Source: Scandinavium goeteborgense
GTDB lineage: Bacteria > Pseudomonadota > Gammaproteobacteria > Enterobacterales > Enterobacteriaceae
DNA length: 64,000 nt
Assembly (NCBI RefSeq): GCF_003935895.2
Contig: NZ_CP054058.1
Span: 1,860,001-1,924,000 of the forward strand
Reading direction: 5' to 3'
The notes beneath the pieces were generated by a model that was not told the origin of the DNA, did not search any database, and saw only the letters and a program-made list of their open reading frames with translations. Positions 1-64,000 of this stretch are shown in pieces. Both the position numbers and the translations under genes were made by a program. The first letter of the stretch is position 1. Each line of letters starts with the position of its first letter.

Positions 1-324
1 TGGTCCAACGATAGCGTGAGGGGATTTCATAAACAGAATGGGTTCGGGAGGAACCACGGCATTGGTTTCTGCCGCGTGATCGGAATAGTTCAGGCCAACA
101 CAGATAAACTTGCGGCTGCCGCCGACGCAGGAACCGAGGCGCGGATTACCTTCCACCAACGGCAGTTCATCCGGTGAAAGCGAGGCCAGACGGGCAAGCA
201 TTTCGGGTGACAGCGTATCGGCACTGATGTCGTCAATCCACGCGGAAAGGTCACGAATGTTTCCCTGACCGTCGAGAAGTCCGGGACGTTCCTGACCCGG
301 CTGACCAAAGCGAAGTAAGCGCAT
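1..324 (-). CDS. FAH-family hydrolase/isomerase, partial (C-terminus beyond window)
   Basis: The first 108 codons are present and run off the left edge. The ATG follows a good AAGGAG site. The N-terminal part reads MRLLRFGQPGQERPGLLDG, with later KFICVGLNYSDHAAE and PEPILFMKSPHAIVGP blocks typical of fumarylacetoacetate-hydrolase-fold enzymes (ureidoglycolate lyase-like, 2,4-diketo-3-deoxy-L-fuconate hydrolase-like). The metal-binding residues lie in the unseen part. It starts 26 bases after the SDR gene on the same strand, so the two are probably one operon. With an SDR of the 2-keto-3-deoxy-L-fuconate dehydrogenase type next to it, a role in hydrolysing a diketo sugar acid to pyruvate and a hydroxy acid is plausible. 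The substrate is inferred, not shown. Confidence 0.8.
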   Translation of the reverse strand, partial: MRLLRFGQPGQERPGLLDGQGNIRDLSAWIDDISADTLSPEMLARLASLSPDELPLVEGNPRLGSCVGGSRKFICVGLNYSDHAAETNAVVPPEPILFMKSPHAIVGP

Positions 325-350
325 AACAGGCTCCTTTGAGCATGAAAATC

Positions 351-1076
351 TCAGGCAGACCAGCCGCCATCGATATTATGAATGTGTCCGGTGGTGAAAG
401 TGGCATTGCTGAGATACAGCACCAGATCGGCGATTTCGTCCGGTTTGCCAATGCGTCCCATCGGCTGGCGGCGAATGAAGTCAGCGCGCGCCGCATCGTA
501 ATCACCGGTATCGCTGAGACGCTGCTGGAGTGACGGCGTTTCAACCGTGCCTGGGCAGATGGCGTTGCAGCGAACGCCCTGGGTGATGTAGTCCGCCGCA
601 ACTGATTTTGTCAGACCAATGACCGCCGCTTTACTGACGCTGTACGCACAGCGGTTCGGCACGCTTTTCACGCTCGAGGCCACCGAAGACATATTGATAA
701 TGCAGCCGTCACGACGCGCTAACATTCCCGGCAGAACCGCCTGAATCAGGTGAACCTGCGACATCACATTAAGCTGCCAGGCCTGATTTAAGTGTTCATC
801 GCTGACGGTCAGTACATCGCCGCTATGAACAATTCCCGCGCAGTTGAACAGCACATCAATAGCGGTTTGTCTGGCGATGAAATCGTGAATTTCTGCCGCA
901 TTGGTCACGTCGAGACGTGCGGTGCGGATGTTATCTACCCACGACAGCGCTTCCAGTTTTTCTTCATTGATATCGGTGGCAATCACCTTAAATCCGGCTT
1001 TTGCCATCCTGAGGGCGGTGGTGTGGCCAATACCTTGCGCGGCGGCAGTGATCAAAACGGTCTTCTGCTGCGTCAT
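351..1076 (-). CDS. SDR-family dehydrogenase, probably acting on a keto-deoxy sugar acid
   Basis: A 241-residue classical short-chain dehydrogenase. It has an N-terminal Rossmann motif (AAAQGIG, residues about 11-17), the NCAG motif near residue 82, the catalytic YSVSK near residue 145, and a CPGTVETP segment after it. The overall pattern resembles 2-keto-3-deoxy-L-fuconate dehydrogenases and the related BDH2/DHRS6 group. The start follows CGGAGAAAAAC. It lies upstream of an FAH-family hydrolase in one operon and diverges from an IclR regulator, a typical arrangement for a regulated sugar-acid pathway. The nucleotide is likely NAD, judged from the aspartate after beta-2 (VIATDIN). The exact substrate is an inference. 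Confidence 0.8.
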   Translation of the reverse strand: MTQQKTVLITAAAQGIGHTTALRMAKAGFKVIATDINEEKLEALSWVDNIRTARLDVTNAAEIHDFIARQTAIDVLFNCAGIVHSGDVLTVSDEHLNQAWQLNVMSQVHLIQAVLPGMLARRDGCIINMSSVASSVKSVPNRCAYSVSKAAVIGLTKSVAADYITQGVRCNAICPGTVETPSLQQRLSDTGDYDAARADFIRRQPMGRIGKPDEIADLVLYLSNATFTTGHIHNIDGGWSA

Positions 1077-1134
1077 GTTTTTCTCCGGTGGTCAGCAAGC
1101 GGTTTGTTAATACACTGTAAACACATGGCTGTTT

Positions 1135-1150
1135 AATTCAAATATGAATT
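1135..1150. promoter_or_regulatory. Imperfect palindrome between SDR and IclR genes, candidate operator
   Basis: AATTCAAATATGAATT is an inverted repeat matching 14 of 16 positions. It lies in the 194-base divergent region between the dehydrogenase and the IclR-family gene, in very AT-rich DNA. Its placement fits an operator for the adjacent regulator, but chance palindromes are common in AT-rich DNA. Confidence 0.35.
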
Positions 1151-1270
1151 TATAATTTATATATGCGCGTCACATTTCATCTTGCGCACCTTTCATGGCA
1201 AATGCCGCAGAAGTGCTAAGATGTCACGACGAAAAACAACGTGTTACTAACGCACAGGCATGAGGAAGGT

Positions 1271-2053
1271 ATGGCGGAAAACAAGCCTGAAGTGGAATCG
1301 GCCGAGGATCGCTATCGCGCACCGGCGCTGGACAAAGGTCTGGATATTCTTGAGAAGCTGGCAGAACTGGAAGAAGGGCTTTCGCAGGCAGAAATCGCCG
1401 CTGCGTTAGAACGCAAGCCCAATGAAATTTACCGCATGCTCGACAGACTGGTGAAGCGCGGTTATGTGGTGCGCACCAGCGTCGATCAGTACCAGCTTTC
1501 CCTGAAGCTGTTCGAGCTAGCGCATCGTCAGTCCCCGATGCGGCGACTGGTGGCTCAGTCAATTCCTCATCTGCGCACTTTCGCCGAAGCGGCCCAGCAG
1601 GGCTGTCACATTGCGTTGTATGAACGCGGCGGGCTGACGGCCATCGCCCAGGTCGATGCCCCGGGATACTGGGGTTTTGGTATTCGGGTTGGGGCACGTT
1701 TCGCGGTGAGAGATTCCAGCTCGGGGCATGTCCTGTTGGCGTTTGCTTCCCCACAGGATCAGCAATTTATGCTGCAACAGAGCGAACAATCGGATGGCAC
1801 TCTCAGCGAGGCGATGGTTAACAAGCTGGCCGAAATCCGCGAGCAGGGGTATGAAATTATGCCGAGTCAGCAGGTCGAAGGCGTGTACAACATCGCCGTA
1901 CCCTTGTTAAACAGCGGTGGACAGGCCATAGCGGCACTGGCGTGCCCGTGGGTTAAGCATCTGGATCATATGAACAATCCTTCCTGTGATGCGGTACTTC
2001 AACTGCTGTTCACCACCGCAGAAAACATTCGTAGCGGCGGCGTAGATGCGTAG
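1271..2053 (+). CDS. IclR-family transcriptional regulator
   Basis: A 260-residue DNA-binding regulator. The N-terminal winged helix-turn-helix spans about residues 20-85 (PALDKGLDILEKLAE, LSQAEIAAALERKPNEIYRML) and a C-terminal IclR effector domain follows, with GCHIALYERGG and RDSSSGHVLLAFAS blocks. The ATG at 1271 is chosen because GAGGAAGG precedes it closely and because a longer reading from 1241 adds residues not expected in the family. It is divergent from the SDR-FAH operon and followed by a permease on the same strand, so it probably controls both in response to a sugar-acid intermediate. The ligand is not known. Confidence 0.85.
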   Translation: MAENKPEVESAEDRYRAPALDKGLDILEKLAELEEGLSQAEIAAALERKPNEIYRMLDRLVKRGYVVRTSVDQYQLSLKLFELAHRQSPMRRLVAQSIPHLRTFAEAAQQGCHIALYERGGLTAIAQVDAPGYWGFGIRVGARFAVRDSSSGHVLLAFASPQDQQFMLQQSEQSDGTLSEAMVNKLAEIREQGYEIMPSQQVEGVYNIAVPLLNSGGQAIAALACPWVKHLDHMNNPSCDAVLQLLFTTAENIRSGGVDA

Positions 2054-2073
2054 TCTGCGCTGAGGCTCTCTCC

Positions 2074-2103
2074 TAAGCGGCTACTCTGGCCGCTTATTTT
2101 TTC
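2074..2103 (+). terminator. Rho-independent terminator after the IclR gene
   Basis: TAAGCGGC and GCCGCTTA form an 8-bp stem with a 7-base loop, followed at once by six T. It is 20 bases after the IclR stop, so the regulator and the permease at 2287 are probably separate transcripts. Confidence 0.85.
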
Positions 2104-2286
2104 TCCTGATTTTGCGAAGCAGCTCCCTCTTTGTTGATGCGGAAGGGGTTCGAATGTGATCTTCATATATAAATCTAAAATTTACTTTTGAATAATCACT
2201 CAACTGCAAATACATTTCAATAACACAAAGAGAACACAACAATAACGTAATGCTTGGCAACATCTGCCTCTGTACAGGAGAAGACC

Positions 2287-3618
2287 ATGCAGCAAAAACC
2301 AACACCAGGGTTAAGAAAGGCTGTTACGGCGTCAGTCGTCGGAACCATCATTGAGTGGTTCGACTACGCGTTGTACGGCGCCGCCGCAGGATTAATCATA
2401 AATAAAATCTTCTTCCCCGATCTTTCGGCGGTTGCTGGCGTGCTGGCAGCCTTTGCCACATTCGCAGTAGGCTTTTTTGTTCGTCCGCTGGGTGGCATGG
2501 TCATTTCCCATATCGGTGATCGCTATGGGCGTAAGCCTGCGCTGGTGTTTTCCATTACCTTAATGGGCATCGGGACGGTGGCTATTGGATTGCTGCCTGG
2601 CTACCAGGAGATAGGACTGATGGCGCCTGTGCTGCTGGTTGTCATGCGTATGGCGCAGGGATTTGGTGCCGGAGCAGAATATGCCGGGGCGCTGACGCTG
2701 CTGTATGAATACTCGCCGAAGCATCTGCGTGGGTTTTATACCGCGCTGCTGCAATCAGCCACGGTGATTGGGATTATCTTTGCCAGTCTGGCTTTCTGGG
2801 GCGTGTCCTTGATGCCTGCGGATATGATGATCAGCTGGGGCTGGCGTGTGCCGTTTATTTCGTCGGCGGTGCTGTTCGTGATCGCCATATACATCCGCCG
2901 TCATCTGGATGAAACGCCGGAATATGTTCAGGCCATGAAACAGGCGGAGCAGGAGAAGAAAGCGCATAAGCTGCCATTGAAAGTGGTCCTGACCCGCTAT
3001 CCACGTGAGTTGTTCTGGAGCTTCCTGATGATGTCGGGTCACAACGCCAACGTCTATATTCTGAGTGCCTTCAGCATCAGTTACATGACCAACACCTTGC
3101 ATCTACCGAAAACTACCGCACTGAGCGCGCTGTTTATTTCGGCCTGGTGTGCGGTTATCAGTGCGCCCATCATGGGCTGGCTGGCGGATAAATATAATCC
3201 GGCTAAGATTTATGCCGCTGCCGCGCTGTTTACCGTGGTCTATGCTTTCCCGTTATTCATGTTTATCGACAGTGGCAATTTGCTGATTATCACTCTCGGC
3301 ATGTCGGTGGCGTTTATCATCAGCTACGGCGCCATGGCCGGACCGCAAGGGCTTCTGCTGGCCCGGGTCTTCCCGACGCAATACCGTTATTCCGGAATAA
3401 GTGTGGCGCGTGAAATGAACGGAATGCTGGTGGCCGGACCGACACCACTGATCAGCGCCTTCCTGGTTGAAATGGCTGGCGGGAAACCAACCTACGTGGC
3501 GGTGTTCCTCGGGGTATGCTGCGCATTGAGCGCATTTGCCGTCTACAAGCTGGTGTCGATGCAATCGGCAAAACAGGCACAATCGGCGACGTCATCGCGG
3601 AACGTGGTCGAAGGGTAA
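2287..3618 (+). CDS. MHS-family major facilitator permease (organic acid/H+ symporter)
   Basis: A 443-residue inner-membrane transporter with 12 predicted helices. The start is placed at 2287 because AGGAGA precedes it; an in-frame ATG at 2254 lacks a site. The motif IEWFDYALYG in helix 1, RPLGGMVISHIGDRYGRK in loop 2-3 and GWRVPF in the middle are signatures of the metabolite:H+ symporter group (ShiA, ProP, KgtP relatives). It follows the IclR gene and probably imports the acid degraded by the FAH and SDR enzymes encoded at the left edge. The substrate cannot be read from sequence. Confidence 0.85.
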   Translation: MQQKPTPGLRKAVTASVVGTIIEWFDYALYGAAAGLIINKIFFPDLSAVAGVLAAFATFAVGFFVRPLGGMVISHIGDRYGRKPALVFSITLMGIGTVAIGLLPGYQEIGLMAPVLLVVMRMAQGFGAGAEYAGALTLLYEYSPKHLRGFYTALLQSATVIGIIFASLAFWGVSLMPADMMISWGWRVPFISSAVLFVIAIYIRRHLDETPEYVQAMKQAEQEKKAHKLPLKVVLTRYPRELFWSFLMMSGHNANVYILSAFSISYMTNTLHLPKTTALSALFISAWCAVISAPIMGWLADKYNPAKIYAAAALFTVVYAFPLFMFIDSGNLLIITLGMSVAFIISYGAMAGPQGLLLARVFPTQYRYSGISVAREMNGMLVAGPTPLISAFLVEMAGGKPTYVAVFLGVCCALSAFAVYKLVSMQSAKQAQSATSSRNVVEG

Positions 3619-3704
3619 TCCGGGCAATATTCGTCGCGCCTTGCCCGCGCAGACCGTTTATCCGCCGTAAGGCATTCCAATAACGTTTCGATTTTATGAA
3701 TTTT

Positions 3705-3733
3705 GTAGGCCCGGCAAGCTTGCGCCGCCGGGC
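3705..3733. repeat. REP element
   Basis: GTAGGCCCGGCAAGC and GCGCCGCCGGGC flank a short variable centre, the usual enterobacterial REP (BIME) pattern with GCCCGGC/GCCGGGC pairing. It sits between convergent genes. A weaker inverted pair, CGGGCAA (3621-3627) and TTGCCCG (3641-3647), lies just after the permease stop and may help end transcription, though it has no T-run. Confidence 0.85.
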
Positions 3734-3749
3734 GTTGCAAAGGAAGGGG

Positions 3750-5123
3750 TTACGCCTGCGGGTTTAACAACCAGGTACCGGGCTTATCGACGGTGATACT
3801 GACGCTGCGGGACTGTTTGGCGTTACGCAACGTAATCACGTACTGGCCGGACGAAAGCTGTACCGAGGCATAGCCATTCACCGGGTTCGGCGTTTTCTGC
3901 GCCTTACCGTTCACTTCCAGCTCGTCACCTTCATCCACACGAATATACACCCGGGCGAGCGCGGTACCGGCGGCGACCGGTTTTGCCGTAGATTCAGCGG
4001 TCACGGTGCCCGTCATTGGCGCTTTAGAGGCGACTTCCGTCGACCCGTGTTGTCCAAACAGCAGCCCGCCGGCAATCAAACCAACGACGACGCCACCGGC
4101 AATCTGCAACGGCGTGCGGAACGATTTCCACCACGGATGCGCGGCGGTGTCGGCCTCCGGCTCCTGGTCAATCGCCATCAGCATCGAGCCGGTCTGGCTC
4201 TCTGCGGGCAAGGTGTGAGTCTCATTCAGGCTAATGCCCGCCAGCGCGGCAAATTCGGCGATGGTCTGCGGACGGTCTTCCGGGCGCAGCGCCAGAGTGC
4301 TGTCGATAGCCTGTAACAGCTCAGGCGAATAACCTTCCGGGCGACTTTCCGTCAGCGGAACGCAGTTGTCCTGAATGCTGCGCGTGACGCTGGCAGGTGG
4401 CCGATTGCCGGTGACCAGCGTGTACAGAATCGCACCCAACGAATAAATATCGGTCCACGGCCCGGACGGGTTATCAACATCGTCAGAATACTGTTCCAGC
4501 GGCGTAAAGCCCGGATGCAGCAGGGTTTTATTCACTTCGCCACTTTCCGCCCCGCTCTGGCGCAGAGCGCCAAATTCCAGCAGCAGCGGCAGGCCGTTGT
4601 CCTGAATCAGAATGCTGTTCAGCGACAAGCGGCAGTGGATAAAGCCTTTCTCATGCAGCGCGGCGAGCGCCCCGCAGAGCATTGGCAGTATCTGGCGGAT
4701 CCACGCTTCATTAATGCGTTCCGGATGATGCTGGAAAAGTTCGGCCAGCGTCATGCCGCTGTACACCGGGGTCGCGGCATAGGCGGTTTCGTTGTAGGTC
4801 CAGAAACGCAGAATTTGCACCACGTTCGGGTGATTCAGCCGCGCAAGCTGACGCGCTTCCTGAATAAACCCGTCGAGACCGACACTAAACGCCGACTGGT
4901 CCAGCTTGCTGCGCGGCACCAGGCGCTGCGTTTCACTGCGAACCGTCAGGGTACGCGGCAGAAATTCGCGAATGGCGACCTGGCGTTCAAGCTGATGATC
5001 GAGGGCGCGATAAACGATGTTGTCGTTACTGGCGTCAATGACATCCTGAATTTCAAACTCATCAAAACGATAACCGGACGGCAAAGCGTCGGGCGGGCGC
5101 TGTGTGTAATCGTTATCTGTCAT
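3750..5123 (-). CDS. Membrane-anchored Ser/Thr kinase-like protein, catalytic residues lost (pseudokinase)
   Basis: 457 residues. Residues about 20-295 have the protein kinase fold: an HPNVVQIL segment at 98-105, a TDIYSLGAILYTLVTG helix at 224-239 and a late RPEDRPQT. Catalytic positions are replaced: the beta-3 lysine is Arg52 (VAIREF), HRDLKPSN has become HCRLSLNS (163-170) so the catalytic Asp, Lys and metal-binding Asn are gone, and DFG is EFG (183-185). The glycine-rich loop is also absent. A single membrane helix follows at about 341-357, then a roughly 70-residue beta-rich periplasmic tail. It is the last gene of a three-gene operon with a lipoprotein and a secreted protein. Phosphotransfer is unlikely; a scaffold or sensing role is an inference. 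Confidence 0.8.
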   Translation of the reverse strand: MTDNDYTQRPPDALPSGYRFDEFEIQDVIDASNDNIVYRALDHQLERQVAIREFLPRTLTVRSETQRLVPRSKLDQSAFSVGLDGFIQEARQLARLNHPNVVQILRFWTYNETAYAATPVYSGMTLAELFQHHPERINEAWIRQILPMLCGALAALHEKGFIHCRLSLNSILIQDNGLPLLLEFGALRQSGAESGEVNKTLLHPGFTPLEQYSDDVDNPSGPWTDIYSLGAILYTLVTGNRPPASVTRSIQDNCVPLTESRPEGYSPELLQAIDSTLALRPEDRPQTIAEFAALAGISLNETHTLPAESQTGSMLMAIDQEPEADTAAHPWWKSFRTPLQIAGGVVVGLIAGGLLFGQHGSTEVASKAPMTGTVTAESTAKPVAAGTALARVYIRVDEGDELEVNGKAQKTPNPVNGYASVQLSSGQYVITLRNAKQSRSVSITVDKPGTWLLNPQA

Positions 5124-5154
5124 GCTACGGATCTCTGCTCAAAAAGTGACAAGA

Positions 5155-6105
5155 TCAATTCTGTGTGCGCCATGCACCGACCGCCGGGTCGCGCAGCTGC
5201 GTTTGCAGGGAGTCAATCAACAGCAGGGTGACCGGGCTATCAGGCGCCAGCCAGCTGGCCCAGGCTTTGCGCACCTGATTGAGCTGTTTTTGCAGATTGG
5301 CTTCGTCCATCGCCATTTCGCGCGGCACTTTGACCGCAATGGTGCCGCTGGCCGCCCACGCGTTAAGCTCAGGTTTGTACGGCAGGATCATCCAGCTTTG
5401 CGGTGCCTGTTCGTTGCTGACCACCATGCGCTCGTTGTTCAGCGTGGTGATCAGCAGGTTATCGGCATCAATACCGTCACGCAGGCCGCTCACCGGGAAA
5501 CCGTGCACGAAGGTCATCGGCAGACGTTTTTCGCCCGCGCTACCGCTCTGAATAACTTCACTGCGACCGCTTAACCAACCGCCTTTTTCGCACTGACCTT
5601 CAGGAATAAACAGCGCAGAAGCCCCCGCGTTAGCGGCCCAGAAGGTGCGCAGGCGACAGCCATCTTGCAGGGTAAACTCCTGCCACGGCGTGCGATCTGC
5701 CGGGGCCGATTTATCCTCAGTTTGCGTCGCGGTGACTGGACCGTCGGCCATCACCGGAGTGACTTTCACATCCCAGTCGCTTGCGCGGTCGGCGGTACCA
5801 AAGGCCAGTGTCGCGCCCTGTGGATCTTCGAGTCGCCAGTGTACGCGTTGCAGGGTGGAGCACTGGCTTTCCAGCAGCGTACCGAGACGCGGCATAAAGC
5901 CGGTCAGGATCGACGGGGATTTATCGCCGTTGGCGACAATGCGCAGCGGAAGCTCTTTCGCACACCAGCTCTGCGGCGAATTGCTCTTGATGTTATCAAT
6001 CCAGATATCCAGCTTCTGCGAAGGAGACTGTACAAAACGGTAGTTCTCTGCCCATACGGTCGAAGATGCCAGCAGCAACGCCACACCTGAAAGCCAGAGT
6101 TTCAT
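5155..6105 (-). CDS. Secreted protein of unknown function, pseudokinase operon
   Basis: A 316-residue protein with a clear signal peptide (MKLWLSGVALLLASSTVWA, cleavage after about residue 19), so it should be periplasmic. Four cysteines in the mature part (WCAKE, ESQCSTL, DGCRLRTF, EGQCEKGG) could form two disulfides. I do not recognise a catalytic domain. It is the middle gene of an operon: it ends 31 bases before the pseudokinase start and begins 58 bases after the lipoprotein stop. A partnership with the pseudokinase periplasmic tail is possible from its location but is not shown by sequence. Confidence 0.7.
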   Translation of the reverse strand: MKLWLSGVALLLASSTVWAENYRFVQSPSQKLDIWIDNIKSNSPQSWCAKELPLRIVANGDKSPSILTGFMPRLGTLLESQCSTLQRVHWRLEDPQGATLAFGTADRASDWDVKVTPVMADGPVTATQTEDKSAPADRTPWQEFTLQDGCRLRTFWAANAGASALFIPEGQCEKGGWLSGRSEVIQSGSAGEKRLPMTFVHGFPVSGLRDGIDADNLLITTLNNERMVVSNEQAPQSWMILPYKPELNAWAASGTIAVKVPREMAMDEANLQKQLNQVRKAWASWLAPDSPVTLLLIDSLQTQLRDPAVGAWRTQN

Positions 6106-6163
6106 AGATTTCCTTTATGCGTCTCAAAAACGGGTAAACCCAAGCGAGGGAACAGGATAAAGA

Positions 6164-6661
6164 TTAGTTAATTATCCAGGTTCCGCTGTTCGCGTTCTGA
6201 CATGCCTTGCTGTTGCTGTCCACGTTGACGCAGGTGGCTTTTTTATTGCTCGACTTGCGGGCGCGTGGGCGGTCTTTTTTCAGGGTCTGCGCATACAGCT
6301 CGCTTTTGACCAGCGCGCGCGGCGGCACGTAGCCAATCAGTTCCGGTTGGTCTTCTTCGGCAATCGCCAGCCAGTTGTTCTGGACGCTGCCGAGTACGGT
6401 ATAGGTTTTACCGTTTTCCAGCTCACTCAGCACCTTACCGCCAAAATCAGGGGTATTCATGACCGAACCGGCGTACAGCGCGCGATAGCTGGCATTAACC
6501 GGCGTGAATTCGGTCGGGACGGCAACGATATAACGGTGGGTAAGCGTGACGCCATTGACCTGACTTGTGACCATCGTGTCGTCGGTCATCGTTGGTGCAG
6601 GGGCTTTACAGCCGACCAGCACGGTCACTATCAACAGTGGCAAGAGGTTTCGCAATTTCAT
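6164..6661 (-). CDS. Lipoprotein with SH3-like region, pseudokinase operon
   Basis: A 165-residue protein with a lipoprotein signal, LLIVTVLVGC, placing the acylated cysteine at residue 18. The central part (YRALYAGSVMNTPDFGGKVL, then YTVLGSVQNNWLAIA and IGYVPPRAL) reads like a bacterial SH3 (SH3b) fold, often used to bind peptides or cell-wall material. A lysine/arginine-rich linker (KKDRPRARKSSNKK) and a short tail with two cysteines (CVNVDSNSKAC) follow. It is the first gene of the operon with the secreted protein and the pseudokinase. Residues after the cysteine are KA, so outer-membrane sorting by Lol is likely. Confidence 0.7.
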   Translation of the reverse strand: MKLRNLLPLLIVTVLVGCKAPAPTMTDDTMVTSQVNGVTLTHRYIVAVPTEFTPVNASYRALYAGSVMNTPDFGGKVLSELENGKTYTVLGSVQNNWLAIAEEDQPELIGYVPPRALVKSELYAQTLKKDRPRARKSSNKKATCVNVDSNSKACQNANSGTWIIN

Positions 6662-6997
6662 TCTGACGTTCCCTGCAAATCGGGGTTAGGCCCAATGGTC
6701 AGATGCTGCATGCGGAGCAGGGATGACTCATGGCGTAGACCACGCACAGAGATAGTCACCGAGCAAACAACATCCTGACCCGGGATTCCACTAAATAATT
6801 AACAAGTGTTTAGCACGGATTGTCTGATTTTACATAGCCTGTTTAACAATACAATGCTGATTACACGGATATTTTTAGCACATCGGATTGATTTATAAGC
6901 ATAGGCACGCGTTAGCAGCGAATTTTGTGGGGATCGTGTGAGGGGGGAAAGGGGCCGGATTTGACCCCCGGTTGCCCGGGAGTCGTGATGATGCCGA
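6662..6997. other. Intergenic region upstream of the lipoprotein operon
   Basis: 336 bases between the 3' end of the GAPDH gene and the start of the lipoprotein gene, both on the minus strand. The middle is AT-rich and probably holds the operon promoter, but no hexamer pair stands out. No convincing terminator follows the GAPDH gene; a CCCGG/CCGGG pair near 6966-6982 has no T-run. I see no open frame that looks real. Confidence 0.5.
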
Positions 6998-8008
6998 TTA
7001 ACGTTCCTGCTGCGCCATCAGCAGCGCGAGGTCGACTAAGCGATTGGAGAAGCCCCATTCGTTGTCATACCAGGCGAGGATTTTCACCATATTGCCACCA
7101 ATCACCAGTGTCGACAGGCCATCAATAATCGACGAGCGCGGGTCGCCCTGGTAATCGCTGGAGACTAACGGCTCATCGCTGTAGCCGAGAATGCCTTTCA
7201 GCGGTCCGGATGCCGCGGCCTGACGGAACGCCTCATTCACTTCTTCCGCGGTAACGTCACGCTCGAGGGTGACGGTCAGGTCGACAATCGACACCACCGG
7301 AACCGGGACACGCAGCGAATAGCCGGTCAAACGCCCGTCAAGCTCAGGGATAACTTTGCCGAGCGCTTTTGCCGCGCCGCTGGAGTAGGGCACGATGGAC
7401 AGCGCCGCGGCGCGCGCCCCGCGCAGGTCTTTCTCCGGCTGGTCGTGCAGAACCTGGCTGTTGGTGTAGGCGTGGGTGGTGTTCATCAGGCCATGCTGAA
7501 TGCCGAAATGCTGGTGCAACACCTGCGCCGCCGGGGCGAGGCCGTTGGTAGTGCAGCTGCCGTTACTCACCACGCTGTGTTTTTGCGGATCGTACAGCTG
7601 ATGGTTGACGCCCATTACCACCGTTAAGTCGTCATTCTTACCCGGCGCGGAAATGATGACGCGCTTCGCGCCGCCGCTGTGGATGTGCACCGCCGCTTTT
7701 TCACGATCGGTGAAGAAACCGGTGGCTTCAATCACGATATCCACCTCAACGTCACGCCACGGAATGTTTGCCGGGTCGCGTTCGCTGAACACGGTTATCG
7801 TCTGGCCATCGACCCGCAGACCGCCCTCGACGGCTTCAACGCTGGCGGAGAACGTGCCGAGCAGCGAATCGTATTTCAACAAATGCGCCAGCGTTTTGCT
7901 GTCCGTTAAATCATTGATCGCCACAATCTGTAAATTGGGGTTGCCGAACGCCGCGCGTAAAACGTTGCGACCAATCCTGCCGAAACCATTAATACCGACC
8001 TTAACCAT
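6998..8008 (-). CDS. Glyceraldehyde-3-phosphate dehydrogenase, paralogue distinct from GapA
   Basis: 336 residues with the full family pattern: N-terminal GINGFGRIGR NAD-binding loop, active-site SNGSCTTNGLAP with catalytic Cys, the following THAYTNSQ, and C-terminal WYDNEWGFSNR. The start is the ATG at 8008, preceded by AAGGAG; an upstream TTG (8014) is less likely. Several positions differ from housekeeping E. coli GapA (SNASCTTNCLAP there), so this is a second-type enzyme. It lies 78 bases after a GlxA-like regulator on the same strand. It should oxidise glyceraldehyde 3-phosphate with NAD; the reason for an extra copy here is not evident. No arsJ gene is nearby. Confidence 0.9.
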   Translation of the reverse strand: MVKVGINGFGRIGRNVLRAAFGNPNLQIVAINDLTDSKTLAHLLKYDSLLGTFSASVEAVEGGLRVDGQTITVFSERDPANIPWRDVEVDIVIEATGFFTDREKAAVHIHSGGAKRVIISAPGKNDDLTVVMGVNHQLYDPQKHSVVSNGSCTTNGLAPAAQVLHQHFGIQHGLMNTTHAYTNSQVLHDQPEKDLRGARAAALSIVPYSSGAAKALGKVIPELDGRLTGYSLRVPVPVVSIVDLTVTLERDVTAEEVNEAFRQAAASGPLKGILGYSDEPLVSSDYQGDPRSSIIDGLSTLVIGGNMVKILAWYDNEWGFSNRLVDLALLMAQQER

Positions 8009-8086
8009 GATCAACTCCTTCTTTGTTGTCTATGGTCTCACTGTAGGCGGGCAAGGTTTTGGCGTAAACGACAAAAAAGGATCACA

Positions 8087-9067
8087 TTACGCCATTTTGC
8101 GACAGTGGAAGCGCTGGCGGTATTCACCCGGCGTCAGGTGCAATTGTTTTTCAAACAGACGACGCAGGTTGATGCTGCTGCCAAATCCGGTCTGTTCGGC
8201 AATACGTTCGAGCGGATCGTTGGTTTGTTCGAGGCGCTGACGAGCCGCGGCCAGACGCGCTTCGGCCACGTAGCGGGCGGGAGACGCGCCGGTCTCACGG
8301 GTAAACACCCGGGTAAAGTTTCGCGGGCTCATGGCGGCTTTTTCTGCCAGCTTTTCCACGCACAGGTCGGCAGTAATGTTGTCGAGGATCCAGGTCAGCA
8401 GGTCGTTCATCGGGCCGTGGCCGTCGGACTGCTTCAGGTTATAGCGGCTGAACTGGAGCTGGCCGCCGGGACGGCGCAGGTACATCACCATGTCCTGAGC
8501 GATATCGCGGGCGAGCGTGAAGCCATAATCTTCTTCGACCAGCGCCAGCGTGAGGTCGAAGCCTGTGCTGACGCCGCCCGAGGTCCAGACGTGGCCGTCC
8601 TGAACATACAGCGGCCCGGCTTCGACGTTTACCTGCGGGTATTCGGCTTTCAGCGTATCGAGCAATTTCCAGTGGGTGGTGGCGCGTCTGCCGTCAAGCA
8701 ACCCGGCCTGCGCCAGCAAAAGCGCACCACCGCACACGGAGGCAACGCGTCGGGCGTGCGGAGCCGCGAGGTGCAGCCAGTCGACCACCGCGATGGATTC
8801 GAGCGGGTCTTGCCCGCGACCGGTGATGATAATGGTATCCAGCGGTTCGCGCGGGTCCAGCTCATGCAAACGGTGATCGGCCAGCAGATTTAACCCTGAC
8901 TGGCCGTGGATCACCTGATGCGGTTGAGTGGTCGCGAGCGCCACGTGATAACGAGGCTGCGCCATACCTTCCGGATGCAGGCGGTTGGCCTGCATCAGAA
9001 TGTCGGCAATACCGGCGGACTCAAACAGCATGCCGCCGTCGGGGACGATAATCAGGATTTTCTTCAT
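8087..9067 (-). CDS. GlxA-like AraC-family regulator (DJ-1/PfpI domain plus HTH)
   Basis: 326 residues. The N-terminal half (about 1-185) is a DJ-1/PfpI-like domain starting KKILIIVPDGGMLFESAGIAD, with a nucleophile-elbow-like ASVCGGALLLAQAGLL. The C-terminal half (about 225-325) is an AraC DNA-binding domain (KLAEKAAMSPRNFTRVF and ERIAEQTGFGSSINLRRLF). The start is uncertain: ATG 9067 matches the family N-terminus but has a very close AGGA; a GTG at 9088 adds seven residues. It lies between a permease and a GAPDH gene, 31 and 78 bases apart, all on the minus strand, so it may share their transcript. The effector is unknown. Confidence 0.85.
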   Translation of the reverse strand: MKKILIIVPDGGMLFESAGIADILMQANRLHPEGMAQPRYHVALATTQPHQVIHGQSGLNLLADHRLHELDPREPLDTIIITGRGQDPLESIAVVDWLHLAAPHARRVASVCGGALLLAQAGLLDGRRATTHWKLLDTLKAEYPQVNVEAGPLYVQDGHVWTSGGVSTGFDLTLALVEEDYGFTLARDIAQDMVMYLRRPGGQLQFSRYNLKQSDGHGPMNDLLTWILDNITADLCVEKLAEKAAMSPRNFTRVFTRETGASPARYVAEARLAAARQRLEQTNDPLERIAEQTGFGSSINLRRLFEKQLHLTPGEYRQRFHCRKMA

Positions 9068-9098
9068 GTCCTGAAAAGTACACCTCACACATATTAAG

Positions 9099-10469
9099 TC
9101 AAGTTGGCAGTGACGCGGCGGCTTCGCGTGGGGTCGCTTTTTTCATTGGGATAACGGCAATGATCATCGCCCCCAGCACCAGGAATCCGGCGACCATAAA
9201 GATCCCGGCGTTGAAGTTGCCGGTGACATCTTTCATCCAGCCCATCAGCAGCGGCCCGAGCGCCGCGCCGGTCATCCCGGTGGCGTTAATCACCGCAATG
9301 CCCACCGCGCGAGCGCGCAGGGAAATGTAGCGGTCCGGCGTGGTCCAGAAAATGACCATCGCCGCAAACGCGCCCGCCGACGCCATCACAATGCCGCTGA
9401 ACTGCCACAGCGGATTAGTGCTGGAGGCGGTCAGCATCCAGCCTGCGGCGGCAAACAAATACGGCAGCAGGGTGTGGAATTTACGCTCGTTCATCCGATC
9501 CGAACGCTTGCTCCACCACACCATCCCCACGATGGTGCACACCTGCGGAATGGCGCTCAGCAGGCCGATGGTCACATTGCTGCTGGTTTCGTTAAAACTG
9601 CGCAGGATAAGCGGCGTCCAGACGCTCAACGCGCTCAGAGTATTGGTCAGGCAAAAATAGGCCAGCGTGTAGAGAATGATCACCGGGGTGAACAGTTCGC
9701 GCGCCATGCTGCGCGGCGGCAACAGCGACGCACTGGCGGCCAGCTGCGTTTTTTGCAGTGCGATTTTGTCCGCTTCCAGCATCTCGTTCAGACAGGCTTT
9801 GTCGTCTTCGGTCAGCCATTTCGCCTTCGACGGACTGTCATCCAGCCAGAACCACACCACCAGTCCCAGCAGCACTGACGGGAAACCTTCCAGCAGGAAC
9901 AGCCACTGCCAGCCCTTCAGATTCAGTAGGCCGTCCATGTTCAAAATGTACCCCGAGGCCAGCGACCCGAGCGCCATGGTGACCGGCATCGCAATCATAA
10001 ACAGGGCATTGGCGCGAGCGCGATATTGCGCCGGGAACCAGTAGGTTAAATACAGCAGCAGGCCCGGCAGGAACCCGGCTTCCGCGATCCCGACCAGCAT
10101 CCGTAACACATACAGGCTGCTCGGCCCGGTAGCGAACATGGTGGCGGTAGACGCAATGCCCCAGATCACCATCAGCATCGCAATCCAGCGGCGTGCGCCG
10201 ACGATGCTCAGCATGATATTGCTCGGAATGCCGCAGATGACGTACATCACATAAAACAGGGTGGTGGCGAGGCCAAACATGGTGCTGGTCAGACCGAGAT
10301 CTTTACCCATCGTCAGCCCGGCAAAACCAATGTTGATGCGGTCGAGATAGGAGAAAACAAACAGGATAAATAAAAACACGATCAGGCGACGGAACAGCTT
10401 CTTGATAACAGCCTGTTGGCGCGGGTCCAGCGGCGGGTCCAGAGGTCGTTGTGCAGACGTATCAGTCAT
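9099..10469 (-). CDS. ACS-family MFS permease resembling 4-hydroxyphenylacetate transporter HpaX
   Basis: 456 residues, 12 predicted helices. The N-terminal block (QQAVIKKLFRRLIVFLF, SYLDRINIGFAGLTMGKDLG, YVICGIPSNIMLS) strongly resembles HpaX of the anion:cation symporter group from recall. SD GGAG lies 5 bases before the ATG. There are no hpa catabolic genes in the window. It diverges from iacR, and its closest named relative carries an aryl-acetate, so uptake of indole-3-acetate or a related aryl-acetic acid is an attractive inference. An alternative is a role with the regulator and GAPDH genes that follow it. Confidence 0.8.
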   Translation of the reverse strand: MTDTSAQRPLDPPLDPRQQAVIKKLFRRLIVFLFILFVFSYLDRINIGFAGLTMGKDLGLTSTMFGLATTLFYVMYVICGIPSNIMLSIVGARRWIAMLMVIWGIASTATMFATGPSSLYVLRMLVGIAEAGFLPGLLLYLTYWFPAQYRARANALFMIAMPVTMALGSLASGYILNMDGLLNLKGWQWLFLLEGFPSVLLGLVVWFWLDDSPSKAKWLTEDDKACLNEMLEADKIALQKTQLAASASLLPPRSMARELFTPVIILYTLAYFCLTNTLSALSVWTPLILRSFNETSSNVTIGLLSAIPQVCTIVGMVWWSKRSDRMNERKFHTLLPYLFAAAGWMLTASSTNPLWQFSGIVMASAGAFAAMVIFWTTPDRYISLRARAVGIAVINATGMTGAALGPLLMGWMKDVTGNFNAGIFMVAGFLVLGAMIIAVIPMKKATPREAAASLPT

Positions 10470-10735
10470 GAAAACTCCACATTGCGTTTATTAGTATGAG
10501 TGTGCAGGTCGGCTAAACGTATAGAAAATAGCCACTGGAAACGTCAATGTAATACGTGAAAAACGATACGTAATTGCAGGTGATATATCATTTATGAATC
10601 ATAATGCGACGGTGATCGCGCATTTTTCTTATGACCCGCTTCAAACCCGCATCCGGTGGCGGATTGACGCTATAGCCGTCACGGATTCGCAGGTATAATC
10701 GCGTTATCTGCTGCTTTTTTCTGGTAAGGAAACGC
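10470..10735. promoter_or_regulatory. Divergent region between HpaX-like permease and iacR with repeated ATACGT
   Basis: 266 bases between outward-facing genes. The hexamer ATACGT occurs at 10552-10557 and 10566-10571 and, inverted, at 10517-10522. GGCTA and TAGCC (10511-10532) form a small inverted pair around the last one. A TATAAT at 10694-10699 is a plausible -10 for iacR, without a good -35. The repeats are candidate operator parts; no known consensus is matched. Confidence 0.35.
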
Positions 10736-11209
10736 ATGAGTAACATAAAAAAAACCGCTGAGGACACAGCCGCCGATCCCGGCTTCCATCGTGAAGAATT
10801 TCCGTTCTACTGGATCGTGAATGTTTACGCGCGTTACACGCAAATCATGGAAATTACACTGAAAAAAGCGCAGCTCGATGTTTCTGGCTTCCGGGTGTTG
10901 ATGGTGACGCACCAGTACGGCAAGGCCAGCATTTCGCAGATTGCGGAATACGCGATGGCCAAAATGCCGACGGTGACTAAAATCGTCGGCCGCCTGCGTG
11001 AAGACGGTCTGGTGACCACCGCCAGTAGCGAAAGTGACGCCCGCGTAACCGAAGTGATACTCACTGAACTCGGGCGGCAAAAAGTGGAAGAAGCCTACGC
11101 CCAGGCCAGTAAAGTGTTTGAAAAAGGGTTCAAGGGCATGACCAGCAGTCAGGTCGCAAAAATGAATCTGTCGCTGTCAAAAGTGCTGGATAACCTCAAC
11201 GAACTTTGA
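10736..11209 (+). CDS. iacR: IacR, MarR-family regulator of indole-acetate catabolism
   Basis: 157 residues with a central winged helix-turn-helix of the MarR type: GFRVLMVTHQYGKASISQIAEYA, then KMPTVTKIVGRLREDGLV recognition helix and the wing residues SESDARVTEVILTELG. Long flanking helices form the dimer region. SD AAGGA lies 5 bases before the ATG. It sits directly upstream of, and on the same strand as, the iac operon, as MarR-type iacR genes do in known iac clusters. It is expected to repress the operon until indole-3-acetate or a derivative binds. It is not HpaR, whose sequence is different. Confidence 0.8.
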   Translation: MSNIKKTAEDTAADPGFHREEFPFYWIVNVYARYTQIMEITLKKAQLDVSGFRVLMVTHQYGKASISQIAEYAMAKMPTVTKIVGRLREDGLVTTASSESDARVTEVILTELGRQKVEEAYAQASKVFEKGFKGMTSSQVAKMNLSLSKVLDNLNEL

Positions 11210-11291
11210 CCCTGAACCGCGTAATGATAAATTTGTGATCCGCTTAGAAATTTCTTATAACCTCCTGTAAAACCACGTTTTTTAAAGCAAT

Positions 11292-11320
11292 GCCGTCATC
11301 TGTCCGTATGACGGCTTTCT
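11292..11320 (+). terminator. Probable terminator after iacR
   Basis: GCCGTCAT and ATGACGGC form an 8-bp stem with an 8-base loop, followed by TTTCT. The T-run is short, so ending may be partial. It separates iacR from the iacH operon. Confidence 0.6.
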
Positions 11321-11431
11321 GCCCCAACCCCGCCATTTTTGTTTTATTTTTCATCAGCCTGACGCAATAGCCTTTTACTCTTAAAGGTTAATAAATTGTT
11401 GCCTGCTGGTAAAAATAACGTGAAATATTAC

Positions 11432-11473
11432 TTGAATTTTCATCTAAATCTTCCATGATTGACCTAACGTTAG
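11432..11473 (+). promoter_or_regulatory. Candidate iacH promoter with overlapping operator palindrome
   Basis: TTGAAT (11432-11437) and CATGAT (11454-11459) are a fair -35/-10 pair with a 16-base spacer. The predicted start point, near 11466, falls inside the perfect palindrome CTAACGTTAG (11464-11473), where bound IacR would block transcription. The hexamers match the consensus only moderately and the operator role is inferred from position. Confidence 0.45.
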
Positions 11474-11541
11474 TCAGGACAAAAGGTCGCGTTGACGACT
11501 CCCCTGAATATGATTCGTTTTTTCTGGTCAAGGTGTTAATC

Positions 11542-12666
11542 ATGAAACCAGTTTCTGTGAGCAAAGGTTTTGTCGAACAGTTTATCCTCGGTGAGGGCGA
11601 GCTTCGGTTTGCAGTAAAAGACACCCTGGACGTGGCCGGTTTCCCGACCCGGGCAGGCTGTCGGGCGCTGGAAAATGCCCCGGCTGCAGAACGCCATGCC
11701 AGCGTGGTCGCCACGCTGCTGGGCAAGAACTGCGTCCTGACCGGCAAAACCACGCTGCATGAGCTGGCGTTTGGCGTGACGGGCATCAATGCCTGGAGCG
11801 GGACTCCGCTCAACACACACTTTCCTGACGTGATCCCCGGCGGCTCGTCCAGCGGTTCGGCGGCGGTGGTGGCCTCGGGCGAAGTCGATTTTTCCCTCGG
11901 CACCGACACCGGCGGCTCGGTGCGAATGCCTGCGGCCTGCTGCGGGGTTATCGGCCTCAAGCCCGGTTACGACGTCCTGAGCCGCAAAGGCGTCATGCCG
12001 GCGGAAAGCTCGCTGGACTGCGTCGGTGTATTCACCCGCGATGCGGCAGTACTGCGCCAGGCGATGACCCGACTCGGCGTGCCCGTCGACGAACCCTTGT
12101 CTGCGTTGCCGGCTTTGTCGTTCCTCTCCGTGGCTACCCCTGAAATTGATGCCTGCCTGCGGGCGTTCCTCGAGCAACATTCCGTTCAGCCACGCGATGC
12201 AGAGCTGCCGCTGTTTGCCGACGCGCACCGCGCCGGGCTGGCGATCATCAGCCGCGAAAACTGGCTGGCGCTGAATCCGTTGCTGGCAAGCGGGCAGGTC
12301 TCCACCGACGTGGCGTCCCGCATTCGTTCGGGGGCAGACGTCAGCCCAGAAGCGCTCGAGGCGGCCGAACACATTCGCCGTGATTTCAGTGTCCAGCTTG
12401 ATGCCTTACTGGCGCAAACCCCGCTGCTGGCGCTGGCGACCTTGCCGGAACTGCCGCCGACGCTGAGCGAGGCGCAGGACCCGCTGAGCGTGGTCAATCT
12501 CACCCGGCTGGTACGGCCCTTCAACCTGAGTGGACACCCGGCGCTGTCGCTGCCGGTGGGAGAACTTCACGGTCGCCCGGTGGCACTCCAGTTGGTTGCA
12601 GCCAAAGGCCACGACGGTTTTCTGGTGCAGGCCGCCGAATGGCTGACCTCGCGACGACGTCACTAA
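11542..12666 (+). CDS. iacH: IacH, amidase-signature family hydrolase
   Basis: 374 residues. The amidase-signature catalytic set is visible: Lys26 in AVKDTLD, the GGSSSGSAAVV block with the cis-Ser, and the nucleophile Ser in GTDTGGSVRMPA. It is shorter than typical 450-500-residue family members. The start at 11542 is chosen for the AAGGTG site 6 bases upstream; a frame extending to 11455 is not needed. It is the first gene of the iac operon. In known iac clusters iacH is an accessory gene not always essential for growth on indole-3-acetate; hydrolysis of an amide intermediate or an IAA conjugate is a reasonable guess. Confidence 0.85.
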   Translation: MKPVSVSKGFVEQFILGEGELRFAVKDTLDVAGFPTRAGCRALENAPAAERHASVVATLLGKNCVLTGKTTLHELAFGVTGINAWSGTPLNTHFPDVIPGGSSSGSAAVVASGEVDFSLGTDTGGSVRMPAACCGVIGLKPGYDVLSRKGVMPAESSLDCVGVFTRDAAVLRQAMTRLGVPVDEPLSALPALSFLSVATPEIDACLRAFLEQHSVQPRDAELPLFADAHRAGLAIISRENWLALNPLLASGQVSTDVASRIRSGADVSPEALEAAEHIRRDFSVQLDALLAQTPLLALATLPELPPTLSEAQDPLSVVNLTRLVRPFNLSGHPALSLPVGELHGRPVALQLVAAKGHDGFLVQAAEWLTSRRRH

Positions 12667-12770
12667 CGCCTTAATTTCGTTTTTTCATTTCCTGATGACT
12701 CAGTGAGTACGACTCATTGCGGCCTCGTGCGTCCTGAACGCGCCGCAAATAACAAAAACCGGAGGAAGCT

Positions 12771-13898
12771 ATGTCTGCCGTACTGATTCGTGAAGAGCTG
12801 GTTCCGCTGTTGAGTGACGTTGCCACTCGCAGCGCCGATTTTGAGCATCAGCGCCATATTTCTGACGACGTGATCGTCCGCTTCAAACAGGTGGGCGTGT
12901 ACCGCGCGCTGGTGCCAAAAATGTACGGCGGCGACGAATGTTCCCCGGCAGCGTTCTGCGAACTGGTCGAGCAAATCGCCACCGCCGACGGGTCGGCGGG
13001 CTGGGTCGCCAGCTTCGGCATGAGCCCGTTCTATCTCGGCGCACTGCCGCCGGACACCCTGAAAGAACTCTATCGCGACGGCCCGGACGTGGTGTTTGCC
13101 GGGGGCATTTTCCCGACGCAAAAAGCGCAGCAGGCCGACGGCGGCTATCGCGTCAGCGGCCGCTGGAGCTTCGCCAGCGGCAGCATGGGCGCGTCGGTAT
13201 TAGGCGTCGGCATTCTGCCCGACGGCGAGCAGGCGCTGCCACGCATGGCGGTACTGCCGCGTGAAAATGTGCATATCGATCCGGTGTGGGACACCGTGGG
13301 CCTCGCCGGCACCGGCAGTCATGACCTGGTGGTCAACGACGCGTTTGTGCCGCATGAATGGACCTTTATTCGTGGCGGGGCGCTGAATCTGGAAGGGCCG
13401 CTGTACCGCTATCCGGTGTTGTCGCTGGCGACCCAGGTGCTGTCCGTCGTCGCCCTCGGCGTGGCCCGCGCCGCACTGAATGAAATCTACGCCATCGCCC
13501 ATCGTCAGCAGTCCGTGACCGGCGCACCGCGTCTGGCCGACAGGCCGCAGGCGCAGATGCAAATTGCCCACTGCGAAGCTGAATTGCGCTCCGCCCGGGC
13601 CTGGTTTTACGACGCCATCGACGATGTCTGGCAGCGCCTGCTGGCGGGGGATGACGCGAGCTGCGAGCAAATTAACGCGCTGCGGCTTTCATCGACGCAC
13701 GTCACCCGCGTTTCCGCCGACGTGGCGCGTCAGGCGCTGGCCCTCAACGGCATGGGCGGCGTGACCATGACCAGCCCGCTACAGCGCTACGTGCGCGACA
13801 CGATGGTGATTACCCAACATGCCTTTATGGGCGACCTCTCGTACCTCAATGCCGGTACGGTCTTCTTTGGTGGCAAACCGCTGCCGGGTTACTTGTGA
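12771..13898 (+). CDS. iacA: IacA, flavin-dependent indole-acetate monooxygenase (acyl-CoA dehydrogenase fold)
   Basis: 375 residues with the acyl-CoA dehydrogenase/group D flavin monooxygenase fold: an N-terminal helical part with QVGVYRALVPKMYGGDE, a middle beta domain (GRWSFASGSMG, DTVGLAGTGSHDL), and C-terminal helices ending GMGGVTMTSPLQRYVRDTM. This is the group of HsaA-like oxygenases that take reduced flavin from a partner reductase. In characterised iac clusters IacA catalyses the first oxidation of indole-3-acetate, and IacG supplies reduced flavin. SD GGAGG precedes the ATG. It follows iacH by 104 bases; that gap may hold a secondary promoter, but none is clear. Confidence 0.9.
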   Translation: MSAVLIREELVPLLSDVATRSADFEHQRHISDDVIVRFKQVGVYRALVPKMYGGDECSPAAFCELVEQIATADGSAGWVASFGMSPFYLGALPPDTLKELYRDGPDVVFAGGIFPTQKAQQADGGYRVSGRWSFASGSMGASVLGVGILPDGEQALPRMAVLPRENVHIDPVWDTVGLAGTGSHDLVVNDAFVPHEWTFIRGGALNLEGPLYRYPVLSLATQVLSVVALGVARAALNEIYAIAHRQQSVTGAPRLADRPQAQMQIAHCEAELRSARAWFYDAIDDVWQRLLAGDDASCEQINALRLSSTHVTRVSADVARQALALNGMGGVTMTSPLQRYVRDTMVITQHAFMGDLSYLNAGTVFFGGKPLPGYL

Positions 13899-13917
13899 TT
13901 TTTGAAAGGAGCAACAG

Positions 13918-14277
13918 ATGAGCCAGTCAACAACCTTACGCGTGCTGTTTTGCATCGGCGTGAACCAGAACTTTTTCGATGCCAGCCCGGCGGAAGCCAA
14001 GCAGGTGTGGGGCGCATTCGGCGTGATGATGAAAGGCATTGATGAAACGCCGGGCATCACCGTCATCGGCAACATGGATGACGACCAGCTGATGGTCGGC
14101 CCGTCCACCTCCGCGCCGTGGACCACCTACGTGTTAGCCGACGCTGAGCGTCTGGAAAACGTCGCCGCGGTCTGCAACCTGTTCCGCAGCACCCCGGTCG
14201 GCGACGGCGGCAGCAAGCTGTGGAAGTACTGCAAAATCGAGGCCCGCGTTGGCCGTGAACTGATTATCCAGAACTGA
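13918..14277 (+). CDS. iacB: IacB, small protein of the iac operon
   Basis: A 119-residue soluble protein with no signal peptide or membrane segment. Notable stretches are VLFCIGVNQNFFD near the start and LWKYCKIEARVGRELI at the end. I do not see a catalytic motif that I can name. Size and position, directly after iacA with 19 bases between, match iacB of known clusters, whose precise biochemical role is less settled than those of iacA, iacE and iacCD. SD AAAGGAG lies 6 bases before the ATG. Confidence 0.8.
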   Translation: MSQSTTLRVLFCIGVNQNFFDASPAEAKQVWGAFGVMMKGIDETPGITVIGNMDDDQLMVGPSTSAPWTTYVLADAERLENVAAVCNLFRSTPVGDGGSKLWKYCKIEARVGRELIIQN

Positions 14278-14288
14278 CGGAGCTGACG

Positions 14289-14831
14289 ATGAACGCCCAG
14301 GATGCGCTGCGGTTGCAGCAGCTCGAAGACTATCAGGCGGCGCGGGTCTGTATCAGCGATTACATGCGCCTGTGTGATGTGCTCGACACCGCAGAAACGG
14401 TGCAGGCGATTGGCGCATTGTTCAGCGTGGATGCCTGCTGGGAGGGCGTCGGCGAACCTTACGCCACGCGCCTCGGGCGTCATGTGGGGCGCGAGGCCAT
14501 TGTGAAAATGATGGCGGGTTACGTACGGCAACCGGCGCATTTCGCGATGAACGCGCACTTCCTCTGTTCCGAAGCGCTGTGGCATACGGCGAACAGTGAA
14601 CTGCGCGGCCGCTGGCTGATGTTGCAAACCTCGGCGTTTACCGCAGGCGGTGCGCATCTCAACGCCGCAGAACTCAACGTGAACTTTGTGCGCGAGGCGG
14701 GCGAAATGGTGATGCGCCATTTCACCACCCGCAACCTGTTCAGCCGCCCGGTAGACCACTGGCACGCGGCGGATGCCTTACCGGTTCCTGATAAAAACAA
14801 AGACGTGCAGGAGAATGGACATGCAATGTGA
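14289..14831 (+). CDS. iacI: IacI, SnoaL-like protein of the iac operon
   Basis: 180 residues. The arrangement of an N-terminal helix with DYMRLCDVLD, a VDACWEGVG strand, GREAIVKMM, and FAMNAHFLCSEAL suggests the cone-shaped SnoaL/NTF2-like fold shared by ring-hydroxylating beta subunits and small isomerases. Order iacA-iacB-iacI-iacC matches described clusters. It starts 11 bases after iacB and overlaps the iacC start by 11 bases, so translation is probably coupled. An isomerase or hydrolase step in the conversion of oxidised indole-acetate is possible; no catalytic residues can be assigned with confidence. Confidence 0.8.
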   Translation: MNAQDALRLQQLEDYQAARVCISDYMRLCDVLDTAETVQAIGALFSVDACWEGVGEPYATRLGRHVGREAIVKMMAGYVRQPAHFAMNAHFLCSEALWHTANSELRGRWLMLQTSAFTAGGAHLNAAELNVNFVREAGEMVMRHFTTRNLFSRPVDHWHAADALPVPDKNKDVQENGHAM

Positions 14832-16134
14832 TCACACCATCAATGTGAAGAATATCGATCCCGCGACGCCACCGACGCTGACGAGTACGGAGATTGCGGC
14901 GCTGGTGAAATCTGACCGGGTACACACTTCGCTGTACACCTCGGAAGCGCTGTTCCAGCTCGAACTGGAGCGTATCTTCAGTAAAACCTGGGTGTGGGTG
15001 GCGCACGCCAGCGAAATCCCGGACACCGGCAGCTTTAAGACCACCGAAATCGGCACCCAGCCGGTGATTGTGGTGCGTGACCGCAAAGGCACGGTGCATA
15101 CCTTACTCAACCGCTGCCGCCACCGCGCCGCCACGGTGTGTGAACACCGCAGCGGCAAAACCAACAGCTTTGTCTGCCCGTATCACGGCTGGGGCTACGC
15201 CCTGGACGGCAGTCTGCGTGGCGTGCCGCACCCGGAAAGCTACGCCGATCAGCTGGAAAAAGGCGAACTGGGGCTGGTGTCATTGCGCACTGAACAATAC
15301 GCCGGGATGATTTTCGCCACCTTTAATGAGCAGATTGAACCGCTGGAAGATTTCCTCGGTGTCGCCAAAAAATGGATGGATCTGTTCATGAAGCAGGGCG
15401 CGGGATATCCGATTAAAACCGGGCCTGCGCACCGGTTCCGCTTCCCCGGCAACTGGAAGATTCAGCTCGAAAACACCACCGACGGCTATCACTTCCCGGT
15501 GGTTCACCGCTCGTTTTTAAGCTCGGTCGATAAGCAAACCGAAGAGATGCTCAACTTCGTTGACGGCAGCGGCTACGTTGAGGATTTGGGCAACGGTCAC
15601 AGCGTGATGGTGATGATCCCGGAACTGGTGGATTTAGACGCCAATCTCGACGCGCCGATCCCTGAACGCTTCGCTGAGCTGGCCGATGCGCTGCGCGCCG
15701 ATCACGACGAAGAGCAGGTCCGACGCATCGTGCGTGCGGTTGGTGGCTCCGGTTTTAACCTCAATATTTTCCCAAACATCGCCTGTTCGATGGCGTTCTT
15801 CCGCGTCTTGCAGCCAGTGTCGGTACAAGAAACCGAAATTCACCATGCGGTGATCACCATGGACGGCGGGCCGGAAATAGCCAACCAGGCGCGTCTGCGT
15901 TTGCACGAACATTTCCAGGGGCCGATGGGCTTCGGCACGCCGGATGACTCCGAGGCGTGGGAGCGCGTACAGCGCGGGGCCACCGCGGGCGATGACCTGT
16001 GGATCATGCTTAACCGCGGGCTGGCGGGGGAATATCGTACCGACGACGGGCTGCGCAGCGACGTCAGCGCCGAAACCGGGATGCGTGCCGCCTACCAGCA
16101 GTGGAAAAAATTGATGACGGAGACAGAACAATGA
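14821..16134 (+). CDS. iacC: IacC, Rieske ring-hydroxylating dioxygenase large subunit
   Basis: 437 residues. The Rieske [2Fe-2S] site is complete: CRHR in NRCRHRAATVCEH and CPYHGWGY, matching C-x-H and C-x2-H. The mononuclear iron site is marked by ENTTDGYHFPVVH. ATG 14821 is preferred because AGGAG ends 7 bases upstream; the ATG at 14815 is only 1 base away and longer readings are not needed. With IacD as small subunit and IacF as reductase it forms a three-part dioxygenase that, in studied systems, converts dioxindole-acetate-type intermediates to catechol. The start overlaps iacI. Confidence 0.92.
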   Translation: MQCDHTINVKNIDPATPPTLTSTEIAALVKSDRVHTSLYTSEALFQLELERIFSKTWVWVAHASEIPDTGSFKTTEIGTQPVIVVRDRKGTVHTLLNRCRHRAATVCEHRSGKTNSFVCPYHGWGYALDGSLRGVPHPESYADQLEKGELGLVSLRTEQYAGMIFATFNEQIEPLEDFLGVAKKWMDLFMKQGAGYPIKTGPAHRFRFPGNWKIQLENTTDGYHFPVVHRSFLSSVDKQTEEMLNFVDGSGYVEDLGNGHSVMVMIPELVDLDANLDAPIPERFAELADALRADHDEEQVRRIVRAVGGSGFNLNIFPNIACSMAFFRVLQPVSVQETEIHHAVITMDGGPEIANQARLRLHEHFQGPMGFGTPDDSEAWERVQRGATAGDDLWIMLNRGLAGEYRTDDGLRSDVSAETGMRAAYQQWKKLMTETEQ

Positions 16135-16613
16135 TGACCCCAGATTCTGCCCTGTTTACCGCGATGGCGGTGGTCAATCTTGAAGGTGATTTGCTCGACC
16201 AGGGCGAATTTACGACCTGGCTGTCGCTGTGGCAGCCGGACGGCCTGTACGTGGTGCCGATTGACCCGCAGGAAACCGATTTTAAAAACACCCTGAACTA
16301 CGCCTGTGACGATCACCACATGCGCGAAAAACGGGTGAAGCGCCTGTACAGCGGGGAGTCCATTTCCACCACGCCGCGCGCCAGAACCCTGCGCACGCTG
16401 TCGCGCTTTCGGGTACTCGACGCGAGCGACGAGCGGATTGTGGTCCGTGGGGCGCAATCCTTGTGGGAACACCGCAAAGGCCACAGTCGCCATTACGCGG
16501 CGGATATTACCTGGCAGCTGCAACGCCACGGCGAAAGCTGGCTGATTGAGCAAAAGGTTATCCGCCTGGTCAACAGCGACGATGTGCTGCACAGCATCGG
16601 CTACATCCTTTAA
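16131..16613 (+). CDS. iacD: IacD, ring-hydroxylating dioxygenase small subunit
   Basis: 160 residues, the usual size of beta subunits. Characteristic segments are the N-terminal EGDLLDQGEFTTWLSLWQPDGLYVVP, shown in parts as DLLDQGEF and WLSLWQPDGLY, then HHMREKRVKRLYSG and the TLRTLSRFRVLD strand. The start overlaps the iacC stop in an ATGA arrangement, with GGAG 8 bases before. It has no iron ligands and should support assembly of the IacC catalytic ring. Confidence 0.92.
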   Translation: MMTPDSALFTAMAVVNLEGDLLDQGEFTTWLSLWQPDGLYVVPIDPQETDFKNTLNYACDDHHMREKRVKRLYSGESISTTPRARTLRTLSRFRVLDASDERIVVRGAQSLWEHRKGHSRHYAADITWQLQRHGESWLIEQKVIRLVNSDDVLHSIGYIL

Positions 16614-16623
16614 GGAGCGCGTT

Positions 16624-17364
16624 ATGACCCAAACCGCATTAGTCACCGGCGCTGCCGCCGGGCTGGGCAACGTTATTGCTACGCATTTGCTGGCGCAAGG
16701 TTTCCAGGTGGTGATGACCGACGTGGATGCCGCCCGCGTGCAGCAGGCCGCTGACCGGATCGATAACGGGCAGGGCAAGGTGCTGGCGCTGGCGCTGGAC
16801 ATTCGTCAGCCACAGGATTTTGAGCAGGCGCTGAAGGCGACAATCGACCGCTTTGGCCGCCTCGAGGTGCTGGTCAATAACGCCGCGCTGACCCTGGCGA
16901 CGCCGGTGATGGAGATTGAGGTCGATGAGTTCGACCGGGTGATGACCACCAATCTGCGCGGCACGTTTGTCGGCTGCCAGACTCTGGGCCGCTACTTCGC
17001 CAGCCTTGGCTACGGGCGAATCATCAATCTGGCTTCACTCGCCGGGCAAAACGGCGGGACCGCCTCGGGCGCGCACTACGCGGCGTCGAAGGGCGGCATT
17101 CTGACCCTGACCAAAATATTCGCCCGCGAACTGAGCAAATCCGGCGTGACGGTCAACGCCATCGCGCCGGGCCCGATGGATTCCCCGGCAGTCCACGCCA
17201 TCGTCCCGGAAGAGAAAATGGCGGGGCTGTTGCAGATGATCCCGGTGGGCACCCTCGGCGATGCGGAGTTTGTCGCACAGGCCGTGGCGTTGCTGGCTTC
17301 ACCGCAGGCGTCGTTTGTCACCGGGGCAACCTGGGACATCAACGGCGGCCTGTTCATGCGTTGA
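16624..17364 (+). CDS. iacE: IacE, SDR-family dehydrogenase/reductase
   Basis: 246-residue classical short-chain dehydrogenase. TGAAAGLG near the start binds the nucleotide, NNAA is at about residue 86, and YAASK is the catalytic pair. The ending, GATWDINGGLFMR, is typical for the family. AAGGAGCGCGTT precedes the ATG. In work on Burkholderia-type systems IacE acts with IacA on hydroxylated or oxo-indole-acetate intermediates to give a dioxindole acid; the same role is likely here. Confidence 0.9.
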   Translation: MTQTALVTGAAAGLGNVIATHLLAQGFQVVMTDVDAARVQQAADRIDNGQGKVLALALDIRQPQDFEQALKATIDRFGRLEVLVNNAALTLATPVMEIEVDEFDRVMTTNLRGTFVGCQTLGRYFASLGYGRIINLASLAGQNGGTASGAHYAASKGGILTLTKIFARELSKSGVTVNAIAPGPMDSPAVHAIVPEEKMAGLLQMIPVGTLGDAEFVAQAVALLASPQASFVTGATWDINGGLFMR

Positions 17365-17374
17365 GGAGCAAAAC

Positions 17375-18307
17375 ATGCTGACACTTCAGGTTATCCGGCG
17401 AGAGTTGCAGGGCGAGGTGGTCCTGCTGACGCTGGCCCATGCGGACGGGATCGTGCTGCCCGCGTTCAGCGCGGGGGCGCATATCGACCTGCATCTGACC
17501 GAGGACCTTATTCGGCCTTACTCGCTATGCGGTGACCCGCAGGACCGCCAGCATTATCAGCTTGGCATTCTCAAGGACGGCAATTCGCAGGGAGGTTCGC
17601 TGGCGGTCCATGCCCTGCGCGAAGGTGACGCGATAACCGTCAGTGAACCGCGCAATCTATTTACCCTCGATGAACGTGCCGGGCATAGCCTGCTGATTGG
17701 CGGCGGGATTGGCATCACGCCGATGCTGGCGATGGCCGCCGAACTGCACGCCGCCGGACGTTCATTCACGCTGCACTACTGCGCCCGGTCACGTGGTCAA
17801 GCGGCATTCGTGGCGCAGCTGGAAAGTGCGCGCTACGCCGGGCAGGTGCATCTGCATTTCAGCGACCAGCAGCGCCTGAACCTGGACGCGGTGCTGAGCG
17901 ACGTGCCGCCGAATACGCATGTGTACGTTTGCGGCCCGACGCGGCTGATGGACGCGGTCAATGACGGGGCAAAGCGCCTCGGCTATGCGGCAGAAAACGT
18001 CCATCAGGAGTGTTTCAGCGCCGAGGTGCAAACCGGCGGCGCGGCGTTTGAAGTGGTGGCGGCAACCAGCGGGATCACCGTTCAGGTGCTGGAAGATCAG
18101 ACCATTGTCGAAGCGCTGGCGCAGGCGGGGCTGAAGGTCAACGTCTCCTGCAAGCAGGGCATTTGCGGCAGCTGCCTGACCGATGTGCTGGAGGGCGAGC
18201 CGGACCATCGCGACAGCTATCTCACTGACGAAGAAAAGGCCGACGGCGACCAGATTTTGCTGTGCTGTTCCCGGTCGAAGTGCGGCCGCCTGGTTATCGA
18301 CTTGTAA
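17375..18307 (+). CDS. iacF: IacF, reductase of the IacCD dioxygenase
   Basis: 310 residues in phthalate-dioxygenase-reductase order: an FMN/FAD-binding beta barrel (IRPYSLCGDP), an NAD-binding domain (LLIGGGIGITPMLAMA, VYVCGPTRLMDAV) and a C-terminal plant-type [2Fe-2S] ferredoxin domain with CKQGICGSCLTDV and LCCSRSK. It carries electrons from NAD(P)H to the Rieske centre of IacC. The start ATG has GAGGAG 6 bases upstream and follows iacE by 10 bases. Confidence 0.92.
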   Translation: MLTLQVIRRELQGEVVLLTLAHADGIVLPAFSAGAHIDLHLTEDLIRPYSLCGDPQDRQHYQLGILKDGNSQGGSLAVHALREGDAITVSEPRNLFTLDERAGHSLLIGGGIGITPMLAMAAELHAAGRSFTLHYCARSRGQAAFVAQLESARYAGQVHLHFSDQQRLNLDAVLSDVPPNTHVYVCGPTRLMDAVNDGAKRLGYAAENVHQECFSAEVQTGGAAFEVVAATSGITVQVLEDQTIVEALAQAGLKVNVSCKQGICGSCLTDVLEGEPDHRDSYLTDEEKADGDQILLCCSRSKCGRLVIDL

Positions 18308-18317
18308 GGAATATCCC

Positions 18318-18812
18318 ATGACTCTGCAAACTGAATTTCGTAATGCGATGGCCCAGCTGGGGAGCGCGGTGTCGGTGATCACCACCGACGGCCCGGCGGG
18401 TAAATTTGGCTTCACGGCGTCCGCCGTCTGTAGCGTGACCGACCAGCCGCCAACCCTGCTGGTGTGCATGAACCGCAACTCCTTCGCCCATGAGCACTTC
18501 AAACGCAACGGCACGCTCTGCGTGAACGTGTTATCGAGCGATCACCAGGCGCTGTCGGGCGTGTTTGCTAACGCCAGCCTGCGTTCGGAGGAACGTTTTG
18601 GGCATGACAACTGGCAGGTGTTGAGCAGCGGCGCGCCGGTACTGAGTTCGGCGGTGGCCTGCTTCGACTGCCTGATTGCCGACTGTCACGAAGTGGGCAG
18701 CCACTCGGTCTTTTACTGTCAGGTGCAGGCGATCCGCATCAGCGAGCAGCCGCGCGGGCTGGTCTATTTCAATCGTCGTTACCATGCCATCGGGCATGAC
18801 GTCGAGGCGTAA
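18318..18812 (+). CDS. iacG: IacG, flavin reductase
   Basis: A 164-residue flavin reductase of the HpaC/FRP-like split-barrel family. Typical marks are the N-terminal FRNAMAQLGSAVSVITTDG, GFTASAVCSVTDQPPTLLVCMNRNS given as ASAVCSVTDQPPTLLVC, and the C-terminal GLVYFNRRYHAIG. It should supply reduced flavin to the IacA monooxygenase. AAGGA lies before the ATG. It is the last of the iacHABICDEFG block. Confidence 0.9.
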   Translation: MTLQTEFRNAMAQLGSAVSVITTDGPAGKFGFTASAVCSVTDQPPTLLVCMNRNSFAHEHFKRNGTLCVNVLSSDHQALSGVFANASLRSEERFGHDNWQVLSSGAPVLSSAVACFDCLIADCHEVGSHSVFYCQVQAIRISEQPRGLVYFNRRYHAIGHDVEA

Positions 18813-18845
18813 ACCCACTCCTTCCGATAAAAAGGGCAACGCGTG

Positions 18846-20189
18846 ATGAGCAATGTGGCAACCGAAAATAACGTAACCGCCGGGGCCGTGCCCCAGGACG
18901 CGCAGCAGATGCGCAAACTGGTGCTGGCCTCGGTGTTGGGCAATGCACTCGAATGGTATGACTTTTTCCTGTACGGCACCGCGGCGGCGCTGGTGTTTGG
19001 CCCGCTGTTTTTCCCGGTCGGCGGCGATCCGTTACAGGGCACGCTGCTGGCGTTTTCTGGCTTTGCGGTCGGCTTTCTGGCCCGTCCGCTGGGCGGGATC
19101 GCCTTTGGGCATATTGGCGATCGCTACAGCCGCAAAATGACCCTGATCATGACCTTAACGCTGATGGGCGCGACGACGTTTGTGATTGGCCTGCTGCCGG
19201 TCTATTCGCAGGTGGGTATCTGGGCGCCGATTTCGCTGATTACGCTGCGCTTCTTGCAGGGCGTGGCCTCGGGCGGTGAATGGGGCGGCGGGGTGCTGAT
19301 GCTCAGCGAAAGCGCCCCCGCGTCACGCCGTGGTTTTTATACCGCCTGGAGCCAGATGGGCGTCTCCGGCGGCTTCGTGTTGTCGGCCTTCGCCTTTTAT
19401 CTGGTGCAGCAACTGCCGGAAGCGGATTTCATGAGTTGGGGCTGGCGCGTGCCGTTCCTGCTGAGCATCGTCATCTTTTTGGTCGGCGTGTATATCCGCA
19501 AAAACATCCGTGAGAGCAAAGCCTTTACGCAAGCCAAACCGGAAGACAAACACGAAAAAATCCCACTGATTACCTTGATGCGCGATCACCCGAAAGCGCT
19601 GTTGCAGGCCATAGCCCTGCGCCTGCCGGAAAACGGCGCATCGTATATTTTCTTCACCTTTTCGGTGGTGTACGCCAAACACATTGGCATCGGCACCGGG
19701 GAAATCATCAGCGCCGTGACGCTGGCGATGCTGGTGGAGTTTTTCTCGATTCTGTTCTGGGGCGCATTGTCGGATCGCATCGGGCTGAAGCCGGTTTATT
19801 ACATCGGTGTGATTGGCCTGTTGGTGATGGCGTTTCCGTTCTTCTGGCTGCTTTCCACCGGCAACTACGGCTGGGTGATGCTGGCGATGATGCTCGGTTT
19901 ACCGGTGTGTCACGGGGCGATGATCGGCACTCAGCCCTGCATCATGAGCGACCTGTTCCCGGTGCGGGTGCGCTATTCCGGATTGGCGCTCGGGCATGAA
20001 GTCGGGTCGATATTTTCCGGCGGCCTGGGGCCGATGCTGGCGGTGGCGCTGCTCATGGAATTTAACGCCTCCTGGCCGGTGTCGTTGCTGCTGGTGGCGT
20101 ACGCCTTACTGGCCTGGGTGGCGCTGCGCAGCCTGCCGTCGGGCCGACAAAATACCAACACAGGAGTGAATAATGAGCATCACCATTGA
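18846..20189 (+). CDS. MHS-family MFS permease in the iac operon
   Basis: 447 residues, 12 predicted helices. Helix 1 has LEWYDFFLYG, loop 2-3 has RPLGGIAFGHIGDRYSRK and the middle has GWRVPFLLS, all MHS-type signatures. It is distinct from the permease at 2287. The start may be GTG 18843 or ATG 18846; AAGGG lies 6 or 9 bases upstream. Its 3' end overlaps catB by 17 bases, which ties transport to the pathway. Import of indole-3-acetate or of catechol-pathway compounds such as cis,cis-muconate or benzoate-like acids is likely; which one cannot be told. Confidence 0.85.
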   Translation: MSNVATENNVTAGAVPQDAQQMRKLVLASVLGNALEWYDFFLYGTAAALVFGPLFFPVGGDPLQGTLLAFSGFAVGFLARPLGGIAFGHIGDRYSRKMTLIMTLTLMGATTFVIGLLPVYSQVGIWAPISLITLRFLQGVASGGEWGGGVLMLSESAPASRRGFYTAWSQMGVSGGFVLSAFAFYLVQQLPEADFMSWGWRVPFLLSIVIFLVGVYIRKNIRESKAFTQAKPEDKHEKIPLITLMRDHPKALLQAIALRLPENGASYIFFTFSVVYAKHIGIGTGEIISAVTLAMLVEFFSILFWGALSDRIGLKPVYYIGVIGLLVMAFPFFWLLSTGNYGWVMLAMMLGLPVCHGAMIGTQPCIMSDLFPVRVRYSGLALGHEVGSIFSGGLGPMLAVALLMEFNASWPVSLLLVAYALLAWVALRSLPSGRQNTNTGVNNEHHH

Positions 20190-21285
20190 GTCCATCGCTT
20201 GCTGGCTGGTGGATATCCCGACCATTCGCCCGCATAAGCTGTCGATGACCACCATGGGCTGTCAGACCCTGACCATCGTGCGCATGACCTGCGCGCAGGG
20301 CGTGGGCTGGGGCGAAGCCACCACCATCGGCGGCTTAAGTTACGGCTCAGAAAGCCCGGAGTCGATTAAGTCAGCGATTGAAACCTATCTCTCGCCGTTG
20401 CTGTGTGGGCAGACGTTCAGCGGTGTGGCCGCGCTCGCCGCGAAAATGAACGCCAGCGTGAAGGGCAATACCTTTGCGAAATCGGCCCTAGAAACCGCGT
20501 TCCTCGACGTGCAGGGGAAAATGCTCGGCCTGCCGGTCAGTGCGCTGCTCGGCGGGGCATTAACCGAACGTCAGCCGGTGCTGTGGACGCTGGCGAGCGG
20601 CGATACCGAAAAGGATATCGACGAGGGCAAGCGCCTGCTGGCGGAAGGGCGGCACGATACCTTCAAACTCAAAGTTGGTGCCCGCGAGCTGAAAACCGAT
20701 ATCCGCCACGCACTGGCGATTAAAGCCGCTCTCGGCGATGAGGTCAGCATTCGGGTCGACGTCAATCAGGCGTGGGACGTGACCACCGCCATCAAAGGCA
20801 TGACCGAACTGCAGGCGGGCGGCATCGACCTGGTCGAACAGCCGATCCCGCTGTGGGATCAACGCGGATTAATCACGCTCAGCCAGCGTTTTGCCGTGCC
20901 GATCCTGGCCGATGAAGCGGTGGCGACGGCACATGACGGCTACGCCCTGGCGAGCGGCGGTTTCACTGGCGCGTACGCGTTGAAAATCGCCAAAGCGGGC
21001 GGACCTGTGCAGGCGCTGAAACTGGCGCAGGTCGCACAGGCAGCCGGAGTGGCGCTGTACGGCGGCACCATGCTCGAAGGCACCCTCGGCACCGTGGCCT
21101 CTTTACACGCCTGGTCGACGATAAACATGCAGTGGGGCACCGAGATGTTCGGCCCGCTGCTGCTGAAAGACGACATCGTGGTGCGCCCGCTCGATTTCAG
21201 TCACGGACAGGTCACGCTGCCGCAGGGCCCCGGCCTGGGTGTGGATATCGACCCCGACAAACTTCGTCATTACGCCAGAACATAA
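20173..21285 (+). CDS. catB: CatB, muconate cycloisomerase
   Basis: 370 residues of the enolase superfamily, MLE group. The catalytic lysine pair is in FKLKVG, the metal ligands follow in RVDVNQAW (Asp), LVEQPI (Glu) and LADEAV (Asp), and a C-terminal acid is in GTMLEGTLG. It converts cis,cis-muconate made by CatA to muconolactone. The start overlaps the permease end. A GGAG site lies within the permease 3' end. The gene order catB-catC-catA is compact, though catA has its own longer leader. Confidence 0.93.
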   Translation: MSITIESIACWLVDIPTIRPHKLSMTTMGCQTLTIVRMTCAQGVGWGEATTIGGLSYGSESPESIKSAIETYLSPLLCGQTFSGVAALAAKMNASVKGNTFAKSALETAFLDVQGKMLGLPVSALLGGALTERQPVLWTLASGDTEKDIDEGKRLLAEGRHDTFKLKVGARELKTDIRHALAIKAALGDEVSIRVDVNQAWDVTTAIKGMTELQAGGIDLVEQPIPLWDQRGLITLSQRFAVPILADEAVATAHDGYALASGGFTGAYALKIAKAGGPVQALKLAQVAQAAGVALYGGTMLEGTLGTVASLHAWSTINMQWGTEMFGPLLLKDDIVVRPLDFSHGQVTLPQGPGLGVDIDPDKLRHYART

Positions 21286-21296
21286 AGGACATCAGC

Positions 21297-21584
21297 ATGC
21301 TTTTTAAAGTTGAAATGCAGGTCAACATTCCGTCGTCGTTACCGAAAGCGCAGGCGGATGAAATCAAAGCCAAAGAGAAAGCCTATTCACAGCAATTGCA
21401 GCGCGACGGTAAGTGGCCGCACATCTGGCGCGTGGTGGGTCAGTACGCCAACGTCAGCATTTTTGACGTGGCGGACAACCAGGAGCTGCACACCCTTTTA
21501 ACGGCGCTGCCGCTCTATCCGTACATGGAGATCAGCGTGCAGCCGCTGTGTGAACACCCGTCGTCAATTCATAACGAGCAGTAA
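21297..21584 (+). CDS. catC: CatC, muconolactone isomerase
   Basis: A 95-residue protein beginning MLFKVEMQVNIPSSL, typical for the small decameric muconolactone delta-isomerases (92-96 residues). Conserved pieces are EKAYSQQLQRDGKWPHIWRV and LYPYMEISVQPL. It makes 3-oxoadipate enol-lactone. The ATG at 21297 is used; a longer frame from 21132 is only the catB gene in another frame. Confidence 0.93.
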   Translation: MLFKVEMQVNIPSSLPKAQADEIKAKEKAYSQQLQRDGKWPHIWRVVGQYANVSIFDVADNQELHTLLTALPLYPYMEISVQPLCEHPSSIHNEQ

Positions 21585-21627
21585 TTACATAACGAAAACA
21601 ACCCTTACCCTACAAGAGGAAGTTGCA

Positions 21628-22554
21628 ATGTCAGTCAATCCGGCAAAACAAACAGAACTGGAAACGTTACTCGCCATCAGCAGCGGCTTAAATTCAGCGC
21701 AGGGCAGCGAGCGGTTTAAAGCCATCATGCATCAGGTGCTCGGCGACCTGTGTCAGACCATCAAAAAGTTCGATATCACCGATGAAGAGTTCTGGCTGGC
21801 GGTGAACTATCTCAACGAACTGGGGGAGCGCAAAGAGGCGGCGCTGTTGGCGGCGGGCCTGGGACTGGAACATTATCTGGATATGCGTGCCGATGAAAAA
21901 GAGGCCGCCTCCGGGAATGAAACCGGTACGCCTCGTACCATCGAAGGGCCGCTGTACGTGGCCAATGCGCCGCTGAGCAAGGGTTTTGCGCGCATGGATG
22001 ACGGCAGTGAAAAAGCCGAAGCCATGTGGCTGCACGGGCAGGTGACCGATATTAATGGCCAGCCGGTGGCGGGCGCGGTGGTCGATATCTGGCATGCCAA
22101 CACGATGGGTGGATACTCGTTCTTCGACCCGTCGCAAAGCGAATACAACTTACGCCGCCGGGTCGAAACCGGGGCTGACGGGCGCTATGCGGTACGCAGC
22201 ATTGTGCCGTGCGGCTATGGTTGTCCGCCGGATGGCCCGACGCAAAAACTGCTGAACGGATTAGGCCGTCACGGCAATCGCCCGGCGCACGTGCATTTCT
22301 TCGTGTCCGCCCCGGGCTTTAAGCATCTGACCACGCAGATCAACCTCAGTGGGGATGAATATTTGTGGGATGACTTTGCCTTTGCGACCCGCGAAGAGTT
22401 GATTGCCGATCCGGTCAACATCACCGACCCAAGTCTGGCGCAGCAGCGCGATATTCCCGCCCCGCATACCGAAGTGAGTTTTGATTTCTCGCTGGTGGCG
22501 ACCCATGAAAGCAGCGAAGAGGAAAGGGTGAAACGTGCGCGCGTGAAGGAATAA
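21628..22554 (+). CDS. catA: CatA, intradiol catechol 1,2-dioxygenase
   Basis: 308 residues. An N-terminal helical dimer domain is followed by the intradiol domain with GPLYVANAPL (first Tyr ligand), DIWHANTMGGYS, IVPCGYGCPPDGP (second Tyr ligand) and RPAHVHFF (two His ligands) for non-haem Fe(III). It cleaves catechol from IacCDF to cis,cis-muconate. AAGAGGAAG lies just before the ATG, 43 bases after catC. It is the last gene of the operon. Confidence 0.95.
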   Translation: MSVNPAKQTELETLLAISSGLNSAQGSERFKAIMHQVLGDLCQTIKKFDITDEEFWLAVNYLNELGERKEAALLAAGLGLEHYLDMRADEKEAASGNETGTPRTIEGPLYVANAPLSKGFARMDDGSEKAEAMWLHGQVTDINGQPVAGAVVDIWHANTMGGYSFFDPSQSEYNLRRRVETGADGRYAVRSIVPCGYGCPPDGPTQKLLNGLGRHGNRPAHVHFFVSAPGFKHLTTQINLSGDEYLWDDFAFATREELIADPVNITDPSLAQQRDIPAPHTEVSFDFSLVATHESSEEERVKRARVKE

Positions 22555-22555
22555 G

Positions 22556-22587
22556 GAAAAAGCAGGGCAGTTTTCAGGCTGCCCTGC
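22556..22587 (-). terminator. Terminator after the YdeP-like gene, between convergent genes
   Basis: GCAGGGCAG and CTGCCCTGC make a perfect 9-bp stem with an 8-base loop. On the minus strand it is followed by TTTTTCC, fitting the end of the oxidoreductase gene. On the plus strand no T-run follows, although it may still slow transcripts leaving catA. Confidence 0.8.
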
Positions 22588-22596
22588 CATGACGCG

Positions 22597-24885
22597 TTAC
22601 AGGCTGCGGATCTCTTTCGAGCGCAGCGTCACCCGCACTGGCACCGATTTATACGACGGCGTGCCGCTGTCTTCATCACGATAACTGAGCGGAATCAGCA
22701 CGTTGGCTTCCGGGTAATAGGCCCCGACCGAGCCGGAAGCGATGCTGTACGCCACCACGGTGATATCTTCCAGCCGCTGATGGCTGTCGGGCAGCGCGGT
22801 GGAAATATCCACCCGGTCGCCGTGCTCCAGCCCCAACTGCGCCATATCCTCTTCGTTCATAAACAGCACATCACGACGGCCAAACACGCCGCGATAGCGG
22901 TCGTCCAGCGCGTAAATGGTGGTGTTGTACTGATCGTGACTGCGCAGGGTGATCATCCGTAAGGTGTTGTCGCCTTCGCCTTTGACGTTCTCATCCACGC
23001 CGTTGAATACCGAAAACATCGCTTTGCCGGTCGCCGTCGGCCACACGCGCTCCGTTGGCGGCAGCGGCATGCGGAAACCGCCTGGCACGCGGATACGCGC
23101 GTTGTAATCGGTGAAGCCGGGCAGGGTTTGCTCAATCAAGCTGCGGATCCGGTCGTAATCGGCGACCAACTCCGTCCACGCCACTTTGGTGTTCTTCAGC
23201 GTTGCTTTAGCCATGCCTGCGACAATCGCCGGTTCGGACAGCAGCTGCGCGGACGCCGGTTTCAGCTTGCCGGAAGAGGCGTGAACCATCGACATCGAAT
23301 CTTCCACGGTAATCGACTGCTTGCCGCTCTGCTGCATATCCAGCTCGGTGCGGCCCAGACACGGGAAAATAAACGTCTCTTTGGCGACCAGCAAATGGGT
23401 GCGGTTGAGCTTGGTGCCGACGTGAACGCTGAGGTCGAGCTTTTGCATCGCCGGGAACGCCTGCTCATGGTCGGGCATCGCCACGGCAAAGTTGCCCCCG
23501 AGGCAAATCATCGCTTTGGAATCGCCGTCAATCATCGCCTGCGTCGCCGCCACGGCATCGTGACCGTGCTTAGACGGCGGCACAAAACCGAATACTTCTT
23601 CAATTTTTGACAGGAAGGCGGCGGTCGGTTTTTCGGTGATGCCGACCGTGCGGTTGCCCTGCACGTTGGAGTGCCCGCGCAACGGACAAATGCCTGCGCC
23701 GGGTTTGCCAATATTGCCGCGCATCAGCAGTAAATCCGCAATTAAACGGACGTTGGCGGTGCCTTTATTGTGCTGGGTGACGCCCATGCCGTAGGTAATG
23801 ATGGTGGCGTTGGATTTGGCGTACGCGATGGCGACGCTTTCCAGTTCGGCGCGCGTCAGACCCGATTCCTGTTCGATAGATTCCCATGAGGTTGCGCGAA
23901 TATCCGCAGAGAAATCGGCAAAACCTTCGGTGTGCGCGGCAATAAATTCCCCGTCCAGCACCTGGCCGTGCTCGGCCTCAAGGGCGAGCAGGTGTTTGGC
24001 GATGCCTTTTAACGCCGCCGCGTCGCCGCCCGCTTTGACCTGGAAATAGGTTGAGGCGATATCGGTTGAGCTGTAGGTCGCCATTTCGACCACGCTCTGT
24101 GGATCGGCAAAACGTTCCAGCGCGCGCTCGCGCAGCGGGTTAAAGACGATAATCGGCACACCGCGACGGGCCAGTTCGTGCAGGGTGCCCATCATGCGCG
24201 GGTGGTTGGTACCCGGATTATGGCCAATGGACAGCACCAGCTCGGTTTTCTCAAAATCATCGAGCGAGACCGTGCCTTTCCCGATGCCAATAGAACGCGG
24301 CAGGCCGGTGCTGGTGGCTTCGTGGCACATATTGGAACAGTCGGGGAAATTATTGGTGCCCAGTTCACGGGCGAACAGCTGGAATAAATAAGCCGCTTCG
24401 TTCGAGGCACGACCGGAGGTGTAAAACTCGACTTCATCCGGGGCCAGTCCGCGCAGGACTTCGCCAATGCGCGCAAAGGCGGCGTCCCATTCTACTGGGC
24501 GCAGGGTGTCGCTGGCTTTGTCGTATACCAGCGGATGCGTTAAACGGCCATAGCCTTCCAGCTCGAAATCACTTTTCGCCAGCAGCGAGGTCACAGTATT
24601 GGCCGCCAGAAACTCTGGCGTGACGCGTTTGTTGGTGGCTTCCCAGGTCACGGCTTTCGCGCCGTTCTCGCAAAACTGGAAGGTGGATTTGTGTTCTTTA
24701 TCCGGCCACGCGCAGCCTGGGCAGTCAAACCCATCAGGCTGGTTGGTGCGCAGCAGCGTCGGGGGCGCGTCAAAGGTATCCATCTGCGTGCGCACGGCAA
24801 TCGCCGTGGCTTTCAATGCTCCCCAGCCGCCGGCAGGCCCGTCATAGTGTCTGATCCCGGGTACTGCGCGTCGTTTGTTGTTCAT
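22597..24885 (-). CDS. YdeP/FdhF-family molybdopterin oxidoreductase
   Basis: 762 residues. N-terminal part holds FDCPGCAWPD rather than the usual four-cysteine [4Fe-4S] signature of formate dehydrogenases. NMCHEATSTGLPRSIGIGKG, GHNPGTNHPRMMG and YGMGVTQHNKGTANVRLIADLLLMRGNIG (shown in part as GMGVTQHNKGTANV) bind the bis-MGD cofactor. The C-terminal molybdopterin dinucleotide domain includes LRSHDQYNTTIY. This is the YdeP-type subgroup, linked in E. coli to acid resistance; its substrate is not known. No signal peptide or partner subunit gene lies next to it, so it is probably cytoplasmic. Confidence 0.88.
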   Translation of the reverse strand: MNNKRRAVPGIRHYDGPAGGWGALKATAIAVRTQMDTFDAPPTLLRTNQPDGFDCPGCAWPDKEHKSTFQFCENGAKAVTWEATNKRVTPEFLAANTVTSLLAKSDFELEGYGRLTHPLVYDKASDTLRPVEWDAAFARIGEVLRGLAPDEVEFYTSGRASNEAAYLFQLFARELGTNNFPDCSNMCHEATSTGLPRSIGIGKGTVSLDDFEKTELVLSIGHNPGTNHPRMMGTLHELARRGVPIIVFNPLRERALERFADPQSVVEMATYSSTDIASTYFQVKAGGDAAALKGIAKHLLALEAEHGQVLDGEFIAAHTEGFADFSADIRATSWESIEQESGLTRAELESVAIAYAKSNATIITYGMGVTQHNKGTANVRLIADLLLMRGNIGKPGAGICPLRGHSNVQGNRTVGITEKPTAAFLSKIEEVFGFVPPSKHGHDAVAATQAMIDGDSKAMICLGGNFAVAMPDHEQAFPAMQKLDLSVHVGTKLNRTHLLVAKETFIFPCLGRTELDMQQSGKQSITVEDSMSMVHASSGKLKPASAQLLSEPAIVAGMAKATLKNTKVAWTELVADYDRIRSLIEQTLPGFTDYNARIRVPGGFRMPLPPTERVWPTATGKAMFSVFNGVDENVKGEGDNTLRMITLRSHDQYNTTIYALDDRYRGVFGRRDVLFMNEEDMAQLGLEHGDRVDISTALPDSHQRLEDITVVAYSIASGSVGAYYPEANVLIPLSYRDEDSGTPSYKSVPVRVTLRSKEIRSL

Positions 24886-24932
24886 ATTCGCTCCTGCTGG
24901 GTGGTTTACTGGAACAATTCTACACTGCTGGC

Positions 24933-24946
24933 GTTAACGGTTAACG
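24933..24946. promoter_or_regulatory. Tandem GTTAACG repeat upstream of the YdeP-like gene
   Basis: GTTAACG occurs twice end to end, and each copy contains the palindrome GTTAAC. It lies 48-61 bases before the oxidoreductase start on the minus strand, a normal distance for an operator. No known regulator is matched. Confidence 0.3.
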
Positions 24947-25504
24947 ACAAAAGAGGAACAAATTGTGAGGAGAAGCGGGCACTGAAGCCAATGGTGATGC
25001 TTTTTAAGGATGACTCCGCGAAAAGGTGACGTCGCCAGGGCAGGGAATTGGCAGGTCGTTATGTCTCTTTATTATGGTTTATATCCAATACTTTGAAATA
25101 AGACTCACGGAGTGTAGGGGGATATTTAACGCTTAATGTTGTGAGGGTTTTTATTGCACCGATTCGTTTATTTTGCATTAATTTTCCTCTTATTTTTGGT
25201 GGGTTGTTTTTCAAGTGTTATTACGTTAATCACCAAGCGAAGCGGTTATTTGAATGTCCTTTGGTTGTTTAGGGCTTCATGCGATTTGATGAATTAAGCC
25301 AGTTTATTATTGTGATTTTTTAATTTTGTATGCGTAATAACACTGCTGAAAATTAAACATTCAGATTAAAAATCAGGTTTTGTGGCGGCTAGTCATGGGG
25401 CTCGGGTGCTGCTGATTAATTAAAAAAGCATTGTTGTTATCTATTTAGCAATAACCCACAGGCGGGTGATACGGAGAAACCGACGAGAACCCCGGTATAA
25501 CACA

Positions 25505-25518
25505 GACAATATATTGTC
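25505..25518. promoter_or_regulatory. Perfect 14-bp palindrome upstream of aspT-asdA operon
   Basis: GACAATATATTGTC reads the same on both strands. It lies 255 bases before the first AspT-like gene inside AT-rich non-coding DNA. It could be an operator for the transporter-decarboxylase operon. No regulator gene is adjacent. Confidence 0.35.
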
Positions 25519-25772
25519 AATGCGCCAACAGTTTGAGTCGGCCCCGGAATCCCACGCGTATCCGTTGATGATTGAATCGTCTGCTATATTTTCGTAAACC
25601 GTGTTTCTTTCTGATGAAAATCCTTTCGTCGGGTTTTTGCTGGCATTTATCTATCGGGATGTTATGTCCCTGGGTTTATTGCGGGTTCATCAAAGTGTTG
25701 ATTATTGGGCATTGCGGATAACCCGCTTCTTTTGCGCTGCGTTAGGTTCAACTCAATGACCGGGGATACAGA

Positions 25773-27473
25773 ATGTTGGCTACGTTGATCGCCGATGTCA
25801 CACATGCGTTGCAGACGACTCCAGGACTGGCGATTTTTCTGGCCCTGACCTTTGGCTATGGAATTGGCCAGATACGCCTCGGGCCTATTCAACTGGGCGG
25901 TGTCTGCGGCACCCTGATCGCCGCCTTGTTGATTGGTCAGCTTAATATCCCGGTTGAGTCGGGAATTAAGAATGTCTTTTTCATGTTGTTTATCTTCGCC
26001 TTAGGTTACAGCGGCGGCCCACAATTCTTTGCCAATCTCAATGCCAGAGGCCTGCAGTTGGGTATTTTTTGCCTGATTGAAGTGGTGGCGGTACTGGCGC
26101 TGGTGTTGGCCGCGACGGTGGTAATGCATCTGGACCCCGGTACCGCGGCAGGAATGATGGCCGGGGCTGCGACCGAATCAGCCGTTGTCGGAACCGCGAC
26201 GGATGCGATTTCGCGTCTCGACTTGCCCGACCATGAAATCATTCGCTTGCAGGGCAATGTCGTCACGGCCTATTCCATCACTTACATCTGCGGCCTGATC
26301 ACCATTGTTATCGTGACCAGCCAGCTATTCCCCCTTTTCCTGCGCGTCAATCTGCGTGAAGAAGCCGACAAACTGTGGGTGAGCATGGGCGGGCGCATTG
26401 ATACCGAAGGGGTTTCTGCTCTGCCTGCGGTCGTCGGGCGCGCTTACATTGTGGAGGGCGGGGCAGGTCAAACCGTCTCATCCCTCCTGGCGACGCTGGG
26501 CCAGCAAAGCAGTATTATCCGCGTTCAGCGTCGTGGCCGGCAGGTGGCGCTGTCGCCGGGTCTCAAGCTGCGTCGTGGCGATGAAGTGCTGGTGGTAGGT
26601 TATCGCGGTTCGATGATTGATATCTCGAAGATGCTGGGCAGAGAAATGCCCGATACCACCTCGCTGAGCGTCGGGCTTGATACCTACAGCGTTGTGCTTC
26701 TCGCGCCCGCGATGTTCAACCAGCCGCTTAAATCGCTGACGTTACCGCCGGGTGTGCATGTCGCCTCCATTCTGCGGGGTGATGCCACGCTCCCTTCGCT
26801 GCCTGGCACGCTGTTGCAGAAACACGATATTTTGCAGATTTACGACGCCAGCCCCGGCGGCGGTCGCACGTCAGCCCCGCAATTAGGCGTTATCGGCAAA
26901 TTGTTGCCGGACAAACTGGCCAGCAATCTCGGCATTGCCGGGGTGGCGATTGCGCTGGGCACCATCCTCGGCAGCTTCACCCTCAAAATTGGCGGGATTC
27001 CCTTCTCCGCAGGAACCGGTGGCGGCGTGCTGGTTGTCGGTTTGATCCTCGGCTGGTATCACGCCCGTCGCGCCGACCTGCATACGGTCAATTCGGATGC
27101 GCTGTCGCTGCTTAAAGATTTGGGCCTCGCCGGGTTCATTGCCGGTGTTGGCCTGTCATCCGGGCCACAGGCGCTGGCGCTGATTGAACAATATGGCTTT
27201 ACCTTGCCGGTGCTTGGCGTGGCGATTGCCGTCATTCCTGCCTCGCTGTCCCTGTTAGTCGGCCATTTTTTGCTCAAGCTCAGCCCACCCGTGTTATTGG
27301 GTGCCATCGCTGGGCAGCAGTGCAGTACACCCGCATTGAGTGCAATTCAGAACGCGTGTGGAAACTCCACGCCGCTGCTGGGTTACACCATCACCTACGC
27401 AATTTCCAACGTCGTGCTCCCATTGATGGGGCCGTTGATTGTCGGTCTGGCGAGTTCATTCCAGCCCTTATAG
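25773..27473 (+). CDS. AspT-type aspartate:alanine exchanger, first copy
   Basis: 566 residues, with two blocks of membrane helices (about 1-185 and 385-566) around a soluble middle with two TrkA_C-like parts (LRRGDEVLVVGYRGS; second near residue 320). This is the AAE exchanger layout of AspT and YidE. The first block has YGIGQIRLGPIQLGG, and the second has FSAGTGGGVLVVGLILG. It is the first of two neighbouring exchanger genes that precede aspartate 4-decarboxylase. Aspartate uptake in exchange for alanine, with decarboxylation inside, consumes a proton and makes a proton-motive force. The exact pair for this copy is inferred. Confidence 0.85.
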   Translation: MLATLIADVTHALQTTPGLAIFLALTFGYGIGQIRLGPIQLGGVCGTLIAALLIGQLNIPVESGIKNVFFMLFIFALGYSGGPQFFANLNARGLQLGIFCLIEVVAVLALVLAATVVMHLDPGTAAGMMAGAATESAVVGTATDAISRLDLPDHEIIRLQGNVVTAYSITYICGLITIVIVTSQLFPLFLRVNLREEADKLWVSMGGRIDTEGVSALPAVVGRAYIVEGGAGQTVSSLLATLGQQSSIIRVQRRGRQVALSPGLKLRRGDEVLVVGYRGSMIDISKMLGREMPDTTSLSVGLDTYSVVLLAPAMFNQPLKSLTLPPGVHVASILRGDATLPSLPGTLLQKHDILQIYDASPGGGRTSAPQLGVIGKLLPDKLASNLGIAGVAIALGTILGSFTLKIGGIPFSAGTGGGVLVVGLILGWYHARRADLHTVNSDALSLLKDLGLAGFIAGVGLSSGPQALALIEQYGFTLPVLGVAIAVIPASLSLLVGHFLLKLSPPVLLGAIAGQQCSTPALSAIQNACGNSTPLLGYTITYAISNVVLPLMGPLIVGLASSFQPL

Positions 27474-27511
27474 CTGTCAGGACTTTTCATCCATGTAACT
27501 GAGGTTAACCC

Positions 27512-29197
27512 ATGAACTGGTTGCACGATTTGTTTCAAAAGTCTCCCGAGATCGCACTGTTTTTCTCGATTGCTGCCGGGTATTACATCGGCAAGATTAA
27601 ATTTGGGAAGTTTCAGTTAGGTGGGGTAGCAGGCTCGTTACTGGTGGCCGTAATAGTCAGCCAGGTCGGGGTTCAGATCGATCCCGAAGTGAAATCGGTG
27701 ATGTTTGCCCTGTTTATTTATGCCGTCGGGTATGAGAGCGGGCCAGATTTCTTCCGCTCGCTGGGCAAGCAATCCGTCAAAGAAATCATTCTCGCGATGG
27801 TGCTTTCCATTACCGCCCTGGCGACCGTGGTGCTGTTGGCGCGCTGGTTTGATCTGGATAAAGGTCTGGCCGCAGGGGTTGCCGCGGGGGCACTGACCCA
27901 GTCGGCGATCATCGGTACGGCGGGTGACGCAATTACCAAACTGGGCCTCGGGGCCGATGAGGTTCAGCGCCTGCAAGGTAACGTGGCGATTGGCTACGCC
28001 GTGACCTACGTGTTCGGGTCATTCGGTGCCATTTTGGTGTGTGTGAATTTGCTGCCGAAATTTATGGGTCGAAGCATTAAAGACGATGCCCTGAAGGCCG
28101 AGAACGAGATTCAGGCCGGGGCGAACGTGTTTGGGCCGGGCCAGGAAGCGGCGGCACCTGATTTAGTGGGCAGGATTTTCAAGCTGCCTGCCGGGATCGC
28201 AACCAGCGTGCAGGCCCTCGAAAACAACACCGAAGTGCCTATCACCATTGAGCGTGTTAAGCGCGAGAAACAAATTCTCGAGCCGAGTCCGGATATGCAG
28301 TTACTGCCTGGCGATATCGTGCTGGTGGTGGGGCGTCGTAACGCAGTGGTCTCCGTTGCCGATAAATTAGGCAAGGAGATGCACGACGAAGAAGGCATGG
28401 AATTGACCATGCAGCGCCGGGATGTGGTGATCACCAACAAGACGCTCGATAAAAGGGCGTTTGGCGAGATTCGGGCGGAAGTGGCACACGATGTGCGTCA
28501 CGGCGTGTATGTCTCGCAGATTTCGCGTCAGGGTAAAATTTTGCCGCTGGAGCCGGAAACTGAACTGGCGTTGGGCGATATGGTCACCGTGTTTGGCGCA
28601 GAGAATGACGTTAAACGCGTGGTAGACCTGGTCGGCCATGCCATTGTGCCGAGCGCCAAAACCGACTTTGTGTATATGGGCGCAGGCCTGGTGGTCGGGT
28701 TACTGGTCGGGATGTTGACCGCAAAAATTGGTTCTATTCCGTTGACCCTCGGCAGCGGCGGCGGTGCATTGCTGTCTGGTTTGCTGTTCGGCTGGTTCCG
28801 TTCTCGCCGTCAGTCGTTCGGCTACATGCCGTCGGGCGCTGTACAAATTCTGAAAGATCTGGGCCTGGCGGCCTTCGTAGTGGTGGTGGGGATTTCTTCC
28901 GGCCTGCAAGCGGTGCAAACCGTCGAAAGCCAGGGCCTGAAAATCCTCATCATCGGCGTGGTGGTGACTATTCTGCCGTTGATTCTCACCATGTTATTTG
29001 GCCGCTATGTCCTTCGCTACGATAACACCGCCATTTTCGCCGGGGCGTTGAGTGGGACCCGCAGTGCTAACCCTGCCTTCGGTGAAATTCTCGATAAAGC
29101 TGAAAACTCAGTCCCAACCGTTCCCTTTGCCATCACCTACGCCCTCGCCAACGTCTTTTTGACGCTGTTGGGGCCGCTGGTCGTGGCATTGGTTTAA
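27512..29197 (+). CDS. aspT: AspT, aspartate:alanine exchanger, second copy
   Basis: 561 residues with the same layout as the gene before it: membrane block with YYIGKIKFGKFQLGGVAG, soluble TrkA_C-like middle (LLPGDIVLVVGRRNAV and ALGDMVTVFGAENDV), and second membrane block with TLGSGGGALLSGLLFGWFR. It is 38 bases after the first copy and 80 bases before asdA. The two copies differ clearly, so they are old paralogues rather than a fresh duplication. This copy is nearer to asdA and is taken as the main partner, but this assignment is from context only. SD GAGG precedes the ATG. Confidence 0.85.
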   Translation: MNWLHDLFQKSPEIALFFSIAAGYYIGKIKFGKFQLGGVAGSLLVAVIVSQVGVQIDPEVKSVMFALFIYAVGYESGPDFFRSLGKQSVKEIILAMVLSITALATVVLLARWFDLDKGLAAGVAAGALTQSAIIGTAGDAITKLGLGADEVQRLQGNVAIGYAVTYVFGSFGAILVCVNLLPKFMGRSIKDDALKAENEIQAGANVFGPGQEAAAPDLVGRIFKLPAGIATSVQALENNTEVPITIERVKREKQILEPSPDMQLLPGDIVLVVGRRNAVVSVADKLGKEMHDEEGMELTMQRRDVVITNKTLDKRAFGEIRAEVAHDVRHGVYVSQISRQGKILPLEPETELALGDMVTVFGAENDVKRVVDLVGHAIVPSAKTDFVYMGAGLVVGLLVGMLTAKIGSIPLTLGSGGGALLSGLLFGWFRSRRQSFGYMPSGAVQILKDLGLAAFVVVVGISSGLQAVQTVESQGLKILIIGVVVTILPLILTMLFGRYVLRYDNTAIFAGALSGTRSANPAFGEILDKAENSVPTVPFAITYALANVFLTLLGPLVVALV

Positions 29198-29277
29198 TGC
29201 AGTTTCGTCAAAATGGTCGCCAGCCCTGAGCAACGCGGGCTGGCAGGTTAATCTGTCAATGATTCAGGAGTAGTGAC

Positions 29278-30942
29278 ATGGATTTTAGCGATTCGGAAAA
29301 ACTCGCGCTATTAAGCCCTTTTGAACTGAAAGATGCACTGATGCAGCGTGCCGTTCAAAGCAATCAGTTGATGTTAAACGCAGGCCGTGGGAACCCGAAC
29401 TTCCTCGCCACCACCCCACGCCATGGCTTTTTCCAGTTTGGCCTGTTTGCGATGACAGAAGCCGAGCGTTCTTACCGCTACATGGAACATGTCGGCGGAT
29501 TCCCTCAGCGTGAAGGAATTGAGGCACGCTTCGAACTGTTCGCCAAACAGCATGAAACGGTTCCTGGAGTACGATTTATTGAATCCGCCGTGTCGTATAT
29601 CCGCGACCAGATGGGGCTCAACGCGGGCGACTTCATCTACGAGATGTGCGAAGCGATTCTGGGCTGTAACTACCCGGTGCCGGACCGCATGCTGACGATG
29701 AGTGAAGAAATTGTCGGCAAGTACATCCACAAAGAAATGATTGGTAATTATCCTTTCGTCGGCAAATTCGATATGTATGCGCTGGAAGGCGGTACGGCGG
29801 CGATGACCTATCTGTTCGCCAGCCTGAAATCGAACCATGTCATCAATGAAGGCGATACCATTGCGCTCGGGATGCCGATCTTCACGCCATACATCGAGAT
29901 CCCTGAGCTGAGTGATTACAACCTCAAAACGATTCATATCGACGCGCCGCAGTCGAACAACTGGCAGTACACGCGAGAAGAGCTGGATAAGTTGCTGGAT
30001 CCGAAGGTGAAAGCCTTCTTCCTGGTGAACCCGAGCAACCCGCCATCGGTTAAAATTGACGACGATTCGCTGCGTTATATCGCCGAAATCGTGAAAAAAC
30101 GCCCAGACCTGATCATCCTGACGGACGATGTTTACGCCACCTTTGCCGATAACTTTGTTTCGTTGTTTGCGATTTGCCCTTATAACACCATCCTGGTGTA
30201 CTCCTTCTCCAAATACTTCGGCGCAACGGGCTGGCGTATGGGGATTGTAGCAACCCACGAAAACAACATCATTGATGCGGCGATCGCGGCGTTACCTGAA
30301 GCCAAACAGAAGCAGCTGGATAAACGCTATTCATCTATCACCACTACGCCACGCAGTCTGAAGTTTATCGACCGTCTGGTGGCGGATAGTCGTACCGTCG
30401 CCCTGAACCATACCGCCGGGCTTTCAACGCCAATTCAGGCGCAGATGACGCTGTTCTCGCTCTTCTGTCTGATGGATGAGCCGGATGCGTATAAAGCAGA
30501 AATGAAACGTATCGTATTGCGTCGTAAAGAAGCGCTTTACCGTGAGCTGGGTCTGCCAATGCCGTATGACGCCAACTCGGTACGTTATTACCACCTGCTG
30601 GATCTGCAAGAGCTGGCTGAAGAAATGTACGGTAAAGATTTTACCAAGTGGATGATAAGCCAGATGAAACCGAATCAGGCGTTGTTCCGCCTGGCCGAGG
30701 AGACAGGTGTCATTCTGCTGCCAGGTAAAGGGTTCGGCACCACCGACCCGTCATGGCGCGTTTCGCTGGCCAACCTGAATGAATATGACTATGCCAATAT
30801 CGGTAAAGCGATACGCAAACTGGCAGAAGAGTATTATCAATTGTTTGTTCAGGCGACCGGGGCGAAGGTAACGCCGCCTGCGGCCAAAGCCGTTAAAACG
30901 ATTGAAAATGCCACTGTGAAAGCGAAAGGCAAAAAGAAGTAA
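29278..30942 (+). CDS. asdA: AsdA, aspartate 4-decarboxylase
   Basis: A 554-residue PLP enzyme of the aminotransferase class I fold. The Schiff-base lysine is in YSFSKYFGATGWRMG, with upstream VNPSNPPSVK and LTDDVYATF matching substrate- and PLP-binding loops. It is a little longer than the usual 530-545 residues because of a basic Lys/Ala-rich tail. It converts L-aspartate to L-alanine and CO2 and also has transaminase activity in known members. CAGGAG lies 7 bases before the ATG. With the exchangers it forms an energy-yielding aspartate/alanine cycle. Confidence 0.92.
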   Translation: MDFSDSEKLALLSPFELKDALMQRAVQSNQLMLNAGRGNPNFLATTPRHGFFQFGLFAMTEAERSYRYMEHVGGFPQREGIEARFELFAKQHETVPGVRFIESAVSYIRDQMGLNAGDFIYEMCEAILGCNYPVPDRMLTMSEEIVGKYIHKEMIGNYPFVGKFDMYALEGGTAAMTYLFASLKSNHVINEGDTIALGMPIFTPYIEIPELSDYNLKTIHIDAPQSNNWQYTREELDKLLDPKVKAFFLVNPSNPPSVKIDDDSLRYIAEIVKKRPDLIILTDDVYATFADNFVSLFAICPYNTILVYSFSKYFGATGWRMGIVATHENNIIDAAIAALPEAKQKQLDKRYSSITTTPRSLKFIDRLVADSRTVALNHTAGLSTPIQAQMTLFSLFCLMDEPDAYKAEMKRIVLRRKEALYRELGLPMPYDANSVRYYHLLDLQELAEEMYGKDFTKWMISQMKPNQALFRLAEETGVILLPGKGFGTTDPSWRVSLANLNEYDYANIGKAIRKLAEEYYQLFVQATGAKVTPPAAKAVKTIENATVKAKGKKK

Positions 30943-30970
30943 TCGAGTAGGGTAGTAGGCATGGAATAAC

Positions 30971-31002
30971 AGGCAGTGTCCTTTGGGGCACTGCCTTTTT
31001 TT
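30971..31002 (+). terminator. Terminator after asdA
   Basis: AGGCAGTG and CACTGCCT form an 8-bp stem with a 10-base loop, followed by seven T. It closes the aspT-aspT-asdA operon. Confidence 0.9.
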
Positions 31003-31055
31003 ACGTTTATCGCGGTAAAGCGTGGACCGATAGCCACCGTTGCTGAGTTAACGGT

Positions 31056-31538
31056 TTAGCTTTCAAGTGCCGCGAGGATGACGGTTTCCATTTTCTCTGG
31101 AGTAGTAAACGGTGCAAAACGCTTGAGCGGTTTACCGTCGCGTCCGATCAGGAATTTAGTGAAGTTCCACTTGATCCGTCCACCCAGCACGCCGGGCAAT
31201 TCCGCTTTCAGGTAATGAAACACCGGGTGCGATGTGGGGCCGTTGACCGCCACTTTCTCGAACATCGGGAAACTTACGCCATAGTTGATGTGACAGGTCT
31301 GCGCGATGTCGTCGGCGTCGCCGGGTTCCTGTTTACCGAACTGGTTGCAGGGGAAGCCAAGCACCACCAGACCCTGAGCGGCGTACTTTGTATAGAGCGC
31401 TTCGAGGCCGGCGTATTGTGGCGTGAATCCACAATGGCTGGCGGTGTTAACTACCAGAACCAGCTTGCCCGCATAGTCAGCCATAGAGACAGGCTCGCCA
31501 CGCAGGCTGGTGGCAGAAAGTTGATGAAAAGGGGTCAT
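31056..31538 (-). CDS. Glutathione peroxidase family protein (BtuE-like)
   Basis: 160 residues with a thioredoxin fold. The peroxidatic Cys is in NTASHCGFTPQY, the Gln in GFPCNQFGKQEPG and the Trp/Asn pair in KWNFTKFLI, all catalytic positions of the family. No signal peptide, so cytoplasmic. GAGG is 8 bases before the ATG. It reduces hydroperoxides with thioredoxin or glutathione. It lies at the boundary with the core region, with no operon partner. Confidence 0.88.
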   Translation of the reverse strand: MTPFHQLSATSLRGEPVSMADYAGKLVLVVNTASHCGFTPQYAGLEALYTKYAAQGLVVLGFPCNQFGKQEPGDADDIAQTCHINYGVSFPMFEKVAVNGPTSHPVFHYLKAELPGVLGGRIKWNFTKFLIGRDGKPLKRFAPFTTPEKMETVILAALES

Positions 31539-31641
31539 GTCGGCGTCCTCAACGCGGATTCAGGTTGTCGTCAAGATTGCCAGTCAGCGCTTTACTCGAC
31601 GGCGATGCTCAACCTTACATCCATGCCAGCTAAAACGGCCA

Positions 31642-31670
31642 TAAAAAAATCCACGCCAAAGCGTGGATTT
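31642..31670 (-). terminator. Terminator after ychF
   Basis: AAATCCACGC and GCGTGGATTT form a 10-bp stem with a CAAA loop. On the minus strand it runs into TTTTTTTAT. It is 26 bases after the ychF stop. Confidence 0.9.
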
Positions 31671-31696
31671 TCTCGGGATACTGCGAAAGCCAGAAC

Positions 31697-32788
31697 TTAG
31701 ACGTTGAACAGGAAGTTCATCACGTCGCCATCTTTAACGATGTAGTCTTTGCCTTCAGCGCGCATTTTACCGGCTTCTTTTGCACCTTGCTCACCCTTGA
31801 AAGTGATGAAGTCTTCGTAGGCGATGGTCTGCGCACGGATGAAGCCTTTTTCGAAGTCGGTGTGGATTTTACCCGCTGCCTGTGGAGCGGTCGCGCCGAC
31901 AGGGATGGTCCACGCGCGAACTTCTTTCACGCCAGCGGTGAAGTAGGTTTGCAGGTTCAGCAGTTCGTAACCGGCGCGGATAACGCGGTTCAGACCCGGC
32001 TCTTCGATGCCCAGCTCTGCCATGAATTCGTCACGGTCAGCGTCGTCCAGTTCAGCGATGTCGGATTCAACTGCGGCGCACACGGCAACCACCACAGAAC
32101 CTTCAGCTTCGGCGATTTTACGCACCTGGTCGAGGTACGGGTTGTTTTCGAAACCGTCTTCGTTGACGTTCGCGATGTACATGGTTGGCTTCAGGGTCAG
32201 GAAGCTCAGGTATTTGATGGCGGCTTTATCTTCTTCAGACAGATCCAGCGCGCGCAGCATACCGGCGTTTTCCAGCTGTGGCAGGCATTTTTCCAGTGCG
32301 ACCAGTTCAGCTTTCGCGTCTTTGTCGCCGCCTTTCGCGCGTTTTTGTACGCGGTGGATAGCACGTTCGCAGGTATCGAGGTCAGACAGCGCCAGCTCGG
32401 TATTGATAACGTCAATATCATCAGCCGGGTCGACTTTGTTATTAACGTGGATGATGTTGTCGTTTTCAAAGCAGCGCACCACGTGGCCGATAGCTTCGGT
32501 TTCACGGATGTTGGTCAGGAACTGGTTGCCCAGGCCTTCACCTTTGGACGCGCCTTTCACCAGACCGGCGATGTCGACGAATTCCATGGTGGTCGGCAGA
32601 ATACGCTGTGGCTTGACGATTTCAGCCAGCGCATCCAGACGCGGATCGGGCATCGGCACGACACCGGTGTTCGGCTCGATGGTACAGAACGGGAAGTTGG
32701 CCGCTTCGATACCGGCTTTGGTGAGCGCGTTGAACAGGGTGGATTTGCCGACGTTAGGCAGGCCGACGATACCGCATTTAAATCCCAT
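31697..32788 (-). CDS. ychF: YchF (EngD), Obg-family ATPase/GTPase
   Basis: 363 residues, same length as the E. coli protein. Walker A is GLPNVGKST, switch II region [20 protein letters not shown] shown by DIAGLVKGA, and the specificity motif is the unusual NVNED, which explains ATP preference. A C-terminal TGS-like domain ends the protein. ATG 32788 follows AAGGTGA; a longer start at 32800 is not supported. It binds ribosomes and takes part in stress response. Confidence 0.97.
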
Positions 32789-32903
32789 GATGTAAATCAC
32801 CTTAATCTTTGGTAATCAACCTGTTACGTTGAACAGATTGCATAAAAGTAAACAACTTCGCCTATTATACACGGCGCGGGGCAAAATTGCCGCCTGCCGG
32901 GCG

Positions 32904-33488
32904 TTATTGTGCTTTAAAAGCGTGTAAGCGGTTGGTCGCTTTGGTCAGCCCGTCTTTCAGCCACACCTCGGTACAGCGTGCCGCTTCGTCAACCGCTTCG
33001 TCTATCAGCTTCTGTTCCGACATCGGTGGTTTCCCCAGAACAAAACCAACAACTTTGTTTTTATCGCCCGGATGACCGATTCCCACGCGTAACCGATGAA
33101 AATTAGGGTTGTTACCGAGTTTGCTGATGATGTCCTTCAGACCGTTATGACCGCCGTGTCCGCCACCGAGTTTGAACTTCGCCACGCCGGGTGGCAGGTC
33201 CAGTTCGTCATGGGCGACCAGAATTTCGTCCGGGGCGATGCGGAAAAAGGTTGCCATCGCGGCAACGGATTTACCGCTGAGGTTCATGAAGGTGGTGGGC
33301 ACCAGCAGGCGCACATCTTCGCCCGCTAAGTTGATGCGCGAGGTATAACCAAAGAATTTGCTTTCTTCGCGCAGCGGCGCGCGGCAGCGGTCGGCCAGTA
33401 AATCCACATACCAGGCCCCGGCGTTATGACGGGTCGCGGCATATTCAGCCCCTGGATTGGCAAGGCCGACAATCAGTTTAATCGTCAC
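32904..33488 (-). CDS. pth: Peptidyl-tRNA hydrolase
   Basis: 194 residues. GTG start at 33488 gives the family N-terminus ([20 protein letters not shown]) and the E. coli length; CAGGA lies before it. His in [10 protein letters not shown], Asp in [10 protein letters not shown] and Asn in GHNGLKDI are the active-site residues. It frees tRNA from peptides dropped from ribosomes and is essential. It precedes ychF by 115 bases on the same strand, as in E. coli. Confidence 0.97.
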
Positions 33489-33661
33489 GTTTTTATTCCT
33501 GAGTGCGTCGATATCTGGCGCGTAGTGTACTGTAATCGCTGCGGGAGACAAAATTCTGCAAGCCAGACGGGGTGAGGGGAATCGTTGCGGCGCTGAACCA
33601 TTAGAAATTTATATAGTTCAGGCTGTTATTTGTAAAGTTATGTTGCCCAGATGTTCGTAAT

Positions 33662-33704
33662 TGTGATCGCATACGCACTAACCGGCAAAAGTGTTGTCTA
33701 TACT
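33662..33704 (+). promoter_or_regulatory. Probable class II CRP-dependent promoter of ychH
   Basis: TGTGATCGCATACGCA (33662-33677) keeps one full CRP half-site and a weak second half. TATACT (33699-33704) is a good -10. The predicted start near 33711 puts the centre of the CRP site at -41.5, the class II position. No good -35 is present, as expected for an activated promoter. Confidence 0.55.
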
Positions 33705-33759
33705 TTACACACAAGGACCAGGGATATTCCCTGTCAACCCAAAGTTCCGGAGGTGACAT

Positions 33760-34035
33760 ATGAAACGCAGAAACGCTTCACGACTCGGTAACGTGCTCAT
33801 GGGTTTAGGGTTAACTGTCATGGTCGTCGGGGTCGGTTACTCTATTTTAAACCAGCTTCCGCAACTTGACCTGCCGCAGTACTTTGCGCACGGCGCAGTG
33901 CTCAGCATCTTCCTCGGTGCAGTCCTTTGGCTGGCGGGGGCTCGCGTTAGCGGCCACGAACAGGTGAGCGACAGATATTGGTGGGTGCGCCACTATGATA
34001 AACGCTGTCGCCGAGACAGCCATCGCCACAGCTAA
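33760..34035 (+). CDS. ychH: YchH, small inner-membrane stress protein
   Basis: 91 residues with two hydrophobic stretches (about 10-30 and 44-62), so a small inner-membrane protein with a basic, His/Arg-rich tail ending RDSHRHS. It matches E. coli YchH in length, sequence and place next to pth, divergent from it. In E. coli it is linked to stress and biofilm formation; its molecular role is not defined. GGAGGTG precedes the ATG. Confidence 0.9.
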   Translation: MKRRNASRLGNVLMGLGLTVMVVGVGYSILNQLPQLDLPQYFAHGAVLSIFLGAVLWLAGARVSGHEQVSDRYWWVRHYDKRCRRDSHRHS

Positions 34036-34050
34036 TCGTCATATTCAGCA

Positions 34051-34075
34051 AAACGGCTCCCATTGGGAGCCGTTT
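34051..34075. terminator. Bidirectional stem-loop between ychH and the acetyltransferase gene
   Basis: AAACGGCTCCC and GGGAGCCGTTT form an 11-bp stem with a 3-base loop. Weak T-runs follow on both strands. It lies between convergent genes. Confidence 0.8.
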
Positions 34076-34087
34076 CCATTTATGCGT

Positions 34088-34612
34088 TCAGGGCGCAGGG
34101 CGGGTAAACATCCGCACCGGGCTGCCGTGATAGATGACCTCATGCTGGAACTGAAAACCAAACCGTTCCGCAAGATGCACGGAACGCTGATTCTCTTCAT
34201 CAATGATGCAGCACAGTGGCCCGCCGAGCTCGCGGTCAGCCCATTGCAGCATCGCCTCTAACGCTTCTTTGGCATAGCCCATTCCGTGCACCGCCGGGAT
34301 AAGCGCCCAGCCCGCTTCCGGGCAGTCCAGCGCTGGGGTCAGATTACGCTTCGCTTCCTGCAAGCCAAACGAACCGATATAGCGTCCGCTTTGTTTCTCA
34401 AATGCCGCCCAGTAACCGTAACCCAGTACCTGCCAGTGGCCGATATAGCGCAGCAGTCGGCTCCAGCTGACCTCTGCACTTTGCGGCTCACCGCCAATAA
34501 ATTTCACCACTTGCGGATCGGCCCAGAAGGACGCCAGGTCATCAAAATCATCAACGGTAAAATGGCGTAAAACCAGCCGTTCGGTTTCCAGATGCGGGGC
34601 TTGAGTGAGCAT
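34088..34612 (-). CDS. GNAT-family N-acetyltransferase (RimJ/RimL-like)
   Basis: 174 residues. N-terminal ETERLVLRHFTVDDFDDLA and WADPQVVKFIGG are typical of RimJ/RimL-type acetyltransferases. The acetyl-CoA loop is approximated by VHGMGYAKEALEAML, and the late strand ENQRSVHLAERFGF is conserved. The acceptor could be a ribosomal protein, an amino acid or an antibiotic; it cannot be told. The 3' neighbour dauA starts its own frame on the same strand downstream, 8 bases away from the order seen here, so the two genes may be co-transcribed as dauA then this gene. Confidence 0.85.
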   Translation of the reverse strand: MLTQAPHLETERLVLRHFTVDDFDDLASFWADPQVVKFIGGEPQSAEVSWSRLLRYIGHWQVLGYGYWAAFEKQSGRYIGSFGLQEAKRNLTPALDCPEAGWALIPAVHGMGYAKEALEAMLQWADRELGGPLCCIIDEENQRSVHLAERFGFQFQHEVIYHGSPVRMFTRPAP

Positions 34613-34620
34613 AATCTTCC

Positions 34621-36324
34621 TTATGGGTGGGTCGTTTGATTATCGCGTAGGTCCAACAAGGCCGCATCGCGGTCCGGGTAAAACGCCAGTCGGCCAGGGA
34701 TCGGCTGGACGCCTGCGCGGGCTAGCGTGCGCAGCGGCTGAAACTCCAGATTCGACACCCGCAGCTCGCAGCCTTCCGGCAAGCGACTGACAAAGCGTTG
34801 AAACGCTTCCAGGCCACCGGCGTCCAGCACCGGCACGGCGTCCCATTTCAGCACCACAATGCGTTTTCCCTCGATGCGGGACTGCAAATCGAGGAACACG
34901 TTTTCGGCGGCGGCGAAAAACAGAGGACCGATCACCCGAATCACCAGAACGTCATCGGGTACGGAAACATTCACCGGCGCGAGATGCGTCATTCTGGCGA
35001 TTCGACGCATGAATAACAAAGACGCCAGCACAATGCCGACGCTGATGGCGACCACCATATCAAACAGCACCGTGAGCGACATACAAATCAGCATCACCAC
35101 GATGTCATCAATAGGCGCTCGGCGCAGCAGATGAACGACCTTGTGCGCTTCGCTCATGTTCCATGCCACCATCAGCAGCAGGGCGGCCATTGCGGAAAGC
35201 GGCAGCCAGGAGAGCAGCGGCGCCAGCACCAGCAGCGCCATGATCACCAGTATCGCGTGGATCACCGCCGCCATTGGCGAGGTGGCTCCGGCGCGCACGT
35301 TGGCGGCAGAACGGGCAATGGCGGCGGTGGCGGTGATGCCGCCGAAGAATGGCGCAATCATGTTGCCGAGGCCCTGACCGATCAGCTCGTTGTTGGCTTT
35401 GTGACGCGTGCCGGTCATGCCGTCGAGTACCACCGCGCAGAGCAGCGATTCAATTGCGCCGAGCATCGCCATCGAAAATGCGGCGGGCAGCAGCGCCTGC
35501 AGGGAATCCCAGCTCAGGGTAAAGTCGGAGTCGGGCATTTTCCACGGCAGCACCAGCTGCGGCAAAAGCTGCGGGATCCCGTTACCTTGCGTGCCATCGC
35601 CCAGAATATAGTGGAACTGGGAGCCGATGGTCGCCACGTGTCCACCCAGCATATTGACGATACCCATCACCGCGCAGCCTGCCAGCAGCGCCGGTAAATG
35701 CCCCGGCAAACGAATACCCAGACGCGGCCAGAAAATCAGGATAGCCAGCGTCACGACGCCAATGGCGGCATCGCCCGGGTTTAGCGTCGGCAGGGCCATT
35801 ACCAGCGCACCCACTTTCTGCCAGTAATGTTCCGGCATGTGTGTTAACGACAGGCCGAAGAAATCTTTTATCTGCATGGTGGCGATGGTGATGCCAATCC
35901 CGGAGGTAAAGCCGAGCGTCACCGAGATCGGAATATATTCAATCAGACGGCCAAAACGGGCGAGGCCGAACAGCACCAGGAAGACGCCGGAAAGCAGGGT
36001 CGCCACCAGTAAACCGGCAAGGCCGAACTGTTGGGAAACCGGGTAGAGGATAACCACGAACGCGGCGGTCGGGCCGGAGACGCTGAAGCGCGAGCCGCCG
36101 GTCAGGGCGATGATTATCCCTGCGACGGCCGAGGTATAAAGGCCGTACTGCGGCGCAACGCCGCTGCCAATCGCCAGCGCCATCGCCAGCGGAATGGCAA
36201 TAATGCCGACGGTTATCCCGGCGATCAGATCGCGGGTAAAGCGGTTAACGGTGTATTTTTCTTTCCAGCAGGCGTCGATAAGGGCGCGAAACGGTAAGAT
36301 ATCTGCGAGTGTGGCTTTGTTCAC
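34621..36324 (-). CDS. dauA: DauA (YchM), SulP-family C4-dicarboxylate transporter
   Basis: 567 residues from the GTG at 36324, which aligns with the E. coli start (MNK...[14 protein letters not shown]); an open frame continues to 36369 without a ribosome site, so the start is not firm. The SulP membrane core has [22 protein letters not shown] in parts (e.g. [11 protein letters not shown]) and [16 protein letters not shown] (as [12 protein letters not shown]). A cytoplasmic STAS domain closes the protein ([21 protein letters not shown] as [10 protein letters not shown]). In E. coli it takes up succinate and related acids at acid pH. Confidence 0.92.
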
Positions 36325-36404
36325 AGTGGTCTTTATCCAGGAGCGCATCATTTGCTGTATGAATAGCAAACGAAGGAGGCATTAGTCATACAAATGGTTG
36401 ATTA

Positions 36405-36432
36405 AAACAAAAAAACCCGCCGGAGCGGGTTT
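36405..36432 (-). terminator. Terminator after prs
   Basis: AAACCCGC and GCGGGTTT form an 8-bp stem with a CGGA loop. On the minus strand it is followed by a long T-rich run. It is 16 bases after the prs stop. Confidence 0.9.
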
Positions 36433-36447
36433 TTGTACCGGGCTCGA

Positions 36448-37479
<1,032 letters not shown>

Positions 37480-37529
37480 TTAATGAGCACGATGCAACGT
37501 CTGGAACGGGGTGACGTTGTCACCAAAAC

Positions 37530-38390
37530 TCAGTTTGCCCCTTCGAAAGTCAGCATTAACGGTGAGATGTTCACACCGCGGGCAATAAAGCCCTGCAACC
37601 ATTCCGGGGCTTGCTCAAGCACCTGGCGGGCAGCGGATTCGGTGTCAAATTCAGCAAACACACAGGCCCCTGTGCCAGTCAGGCGCGACGGGGCGTATTC
37701 TAACAGCCAGGAAAGCGCTGCATCAACCTTACGAAAACGTTTTCTTGCGATAACCTCGCAATCGTTGCTGAATTCACATTTTAATAACGTTTCAATTGAC
37801 CTGTGCGGCGAATTTCTGGGCAATTCGGGGTCGCTAAAAATAACCGGCGTCGGAATGCTCACGCCAGGGTGTGCGACCAGGTACCATTTTTCCGGCACCG
37901 TGACCGGCGTCAGCACTTCGCCAACCCCTTCGGCGAAGGCCGCATGACCGCGGACAAATACCGGCACGTCCGCGCCAAGGGTCAGGCCCATCGTTGCCAG
38001 TTCATCCACCGACAGCCCGCAGCGCCATAAATGGTTCAGCGCCACTAACACGGTCGCGGCATTCGAGGAACCGCCGCCAAGACCGCCGCCCATCGGCAAA
38101 CGCTTGTCGATACTCATGTCCGCCCCGGCGCCTTGCGGCAGGCGACCGCTTTCCGCAGCCGCACGCATCAGCATCCGAGCCGCGCGAATAATCAGATTCT
38201 CTTCATTTGGCACGCCGTCGACGGGGGTCAGCAACCGCAGTTCGCCGTCGTGACGCACGTCGATGGTTATCGTGTCGCCGTAATCAAGAAACTGAAACAG
38301 CGTCTGCAACGTGTGATAGCCATCGGCGCGCTGGCCGGTGATATAAAGAAAAAGATTCAGTTTCGCCGGAGAAGGCCAACGGGTGCTCAT
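37530..38390 (-). CDS. ispE: IspE, 4-diphosphocytidyl-2-C-methyl-D-erythritol kinase
   Basis: A 286-residue GHMP kinase of the MEP isoprenoid pathway. N-terminal [11 protein letters not shown] carries the catalytic Lys region; the ATP loop is [18 protein letters not shown]; a late [13 protein letters not shown] forms motif 3. It overlaps lolB by the four bases ATGA, so translation is probably coupled, and precedes prs on the same strand as in E. coli. Confidence 0.97.
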
Positions 38391-39004
38391 TTAACGATCC
38401 AGCTGTCCATTTTCAGTTTGATGCGCTCGCTGCCTTCAGTCAGCTCCATGTTGGTCGGCAGTGATGGCTGGGTTTTGCTGTCGTAGCCGCTGTACACCAC
38501 TTTCCAGTCTTTACCGTTTTCAGTGTAGTTGACTTCACTCAGGCGATACTGGTCATCAAGTTTGTAGTTGGTCGCGTCGCCCGGCAGGCCGAGGATCCAC
38601 TGGCGCAGGCTGTTCAACGGAATAGGCATCCCGGTCAGCTTGCCAATCATCTCTTCGGCATCGGTGGAGGTGTAAGATTGACCTTTATTATCAATCAGCG
38701 TCACGCTGCCTGGGCTTGCGGTGAGCGACAGTTCAGTGCTACCGAGCGGGTTAGTCAGCAGCAGACGATAGTTATCTTTACCGGTCTGCTGCCAGAAGAA
38801 GCGGGCATACACCTTTTGATCATCAGACAGGAACGCGAACGCACCGCGCGTCTGATACTGGCTCAACTGGCGGACTTGCTGCTGATGTTGTTGCCACTGC
38901 GGCGAATCCGGGCTTTTGCCTGGTCCCTTCGGCGCGTTGATGGAGCAGGCGGTTAATACCAACGCCGCCAGGGGCATCAGGCGTAATACACGGGTCAGGT
39001 TCAT
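38387..39004 (-). CDS. lolB: LolB, outer-membrane lipoprotein receptor
   Basis: 205 residues with lipobox LVLTAC (acylated Cys at about 20) and no Asp after it (CSIN), so it is sorted to the outer membrane. The body is a half beta-barrel; [14 protein letters not shown] and GWITY-like segments match the LolB family. It takes lipoproteins from LolA and inserts them in the outer membrane. It diverges from hemA. Confidence 0.96.
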
Positions 39005-39197
39005 AAAAATCCTTGATATACGTTGCAGTTATAGCCCCAATGCTAGCGCCGTAGGTCAATACCGTCTACGTTCAAGTTGTCTCAAATCACAAAATTACCG
39101 ATTACTCCGAAAGGGGGGTCTCCCTTTTATTGACCTTACGCATCCTGTATGATGCGCTCAGACTAACCTTATCAACGCTGGTACTACTCCTGCATTC

Positions 39198-40454
39198 ATG
39201 ACGCTCCTGGCACTTGGCATCAACCATAAAACCGCTCCGGTCGCGCTGCGAGAACGTGTTACGTTTTCGCCGGATACGCTCGACAAGGCGCTGGAAAGTC
39301 TTCTGTCCCAGCCAATGGTGCAGGGCGGTGTGGTGCTGTCGACGTGTAACCGCACCGAGCTGTATCTCAGCGTTGAAGAAGAAGGTAATTTGCAGGAATC
39401 GTTGATTCGCTGGCTGTGTGATTATCACCAGCTTAATGAAGAAGACCTGCGCAACAGCCTTTACTGGCATCAGGATAACGACGCGGTCAGCCATCTGATG
39501 CGCGTTGCCAGCGGTCTGGACTCGCTGATCCTCGGTGAACCGCAAATCCTCGGTCAGGTGAAAAAAGCGTTTGCCGATTCCAGCCGCGGTCATTTGCATG
39601 CCAGTGAACTGGAACGCATGTTCCAGAAATCCTTCTCAGTGGCCAAACGGGTGCGTACCGAAACCGACATCGGCGCCAGCGCCGTTTCCGTCGCCTTCGC
39701 GGCCTGTACGCTGGCCCGTCAAATTTTTGAATCTCTGTCGTCCGTCACCGTGCTATTGGTCGGCGCCGGGGAGACTATCGAACTGGTTGCCCGTCATTTG
39801 CGTGAACATCGCGTCAAAAAGATGCTGATCGCCAACCGTACGCGCGAACGTGCGCAGGTGCTGGCCGATGAGGTCGGGGCGGAAGTGATTGCGTTGAGCG
39901 ACGTCGATGAACGCCTGAAAGAGGCCGACATCATTATCAGTTCCACCGCCAGCCCGCTGCCGATCATCGGTAAAGGCATGGTGGAACGTGCGTTGAAAGC
40001 GCGCCGCAATCAGCCGATGCTGCTGGTGGATATCGCCGTCCCGCGCGACGTCGAGCCAGACGTCAGCAAACTCGCCAACGCGTATCTTTACAGCGTCGAC
40101 GACCTGCAAAACATCATTCAGCACAATATGGCGCAGCGCCAGGCCGCTGCACAGCAGGCTGAAACGATAGTCGAGCAGGAAACCAGTGAATTTATGGCCT
40201 GGCTGCGCGCGCAAAGCGTCAGCGAGACGATTCGTGATTACCGCTCGCAGGCCGATCAGGTGCGTGATGAACTCACCACCCGCGCATTGGCCGCGTTGCA
40301 GCAGGGTGGCGATGCCGAAGCCATCATGCAGGATCTGGCGCGTAAATTAACCAATCGCCTGATCCACACTCCAACCAAATCACTTCAGCAGGCCGCCCGT
40401 GACGGGGATGATGAACGCCTGAATATTCTGCGCGACAGCCTCGGGCTGGAATAG
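39198..40454 (+). CDS. hemA: HemA, glutamyl-tRNA reductase
   Basis: 418 residues, E. coli length. N-terminal [15 protein letters not shown], the catalytic Cys in [10 protein letters not shown], the NADPH-binding [15 protein letters not shown] and a C-terminal dimer helix. It makes glutamate-1-semialdehyde, the first committed step of haem synthesis. Two positive charges are found near the start (HK, R), where haem-regulated degradation signals lie in E. coli. It leads the hemA-prfA-prmC operon. Confidence 0.97.
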
Positions 40455-40499
40455 CGCTGCTCTCTCAAATTTTAATTACAGGGTGAATTTTACACGCCT

Positions 40500-41582
40500 A
40501 TGAAGCCGTCTATTGTTGCCAAACTGCAAGCGCTGCATGAGCGCCATGAAGAAGTCCAGGCGCTGCTGGGTGATGCCGGAACCATCGCCGATCAGGACCG
40601 TTTCCGCGCGCTGTCGCGGGAATATGCGCAGCTCAGCGATGTCGCGAAATGTTTTACCGACTGGCAGCAAGTCCAGGAAGACATTGAAACCGCACAGATG
40701 ATGCTCGACGACCCGGAAATGCGCGAAATGGCGCAGGAAGAGTTGCAGGAAGCAAAAGCCAAAAGTGAACAACTGGAGCAGGAGCTTCAGGTTCTGCTGC
40801 TGCCGAAAGATCCTGACGATGAGCGCAGCGCGTTTGTCGAAGTCCGCGCCGGGACCGGCGGGGATGAAGCGGCGCTGTTTGCGGGCGATCTGTTCCGCAT
40901 GTACAGCCGTTATGCCGAAGCGCGTCGCTGGCGCGTAGAAATCATGAGCGCCAACGAAGGCGAACACGGTGGCTTCAAAGAAGTGATCGCCAAAGTCAGC
41001 GGCGACGGCGTTTACGGTCGTCTGAAGTTTGAATCCGGCGGCCATCGCGTCCAGCGCGTTCCAGCCACGGAATCTCAGGGCCGTATTCATACCTCCGCCT
41101 GCACCGTCGCGGTGATGCCAGAATTGCCGGAAGCGGAAATGCCGGACATCAGCCCGGCCGATTTGCGTATTGATACCTTCCGCTCCTCGGGCGCGGGTGG
41201 TCAGCACGTTAACACCACCGATTCCGCGATCCGTATTACCCACTTGCCGACCGGCATTGTGGTGGAGTGTCAGGACGAGCGTTCACAGCATAAAAACAAA
41301 GCCAAAGCGTTATCCGTGCTGGGCGCGCGTATTCGTGCCGCTGAAATCGCAAAACGCCAGCAGGCAGAAGCCTCCACCCGCCGTAACCTGTTGGGCAGCG
41401 GCGACCGCAGCGACCGTAACCGCACCTATAACTTCCCACAGGGCCGCGTGACCGACCACCGTATCAACCTGACGCTGTACCGTCTGGATGAAACCATGGA
41501 AGGCAAACTGGATATGCTCATTGAACCGATCGTGCAGGAATACCAGGCCGATCAGCTGGCGGCGTTGTCCGATCAGGAATGA
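40500..41582 (+). CDS. prfA: Peptide chain release factor 1
   Basis: 360 residues. The PAT tripeptide that reads UAA/UAG is in [11 protein letters not shown], and the catalytic GGQ is in [14 protein letters not shown]. The Gln of GGQ is methylated by PrmC, encoded next with a 4-base overlap. There are 45 bases between hemA and this gene. Confidence 0.98.
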
Positions 41583-42418
41583 TGAGTTTTAAGCAGTGGC
41601 TGGCTCAGGCAATTGAACGTCTCGCCAACAGCGAAAGCCCGCGTCGTGACGCCGAGATTTTACTCGGTCACGTCACGGGTAAAACGCGGACCTATATTCT
41701 GGCCTTCGACGAAACGACGTTAACGACGGAAGAGGGCGCTCAACTTGAGACGCTGCTTAGCCGTCGGGTTAACGGCGAGCCGGTAGCGCATCTGGTGGGG
41801 ATGCGTGAGTTCTGGTCGCTGCCGCTGGAAGTCACCCCTGCGACGCTGATCCCTCGCCCGGACACGGAGTGTCTGGCCGAACAGGCGCTGGGCCGTTTGC
41901 CCGAATCGCCTTGCGATATTCTCGATTTAGGCACCGGTACCGGGGCAATCGCTCTGGCGCTGGCGAGTGAACGCCCGGATTGCCGGGTGACTGCCGTTGA
42001 TTTTGTCGCCGATGCGGTGGCGCTTGCGACGCGTAATGCCCGCAGTCTGGGTATCAACAACGTCACGATTGCCCAGAGTAACTGGTTTAGCGCGCTGGAA
42101 GGCAAAACGTTTGGCATGATTGTCAGCAATCCGCCGTACATTGATGAGCAGGACCCGCACCTGGCCGAGGGCGATGTGCGCTTCGAGCCGCTCAGTGCGC
42201 TGGTTGCTGCTGATGAAGGGCTGGCCGATTTGGCGCATATCATTCAAGAAGGGCGACGTTTTCTGTTGCCCGGTGGCTGGATGTTGCTGGAGCACGGCTG
42301 GAAGCAGGGCCCCGCGGTAAGAGAGCTTTATATTCAGGCCGGTTATGACGAGGTGGAAACCTGTCGTGACTATGGCGGCAACGAGCGCTTAACCGTCGGG
42401 AGACGTAATGCTGACTGA
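41579..42418 (+). CDS. prmC: PrmC (HemK), release factor glutamine methyltransferase
   Basis: 279 residues. SAM-binding motif [16 protein letters not shown] and the catalytic VSNPPYID motif of the N5-glutamine methylase family. It modifies the GGQ glutamine of release factors. The ATG at 41579 overlaps the prfA stop (ATGA); another ATG follows directly at 41582. In E. coli the next gene is sirB2, which is missing here. Confidence 0.96.
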
Positions 42419-42500
42419 AAGTGCGTTTAGCGTTATTATTAGCATCATTTTGAAGTCATCTGGTTGCCATTCGGTAACCCGCAGTTGGGGTAGGTCATGA
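42408..42500 (+). pseudogene. 30-codon frame at the place of sirB2, possible remnant
   Basis: A short frame starts inside the prmC 3' end (ATG 42408) and stops at TGA 42498-42500, overlapping the sirB1 ATG by the usual ATGA. It encodes [12 protein letters not shown] followed by IILKSSG and a polar end. E. coli has sirB2 (about 130 residues, membrane protein) in this position. The remaining piece has a hydrophobic stretch and keeps both overlaps, as would be left by a large internal deletion, but homology is not proven; it could also be a chance frame. Confidence 0.3.
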
Positions 42501-43306
42501 GGTCATTAGCAGATTTTGAATTTAACAAAGCACCTTTGTGCGACGGCATGATCCTCATTACTGAACTGATCCGCGACGATTTTCAGGCCCAGTATGTGAT
42601 AGACGAACTGGAGCAACTGGTGAGTCTGGCACGCGAGGAGATTAGCCCGTCGTGGACCGAAACCCGCCAGGTGGAACGCTTAATTGAGCTGTTCTACGGG
42701 GAGTGGGGCTTCAGCTCCGCACACGGCATTTACCGTCTTTCTGATGCACTGTGGCTCGATACCGTGCTGAAAAACCGCGAAGGCAGCGCCGTGTCCCTCG
42801 GTGCCATCATGCTGTGGATCGCCCGCCAACTCTCCATTCCAATGATGCCGGTGATTTTCCCGACGCAGCTGCTGCTGCGCGCGGATGTTGAAACCGGCGA
42901 AATGTGGCTGATTAACCCATTTACCGGCGATACCCTCGATGAACACACTCTGGAAGTGTGGCTGAAAGGCAATATCAGCCCGGTAGCGGAACTGTTTAAC
43001 GAAGATCTGGATGAAGCAGAAAACGCAGAGGTGATCCGCAAACTGCTCGATACCCTGAAATCTGCCCTGATGGAAGAGCGGCAGATGGAGCTGGCGCTGC
43101 GCGTCAGCGAAGCGCTGCTGCAGTTTAATCCAGAAGATCCGTATGAAATCCGCGATCGTGGCCTGATCTACGCCCAGCTGGAGTGCGAACATGTCGCGCT
43201 CAGCGATTTGAGCTATTTCGTAGAGCAGTGCCCGGAAGATCCGATCAGCGAAATTATTCGCGCGCAGATCAACAACATCGCGAGCAAACACATTACCTTG
43301 CATTAA
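42497..43306 (+). CDS. sirB1: SirB1 (YchA), transglutaminase-like/TPR protein
   Basis: 269 residues matching E. coli SirB1 from recall. N-terminal RSLADFEFNKAPLCDGMILI, a transglutaminase-like central part with GSAVSLGAIMLWIARQL, and a TPR-like C-terminal part (ALRVSEALLQFNPEDPYEIRDRGLIYAQL in pieces). The usual Cys of transglutaminases is replaced by Ser in this block (AVSLG), so enzymatic activity is doubtful. It lies between prmC and kdsA as in E. coli, minus sirB2. Confidence 0.93.
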   Translation: MRSLADFEFNKAPLCDGMILITELIRDDFQAQYVIDELEQLVSLAREEISPSWTETRQVERLIELFYGEWGFSSAHGIYRLSDALWLDTVLKNREGSAVSLGAIMLWIARQLSIPMMPVIFPTQLLLRADVETGEMWLINPFTGDTLDEHTLEVWLKGNISPVAELFNEDLDEAENAEVIRKLLDTLKSALMEERQMELALRVSEALLQFNPEDPYEIRDRGLIYAQLECEHVALSDLSYFVEQCPEDPISEIIRAQINNIASKHITLH

Positions 43307-43336
43307 TCCGGAAAGAATCCGATTAACCCCTGATAA

Positions 43337-44200
<864 letters not shown>

Positions 44201-44222
44201 TCTGTTCGCTCGTTAAAAACAA

Positions 44223-44246
44223 AAACCCGCCGCAGCGGGTTTTTTT
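44223..44246 (+). terminator. Terminator after kdsA
   Basis: AAACCCGC and GCGGGTTT pair around CGCA, followed by a T-run of seven. It is 22 bases after the kdsA stop. No ldr/rdl repeats follow, unlike E. coli K-12. Confidence 0.92.
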
Positions 44247-44297
44247 ATGGGCGTTATTTGATGCCTGAACTTTTGTGCCCGGTAACGAGCAGAATAT

Positions 44298-44330
44298 GTA
44301 GGCCCGGCAAGCATCAGCGCCGCCGGGCAT
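44298..44330. repeat. REP element
   Basis: GTAGGCCCGGCAAGC and GCGCCGCCGGGC around a short variable centre, the same pattern and orientation as the element at 3705. It lies between convergent kdsA and chaA. Confidence 0.88.
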
Positions 44331-44343
44331 CAGGCTGCACACA

Positions 44344-45444
44344 TCACGCAAATATCGTCATCAGATACGCCACAAACAGGGCCAGGTGCGCAGAGCCGTT
44401 AAGCACATTGGTGCGCCCGGTTGAGAACGAAATCTGGCACAGCACCAGTGACGTGACCATCACAATCATTTCCGGCGCACCCAGCGCGAACACCAGGTGA
44501 TTGCCGGTGGCGAAAGCGATCAGCGTCACAACAGGCACCGTCAGCGAGATAGTCGCCAGCACCGAACCAAAGAACAGGTTCATGGCACGCTGTACCTGAT
44601 TATTCAGCACCGCACGCAGCGCCCCGAGACCTTCAGGGGACAAAATCAGCAATGCAATCAGGAAGCCGGTGAAGGCCACAGGGGCATTCATGGTGCCAAG
44701 CAGCATCTCCAGCGGACCGGCATTCATTTTGGTCACCGCGATAACCGCAATCAGATGGACGATCAGCCATACCGCGTGCCACAGGCTGCTGTGCGCGGAT
44801 GGTTTGCCGTGATGGGGGTCATCATCGTCCGCTTCATCTTCATGCTCATACACGAACAGGCTCTGGTGAGTTTTGGTCTGAATCAGCAGGAATACGCCGT
44901 ACATCGCGGCGGAAATCAGGGCAACTAGCAGCGCCTGGCTGGTGGAGAAGTTCGCGTCCGGTAGTGCCATCGGGAACACCAGCACGATTATCGCCAGCGG
45001 GAACAGCGCGATCAGATACTGTTTGATGCCAAACAGATTCACGTATTGGGTGGCAAATTTGCGCCCGCCCATTAATAGCGAAAAGCCGACCAGGCCGCCG
45101 GTGACAATCATGATGATGGAATAGAGGGTGTCACGCATCAGTGTTGGGGCCGCATCGCCCGTCGCCATTAATGCGGAAATAAGGCTCACTTCAAGAATAA
45201 CCACCGAGAGGCTCAAAATCAGTGAGCCGTACGGTTCGCCGAGGCGGTGAGCGAGTACGTCAGCGTGACGAACGACGCTAAATGCACTGCTCAGAATACC
45301 GACCAGGGCCAGGGCGTTAATACCGATAACCACTGGCAGTGACTGGCTGTTACCAAAGAACACCAGCACCGCCAGTGCCACTACCGGGAAAATAAGGGAT
45401 GTCTCCTTGTGGCGGGTTTTTACCGCCTCATGTACTTGGGTCAT
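44344..45444 (-). CDS. chaA: ChaA, Ca2+/Na+(K+):H+ antiporter
   Basis: 366 residues, CaCA family, about 11 membrane helices. The two inverted repeats with acidic ion sites are seen as LSLSVVILEVSLISALMATG (first, in part VVILEVSLI) and LLILSPEGLGALRAV (second). An acidic loop (EHEDEADDDDPHHG) lies between the halves. It exports Ca2+, Na+ and K+ at alkaline pH. It diverges from chaB with 266 bases between. Confidence 0.96.
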   Translation of the reverse strand: MTQVHEAVKTRHKETSLIFPVVALAVLVFFGNSQSLPVVIGINALALVGILSSAFSVVRHADVLAHRLGEPYGSLILSLSVVILEVSLISALMATGDAAPTLMRDTLYSIIMIVTGGLVGFSLLMGGRKFATQYVNLFGIKQYLIALFPLAIIVLVFPMALPDANFSTSQALLVALISAAMYGVFLLIQTKTHQSLFVYEHEDEADDDDPHHGKPSAHSSLWHAVWLIVHLIAVIAVTKMNAGPLEMLLGTMNAPVAFTGFLIALLILSPEGLGALRAVLNNQVQRAMNLFFGSVLATISLTVPVVTLIAFATGNHLVFALGAPEMIVMVTSLVLCQISFSTGRTNVLNGSAHLALFVAYLMTIFA

Positions 45445-45710
45445 GAACCATCTCCGTTTAAGCAGGTGCGATAATTATAGTTAACATAAGGACATAACAT
45501 AGCAGACCGATCGGTTTTTTCTTTGTATTTTTACTGAAATTTACCTCTATTCCTTAATCCTGCCATTAAGCCTAATAAAAACCATCTTATGTTTATTTTC
45601 TGTTTATATTACAGAGGATTGATTGTCATTTTTATGCAATATTCCTCTGGATTTGCAGCCCCCAGCATCCTCAGCCACACTTACTGTTTGTCGTTAATCA
45701 GGAGGTGAAA

Positions 45711-45941
45711 ATGCCTTACAGCAGCCGCAGTGAATTACCCGACAGCGTTCAACATGTTCTGCCTGCCCATGCGCAGGACATTTATAAAGAAGCCTTTAAT
45801 AGCGCCTGGGATCAGTATAAGCACAAAGAGGACCGGCGGGATGATGCCAGCCGCGAAGAGACGGCACATAAAGTCGCGTGGGCGGCAGTGAAGAATGATT
45901 ATCAAAAAGGCGAGGATGATAAGTGGCATAAAAAGAAATAA
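45711..45941 (+). CDS. chaB: ChaB, cation transport regulator
   Basis: 76 residues, E. coli length and near-identical in the core HAQDIYKEAFNSAWDQYK and RDDASREETAHKVAWAAVK. ATG 45711 follows a strong AGGAGGTG; the upstream GTG (45705) is too close to it. A small charged cytoplasmic protein proposed to modulate ChaA. Confidence 0.95.
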   Translation: MPYSSRSELPDSVQHVLPAHAQDIYKEAFNSAWDQYKHKEDRRDDASREETAHKVAWAAVKNDYQKGEDDKWHKKK

Positions 45942-46117
45942 ATTGAAGGCCTTATTTAAGTAAGGTTAATCACGTATCGTTTATTTGCACTTTATTGAAC
46001 TCTGGTTCGGTTGCAAGCGGCCCGTTCATTGCATATTGTCTGAGGAAGCTGGATACTATTTCAGCAAATTAGAAGGGAATGGGGTTACAGGGAAGTGTGC
46101 AGTGGTGGAGGTATAAA

Positions 46118-46798
46118 GTGTTAACACGTGATTTCTTGCTGAAAGCCGATTGCAAAACGGCGTTTGGTGCAATCGAGGAATCGCTACTCTGGTCGCCGGA
46201 ACAACGCGCCGCCTCACTGGCCGCGACGCTCGCCTGTCGACCGGATAGTGGCCCGGTATGGATCTTTGGTTACGGTTCGCTGATGTGGAACCCGGCGCTG
46301 GATTACAGTGAATCCTTCACCGGCACGCTTGTCGGCTGGCACCGTGCCTTCTGTTTACGCCTGACGGCAGGACGCGGTAGCGCCTGTCAACCTGGGCGGA
46401 TGCTTGCACTAAAAGAGGGCGGACGCACCACCGGGGTGGCCTATCGTCTGCGAGAAAGTGCGCTGGATGAAGAATTGTCGTTGCTGTGGAAGCGCGAGAT
46501 GATCACTGGCTGCTACTTGCCGACCTGGTGCAAGCTGGAACTCGACGACAGTCGCACGGTTAACGCGCTGGTGTTCATCATGGACCCGCGCCATCCGCTG
46601 TATGAATCCGACACCAGCGTGAAGGTGATTGCCCCGCTGATCGCCGCCGCCAGCGGGCCGCTCGGCACCAATGCGCAGTATCTCTTCTCGCTCGAGCAGG
46701 AACTGGTGAAGCTTGGGATGCAGGATGAGTGCTTAAACGAGCTGGTCGGGAAGGTCCGCCATCTCCTCAACGGTGAAAACCTGCCGCGCTCAGCGTGA
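46118..46798 (+). CDS. chaC: ChaC, glutathione-specific gamma-glutamylcyclotransferase
   Basis: 226 residues from GTG 46118, placed by the GGAGG site 6 bases upstream and by match to the E. coli start (TRDFL); a frame continuing to 46079 is not needed. The substrate loop IFGYGSLMWNP and the catalytic Glu in WKREMITGCY are family marks. It breaks glutathione to 5-oxoproline and Cys-Gly. Confidence 0.94.
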   Translation: MLTRDFLLKADCKTAFGAIEESLLWSPEQRAASLAATLACRPDSGPVWIFGYGSLMWNPALDYSESFTGTLVGWHRAFCLRLTAGRGSACQPGRMLALKEGGRTTGVAYRLRESALDEELSLLWKREMITGCYLPTWCKLELDDSRTVNALVFIMDPRHPLYESDTSVKVIAPLIAAASGPLGTNAQYLFSLEQELVKLGMQDECLNELVGKVRHLLNGENLPRSA

Positions 46799-46802
46799 AA
46801 AA

Positions 46803-46835
46803 ATGCCCGGCGGCGCAACGCTTGCACGGGCCTAC
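46803..46835. repeat. REP element, inverted relative to the others
   Basis: ATGCCCGGCGGCGC and GCACGGGCCTAC flank a short centre. This is the reverse orientation of the elements at 3705 and 44298, with one mismatch in the GGCCCG arm. It lies between chaC and the convergent PEBP gene. Confidence 0.8.
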
Positions 46836-46858
46836 GGTTTTGATGACATGGCGTAACG

Positions 46859-47410
46859 TTACTGCCCGAAACGTCCAATCAGCCCGGCGGCGGCCAGCTG
46901 ATGCCCTTTCAGTTTTTCAAACAGTGCTTCGCGAGTTAAGCCCGCAGACAGCGTGGGCGGCAGGTCGGTCGCAATCAGCGTGAAGGTGTAATGATGCGCA
47001 CCAGAGCCGGGCGGTGGACACGGTCCATACCAACTGGCGGTGCCCGGCGTGTTTTTGCCGCCGGTATAGCCTTTCGCATCGCGCAGGGCGTCGGGGCCAA
47101 ATCCGGTGGCCGCTGGCGAAATGTTGTAGGCCACCAAATGCGTGACGCCGAGTCCTTTGTTGCCTTCAGGATCGTGAACAATCAGCGCCAGGCTCTGCGT
47201 CTGCGGTGGAACGTTGCTCCAGACCAGCGGCGGCGAGCTATTTTTGCCGGTGCAGTTGGCGTTTTTGGCATCATTACCTGCGTACTGGCTGTCGAGCATG
47301 CCGTTATCCGCAAAAGCCGGGGACTGGACAATGAACAGCCCCTCCGCACAGACGTTGCCGATACTGCCGAACAGGGCCGCGCAGACGATGGTGCAGGGGA
47401 GGGTTTTCAT
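46859..47410 (-). CDS. Periplasmic YbhB/YbcL-type PEBP-family protein
   Basis: 183 residues. A signal peptide (MKTLPCTIVCAALFGSIGNVCA split here as MKTLPCTIVCAALFGSIG) is followed by the phosphatidylethanolamine-binding fold: SPPLVWSNVPPQTQSLALI (in part PPLVWSNVPP), HDPEG, and the GPCPPPGSGAHHYTFTL ligand-site loop (as GPCPPPGSGAHHY). Family members of this type in enterobacteria are YbhB (cytoplasm) and YbcL (periplasm). The ligand is unknown. It lies where E. coli has ychN. Confidence 0.88.
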   Translation of the reverse strand: MKTLPCTIVCAALFGSIGNVCAEGLFIVQSPAFADNGMLDSQYAGNDAKNANCTGKNSSPPLVWSNVPPQTQSLALIVHDPEGNKGLGVTHLVAYNISPAATGFGPDALRDAKGYTGGKNTPGTASWYGPCPPPGSGAHHYTFTLIATDLPPTLSAGLTREALFEKLKGHQLAAAGLIGRFGQ

Positions 47411-47567
47411 GGGAGCTTCTCACGCTGGAAAGGTGGTTTAACTGTAGCCGATGCTTAAGGATCTTCCTGAAATTTGCGCCAAAGCTGAAAGAGAGGGGCA
47501 AAACCGTTAAAATAAGAAGACATGCCGTCCGGCACGATATTGATTTATTGAGGGATCCCGCTTCGTT

Positions 47568-48971
47568 TTGAGGTATTTGCTGTCACGTCCACGTCTGCTG
47601 TTGTTGTTACTCTTGCCCCTGGCAGGAGGTGCCGCAGGTGCCCGCCAGACCTTTGTCGATCAGGCCGAACATCCGTTTGATGAAAGCGCCGATAACCTGC
47701 CGAATCTGGGTATCGCCCCGGATAATCACGAAAGTGAAAAACGCCTCGCAGAAATGATGAAGGCGTTTGGTGAAGCCAGCATGCAGGACAACGGCCTGGA
47801 TACCGGCGATCAGGCGCGGCTTTTTGCCATCGAAAAACTCAGCCATCAGCTCAATTCCGAAGTCAATCAGCAGCTCGATTACTGGCTTTCTCCCTGGGGG
47901 AATGCCTCGGCGGAGCTGCTGGTGAACAGCGAAGGCAAGTTTACCGGCAGCCACGGCAACTGGTTTGTACCGCTGGAAGATAACAATCGTTATCTGACAT
48001 GGACTCAGGTGGGTTTGACGCAGCAGGACGACGGGCTGGTGAGCAATCTCGGGGTCGGACAGCGCTGGGTGGCGGGCGACTGGCTGCTCGGCTATAACGC
48101 TTTCTACGACACCCTGATGGGTGAAAGCCTGCAACGTGGCGGTTTAGGGGCTGAAGCCTGGGGCGAGTATTTACGCCTCTCGGCAAACTTCTATCAGCCG
48201 TTCAACAGCTGGCGCGATGACAGCGATACGGTCGAAAGTCGAATGGCGCGCGGGTACGATCTCACAGCTCAGGCGCGGCTACCGTTTTACCGCTTCATTA
48301 ATACCAGCATCAGCTTTGAGCGCTATTTTGGTGACAGCGTCGACCTGTTCCATACCGGCACCGGATATCACAACCCGATGGCGGTTTCGCTGGGGCTGGC
48401 TTACACCCCGGTGCCGCTGGTGACGATTTCCGCCGCGCATAAGCAGGGGGAAAGCGGCGTCAGCCAGAATAATTTGGGCATGAAGCTCAACTACCGTTTC
48501 GGCGTGCCGCTGAAGAAACAGCTGGAGTCCAGCGAAGTGGCGGCGTTTACCTCGCTGCGCGGCAGTCGGTACGACAGCCCGGAACGCAGCAATCTGCCGG
48601 TGGTCGAGTATCGCCAGCGTAAAACGCTGTCCGTTTTCCTCGCCACACCGCCGTGGGATTTGCAGCCGGGTGAAACCGTATCTTTGAAGTTGCAAGTGCG
48701 TGGGCGGTATACGATTAAGTCATTGACCTGGCAGGGCGATTCGCAGGCGCTGAGCCTGACGCCGCCGGTGAATCACAGCAGCCCTGATGGCTGGACCGTC
48801 ATTATGCCGGCGTGGGATTACAGTGATGGCGCAAATAACCGCTGGCATCTGTCGGTAGTGGTGGAAGATGAGAAGGGTCAACGCGTCTCGTCCAATGAGA
48901 TTACGCTGGCGCTGACTGAGCCGCTGGTCACCTTCCCGGCGGCGTCGTCAGATTCGCTGTTGATGCCTTAA
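47568..48971 (+). CDS. ychO: YchO, inverse autotransporter/invasin-like outer-membrane protein
   Basis: 467 residues. A signal sequence ([15 protein letters not shown]) is followed by an inverse-autotransporter beta-barrel with [25 protein letters not shown] (in part [10 protein letters not shown]), [18 protein letters not shown] and [19 protein letters not shown], and by one immunoglobulin-like domain at about 350-450. It matches E. coli YchO in most positions. The start is uncertain: TTG 47568 opens the frame, and TTG 47577 or CTG 47580 are nearer to GAGG. It converges on narL with a 4-base overlap. Confidence 0.9.
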
Positions 48972-49618
48972 AAAATACGTTCCTGATGAACCCAGACCGC
49001 TGCTTCGACGCGGGATTTGAGCTTCATTTTTTTCAGCATGTGCTTCACGTGAACCTTCACCGTGCTTTCGGTGATATCGAGTCGACGGGCGATCATTTTG
49101 TTCGGTAAACCCTGAGCAATCAGCTTCAGAATATCGCGCTCGCGCGGCGTCAGCTGATTGATATCGCGGTCGGACGTTGCCCGGTTCGCACGCAGGCTGG
49201 CAGCGAGCACCGGCGTCAACGCTTCGCTTAATACCATTTCCCCGGCGGCGGCCTGATGCAGCGCCTTCAGCAAATCTTCCGGCTCCATATCTTTCAGCAG
49301 ATAGCCATCCGCACCGCGTTTCAGCGCCGTCACCACGTCTTCTTCGTGATTGGATACGCTGAACACCACCACGCGTCCGGAGAGGGATCTTTCGCGCAGC
49401 TTGTCGAGAGTCTCGAGGCCGTTCATACCTGGCATGTTCAAATCGAGCAGCACCAGATCCGGGTCGAGAGATTCTGCGAGTTCGATGCCTTGTTCGCCAT
49501 TGCTGGCTTCGCCCACCACCAGAAGATCAGGGGCCATGCTGATTAGCTGTCTGACGCCGGTGCGCAGCATTGGGTGGTCGTCAATTAACAGGATAGTGGC
49601 CCGTTCCTGATTATTCAT
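48968..49618 (-). CDS. narL: NarL, nitrate/nitrite response regulator
   Basis: 216 residues, E. coli length. The receiver domain has DDHPML, the phospho-acceptor Asp in [13 protein letters not shown] and Lys in [10 protein letters not shown]. The LuxR-type HTH is [22 protein letters not shown]... ending [20 protein letters not shown] 49618 overlaps the narX stop by 8 bases. Phosphorylated by NarX, it controls narG, narK and other anaerobic genes. Confidence 0.98.
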
Positions 49619-51407
49619 GATGAAGTCCTTGCGGTTGTGGAAGCGGTTTTTCGGGAATGAAAGAGACGACAACTTCAGTGCCACCGGTATCACGGCGTCT
49701 GACCTGGCAATCGCCACGCAGACTCTGCGCCCGATCGCGCATGATGATTAAGCCGTAGTGGTTATTCCGTTCGGCGTGGTCCGGAACGCCGAGGCCGTTA
49801 TCGGCCACGGTGAGACGAACCTGATTGTCGTTTTGGATCACCGTCACGGTGACTTCAGTTGCTTCAGAATGTTTAAGCGCATTGCTCAACGCTTCACGGG
49901 CAATCTGTAATGCATGAATAGCCTGATGCGAAGGAACAAAGCGCGGGGGGAGCTGGTAATCCAGATGCACCGTAAAGCCAAAGCGGGCGCTGTATTCAGC
50001 ACAACTCGCTTCCAGTGCAGGGCGCAGCCCCGGTTCGGTTAATTGTAGTCGGAAGGTCGTCAGAAGCTCGCGCAGCTGCACCCATGAGGTATTCAGCTCG
50101 TTACGCATCTGGCTCAGCAGAACCCGGCTGTCTTCCGGCAGTTTTTCGCCCTGCATTTGCAAACAGCTGACCTGCATCTTCAGGCACGACAGTGATTGGG
50201 CAATCGAATCATGCAGTTCGCGGGCGATGGTGGCGCGTTCTTCCATGACGATCAGCTGATGCTGACGCTCCTGCTGGCGGTCGAGGGCCAGTGTGGCGGT
50301 CAGTTGTTCAACCAGCGTATCCACCAGTTGCTGCTGATCGTGGCTCAAATGGCGGCCTGCGGGCAGCGTCGCCAGCAGAATACCGTACTGATTATGGGCA
50401 TCGGTCATCCGCCATTTTAGCGTCGTGCCGCTGCCCGGTAGATCCGGTAGATTGCGAGGGCAGAGGTAACACCCTTTGTCGTCACAATTCAGTTCAGAAT
50501 GACAGCTGAACTCCTGATGGTTTTCCTCGTCTTCCATATCGTAAACCCGCACTTCGATATCGCGCAGCAGGGTCAAACCCTGCAGGCCATTCAGCACCGG
50601 GGAAATACGTTCACACAGCGGCGCCTGGGAATGCAGTCGGCGGTTGGCCTGCCAGAGGAAGGCGAGAATTTCGTTCTTTTGTTCGAGATTGGCGGTCTTT
50701 TCCTGCACGCGCTGTTCCAGCACGGCGTAGCTTTCGGCCAGCTCTTTTGACATGTTGTTCAGCGCCATCCCCAGCGTCGCCATTTCGTTACGGCCGCTGA
50801 TTTTCGCGCGTTTGCTGAAATCACGCTGGCTCACTGCCCGCGCCATGCTCAGCAGTTGTTCCCACGGATGCAACAGCCGCGCGCGCAGCCAAACGATGGT
50901 AAACAGGAACAGCAGCGCCATACACAGCGCCATCATGCTGTGTACCCACACCACGTGTTGAATGCGTTTTTCAGTGGTATGGTCAAATGCGGTGACCAGT
51001 TTGTCGATGCGGTTCACGAAGGCCGCGACCTCACCGGAAACTTGTTCCTGACGGGTAGCCTGTTTCAGGTTCGGTGCAAGCTCTGACTTCCAGTAGCGTT
51101 GCAGGGCTTCGAGCTGTTGACGCTGGCCGTCGCGGCGCGCGGATTCAATCAGTTCCGGGCTGCTCACGGTCTGATTCATTTCATCGAGCAGGGTCTGATC
51201 GTTGGCATTGAGCGGGATCGCCGCCAGCAGGCGGTAACTCTGCATTCGCAGGGAACCCGCTTTATTAATAGCGTGTGCGCTGCCCTGCACGCCGTGGACC
51301 AGACGGGCAGAAATCGCCATGCCCGTCACACCGATAGCGGTGGACAGCAGAACGATAAGCGCCAGTTGATTGACCAGCGTAAGCGGGGTAAAAAGACGTT
51401 TAAACAT
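49611..51407 (-). CDS. narX: NarX, nitrate/nitrite sensor kinase
   Basis: 598 residues from ATG 51407, same as E. coli. Two membrane helices (about 15-37 and 152-174) enclose the periplasmic nitrate sensor with the P-box [15 protein letters not shown]. Then come HAMP, a cytoplasmic cysteine cluster ([15 protein letters not shown]), the H-box with phospho-His in [12 protein letters not shown], and HATPase motifs [11 protein letters not shown] and DNGLGVP. It phosphorylates and dephosphorylates NarL. Confidence 0.97.
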
Positions 51408-51471
51408 CGACAGTCTGGCTCCTGACCTGGGATGCAATCCGGGAGTGCGGCTTATTCTGGGAGATCAACCG

Positions 51472-51503
51472 GAGTATACATATACTCAAAAAGGATTACT
51501 CCT
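51472..51503. promoter_or_regulatory. Palindrome and NarL heptamer in the narX-narK region
   Basis: GAGTATACATATACTC (51472-51487) is a 7-bp inverted repeat with a 2-base centre. TACTCCT (51497-51503) is a full match to the NarL heptamer TACYNMT. The palindrome has outward-facing TACTC halves, not the standard 7-2-7 orientation. A further pair, TACTCAC (51593-51599) and AAGGGTA (51601-51607), each matches six of seven heptamer positions with 1-base spacing. Confidence 0.5.
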
Positions 51504-51645
51504 TAATTGCCAAGGGTAGCAGGGCAAGGGTGTAAAGGGGTAATCCCTGCCTGAGCAACGTGAAAAACCACAGTTTTTTGAGTGATTAGACCTACTCACT
51601 AAGGGTAATGCCCGTTTTTCGCCCAAAAATATGTTCTCTTTTCCT

Positions 51646-51687
51646 TTGATTTATATCAACTTACCCCGGCTGGTAAACCCTAATGTG
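51646..51687 (+). promoter_or_regulatory. narK promoter with FNR site
   Basis: TTGATTTATATCAA (51646-51659) is a perfect FNR site. TAATGT at 51681-51686 is placed as -10. The inferred start at about 51694 puts the FNR centre at -41.5, the class II position. This should give strong anaerobic transcription, raised further by NarL bound upstream. Confidence 0.88.
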
Positions 51688-51718
51688 GCGGCAACTAACT
51701 CCATCATTTGAGGTTTAT

Positions 51719-53110
51719 ATGAGTCACACTTCCGCATCGGAAAAGGATAAAGGCGCGGTCATCACTGACTGGCGCCCAGAAGACCCGGCTTTCTGGCAGT
51801 CCCGTGGCCATCGTGTTGCCAGTCGCAACCTGTGGATTTCGGTTCCCTGCCTGCTGCTCGCATTTTGCGTCTGGATGTTGTTCAGCGCCGTTGCGGTAAA
51901 CCTCAATAAAGTCGGTTTCAACTTCACAACGGATCAGTTGTTCATGCTGACCGCACTGCCTGCGCTGTCTGGCGCACTGCTGCGCGTGCCTTACGCCTTT
52001 ATGGTGCCGGTATTCGGCGGCCGTCGCTGGACTGCATTCAGCACCGGGATCATGATTATTCCGTGCGTGTGGCTGGGCTTTGCGGTGCAGGATACCTCCA
52101 CGCCGTTTAGCGTCTTCATGACCATCGCGCTGCTGTGCGGTTTCGCCGGGGCAAACTTTGCTTCAAGTATGGCGAACATCAGCTTCTTCTTCCCGAAAGT
52201 GAAGCAGGGCGGGGCGCTGGGCCTGAACGGCGGTCTGGGTAACATGGGCGTGAGCGTGATGCAGCTGGTGGCTCCGCTGGTAATCTCCGTCTCCGTATTC
52301 GCGATGTTTGGCGGCGACGGTGTGGCTCAGCCAGACGGTTCTTCGCTGTTCCTCGAGAACGCGGCGTGGATTTGGGTTCCGTTCCTGATCATCTTCACCC
52401 TCGCAGCCTGGTTCTTCATGAACGACCTAGCGGCGTCGAAAGCCTCTCTGAAAGAGCAGCTGCCAGTCCTGAAACGCGGTCACCTGTGGATCATGGCGGT
52501 ACTGTATCTGGCAACCTTCGGCTCGTTCATCGGCTTCTCTGCCGGTTTTGCGATGCTGTCGAAAACCCAGTTCCCGGACGTGCAGATCCTGCACTTCGCG
52601 TTCTTCGGTCCATTTATTGGTGCGCTGGCCCGTTCACTGGGCGGCGGCATTTCTGACCGTCTGGGCGGAACGCGCGTCACGCTGATTAACTTCATCGCGA
52701 TGGCAATCTTCTCTGCGCTGCTGTTCCTGACGCTGCCAACCAACGGCCAGGGCGGTAACTTCATCGCCTTCTTCGCGGTATTCATGGGCCTGTTCCTGAC
52801 GGCCGGTCTGGGAAGTGCTTCCACCTTCCAGATGATCTCCGTTATTTTCCGTAAGCTGACCATGGATAAAGTGAAGGCTGAAGGCGGTAGCGAAGAACAT
52901 GCTCTGCGTGAAGCAGCCACCGACACGGCAGCTGCTCTGGGCTTCATCTCTGCAATCGGCGCGATTGGCGGCTTCTTCATCCCGAAATCCTTTGGTATTT
53001 CGCTGGAGATGACCGGTTCTCCGGCGGGCGCAATGAAAGTATTCCTCGTGTTCTACATCGCCTGTGTGTTGATCACCTGGGTGGTATACGGACGTAAAAC
53101 AAAAAAATAA
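51719..53110 (+). CDS. narK: NarK, nitrate/nitrite antiporter
   Basis: 463 residues, E. coli length, 12 helices. The nitrate signatures are GFAGANFASSMANISFFFPK (in part GANFASSMANISFF) and GLFLTAGLGSASTFQM, with conserved Arg in RVPYAF and GPFIGALARSLGGG. It imports nitrate in exchange for nitrite. ATG 51719 has GAGG 5 bases before; a longer frame to 51683 is not used. Confidence 0.97.
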   Translation: MSHTSASEKDKGAVITDWRPEDPAFWQSRGHRVASRNLWISVPCLLLAFCVWMLFSAVAVNLNKVGFNFTTDQLFMLTALPALSGALLRVPYAFMVPVFGGRRWTAFSTGIMIIPCVWLGFAVQDTSTPFSVFMTIALLCGFAGANFASSMANISFFFPKVKQGGALGLNGGLGNMGVSVMQLVAPLVISVSVFAMFGGDGVAQPDGSSLFLENAAWIWVPFLIIFTLAAWFFMNDLAASKASLKEQLPVLKRGHLWIMAVLYLATFGSFIGFSAGFAMLSKTQFPDVQILHFAFFGPFIGALARSLGGGISDRLGGTRVTLINFIAMAIFSALLFLTLPTNGQGGNFIAFFAVFMGLFLTAGLGSASTFQMISVIFRKLTMDKVKAEGGSEEHALREAATDTAAALGFISAIGAIGGFFIPKSFGISLEMTGSPAGAMKVFLVFYIACVLITWVVYGRKTKK

Positions 53111-53130
53111 GCGTTACTTTTTGATTATCA

Positions 53131-53157
53131 TGGCGCGAGAGATCGCGCCATTTTTTT
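53131..53157 (+). terminator. Terminator after narK
   Basis: TGGCGCGA and TCGCGCCA form an 8-bp stem with a GAGA loop, followed by seven T. It separates narK from narGHJI. Confidence 0.92.
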
Positions 53158-53245
53158 ATCCGCATTTAGTTACAACATACTATCTGATTTTGCCGTGTTA
53201 TCGGCCTGTGCATGTTGATGCGTAAAAGGCGCGTGAGCAGGCATC

Positions 53246-53262
53246 TACCCCTTAATACCTCA
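53246..53262. promoter_or_regulatory. NarL-binding heptamers of the distal narG control site
   Basis: TACCCCT (53246-53252) matches TACYNMT fully, and TACCTCA (53256-53262) matches six of seven. The first is about 198 bases before the inferred narG start, the place of the known high-affinity NarL site near -195 in E. coli. AT-rich DNA between here and the FNR site may bind IHF to form the loop. Confidence 0.7.
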
Positions 53263-53395
53263 CGACGCGCTTCGGGCGCGGAAAAAGTCGGACATTTCTC
53301 AATAAATACCTACAAAACAATGATTTAAAAACTAAAAATAGATAATACTTTGGTGGTATTTGCTGTTTTGCATCCGATTGTTAACAAATCCCACC

Positions 53396-53437
53396 TTGAT
53401 CGCCATCAATTCCCATCTCCTTTCATAAGGTTACTTT
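53396..53437 (+). promoter_or_regulatory. narG promoter with FNR site
   Basis: TTGATCGCCATCAA (53396-53409) is a perfect FNR site. TACTTT (53432-53437) is a fair -10. The inferred start, about 53444, puts the FNR centre at -41.5, as in E. coli. Confidence 0.9.
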
Positions 53438-53500
53438 CGCCGCAATTGTTGCAATGTCGATTTATCAGAGAGCCGACAGGCTCCATACAGGAGAAACCCG

Positions 53501-56500
53501 ATGAGCAAATTTCTGGACCGGTTTCGCTACTTCAAGCAGAAGGGCGAAACCTTTGCCGATGGGCATGGTCAGCTTATGGAAACTAACCGGGACTGGGAAG
53601 ATGGATACCGCCAACGCTGGCAGCATGACAAAGTGGTGCGTTCTACCCACGGCGTAAACTGCACGGGTTCATGTAGCTGGAAGATTTACGTGAAAAACGG
53701 CCTGGTAACCTGGGAAACCCAGCAGACTGACTACCCGCGTACCCGTCCGGATATGCCTAACCACGAGCCGCGCGGCTGCCCACGTGGCGCCAGTTACTCT
53801 TGGTATCTCTACAGCGCTAACCGTTTGAAATATCCATTGATGCGCAAACGCCTGATGAAAATGTGGCGTGAAGCGAAAGTTCAGCATCCGGATCCGGTTG
53901 ATGCCTGGGCTTCCATCATTGAAGACTCCGACAAAGCCAAAAGCTTCAAACAGGCTCGTGGTCGCGGCGGCTTCGTGCGTTCTTCCTGGCAGGAAGTGAA
54001 CGAGCTGATTGCGGCGTCGAACGTCTACACCATCAAAACCTACGGCCCTGACCGCGTGGCAGGCTTCTCGCCGATCCCGGCGATGTCGATGGTTTCCTAC
54101 GCCGCGGGCGCACGTTACCTTTCTCTGCTCGGCGGTACCTGCCTGAGCTTCTACGACTGGTACTGCGACTTGCCTCCTGCGTCTCCGCAGACCTGGGGCG
54201 AGCAAACTGACGTGCCGGAATCGGCCGATTGGTATAACTCCTCGTACATCATCGCCTGGGGCTCTAACGTGCCACAGACGCGTACCCCAGACGCTCACTT
54301 CTTTACCGAAGTGCGTTACAAAGGGACCAAAACCGTCGCGGTGACCCCGGACTACGCTGAAATCGCCAAGCTGTGCGATCTGTGGCTGGCCCCGAAACAG
54401 GGTACCGATGCTGCAATGGCGCTGGCGATGGGCCACGTCATGCTGCGCGAATTCCACCTCGACAAACCGAGCCAGTACTTCACCGACTACGTGCGTCGTT
54501 ATACCGACATGCCAATGCTGGTGGCGCTGGAAGAACGTGACGGCTACTACGCTGCAGGCCGTATGCTGCGTGCGTCAGACCTCGTTGACGGTCTGGGCCA
54601 GGAACAGAATCCAGAATGGAAAACCGTTGCCTTTGACGATAACGGCGAAATGACCGTGCCGAACGGCTCGATCGGTTTCCGCTGGGGCGATAAAGGCAAG
54701 TGGAACCTCGAACAGCGCGACGGCCAAAGCGGCGAAGAAGTTCAGCTGCGCCTGAGCATGCTCGGCAGCCACGACGATATCGCTGAAGTCGGCTTCCCGT
54801 ATTTCGGCGGCGACGGCACCGAACATTTCACCAACGTAGAGCTGGAAAACATTCTGCTGCACAAACTGCCGGTGAAACGCGTGCAGATGGCAGACGGTTC
54901 CACTCAGCTGGTGACCACCGTTTATGACCTGACCATGGCCAACTACGGCCTGGAGCGCGGTCTGAACGATGAAAACTGTGCCAACAGTTACGACGACATC
55001 AAAGCGTATACCCCGGCATGGGCTGAGAAAATCACCGGCGTATCCCGCGCGCAGATCATCCGTACTGCGCGTGAATTTGCAGACAACGCCGATAAGACCC
55101 ACGGTCGTTCGATGATCATCGTCGGCGCGGGCCTGAACCACTGGTATCACCTCGATATGAACTATCGTGGGATTATCAATATGCTGATTTTCTGTGGCTG
55201 TGTAGGTCAGAGCGGCGGCGGTTGGGCACACTATGTGGGCCAGGAAAAACTGCGTCCGCAGACTGGCTGGACTCCGCTGGCGTTCGCGCTGGACTGGAAC
55301 CGTCCACCACGTCACATGAACAGCACCTCTTATTTCTACAACCACTCCAGCCAGTGGCGTTATGAAACGCTGACCGCGCAGGAACTGCTGTCGCCGATGG
55401 CGGATAAATCCCGCTACACCGGACATCTGGTTGACTTCAACGTGCGTGCTGAACGCATGGGCTGGCTGCCGTCCGCGCCGCAGCTGGGCACTAACCCACT
55501 GCACATTGCGGCTGACGCCGAGAAAGCCGGGATGTCAGCGGTGGATTACACCGTTAAATCCCTGAAAGACGGTTCGATGCACTTTGCGTCTGAGCGTCCG
55601 GACAACGGCAAAAACCACCCGCGTAACATGTTCATCTGGCGTTCTAACCTGCTGGGCTCCTCCGGTAAAGGCCACGAATACATGCTGAAGTACCTGCTGG
55701 GTACTGAGCACGGCATTCAGGGCAAAGATCTGGGCGTGCAGGGCGGCGTGAAGCCAGAAGAAGTGGAATGGGTGGATAACGGTCTCGACGGCAAACTGGA
55801 TCTGGTGGTGACGCTGGACTTCCGTCTGTCGAGCACCTGTCTGTTCTCCGATATCGTGCTGCCGACCGCCACCTGGTATGAAAAAGACGACATGAATACC
55901 TCGGATATGCATCCGTTTATTCACCCGCTGTCTGCGGCTGTCGATCCGGCGTGGGAATCGAAAAGCGACTGGGATATCTACAAAGACATCGCCAAGAAAT
56001 TCTCCGAAGTCTGCGTGGGTCATCTGGGTAAAGAAACTGACGTGGTGACGCTGCCAATCCAGCACGATTCCCCGGCCGAAATGGCGCAGGCGATGGACGT
56101 GAAGGACTGGAAGAAAGGTGAATGTGACCTGATTCCAGGCAAAACCGCACCGCACATCATGACTGTGGAACGCGACTACCCAGCCACCTGGGAACGCTTT
56201 ACCTCAATCGGACCGCTGCTGGAGAAAATCGGCAACGGCGGGAAAGGCATTGCCTGGAACACCGACAGCGAAGTCGAGCTGCTGCGTAAGCTGAACTACA
56301 CCAAGGCCGAAGGCCCGGCGAAAGGCCAGCCGATGATCAACACGGCGATTGATGCCGCAGAGATGATCCTGACCCTGGCCCCGGAAACTAACGGTCAGGT
56401 GGCAGTGAAAGCCTGGGCCGCGCTGAGTGAAATCACCGGTCGCGACCACACGCATCTGGCGCTGAATAAAGAAGACGAGAAAATTCGCTTCCGCGACATT

Positions 56501-57244
56501 CAGGCCCAGCCGCGCAAAATCATCTCCAGCCCGACCTGGTCTGGCCTTGAAGATGAGCACGTTTCTTATAACGCCGGTTACACCAACGTTCACGAGCTGA
56601 TCCCGTGGCGTACGCTGTCCGGCCGTCAGCAGCTCTATCAGGATCACCAGTGGATGCGTGATTTCGGTGAAAGCCTGCTGGTGTACCGTCCGCCGATTGA
56701 CACCCGTTCGGTGAAAGCGGTGATGGGCCAGAAGTCCAACGGCAACCCTGAGAAGGCGCTGAACTTCCTGACGCCGCACCAGAAATGGGGCATTCACTCA
56801 ACCTACAGCGACAACCTGCTGATGCTGACCCTGTCACGCGGCGGCCCGATTGTCTGGATGAGCGAAGCCGATGCCAAAGATCTGGGTATCGAAGATAACG
56901 ACTGGATTGAAGTGTTCAACAGTAACGGTTCCCTGACGGCGCGAGCGGTCGTGAGCCAGCGCGTTCCGGCGGGGATGACCATGATGTATCACGCCCAGGA
57001 ACGTATCGTGAACCTGCCAGGTTCGGAAATTACCGGCCAGCGCGGCGGTATTCACAACTCTGTGACCCGTATCAGCCCGAAACCGACCCATATGATTGGC
57101 GGTTATGCGCAACTGGCATACGGCTTTAACTACTACGGCACCGTTGGCTCGAACCGTGATGAGTTCGTGGTCGTCCGCAAGATGAAGAACATTGACTGGT
57201 TAGACGGTGAAGGTAACGACCAGGTACAGGAGAGCGTAAAATGA
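53501..57244 (+). CDS. narG: NarG, respiratory nitrate reductase alpha subunit
   Basis: 1247 residues, same as E. coli. The FS0 [4Fe-4S] site with His ligand begins HGVNCTGSCSW and goes on to EPRGCPRGA. The molybdenum Asp is in LSFYDWYCDLPPA. Bis-MGD binding blocks run through the protein to the C-terminal GYAQLAYGFNYYG. It reduces nitrate to nitrite on the cytoplasmic face using electrons from NarH. The stop overlaps narH by four bases. Confidence 0.99.
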   Translation: MSKFLDRFRYFKQKGETFADGHGQLMETNRDWEDGYRQRWQHDKVVRSTHGVNCTGSCSWKIYVKNGLVTWETQQTDYPRTRPDMPNHEPRGCPRGASYSWYLYSANRLKYPLMRKRLMKMWREAKVQHPDPVDAWASIIEDSDKAKSFKQARGRGGFVRSSWQEVNELIAASNVYTIKTYGPDRVAGFSPIPAMSMVSYAAGARYLSLLGGTCLSFYDWYCDLPPASPQTWGEQTDVPESADWYNSSYIIAWGSNVPQTRTPDAHFFTEVRYKGTKTVAVTPDYAEIAKLCDLWLAPKQGTDAAMALAMGHVMLREFHLDKPSQYFTDYVRRYTDMPMLVALEERDGYYAAGRMLRASDLVDGLGQEQNPEWKTVAFDDNGEMTVPNGSIGFRWGDKGKWNLEQRDGQSGEEVQLRLSMLGSHDDIAEVGFPYFGGDGTEHFTNVELENILLHKLPVKRVQMADGSTQLVTTVYDLTMANYGLERGLNDENCANSYDDIKAYTPAWAEKITGVSRAQIIRTAREFADNADKTHGRSMIIVGAGLNHWYHLDMNYRGIINMLIFCGCVGQSGGGWAHYVGQEKLRPQTGWTPLAFALDWNRPPRHMNSTSYFYNHSSQWRYETLTAQELLSPMADKSRYTGHLVDFNVRAERMGWLPSAPQLGTNPLHIAADAEKAGMSAVDYTVKSLKDGSMHFASERPDNGKNHPRNMFIWRSNLLGSSGKGHEYMLKYLLGTEHGIQGKDLGVQGGVKPEEVEWVDNGLDGKLDLVVTLDFRLSSTCLFSDIVLPTATWYEKDDMNTSDMHPFIHPLSAAVDPAWESKSDWDIYKDIAKKFSEVCVGHLGKETDVVTLPIQHDSPAEMAQAMDVKDWKKGECDLIPGKTAPHIMTVERDYPATWERFTSIGPLLEKIGNGGKGIAWNTDSEVELLRKLNYTKAEGPAKGQPMINTAIDAAEMILTLAPETNGQVAVKAWAALSEITGRDHTHLALNKEDEKIRFRDIQAQPRKIISSPTWSGLEDEHVSYNAGYTNVHELIPWRTLSGRQQLYQDHQWMRDFGESLLVYRPPIDTRSVKAVMGQKSNGNPEKALNFLTPHQKWGIHSTYSDNLLMLTLSRGGPIVWMSEADAKDLGIEDNDWIEVFNSNGSLTARAVVSQRVPAGMTMMYHAQERIVNLPGSEITGQRGGIHNSVTRISPKPTHMIGGYAQLAYGFNYYGTVGSNRDEFVVVRKMKNIDWLDGEGNDQVQESVK

Positions 57245-58776
57245 AAATTCGTTCACAAGTCGGCATGGTGCTGAATCTCGACAAATGCATCGGCTGCCAC
57301 ACCTGCTCAGTCACCTGTAAAAACGTCTGGACCAGCCGTGAAGGCGTGGAGTACGCGTGGTTCAACAACGTGGAAACCAAGCCGGGCGTCGGCTTCCCTA
57401 ACGACTGGGAAAACCAGGAGAAATGGAAGGGCGGCTGGATCCGTAAAATCAACGGCAAACTGGTGCCGCGCATGGGTAACAAAGCGCTGCTGCTGGGTAA
57501 AATCTTCGCTAACCCGCATCTGCCGGGCATCGACGATTACTACGAACCGTTTGATTTTGACTACCAGACCCTGCACAAAGCCGGTGAAAGTAAGCATCAG
57601 CCGATTGCACGTCCGCGCTCGCTGATCACCGGCCAGCGTATGGACAAAATCACCGCCGGCCCGAACTGGGAAGATGATTTGGGCGGCGAGTTTTCCAAAC
57701 TGTCCCGTGACAAAAACTTCGAGAACATCCAGAAGGAAATGTACGGCCAGTTCGAAAACACCTTCATGATGTATATGCCGCGTCTGTGCGAACACTGCCT
57801 GAACCCGGCGTGTGTGGCGACCTGTCCGAGCGGCGCGATTTACAAGCGCGAAGAAGACGGCATTGTGCTTATCGATCAGGATAAGTGCCGCGGCTGGCGC
57901 ATGTGCATCACCGGTTGTCCGTACAAAAAAATCTACTTCAACTGGAAGAGCGGCAAATCCGAGAAGTGCATTTTCTGCTACCCGCGTATCGAAGCCGGTC
58001 AGCCGACCGTGTGCTCCGAAACCTGCGTGGGCCGTATTCGCTACCTCGGTGTGCTGCTGTATGACGCAGATGCCATCGAGCAAGCGGCGAGCACCGAGAG
58101 CGAGAAAGATCTGTACCAGCGTCAGCTGGACGTGTTCCTCGATCCGAACGATCCGAAGGTTATCGAGCAGGCGCTGAAAGACGGCATTCCGCAGAGCGTG
58201 ATCGACGCCGCGCAGCAGTCACCGGTATATAAAATGGCGATGGACTGGAAGCTGGCACTGCCGCTGCATCCGGAATACCGCACGCTGCCGATGGTCTGGT
58301 ACGTGCCACCGCTGTCACCAATTCAGTCTGCGGCGGATGCCGGTGAGATTGGCAGCAACGGCATTCTGCCGGACGTCGATAGCCTGCGCATTCCTGTGCA
58401 GTATCTGGCGAACATGCTGACGGCGGGCGACACCGCGCCGGTGCTGCGTGCACTGAAACGTATGCTGGCGATGCGTCACTACAAGCGTGCCGAAACCGTC
58501 GATGGCGTGAACGACACGACTGCGCTGGACGAAGTGGGTCTGACCGAAGCCCAGGCGCAGGAAATGTACCGTTACCTGGCGATCGCTAACTACGAAGACC
58601 GCTTCGTGGTGCCAAGCAGCCACCGTGAACTGGCTCGCGACGCATTCCCGGAAAAAAGCGGCTGTGGCTTTAGCTTTGGCGACGGTTGCAGCGGTTCCGA
58701 CAGCTCGTTCAACCTGTTCAACAGCCGTCGTATCGACGCGATTGATGTGACCAGCAAAACGGAGCGCAAATCATGA
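57241..58776 (+). CDS. narH: NarH, nitrate reductase iron-sulfur beta subunit
   Basis: 511 residues. Four cysteine groups: CIGCHTCSVTCKN, CEHCLNPACVATCPSG, CRGWRMCITGCPYK and CIFCYPRIEAGQPTVC. The Trp in the third group replaces a Cys, giving one [3Fe-4S] and three [4Fe-4S] centres. It passes electrons from NarI to NarG. The start overlaps narG and the stop overlaps narJ. Confidence 0.99.
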   Translation: MKIRSQVGMVLNLDKCIGCHTCSVTCKNVWTSREGVEYAWFNNVETKPGVGFPNDWENQEKWKGGWIRKINGKLVPRMGNKALLLGKIFANPHLPGIDDYYEPFDFDYQTLHKAGESKHQPIARPRSLITGQRMDKITAGPNWEDDLGGEFSKLSRDKNFENIQKEMYGQFENTFMMYMPRLCEHCLNPACVATCPSGAIYKREEDGIVLIDQDKCRGWRMCITGCPYKKIYFNWKSGKSEKCIFCYPRIEAGQPTVCSETCVGRIRYLGVLLYDADAIEQAASTESEKDLYQRQLDVFLDPNDPKVIEQALKDGIPQSVIDAAQQSPVYKMAMDWKLALPLHPEYRTLPMVWYVPPLSPIQSAADAGEIGSNGILPDVDSLRIPVQYLANMLTAGDTAPVLRALKRMLAMRHYKRAETVDGVNDTTALDEVGLTEAQAQEMYRYLAIANYEDRFVVPSSHRELARDAFPEKSGCGFSFGDGCSGSDSSFNLFNSRRIDAIDVTSKTERKS

Positions 58777-59483
58777 AAGAACTGGTGATTGTCTCCCGTC
58801 TTCTGGAATACCCGGATGCTGCCCTGTGGCAGCATCAGCAGGAAGTTTACGACGCGCTGGCGGAGTCTAATGTACTGAGTAAAGAAGACGCCCAGTCGCT
58901 GTGCGTATTCGTGCGTGACCAGACGCAGAAAGACGTGCTCGACGTTCAGTCGGCCTATAGCGAACTGTTCGACCGTGGCCGCGCGACGTCGCTGCTGCTG
59001 TTCGAACACGTTCACGGTGAATCGCGTGACCGTGGCCAGGCGATGGTCGACCTGATGGCGCAGTATGAGCAGCACGGTTTAGAACTCGACAGCCGCGAAC
59101 TGCCGGATCACCTGCCGCTGTATCTGGAATATCTGGCGCAGCTGCCGCGTGAAGAAGCGCAGGGTGGTTTGCAGGATATCGCGCCGATTCTGGCGCTGCT
59201 GAGTGCGCGTCTGCAACAGCGTGAAAGTCAGTATGCGGTGCTGTTCGACGTGCTGCTGAAGCTGGCGAGCACCGATGTGGATAGCGAGAAATTGGCGGAA
59301 AAAATTGCGGACGAAGCCCGCGATGATACCCCGCAGGCGCTGGATGCGGTCTGGGAAGAAGAGCAGGTTAAATTCTTTGCAGACCCGGGATGCGCTGAGT
59401 CGGATATCGCCGCCCATCAGCGTCGTTTTGCCGGTGCCGTTGCGCCGCAGTATCTGAATATTTCCACTGGAGGGGAGCGCTAA
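58773..59483 (+). CDS. narJ: NarJ, nitrate reductase assembly chaperone
   Basis: 236 residues, TorD/NarJ-type all-helical chaperone: [14 protein letters not shown] near the start, [18 protein letters not shown] in the middle and [15 protein letters not shown] after it. It binds the NarG N-terminus so that the Mo cofactor and FS0 are put in before membrane docking. It is not part of the final enzyme. Overlaps narH at the start, and narI begins in its stop codon. Confidence 0.97.
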
Positions 59484-60160
59484 TGCATTTCCTGAATATG
59501 TTCTTCTTTGACATCTACCCGTACATTGCCGGCGCGGTATTCCTGGTTGGCAGCTGGCTGCGTTACGACTATGGACAATACACCTGGCAAGCGGGCTCCA
59601 GCCAGATGCTGGACAAGAAAGGCATGAACCTGGCGTCGAACCTGTTCCACCTCGGGATCCTCGGCGTAATTGCCGGTCATGCCTTCGGGATGCTGACGCC
59701 GCACTGGATGTATGAATCGTTCCTGCCGCTGGAAGTGAAACAGAAAATGGCAATGTTCGGCGGCGGTGCTGCCGGACTGATGTGTCTGGTCGGCGGTATT
59801 CTGCTGCTCAAACGCCGTCTGTTTAACCCGCGTGTGCGTGCGACCACCACCGGGGCCGACATTCTGGTGCTGTCAGTGCTGGTTATCCAGTGTGCGCTGG
59901 GCCTGCTGACCATTCCGTTCTCTGCGCAGCATATGGACGGCAGCGAAATGATGAAACTGGTTGGCTGGGCGCAGTCGGTGGTGACCTTCCACGGTGGTGC
60001 ATCTGCGTACCTGGACGGTGTGGCGTTTATTTTCCGTGTTCACCTGGTGCTGGGTATGACGTTGTTCCTGTTGTTCCCGTTCTCGCGCCTGGTGCATATC
60101 TGGAGCGTGCCGGTGGAATACCTGACACGCAAATACCAGATTGTTCGCGCACGTCGCTAA
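59483..60160 (+). CDS. narI: NarI, nitrate reductase cytochrome b gamma subunit
   Basis: 225 residues, five membrane helices. Haem-binding His residues are in [17 protein letters not shown] (two) and in the later FRVHLVLGM and FSRLVHIW. It oxidises menaquinol or ubiquinol at the periplasmic side and releases protons there. Its ATG overlaps the narJ stop by one base. Confidence 0.98.
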
Positions 60161-61060
60161 TTACCGCGCTTTCTGTTCAAGGCCCTGCTGATGCGGGGCC
60201 TTTTCTTTTGTGCCCCAGCCCAGATTATTCCCCGCCGCCGCAAACAGAATCAGTATCCCGCCAAGCCACTGTATCGCGCTCAGCGAATGACCAAACGCCA
60301 GGCTATCGACCACAATCGCCACTAACGGATAAATAAACGAGAGCGAGCCGATAATGGGCGTTGGCAATTTCTGAATTGCGCTGTAGAGCAGTTGATACAT
60401 CACCCCGGTGTGGACAATGCCGAGGGTGAGCAAAATTCCCCACGGGAAGGTGGCAGACATCGAGGTGAAATGCGCCAGCGGGAGCAGCATCACCACCCCG
60501 GTTAACACCTGGATAAACGCGATATGCTGCGGAGGGAGCGGGCGTAATTTCCGGGCGATGATGGCCGTCAGCGCATAGAAAAAGGCTGCACTTAACGCCA
60601 GCATCATCCCAGTCAGTAAATCGGTGTGATGCCCACCGCGGAGTTCGCTGGATAACAACACCACGACGCCGCTGAACGCCAGCAACAGCCAGGCCCATTT
60701 CACCCGCGAAACCCGCTCGCCGGTTAGCATTCCCATTAACACCAGCATAAACGGCTGAGTGTTGTAGACCACCGTCGACATCCCAATCGAAATCTTGTCG
60801 TAGGCCGCAAACAGAAGTAGCCAGTTAATGACCAGGGCGATACCGCCAGCCACCGCCAGCAGCCACATCGTACGCGACAGTCGGCTGAAGGGTTGCCGAC
60901 TCAAAAGAATAAATGCGCCTAATGCGAGCGCGCCAATGGCACAGCGCCAGAAAACGACGTCGATAACGGGCAAACCCGAGAGCAGCACAAACGCGCCGAT
61001 AGAGCCAGAAATCAACATCGCCAGGCTCATGTGCCAGACGCCAATGTTACGTTCACGCAT
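60161..61060 (-). CDS. EamA-family (DMT) transporter
   Basis: 299 residues, ten predicted helices in two EamA repeats. Repeat 1 has MLISGSIGAFVLLSG and VFWRCAIGALALG; repeat 2 starts near GGHHTDLLTGMMLALSAA. ATG 61060 has GGAGG 5 bases before. It probably exports amino acids or related metabolites. It diverges from an AsnC-type regulator, a common exporter/regulator pairing. The narI terminator lies inside its last codons. It is not found between narI and tyrTV in E. coli K-12. Confidence 0.85.
   Translation of the reverse strand: MRERNIGVWHMSLAMLISGSIGAFVLLSGLPVIDVVFWRCAIGALALGAFILLSRQPFSRLSRTMWLLAVAGGIALVINWLLLFAAYDKISIGMSTVVYNTQPFMLVLMGMLTGERVSRVKWAWLLLAFSGVVVLLSSELRGGHHTDLLTGMMLALSAAFFYALTAIIARKLRPLPPQHIAFIQVLTGVVMLLPLAHFTSMSATFPWGILLTLGIVHTGVMYQLLYSAIQKLPTPIIGSLSFIYPLVAIVVDSLAFGHSLSAIQWLGGILILFAAAGNNLGWGTKEKAPHQQGLEQKAR
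60179..60209 (+). terminator. Terminator after narI, inside the convergent EamA gene
   Basis: AAGGCCC and GGGCCTT form a 7-bp stem with a 10-base loop, followed by TTCTTTT. It lies 19 bases after the narI stop and covers codons near the end of the oppositely oriented transporter gene, so the two share sequence. Confidence 0.8.
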
Positions 61061-61168
61061 ACACACCTCCACAATTAGATGGACATATTGTGGGGGAGAG
61101 GCTGAATGTGTTACATACTTGTTATAAGGTGAAAAGTGGTTTTTTCTTTTTAAAATAAGGTGGATGTG

Positions 61169-61612
61169 ATGGAAGTCCTTATTGATGATATCGATCGGGC
61201 GATCGTGGCGGCGCTGGCAGAGGATGCGCGGCTTTCATTAAAGGTGCTGAGTGCGCGCGTGGGGCTGACATCGCCCAGTACAGCGGAACGCTTAAAGCGA
61301 CTGGAGGAGCGGGGCGTCATTCAGGGCTATGGCACCAGAGTGAATCTGTCAGCGCTCGGTTATACCTTGCAGGCGCTGGTCCGGGTCAGACCGCTGCCGG
61401 GGCTGCTACAAAAGGTGGATAAATATATTCAGGCGATGCCGGAATGTATTGAGTGCGACAAGGTGACCGGGGAAGACTGCTTCGTGATGCGATTAGTCGT
61501 GAAGGACATTGCGCAGCTGGACACGCTGCTCGATGGGCTGGCTGAGTTTGCACAGTGCAATACGTCGATCGTGAAGAGCTCGCCCGTGAAACGGCGTTTG
61601 CCTGTGATTTGA
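61169..61612 (+). CDS. Lrp/AsnC-family transcriptional regulator
   Basis: 147 residues. N-terminal HTH: DDIDRAIVAALAEDARLS, then RVGLTSPSTAERLKRLEE and GVIQGYGTRVN. The C-terminal RAM/AsnC effector domain has LVRVRPLPGLL and KVTGEDCFVMRLVVKD. ATG 61169 has AAGGTGG 5 bases before; GTG at 61160 is not needed. It probably controls the divergent EamA transporter with an amino acid as ligand. Confidence 0.88.
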   Translation: MEVLIDDIDRAIVAALAEDARLSLKVLSARVGLTSPSTAERLKRLEERGVIQGYGTRVNLSALGYTLQALVRVRPLPGLLQKVDKYIQAMPECIECDKVTGEDCFVMRLVVKDIAQLDTLLDGLAEFAQCNTSIVKSSPVKRRLPVI

Positions 61613-61658
61613 GTAATGAAGGTAGTGCGAGTTTGGATAATTTGGGAATTCTGGAGGA

Positions 61659-61743
61659 TGGTGGCGGGGGAAGGATTCGAACCTTCGAAGTCGATGACGA
61701 CAGATTTACAGTCTGCTCCCTTTGGCCGCTCGGGAACCCCGCC
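61659..61743 (-). tRNA. tyrV: tRNA-Tyr (GTA), second copy in transcript order
   Basis: 85 bases on the minus strand, with acceptor arms GGCGGGG/CCCCGCC, encoded CCA end, anticodon loop CTGTAAATC, long variable arm and GGTTCGAATCC T-arm. It is identical to the copy at 61781 and 37 bases after it. The acceptor has a GC pair where E. coli has TA at position 3, with both sides changed. Confidence 0.97.
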
Positions 61744-61780
61744 AGGGGTATGATGTGATGCTGGTACTGACCGAAATTCG

Positions 61781-61865
61781 TGGTGGCGGGGGAAGGATTC
61801 GAACCTTCGAAGTCGATGACGACAGATTTACAGTCTGCTCCCTTTGGCCGCTCGGGAACCCCGCC
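61781..61865 (-). tRNA. tyrT: tRNA-Tyr (GTA), first copy in transcript order
   Basis: 85 bases, identical to the other copy, with anticodon GTA and encoded CCA. It follows the tyrT-type promoter at 61913-61940 by about 48 bases. The two copies form a tandem pair as in the E. coli tyrTV operon. Confidence 0.97.
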
Positions 61866-61912
61866 AGGGGTAATGCTTTTACTAGCCTGCTCCCTTTTGG
61901 GAAGCGGGGCGC

Positions 61913-61940
61913 ATCATATCAAATGACGCGCCGCTGTAAA
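61913..61940 (-). promoter_or_regulatory. tyrT promoter
   Basis: On the minus strand TTTACA (61935-61940) and TATGAT (61913-61918) are 16 bases apart, followed by the GC-rich discriminator GCGCCCCGC. This is nearly identical to E. coli tyrT from recall; the discriminator gives stringent control. Confidence 0.92.
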
Positions 61941-62017
61941 GACTTCCTTTCAGGAAAATGAACCGTTTGCGTGCTTTTTGCCCATTACGTTTAAAAGCAC
62001 TGCAACGCTCATCCGCC

Positions 62018-62860
62018 TTACAGAATAATTGTCCGATTACCGTACACAAACACACGCTGGGCGAGAACCTGATACAACGCACGGCTGAGGACGTTTTTCT
62101 CTACGTCACGACCGGCACGCATCATGTCTTCTGCGGTGTAGGTGTGATCGACGTGAATCACGTCCTGCATGATGATCGGGCCTTCATCCAGATTATCGTT
62201 CACGTAGTGCGCGGTGGCACCGATGATTTTCACGCCGCGATCGTAAGCCTGCTGATAAGGTCGTGCGCCGATAAAGGCAGGCAGGAACGAGTGGTGAATA
62301 TTGATGATTTTATTCGGGAAGCGTGACACGAAGGCCGGCGTCAGGACGCGCATATATTTCGCCAATACCACGTAATCCGGCGCGTGCTTGTCGATGGCAT
62401 CCGCCATGAGGGCGTCATGCTCTTCGCGGGTATGGCCTTCATGACTGACCAGCTCAAACGGGATATCGAATTTCTCAACCAGCGCGCGCAATGTGTCGTG
62501 GTTGCCGATAACCGCGGCGATGTCGACATCCAGGCCGCCATAATTGGCTTTCATTAACAGGTCGCCCAGGCAGTGTGCTTCTTTGGTGACCAGAATCACG
62601 ACGCGACGACGGCCCGCAGGGGTCAGCTCGCGAATAGAGCCTTCCGGCAATGCGCCATCGAGATCGGCCAGCAGCGTGGCGTCGTTGAAGATGCCTTCCA
62701 GCTCGGTGCGCATGAAGAAACGCCCGGTGCGATGATCGACAAATTCATTGTTCTGCACGATGTTCAGTTCGTGCTTGTAGCAAATATTGGTAATACGTGC
62801 GATCAGCCCTTTTTGATCGGGGCAGATTGTACGCAACACTTTTCGTTGTAATGAGTGCAT
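62018..62860 (-). CDS. purU: PurU, formyltetrahydrofolate deformylase
   Basis: 280 residues from ATG 62860, as in E. coli. The N-terminal ACT domain (RTICPDQKGLIARITNICY in part TICPDQKGLIARI) senses Met/Gly. The formyltransferase-like domain has NIHHSFLPAFIG and the conserved Asp in HYVNDNLDEGPI. It frees formate from 10-formyl-THF to feed PurT. Confidence 0.97.
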   Translation of the reverse strand: MHSLQRKVLRTICPDQKGLIARITNICYKHELNIVQNNEFVDHRTGRFFMRTELEGIFNDATLLADLDGALPEGSIRELTPAGRRRVVILVTKEAHCLGDLLMKANYGGLDVDIAAVIGNHDTLRALVEKFDIPFELVSHEGHTREEHDALMADAIDKHAPDYVVLAKYMRVLTPAFVSRFPNKIINIHHSFLPAFIGARPYQQAYDRGVKIIGATAHYVNDNLDEGPIIMQDVIHVDHTYTAEDMMRAGRDVEKNVLSRALYQVLAQRVFVYGNRTIIL

Positions 62861-62907
62861 TGCGGGGGAAATCCTGTTGAGGTGTTTGCTGTTTCTGTGT
62901 GGCGGTC

Positions 62908-63366
62908 TTATTGACCGCAGCACTTTTTAAATTTTTTACCCGATCCGCACGGGCATGGGTCGTTGCGGCCGATTAACGGACGTGTACCATCAATATAATA
63001 CCATTGTCCATTTTCTTTTAAGAATCTTGAACGCTCAATCAGGGCGCTTGTCTTGCTATGTTCACGAAAGCGGGCGACAAAGCTGACATAGCCTTCGTCG
63101 GCGTGTTTCCCGCTATCGGCGGCAAAAAGTGTCAGACCAAGCCATTCCGTTCCGGCAAAACTCTTTTCGAGGTCGGCACGAAATGCTTCGGGTTCGCAGG
63201 ACGGATGCCAGGTTTTCACCAGATAATCTGCGTCCTTCATCACAAAGGCGCTATAGCGCGAACGCATGAGCTGTGACGGCGTTGGCGCAAGCTCGCTGCC
63301 TGACAGATATCGCTGGCAACATAGGCTATACTCCAGAGCGCTGCCGCAGGGGCAAAGTGAATGCAT
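62908..63366 (-). CDS. ychJ: YchJ, SEC-C motif protein
   Basis: 152 residues. SEC-C zinc motifs stand at both ends: [13 protein letters not shown] at the start and [15 protein letters not shown] at the end, with an NTF2-like middle ([23 protein letters not shown] in part [14 protein letters not shown]). Same place as in E. coli, between purU and rssA. Its function is not defined. Confidence 0.93.
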
Positions 63367-63478
63367 AAATGCCTTCCCGTTGAGTCAATAAAGAAAGGCG
63401 CAATTGCGCCGGCGGCAAATATGTTAACCGAGCAGTGGCAATGTTGCTACGTTGGGAATAGGGTTCAGTACAGTCAGG

Positions 63479-64000
63479 ATGAGAAAGCTTAAAGTAGGAT
63501 TAGCCCTGGGTTCGGGCGCGGCGCGAGGATGGTCACACATCGGCGTCATTAAAGCGCTACAGAAAATGGGCATTGAGATTGATATCGTTGCAGGGTGTTC
63601 CATTGGTTCGCTGGTGGGTGCGGCTTATGCCTGCGACCGTCTTCCGGTGCTGGAAAAGTGGGTTTGCTCTTTCAGTTCATGGGACGTGTTACGTCTGATG
63701 GATCTCTCCTGGCGGCGCGGTGGACTGCTGCGCGGCGAACGCGTGTTCAGTCATTTCCGCCAGCTTCTCCCCGTCGATACTATCGAATCCTGCGAACGTC
63801 GTTTTGCGACCGTCGCGACCAATCTCAGCACTGGACGTGAACTTTGGTTTACCGAAGGTGACCTTCATATGGCCGTCCGCGCCTCGTGCAGTATTCCCGG
63901 GTTAATGTCCCCCGTGATGCATAACGGTTACTGGCTGGTGGACGGCGCGGTGGTGAACCCTGTCCCTGTTTCGCTCACCCGTGCGTTGGGTGCGGACATC
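63479..64000 (+). CDS. rssA: RssA, patatin-like phospholipase family protein, partial
   Basis: The first 174 codons are present and run off the right edge. It has the oxyanion loop GSGAARGWSHIGV, the nucleophile Ser in GCSIGSLVG, and the catalytic Asp in LVDGAVVNP, so the catalytic dyad is complete. It agrees with E. coli RssA over the visible length. rssB should follow beyond the window. Confidence 0.95.
   Translation, partial: MRKLKVGLALGSGAARGWSHIGVIKALQKMGIEIDIVAGCSIGSLVGAAYACDRLPVLEKWVCSFSSWDVLRLMDLSWRRGGLLRGERVFSHFRQLLPVDTIESCERRFATVATNLSTGRELWFTEGDLHMAVRASCSIPGLMSPVMHNGYWLVDGAVVNPVPVSLTRALGADI

Follow-up and report, generated by a model that had tools for sequence, protein, structure and literature searches.

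Fourteen open reading frames, all on the + strand, occupy positions 10736–22554 of the window (the whole stretch of 64,000 nucleotides of Scandinavium goeteborgense DNA that was analysed) in the order iacR, iacHABICDEFG, an MHS-type permease gene, catB, catC and catA (Table 1). An earlier, sequence-only reading of this DNA had proposed the same gene names and order, and both were borne out, with 14 intact frames at the positions it gave and fitting family matches. The start of iacH was moved from 11455 to 11542 as the most likely one, because a conserved block sits upstream, and those of iacC, iacD, iacG, catC and catA were shifted by a few codons, each of the latter being an ATG on checking. 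The revised iacH product has the same length as that given for IacH of Pseudomonas putida. The compact spacing claimed from iacA to catC was likewise found, as these genes overlap or lie at most about 33 bp apart, with the permease gene (end 20189) running into the start of catB (20173). Larger gaps follow iacR (about 332 bp before iacH), iacH (104 bp before iacA) and catC (43 bp before catA).

Table 1. Genes and sequence features at the iac-cat locus, in positions of the window.
Feature	Position	Strand	Evidence or detail
HpaX-type permease, divergent from iacR	9099..10469	-	TIGR02332 above cut-off
iacR, MarR-family repressor	10736..11209	+	PDB 7l19 match over all 157 residues; 91.1% identity to E. 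soli IacR
Inverted repeat behind iacR, possible terminator parting iacR from iacH	11289..11318	+	arms 11 nt, 91% complementary, loop 8 nt
Operator-like palindromic site TTACTTGAATTTTCATCT	11428..11445	+	114 bp before iacH
iacH, amidase-signature enzyme, 374 aa	11542..12666	+	Pfam Amidase 207.6 bits, scored on longer frame from 11455
iacA, flavin-dependent IAA monooxygenase	12771..13898	+	acyl-CoA-dehydrogenase-like family match
iacB, small protein	13918..14277	+	69% identity to K. variicola protein annotated 'IacB protein'
iacI, SnoaL-like protein	14289..14831	+	Pfam SnoaL_4
iacC, Rieske dioxygenase alpha subunit	14815..16134 (start 14815 or 14821)	+	Pfam Rieske, Ring_hydroxyl_A
iacD, dioxygenase beta subunit	16131..16613 (start 16101 or about 16131)	+	Pfam Ring_hydroxyl_B
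iacE, SDR dehydrogenase	16624..17364	+	SDR family match
iacF, 2Fe-2S ferredoxin reductase	17372..18307	+	2Fe-2S reductase family match
iacG, flavin reductase	18318..18812	+	Pfam Flavin_Reduct
MHS-type metabolite/H+ symporter	18846..20189	+	TIGR00883 385.6 bits, below cut-off 443.45; 90% to E. soli
catB, muconate cycloisomerase	20173..21285	+	TIGR02534 470.8 bits, cut-off 334.95
catC, muconolactone isomerase	21297..21584	+	TIGR03221 155.2 bits, cut-off 130.6
catA, catechol 1,2-dioxygenase	21628..22554	+	TIGR02439 437 bits, cut-off 392

CatB, CatC, CatA and the permease were scored against the cut-offs of the NCBIfam models. IacC carries the Rieske and mononuclear-iron motifs and IacE the SDR motifs, and IacB gave no family match in the profile search. 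The ten iac proteins are 77–96% identical to their counterparts in E. soli ATCC BAA-2102 (= strain LF7), IacA reaching 94% to E. soli and 98% to Citrobacter sp. 18056, and the gene order is the same; the match is therefore far beyond chance. A chance adjacency of the genes was ruled out, the order being kept in relatives. For IacR, the best two PDB matches were 7l19 and 7kua (P. putida IacR), and the chain sequence of 7l19 is the IacR of E. soli locus L019. The adjacent homologues of iacC and iacD (14815–16613), coding for a Rieske alpha and a ring-hydroxylating beta subunit, are accompanied by iacA, iacB and iacI, which are described as markers of iac loci (excerpt of PMC9613470), and by a MarR regulator of the IacR group. 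Judged from sequence, we consider the locus, with a probability of roughly 0.92, to be an iac-cat operon of the E. soli LF7 type for the use of indole-3-acetate (IAA) as food.

We give practically no credence to an iad-type locus, which would lead from IAA to anthranilate: iad and iac loci share Rieske CD genes and MarR regulators, but all three iac markers lie here, and none of the 14 genes matched a family of the iadA/iadB (iorB/iotA) type. There is a slim chance that the operon is meant for a different indolic or aryl substrate, such as indole-3-propionate or a conjugate of IAA that IacH would cleave. In C. glathei, IacA and IacE take several indole derivatives (excerpt of PMC7225977); IacH is an amidase-type enzyme for which a structure search matched amidases but did not indicate a substrate, and an HpaX-type permease gene adjoins iacR. 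On the other side, the close relative LF7 needs iacA for IAA conversion (cited in an excerpt of PMC9613470), and the same source describes the IacR of E. soli as binding IAA. The HpaX-type gene is the only TIGR02332 match above cut-off in the genome, and of 24 related loci 19 likewise have it next to iac; its product is a candidate IAA importer.

The assignment of the pathway from IAA through catechol to ortho-cleavage, as made in the sequence-only reading, is sustained by the gene content. Its headline, which ended at muconolactone, stopped too early; with catC the genes reach 3-oxoadipate enol-lactone, as its text had it. IacA, together with IacG, would oxidise IAA, and IacE would yield dioxindole-3-acetate (the IacA and IacE reactions are described in excerpts of PMC7225977 and PMC9613470). 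IacCD with IacF, perhaps joined by IacB, IacI and IacH, would convert dioxindole-3-acetate via putative intermediates to catechol, from which CatA, CatB and CatC would form 3-oxoadipate enol-lactone, while the permease may bring in IAA or an intermediate.

A genome search for pcaD, pcaIJ and pcaF, as suggested in the sequence-only reading, recovered all of them above cut-off; a genome devoid of the 3-oxoadipate pathway, which had been named as an argument against the proposal, is thus not what we found, and a missing lower pathway was ruled out. The genes pcaI, pcaJ, pcaF, pcaB and pcaD and a PcaR/PcaU-family regulator gene, all above cut-off, lie from G000:C2:2098835 on, forming a pcaIJFBD cluster with a divergent pcaR-type gene about 0.2 Mb from the iac operon. 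The catechol branch of the beta-ketoadipate pathway (catA, catB, catC, pcaD, pcaIJ and pcaF above cut-off) is therewith complete in the genome, and pcaD, pcaIJ and pcaF of this separate, PcaR-linked chromosomal cluster would carry out the last steps. The catA of the operon is the only one in the genome above the family cut-off; a redundant second catA was dismissed, the other two family matches being partial and low in score (53.3 and 27.9 bits). Among 295 genomes of the family, uncorrected for kinship, catA exceeded the cut-off in 14/14 with iacA versus 12/281 without it.

The palindrome before iacH is present a single time in 26 of 27 enterobacterial sequences, lying 113–149 bp upstream of the mapped iacH; further inside the operon no exact copy was found. 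This site is the likely IacR operator. It overlaps weak −35 and −10 elements, TTGAAT (11432–11437) and CATGAT (11454–11459), read by eye and checked for position. A sigma-70 scan gave 4 sites against a mean of 3.8 in shuffles and hence no excess, and the proposed iacH promoter was absent from its list. Terminator-like hairpins numbered 21 versus 12.8 in shuffles, those listed on the + strand within the operon lying inside genes and having poor T tails; the inverted repeat behind iacR may possibly separate iacR from iacH transcriptionally. We propose that IacR bound to the palindrome would block the promoter before iacH, that IAA would release it, and that a single transcript would then run from iacH to catA. 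Such a transcript is plausible from the short gaps and the single conserved operator-like site before iacH, and a second promoter could lie in the gap before iacA. In LF7, IacR represses the iac genes (excerpt of PMC9613470), and the cluster is upregulated by IAA (excerpt of PMC8383072).

We regard it as unlikely that iac and cat form separate transcription units which merely share a neighbourhood, with cat answering to catechol or muconate through its own promoter. The catBCA genes of P. putida 1290 do have their own catR (PMC6624763), and the gaps before catA and iacA would leave room for such an arrangement, but a regulator gene is lacking between iacG and catA, the permease gene and catB overlap, each locus has the operator-like motif a single time, before iacH, and the whole LF7 cluster is reported to be under IacR control (excerpt of PMC8383072).

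The joining of iac and cat, which the sequence-only reading implied to be new, is not: the IacR-controlled, IAA-induced layout iacHABICDEFG-mfs-pcaIJD-catBCA was already reported for E. soli LF7 (excerpt of PMC8383072), and catBCA stands in the tail of 16 of 25 enterobacterial genomes. The operon is the known LF7 kind in shortened form. The LF7 loci (L019 and L122) share with the window the regulator, gene order, permease (the MHS-type permease being the counterpart of the LF7 'mfs'), catBCA and upstream hpaX-, ftrA- and gap-like genes, but carry pcaIJD in the operon, which is missing here, where catB overlaps the permease gene. The genome of the window has its pca genes in a stand-alone cluster, whereas in E. 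soli no copy of pcaI or pcaD was found outside the iac tail; this lineage would thus lean on its stand-alone pca genes and LF7 on those within its iac operon. The window's order iacR-iacHABICDEFG-permease-catBCA, devoid of pcaIJD, recurs in seven loci of Kluyvera and Enterobacter sp. CC120223-11, whose iac proteins are 72–95% identical to those of the window. In P. putida 1290 (iacABCDEFG-R-HI and catR-catBCA) the same enzymes are encoded and cat lies beside iac, but the gene order differs and cat stands upstream with its own catR (PMC6624763); Paraburkholderia and A. baumannii, too, are reported to have cat genes close to iac. The same catBCA order is further found in nine Enterobacteriaceae loci beside benA/benD-like genes (names inferred; 29–34% identical to iacC and iacE), with a catA 65–68% identical to that of the window.

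The tails were compared across 25 enterobacterial genomes (24 relatives and the window's own), and 4 more were looked at in part. All seven genomes that lack a separate pca cluster carry pcaIJD in the tail, as opposed to 0/18 of those that have one, and each of the nine incomplete cat tails is accompanied by a complete catBCA elsewhere in the genome. We therefore lean towards the view that the iac tail complements its host, a constant core being followed only by such beta-ketoadipate genes as are absent elsewhere in the chromosome, with control of the last steps shifting between IacR and PcaR accordingly. Five tail forms occur: pcaIJD-catBCA, catBCA, catB-catA, catA and none. This complementing tail may be what is new: a literature search of titles and abstract openings, Greenhut et al. 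2018 (LF7) not being covered, found no earlier report of it. Between E. soli and Leclercia sp. 29361 or Silvania, tail pcaI and pcaJ are 89–91% identical, much like iacA, iacC and the permease (87–93%), which points to a single old tail and not to two separate acquisitions; for tail pcaD the identity is lower (69–70%). The pcaI and pcaJ in the tails of E. soli and Leclercia are 70–73% identical to the stand-alone copies of the window's genome. In the iac tree, support is weak at two deep nodes (0.20 and 0.79), and the tail change may have been either a loss or a gain of pcaIJD.

Consumption of auxin by bacteria alters root growth in plant microbiomes, and the present locus adds one more enterobacterium that should be able to consume it. 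A regulatory contrast is predicted: in LF7 the lower pathway would be switched on together with the iac genes, while here its activation should come afterwards, via the separate pca cluster, near which no IacR site was found at ≤2 mismatches within 18 kb. If the complementing tail holds true, the length of the operon would read out the other aromatic pathways of its host, and one core with five tails, each fitting the gaps of its host, would offer a natural series for studying the way in which a peripheral pathway becomes fused to, or split off from, the central one.

All 14 genes named in the sequence-only reading (iacR, iacHABICDEFG, the permease, catB, catC and catA) proved to be present in the window as open frames on the + strand. 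Searches of NCBIfam and Pfam returned the expected family for every operon protein except IacB, which had no match in either collection; CatB, CatC and CatA passed the curated cut-offs, and the permease scored 385.6 bits against the MHS model, under the cut-off of 443.45. As a block conserved among relatives occupies about 11428–11460, iacH very likely begins at 11542 and not at 11455, leaving ~332 bp between iacR and iacH. A gap of 104 bp separates iacH from iacA, the genes from iacA through catC overlap or lie at most ~33 bp apart, and catA is preceded by a 43-bp gap.

The last pathway genes, pcaD, pcaIJ and pcaF, for which a genome-wide check had been proposed, were all found outside the window. 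In this genome of two contigs and 4,713,964 bases, the matches over cut-off to pcaI, pcaF and pcaD are grouped in a single cluster with the order pcaI-pcaJ-pcaF-pcaB-pcaD, from which a regulator of the PcaR/PcaU/PobR family diverges. A 126-aa frame follows at the pcaC position, and its naming as pcaC is only a guess because it had no family match at E ≤ 1e-60. A second thiolase over the pcaF cut-off adjoins a frame 94% identical to Leclercia PaaK (L107) and is probably PaaJ, while the catA of the window is the sole genome match over its family cut-off.

Coordinates of the features discussed (window positions; G000:C2 denotes a contig of the window's own genome)
Feature	Position	Remark
Extra GAPDH-type gene and FtrA-like regulator	6998–9088	adjoin HpaX-type gene
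HpaX-type permease	9099–10469	divergent from iacR; over cut-off
iac–cat operon	10736–22554	+ strand
Putative IacR operator in the conserved block	11428–11445	
YdeP-like FdhF-family oxidoreductase	22597–24885	convergent with catA
Two tandem aspartate-alanine antiporter genes, then aspartate 4-decarboxylase gene	25773–30942	
pca cluster	G000:C2:2098835–2103498	
Second thiolase	2395557 (outside the window)	probably PaaJ

The iacR–iacH interval holds the conserved block TTACTTGAANNTTCA, which is kept even in the divergent Raoultella/Klebsiella-type loci, the four aligned of which carry it as the full palindrome ACTTGAANTTTCAAGT. Among 27 enterobacterial sequences searched (the window, L013, L014 and L018–L041), the block was present exactly once in 26, and wherever iacH was mapped it lies 113–149 bp upstream of that gene, 114 bp in the case of the window; the remaining sequence, L021, lacks this interval altogether. 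It was also present in 3 of the 56 non-enterobacterial loci among the best 80 of at least 522 IacA relatives. The window has one exact match only, and the 4 matches obtained with 3 mismatches allowed are not above chance, so that the evidence for the site is its conservation and not its rarity; the stretch around the pca cluster had no match. MarR proteins usually bind palindromes of 16–20 bp, according to PMC10458429, and we read the block as a putative IacR operator.

The HpaX-type permease is the sole match of its kind in the genome and adjoins iac in 19 of 24 relatives; the truncated L021 is among the five that gave no such match. Given that the locus encodes two permeases, it is, judging from sequence, a fair candidate for the importer of indole-3-acetate (IAA). 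The GAPDH-type and FtrA-like genes also adjoin it in L018, L019, L020, L023 and L040, and the YdeP-like gene is a neighbour in L018 and L040 as well. Further on lies an apparent aspartate decarboxylation system, whose first antiporter barely reaches its cut-off.

The novelty that the sequence-only reading implied for the joining of cat genes to iac was not supported, as such loci have already been reported. For E. soli LF7, PMC8383072 (citing Greenhut 2018) describes iacHABICDEFG-mfs-pcaIJD-catBCA as IacR-controlled and IAA-upregulated, and PMC9613470 identifies LF7 as ATCC BAA-2102, with iac genes repressed by IacR and its IacR crystallised. The IacR of L019, an LF7 locus, is identical in sequence to the PDB 7l19 chain. 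Adjoining cat genes in other bacteria are reported in PMC6624763, PMC11676955 and PMC7225977; PMC11373566 places the iac and cat locus tags of Marinomonas sp. NFXS50 widely apart.

In the sampled family genomes, iacA (E ≤ 1e-60) occurred in 14 of 295 and catA over cut-off in 26, which include all 14 iacA genomes (p 3e-17, kinship ignored); catA lay ≤10 kb from iacA in 7 of the 14. Within the genus, this sample contained one genome (G177) whose IacA is 98% identical and two that gave no IacA match at E ≤ 1e-60. Scanning genome contigs gave at least 522 IacA relatives, the best 80 of which comprise 24 Enterobacteriaceae loci (L018–L041) and 56 others; the closest among the matches listed was Citrobacter sp. 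18056 (IacA 98%), although sequences highly similar to the window may be absent from the scan. The window's proteins served as tblastn queries to establish gene order, and tails exceeding the 10 kb flank were completed from further fetched stretches. The records of L022 and L036 appear frameshifted, and L021 begins within the locus, at iacA.

Together with the window's genome (n = 25), the enterobacterial tails fall into five types: (a) permease-pcaIJD-catBCA in 7 (E. soli, E. wuhouensis, Pseudenterobacter timonensis, three Leclercia, Silvania confinis); (b) permease-catBCA in 9 (the window's genome, Citrobacter sp. 18056, Enterobacter sp. CC120223-11, six Kluyvera); (c) permease-catB-catA in 3 Buttiauxella; (d) permease-catA in 2 Pseudocitrobacter; and (e) permease without cat genes in 4 (Shimwellia, Enterobacter sp. 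JUb54, two Raoultella). The locus is well supported as an auxin catabolic operon of known kind, in a shortened form that also occurs in Kluyvera. Among the 56 non-enterobacterial loci of the best 80 of at least 522, nine had a catB match of >40% identity within the fetched stretch (L042, L046, L064, L070, L073, L074, L077, L078, L082); a 28% match in L063 was left out. Two plasmid-collection records were mapped besides the 25. A K. variicola plasmid typed as conjugative (L013) carries a complete iacR-iacHABICDEFG at 7911–16089, with no cat or permease match in the 21 kb retrieved. The other record, from K. aerogenes, has iac and permease, several iac frames being broken as annotated. A Delftia IncP plasmid with an IS1071 transposase (L015) bears a partial set of iacA-, iacE-, iacF- and iacG-like genes at 9965–13084, with no iacC/iacD match.

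Tail and remaining genome seem to complement each other. Wherever the cat tail is incomplete or absent (9 genomes), a complete catBCA lies elsewhere (L112–L120), and of the 16 genomes with a full one 15 lack a further catA (threshold for the relatives E ≤ 1e-80). Because most genomes are drafts, the absence of a cat or pca copy could reflect an assembly gap; the type-a loci L032 and L036, chromosome records by title, both fit. The exception, Kluyvera sichuanensis (L121), has a full tail and a second catBCA copy. As a check beyond the 25, we inspected the surroundings of iacA and catA in four more iacA-bearing genomes from the family sample (G011, G273, G017, G027). In none did the stretch retrieved hold cat or pca genes after iac, and each carries a complete catBCA at another site, adjoined in G011 and G273 by pcaI, pcaJ, pcaF and pcaD. 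In G011 (L130) and the Shimwellia genome (L117), a single pcaIJ-pcaF-pcaD-catBCA cluster lies by Rieske genes, away from iac, a further pca-cat joining. G017 and G027 (L133, L135) hold a rearranged iac kind, iacD-iacE-iacF-permease-iacA-iacB-iacG, with iacA 59–60% identical and no match to iacH, iacI, iacC or iacR in the fetched stretch.

The pca genes follow the same pattern. Each of the 24 relatives has a single pcaD (E ≤ 1e-60) and a single pcaI of the top class (357.9–391.3 bits), located in the iac tail in the 7 type-a genomes (L122–L128) and outside it in the other 17 and the window's genome, where they are spaced about 2.6–4 kb apart except in Kluyvera ascorbata (two contigs). This split, 7/7 versus 0/18 (Fisher p 2e-6, kinship ignored), requires two or more changes along the iac tree. 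Second pcaI-family matches in 6 of the 24 genomes, all of types b, c and e (211.9–256.8 bits, over the cut-off of 128.5), count against a strict reading of the rule; we take them to be another CoA-transferase. Every type-a genome carries a single thiolase of the pcaF family (E ≤ 1e-150), and the five read (L106–L110) adjoin a PaaK-like frame, profile-verified in L107 alone, so PaaJ may perform the last step there. The complementing tail is the one point here worth following.
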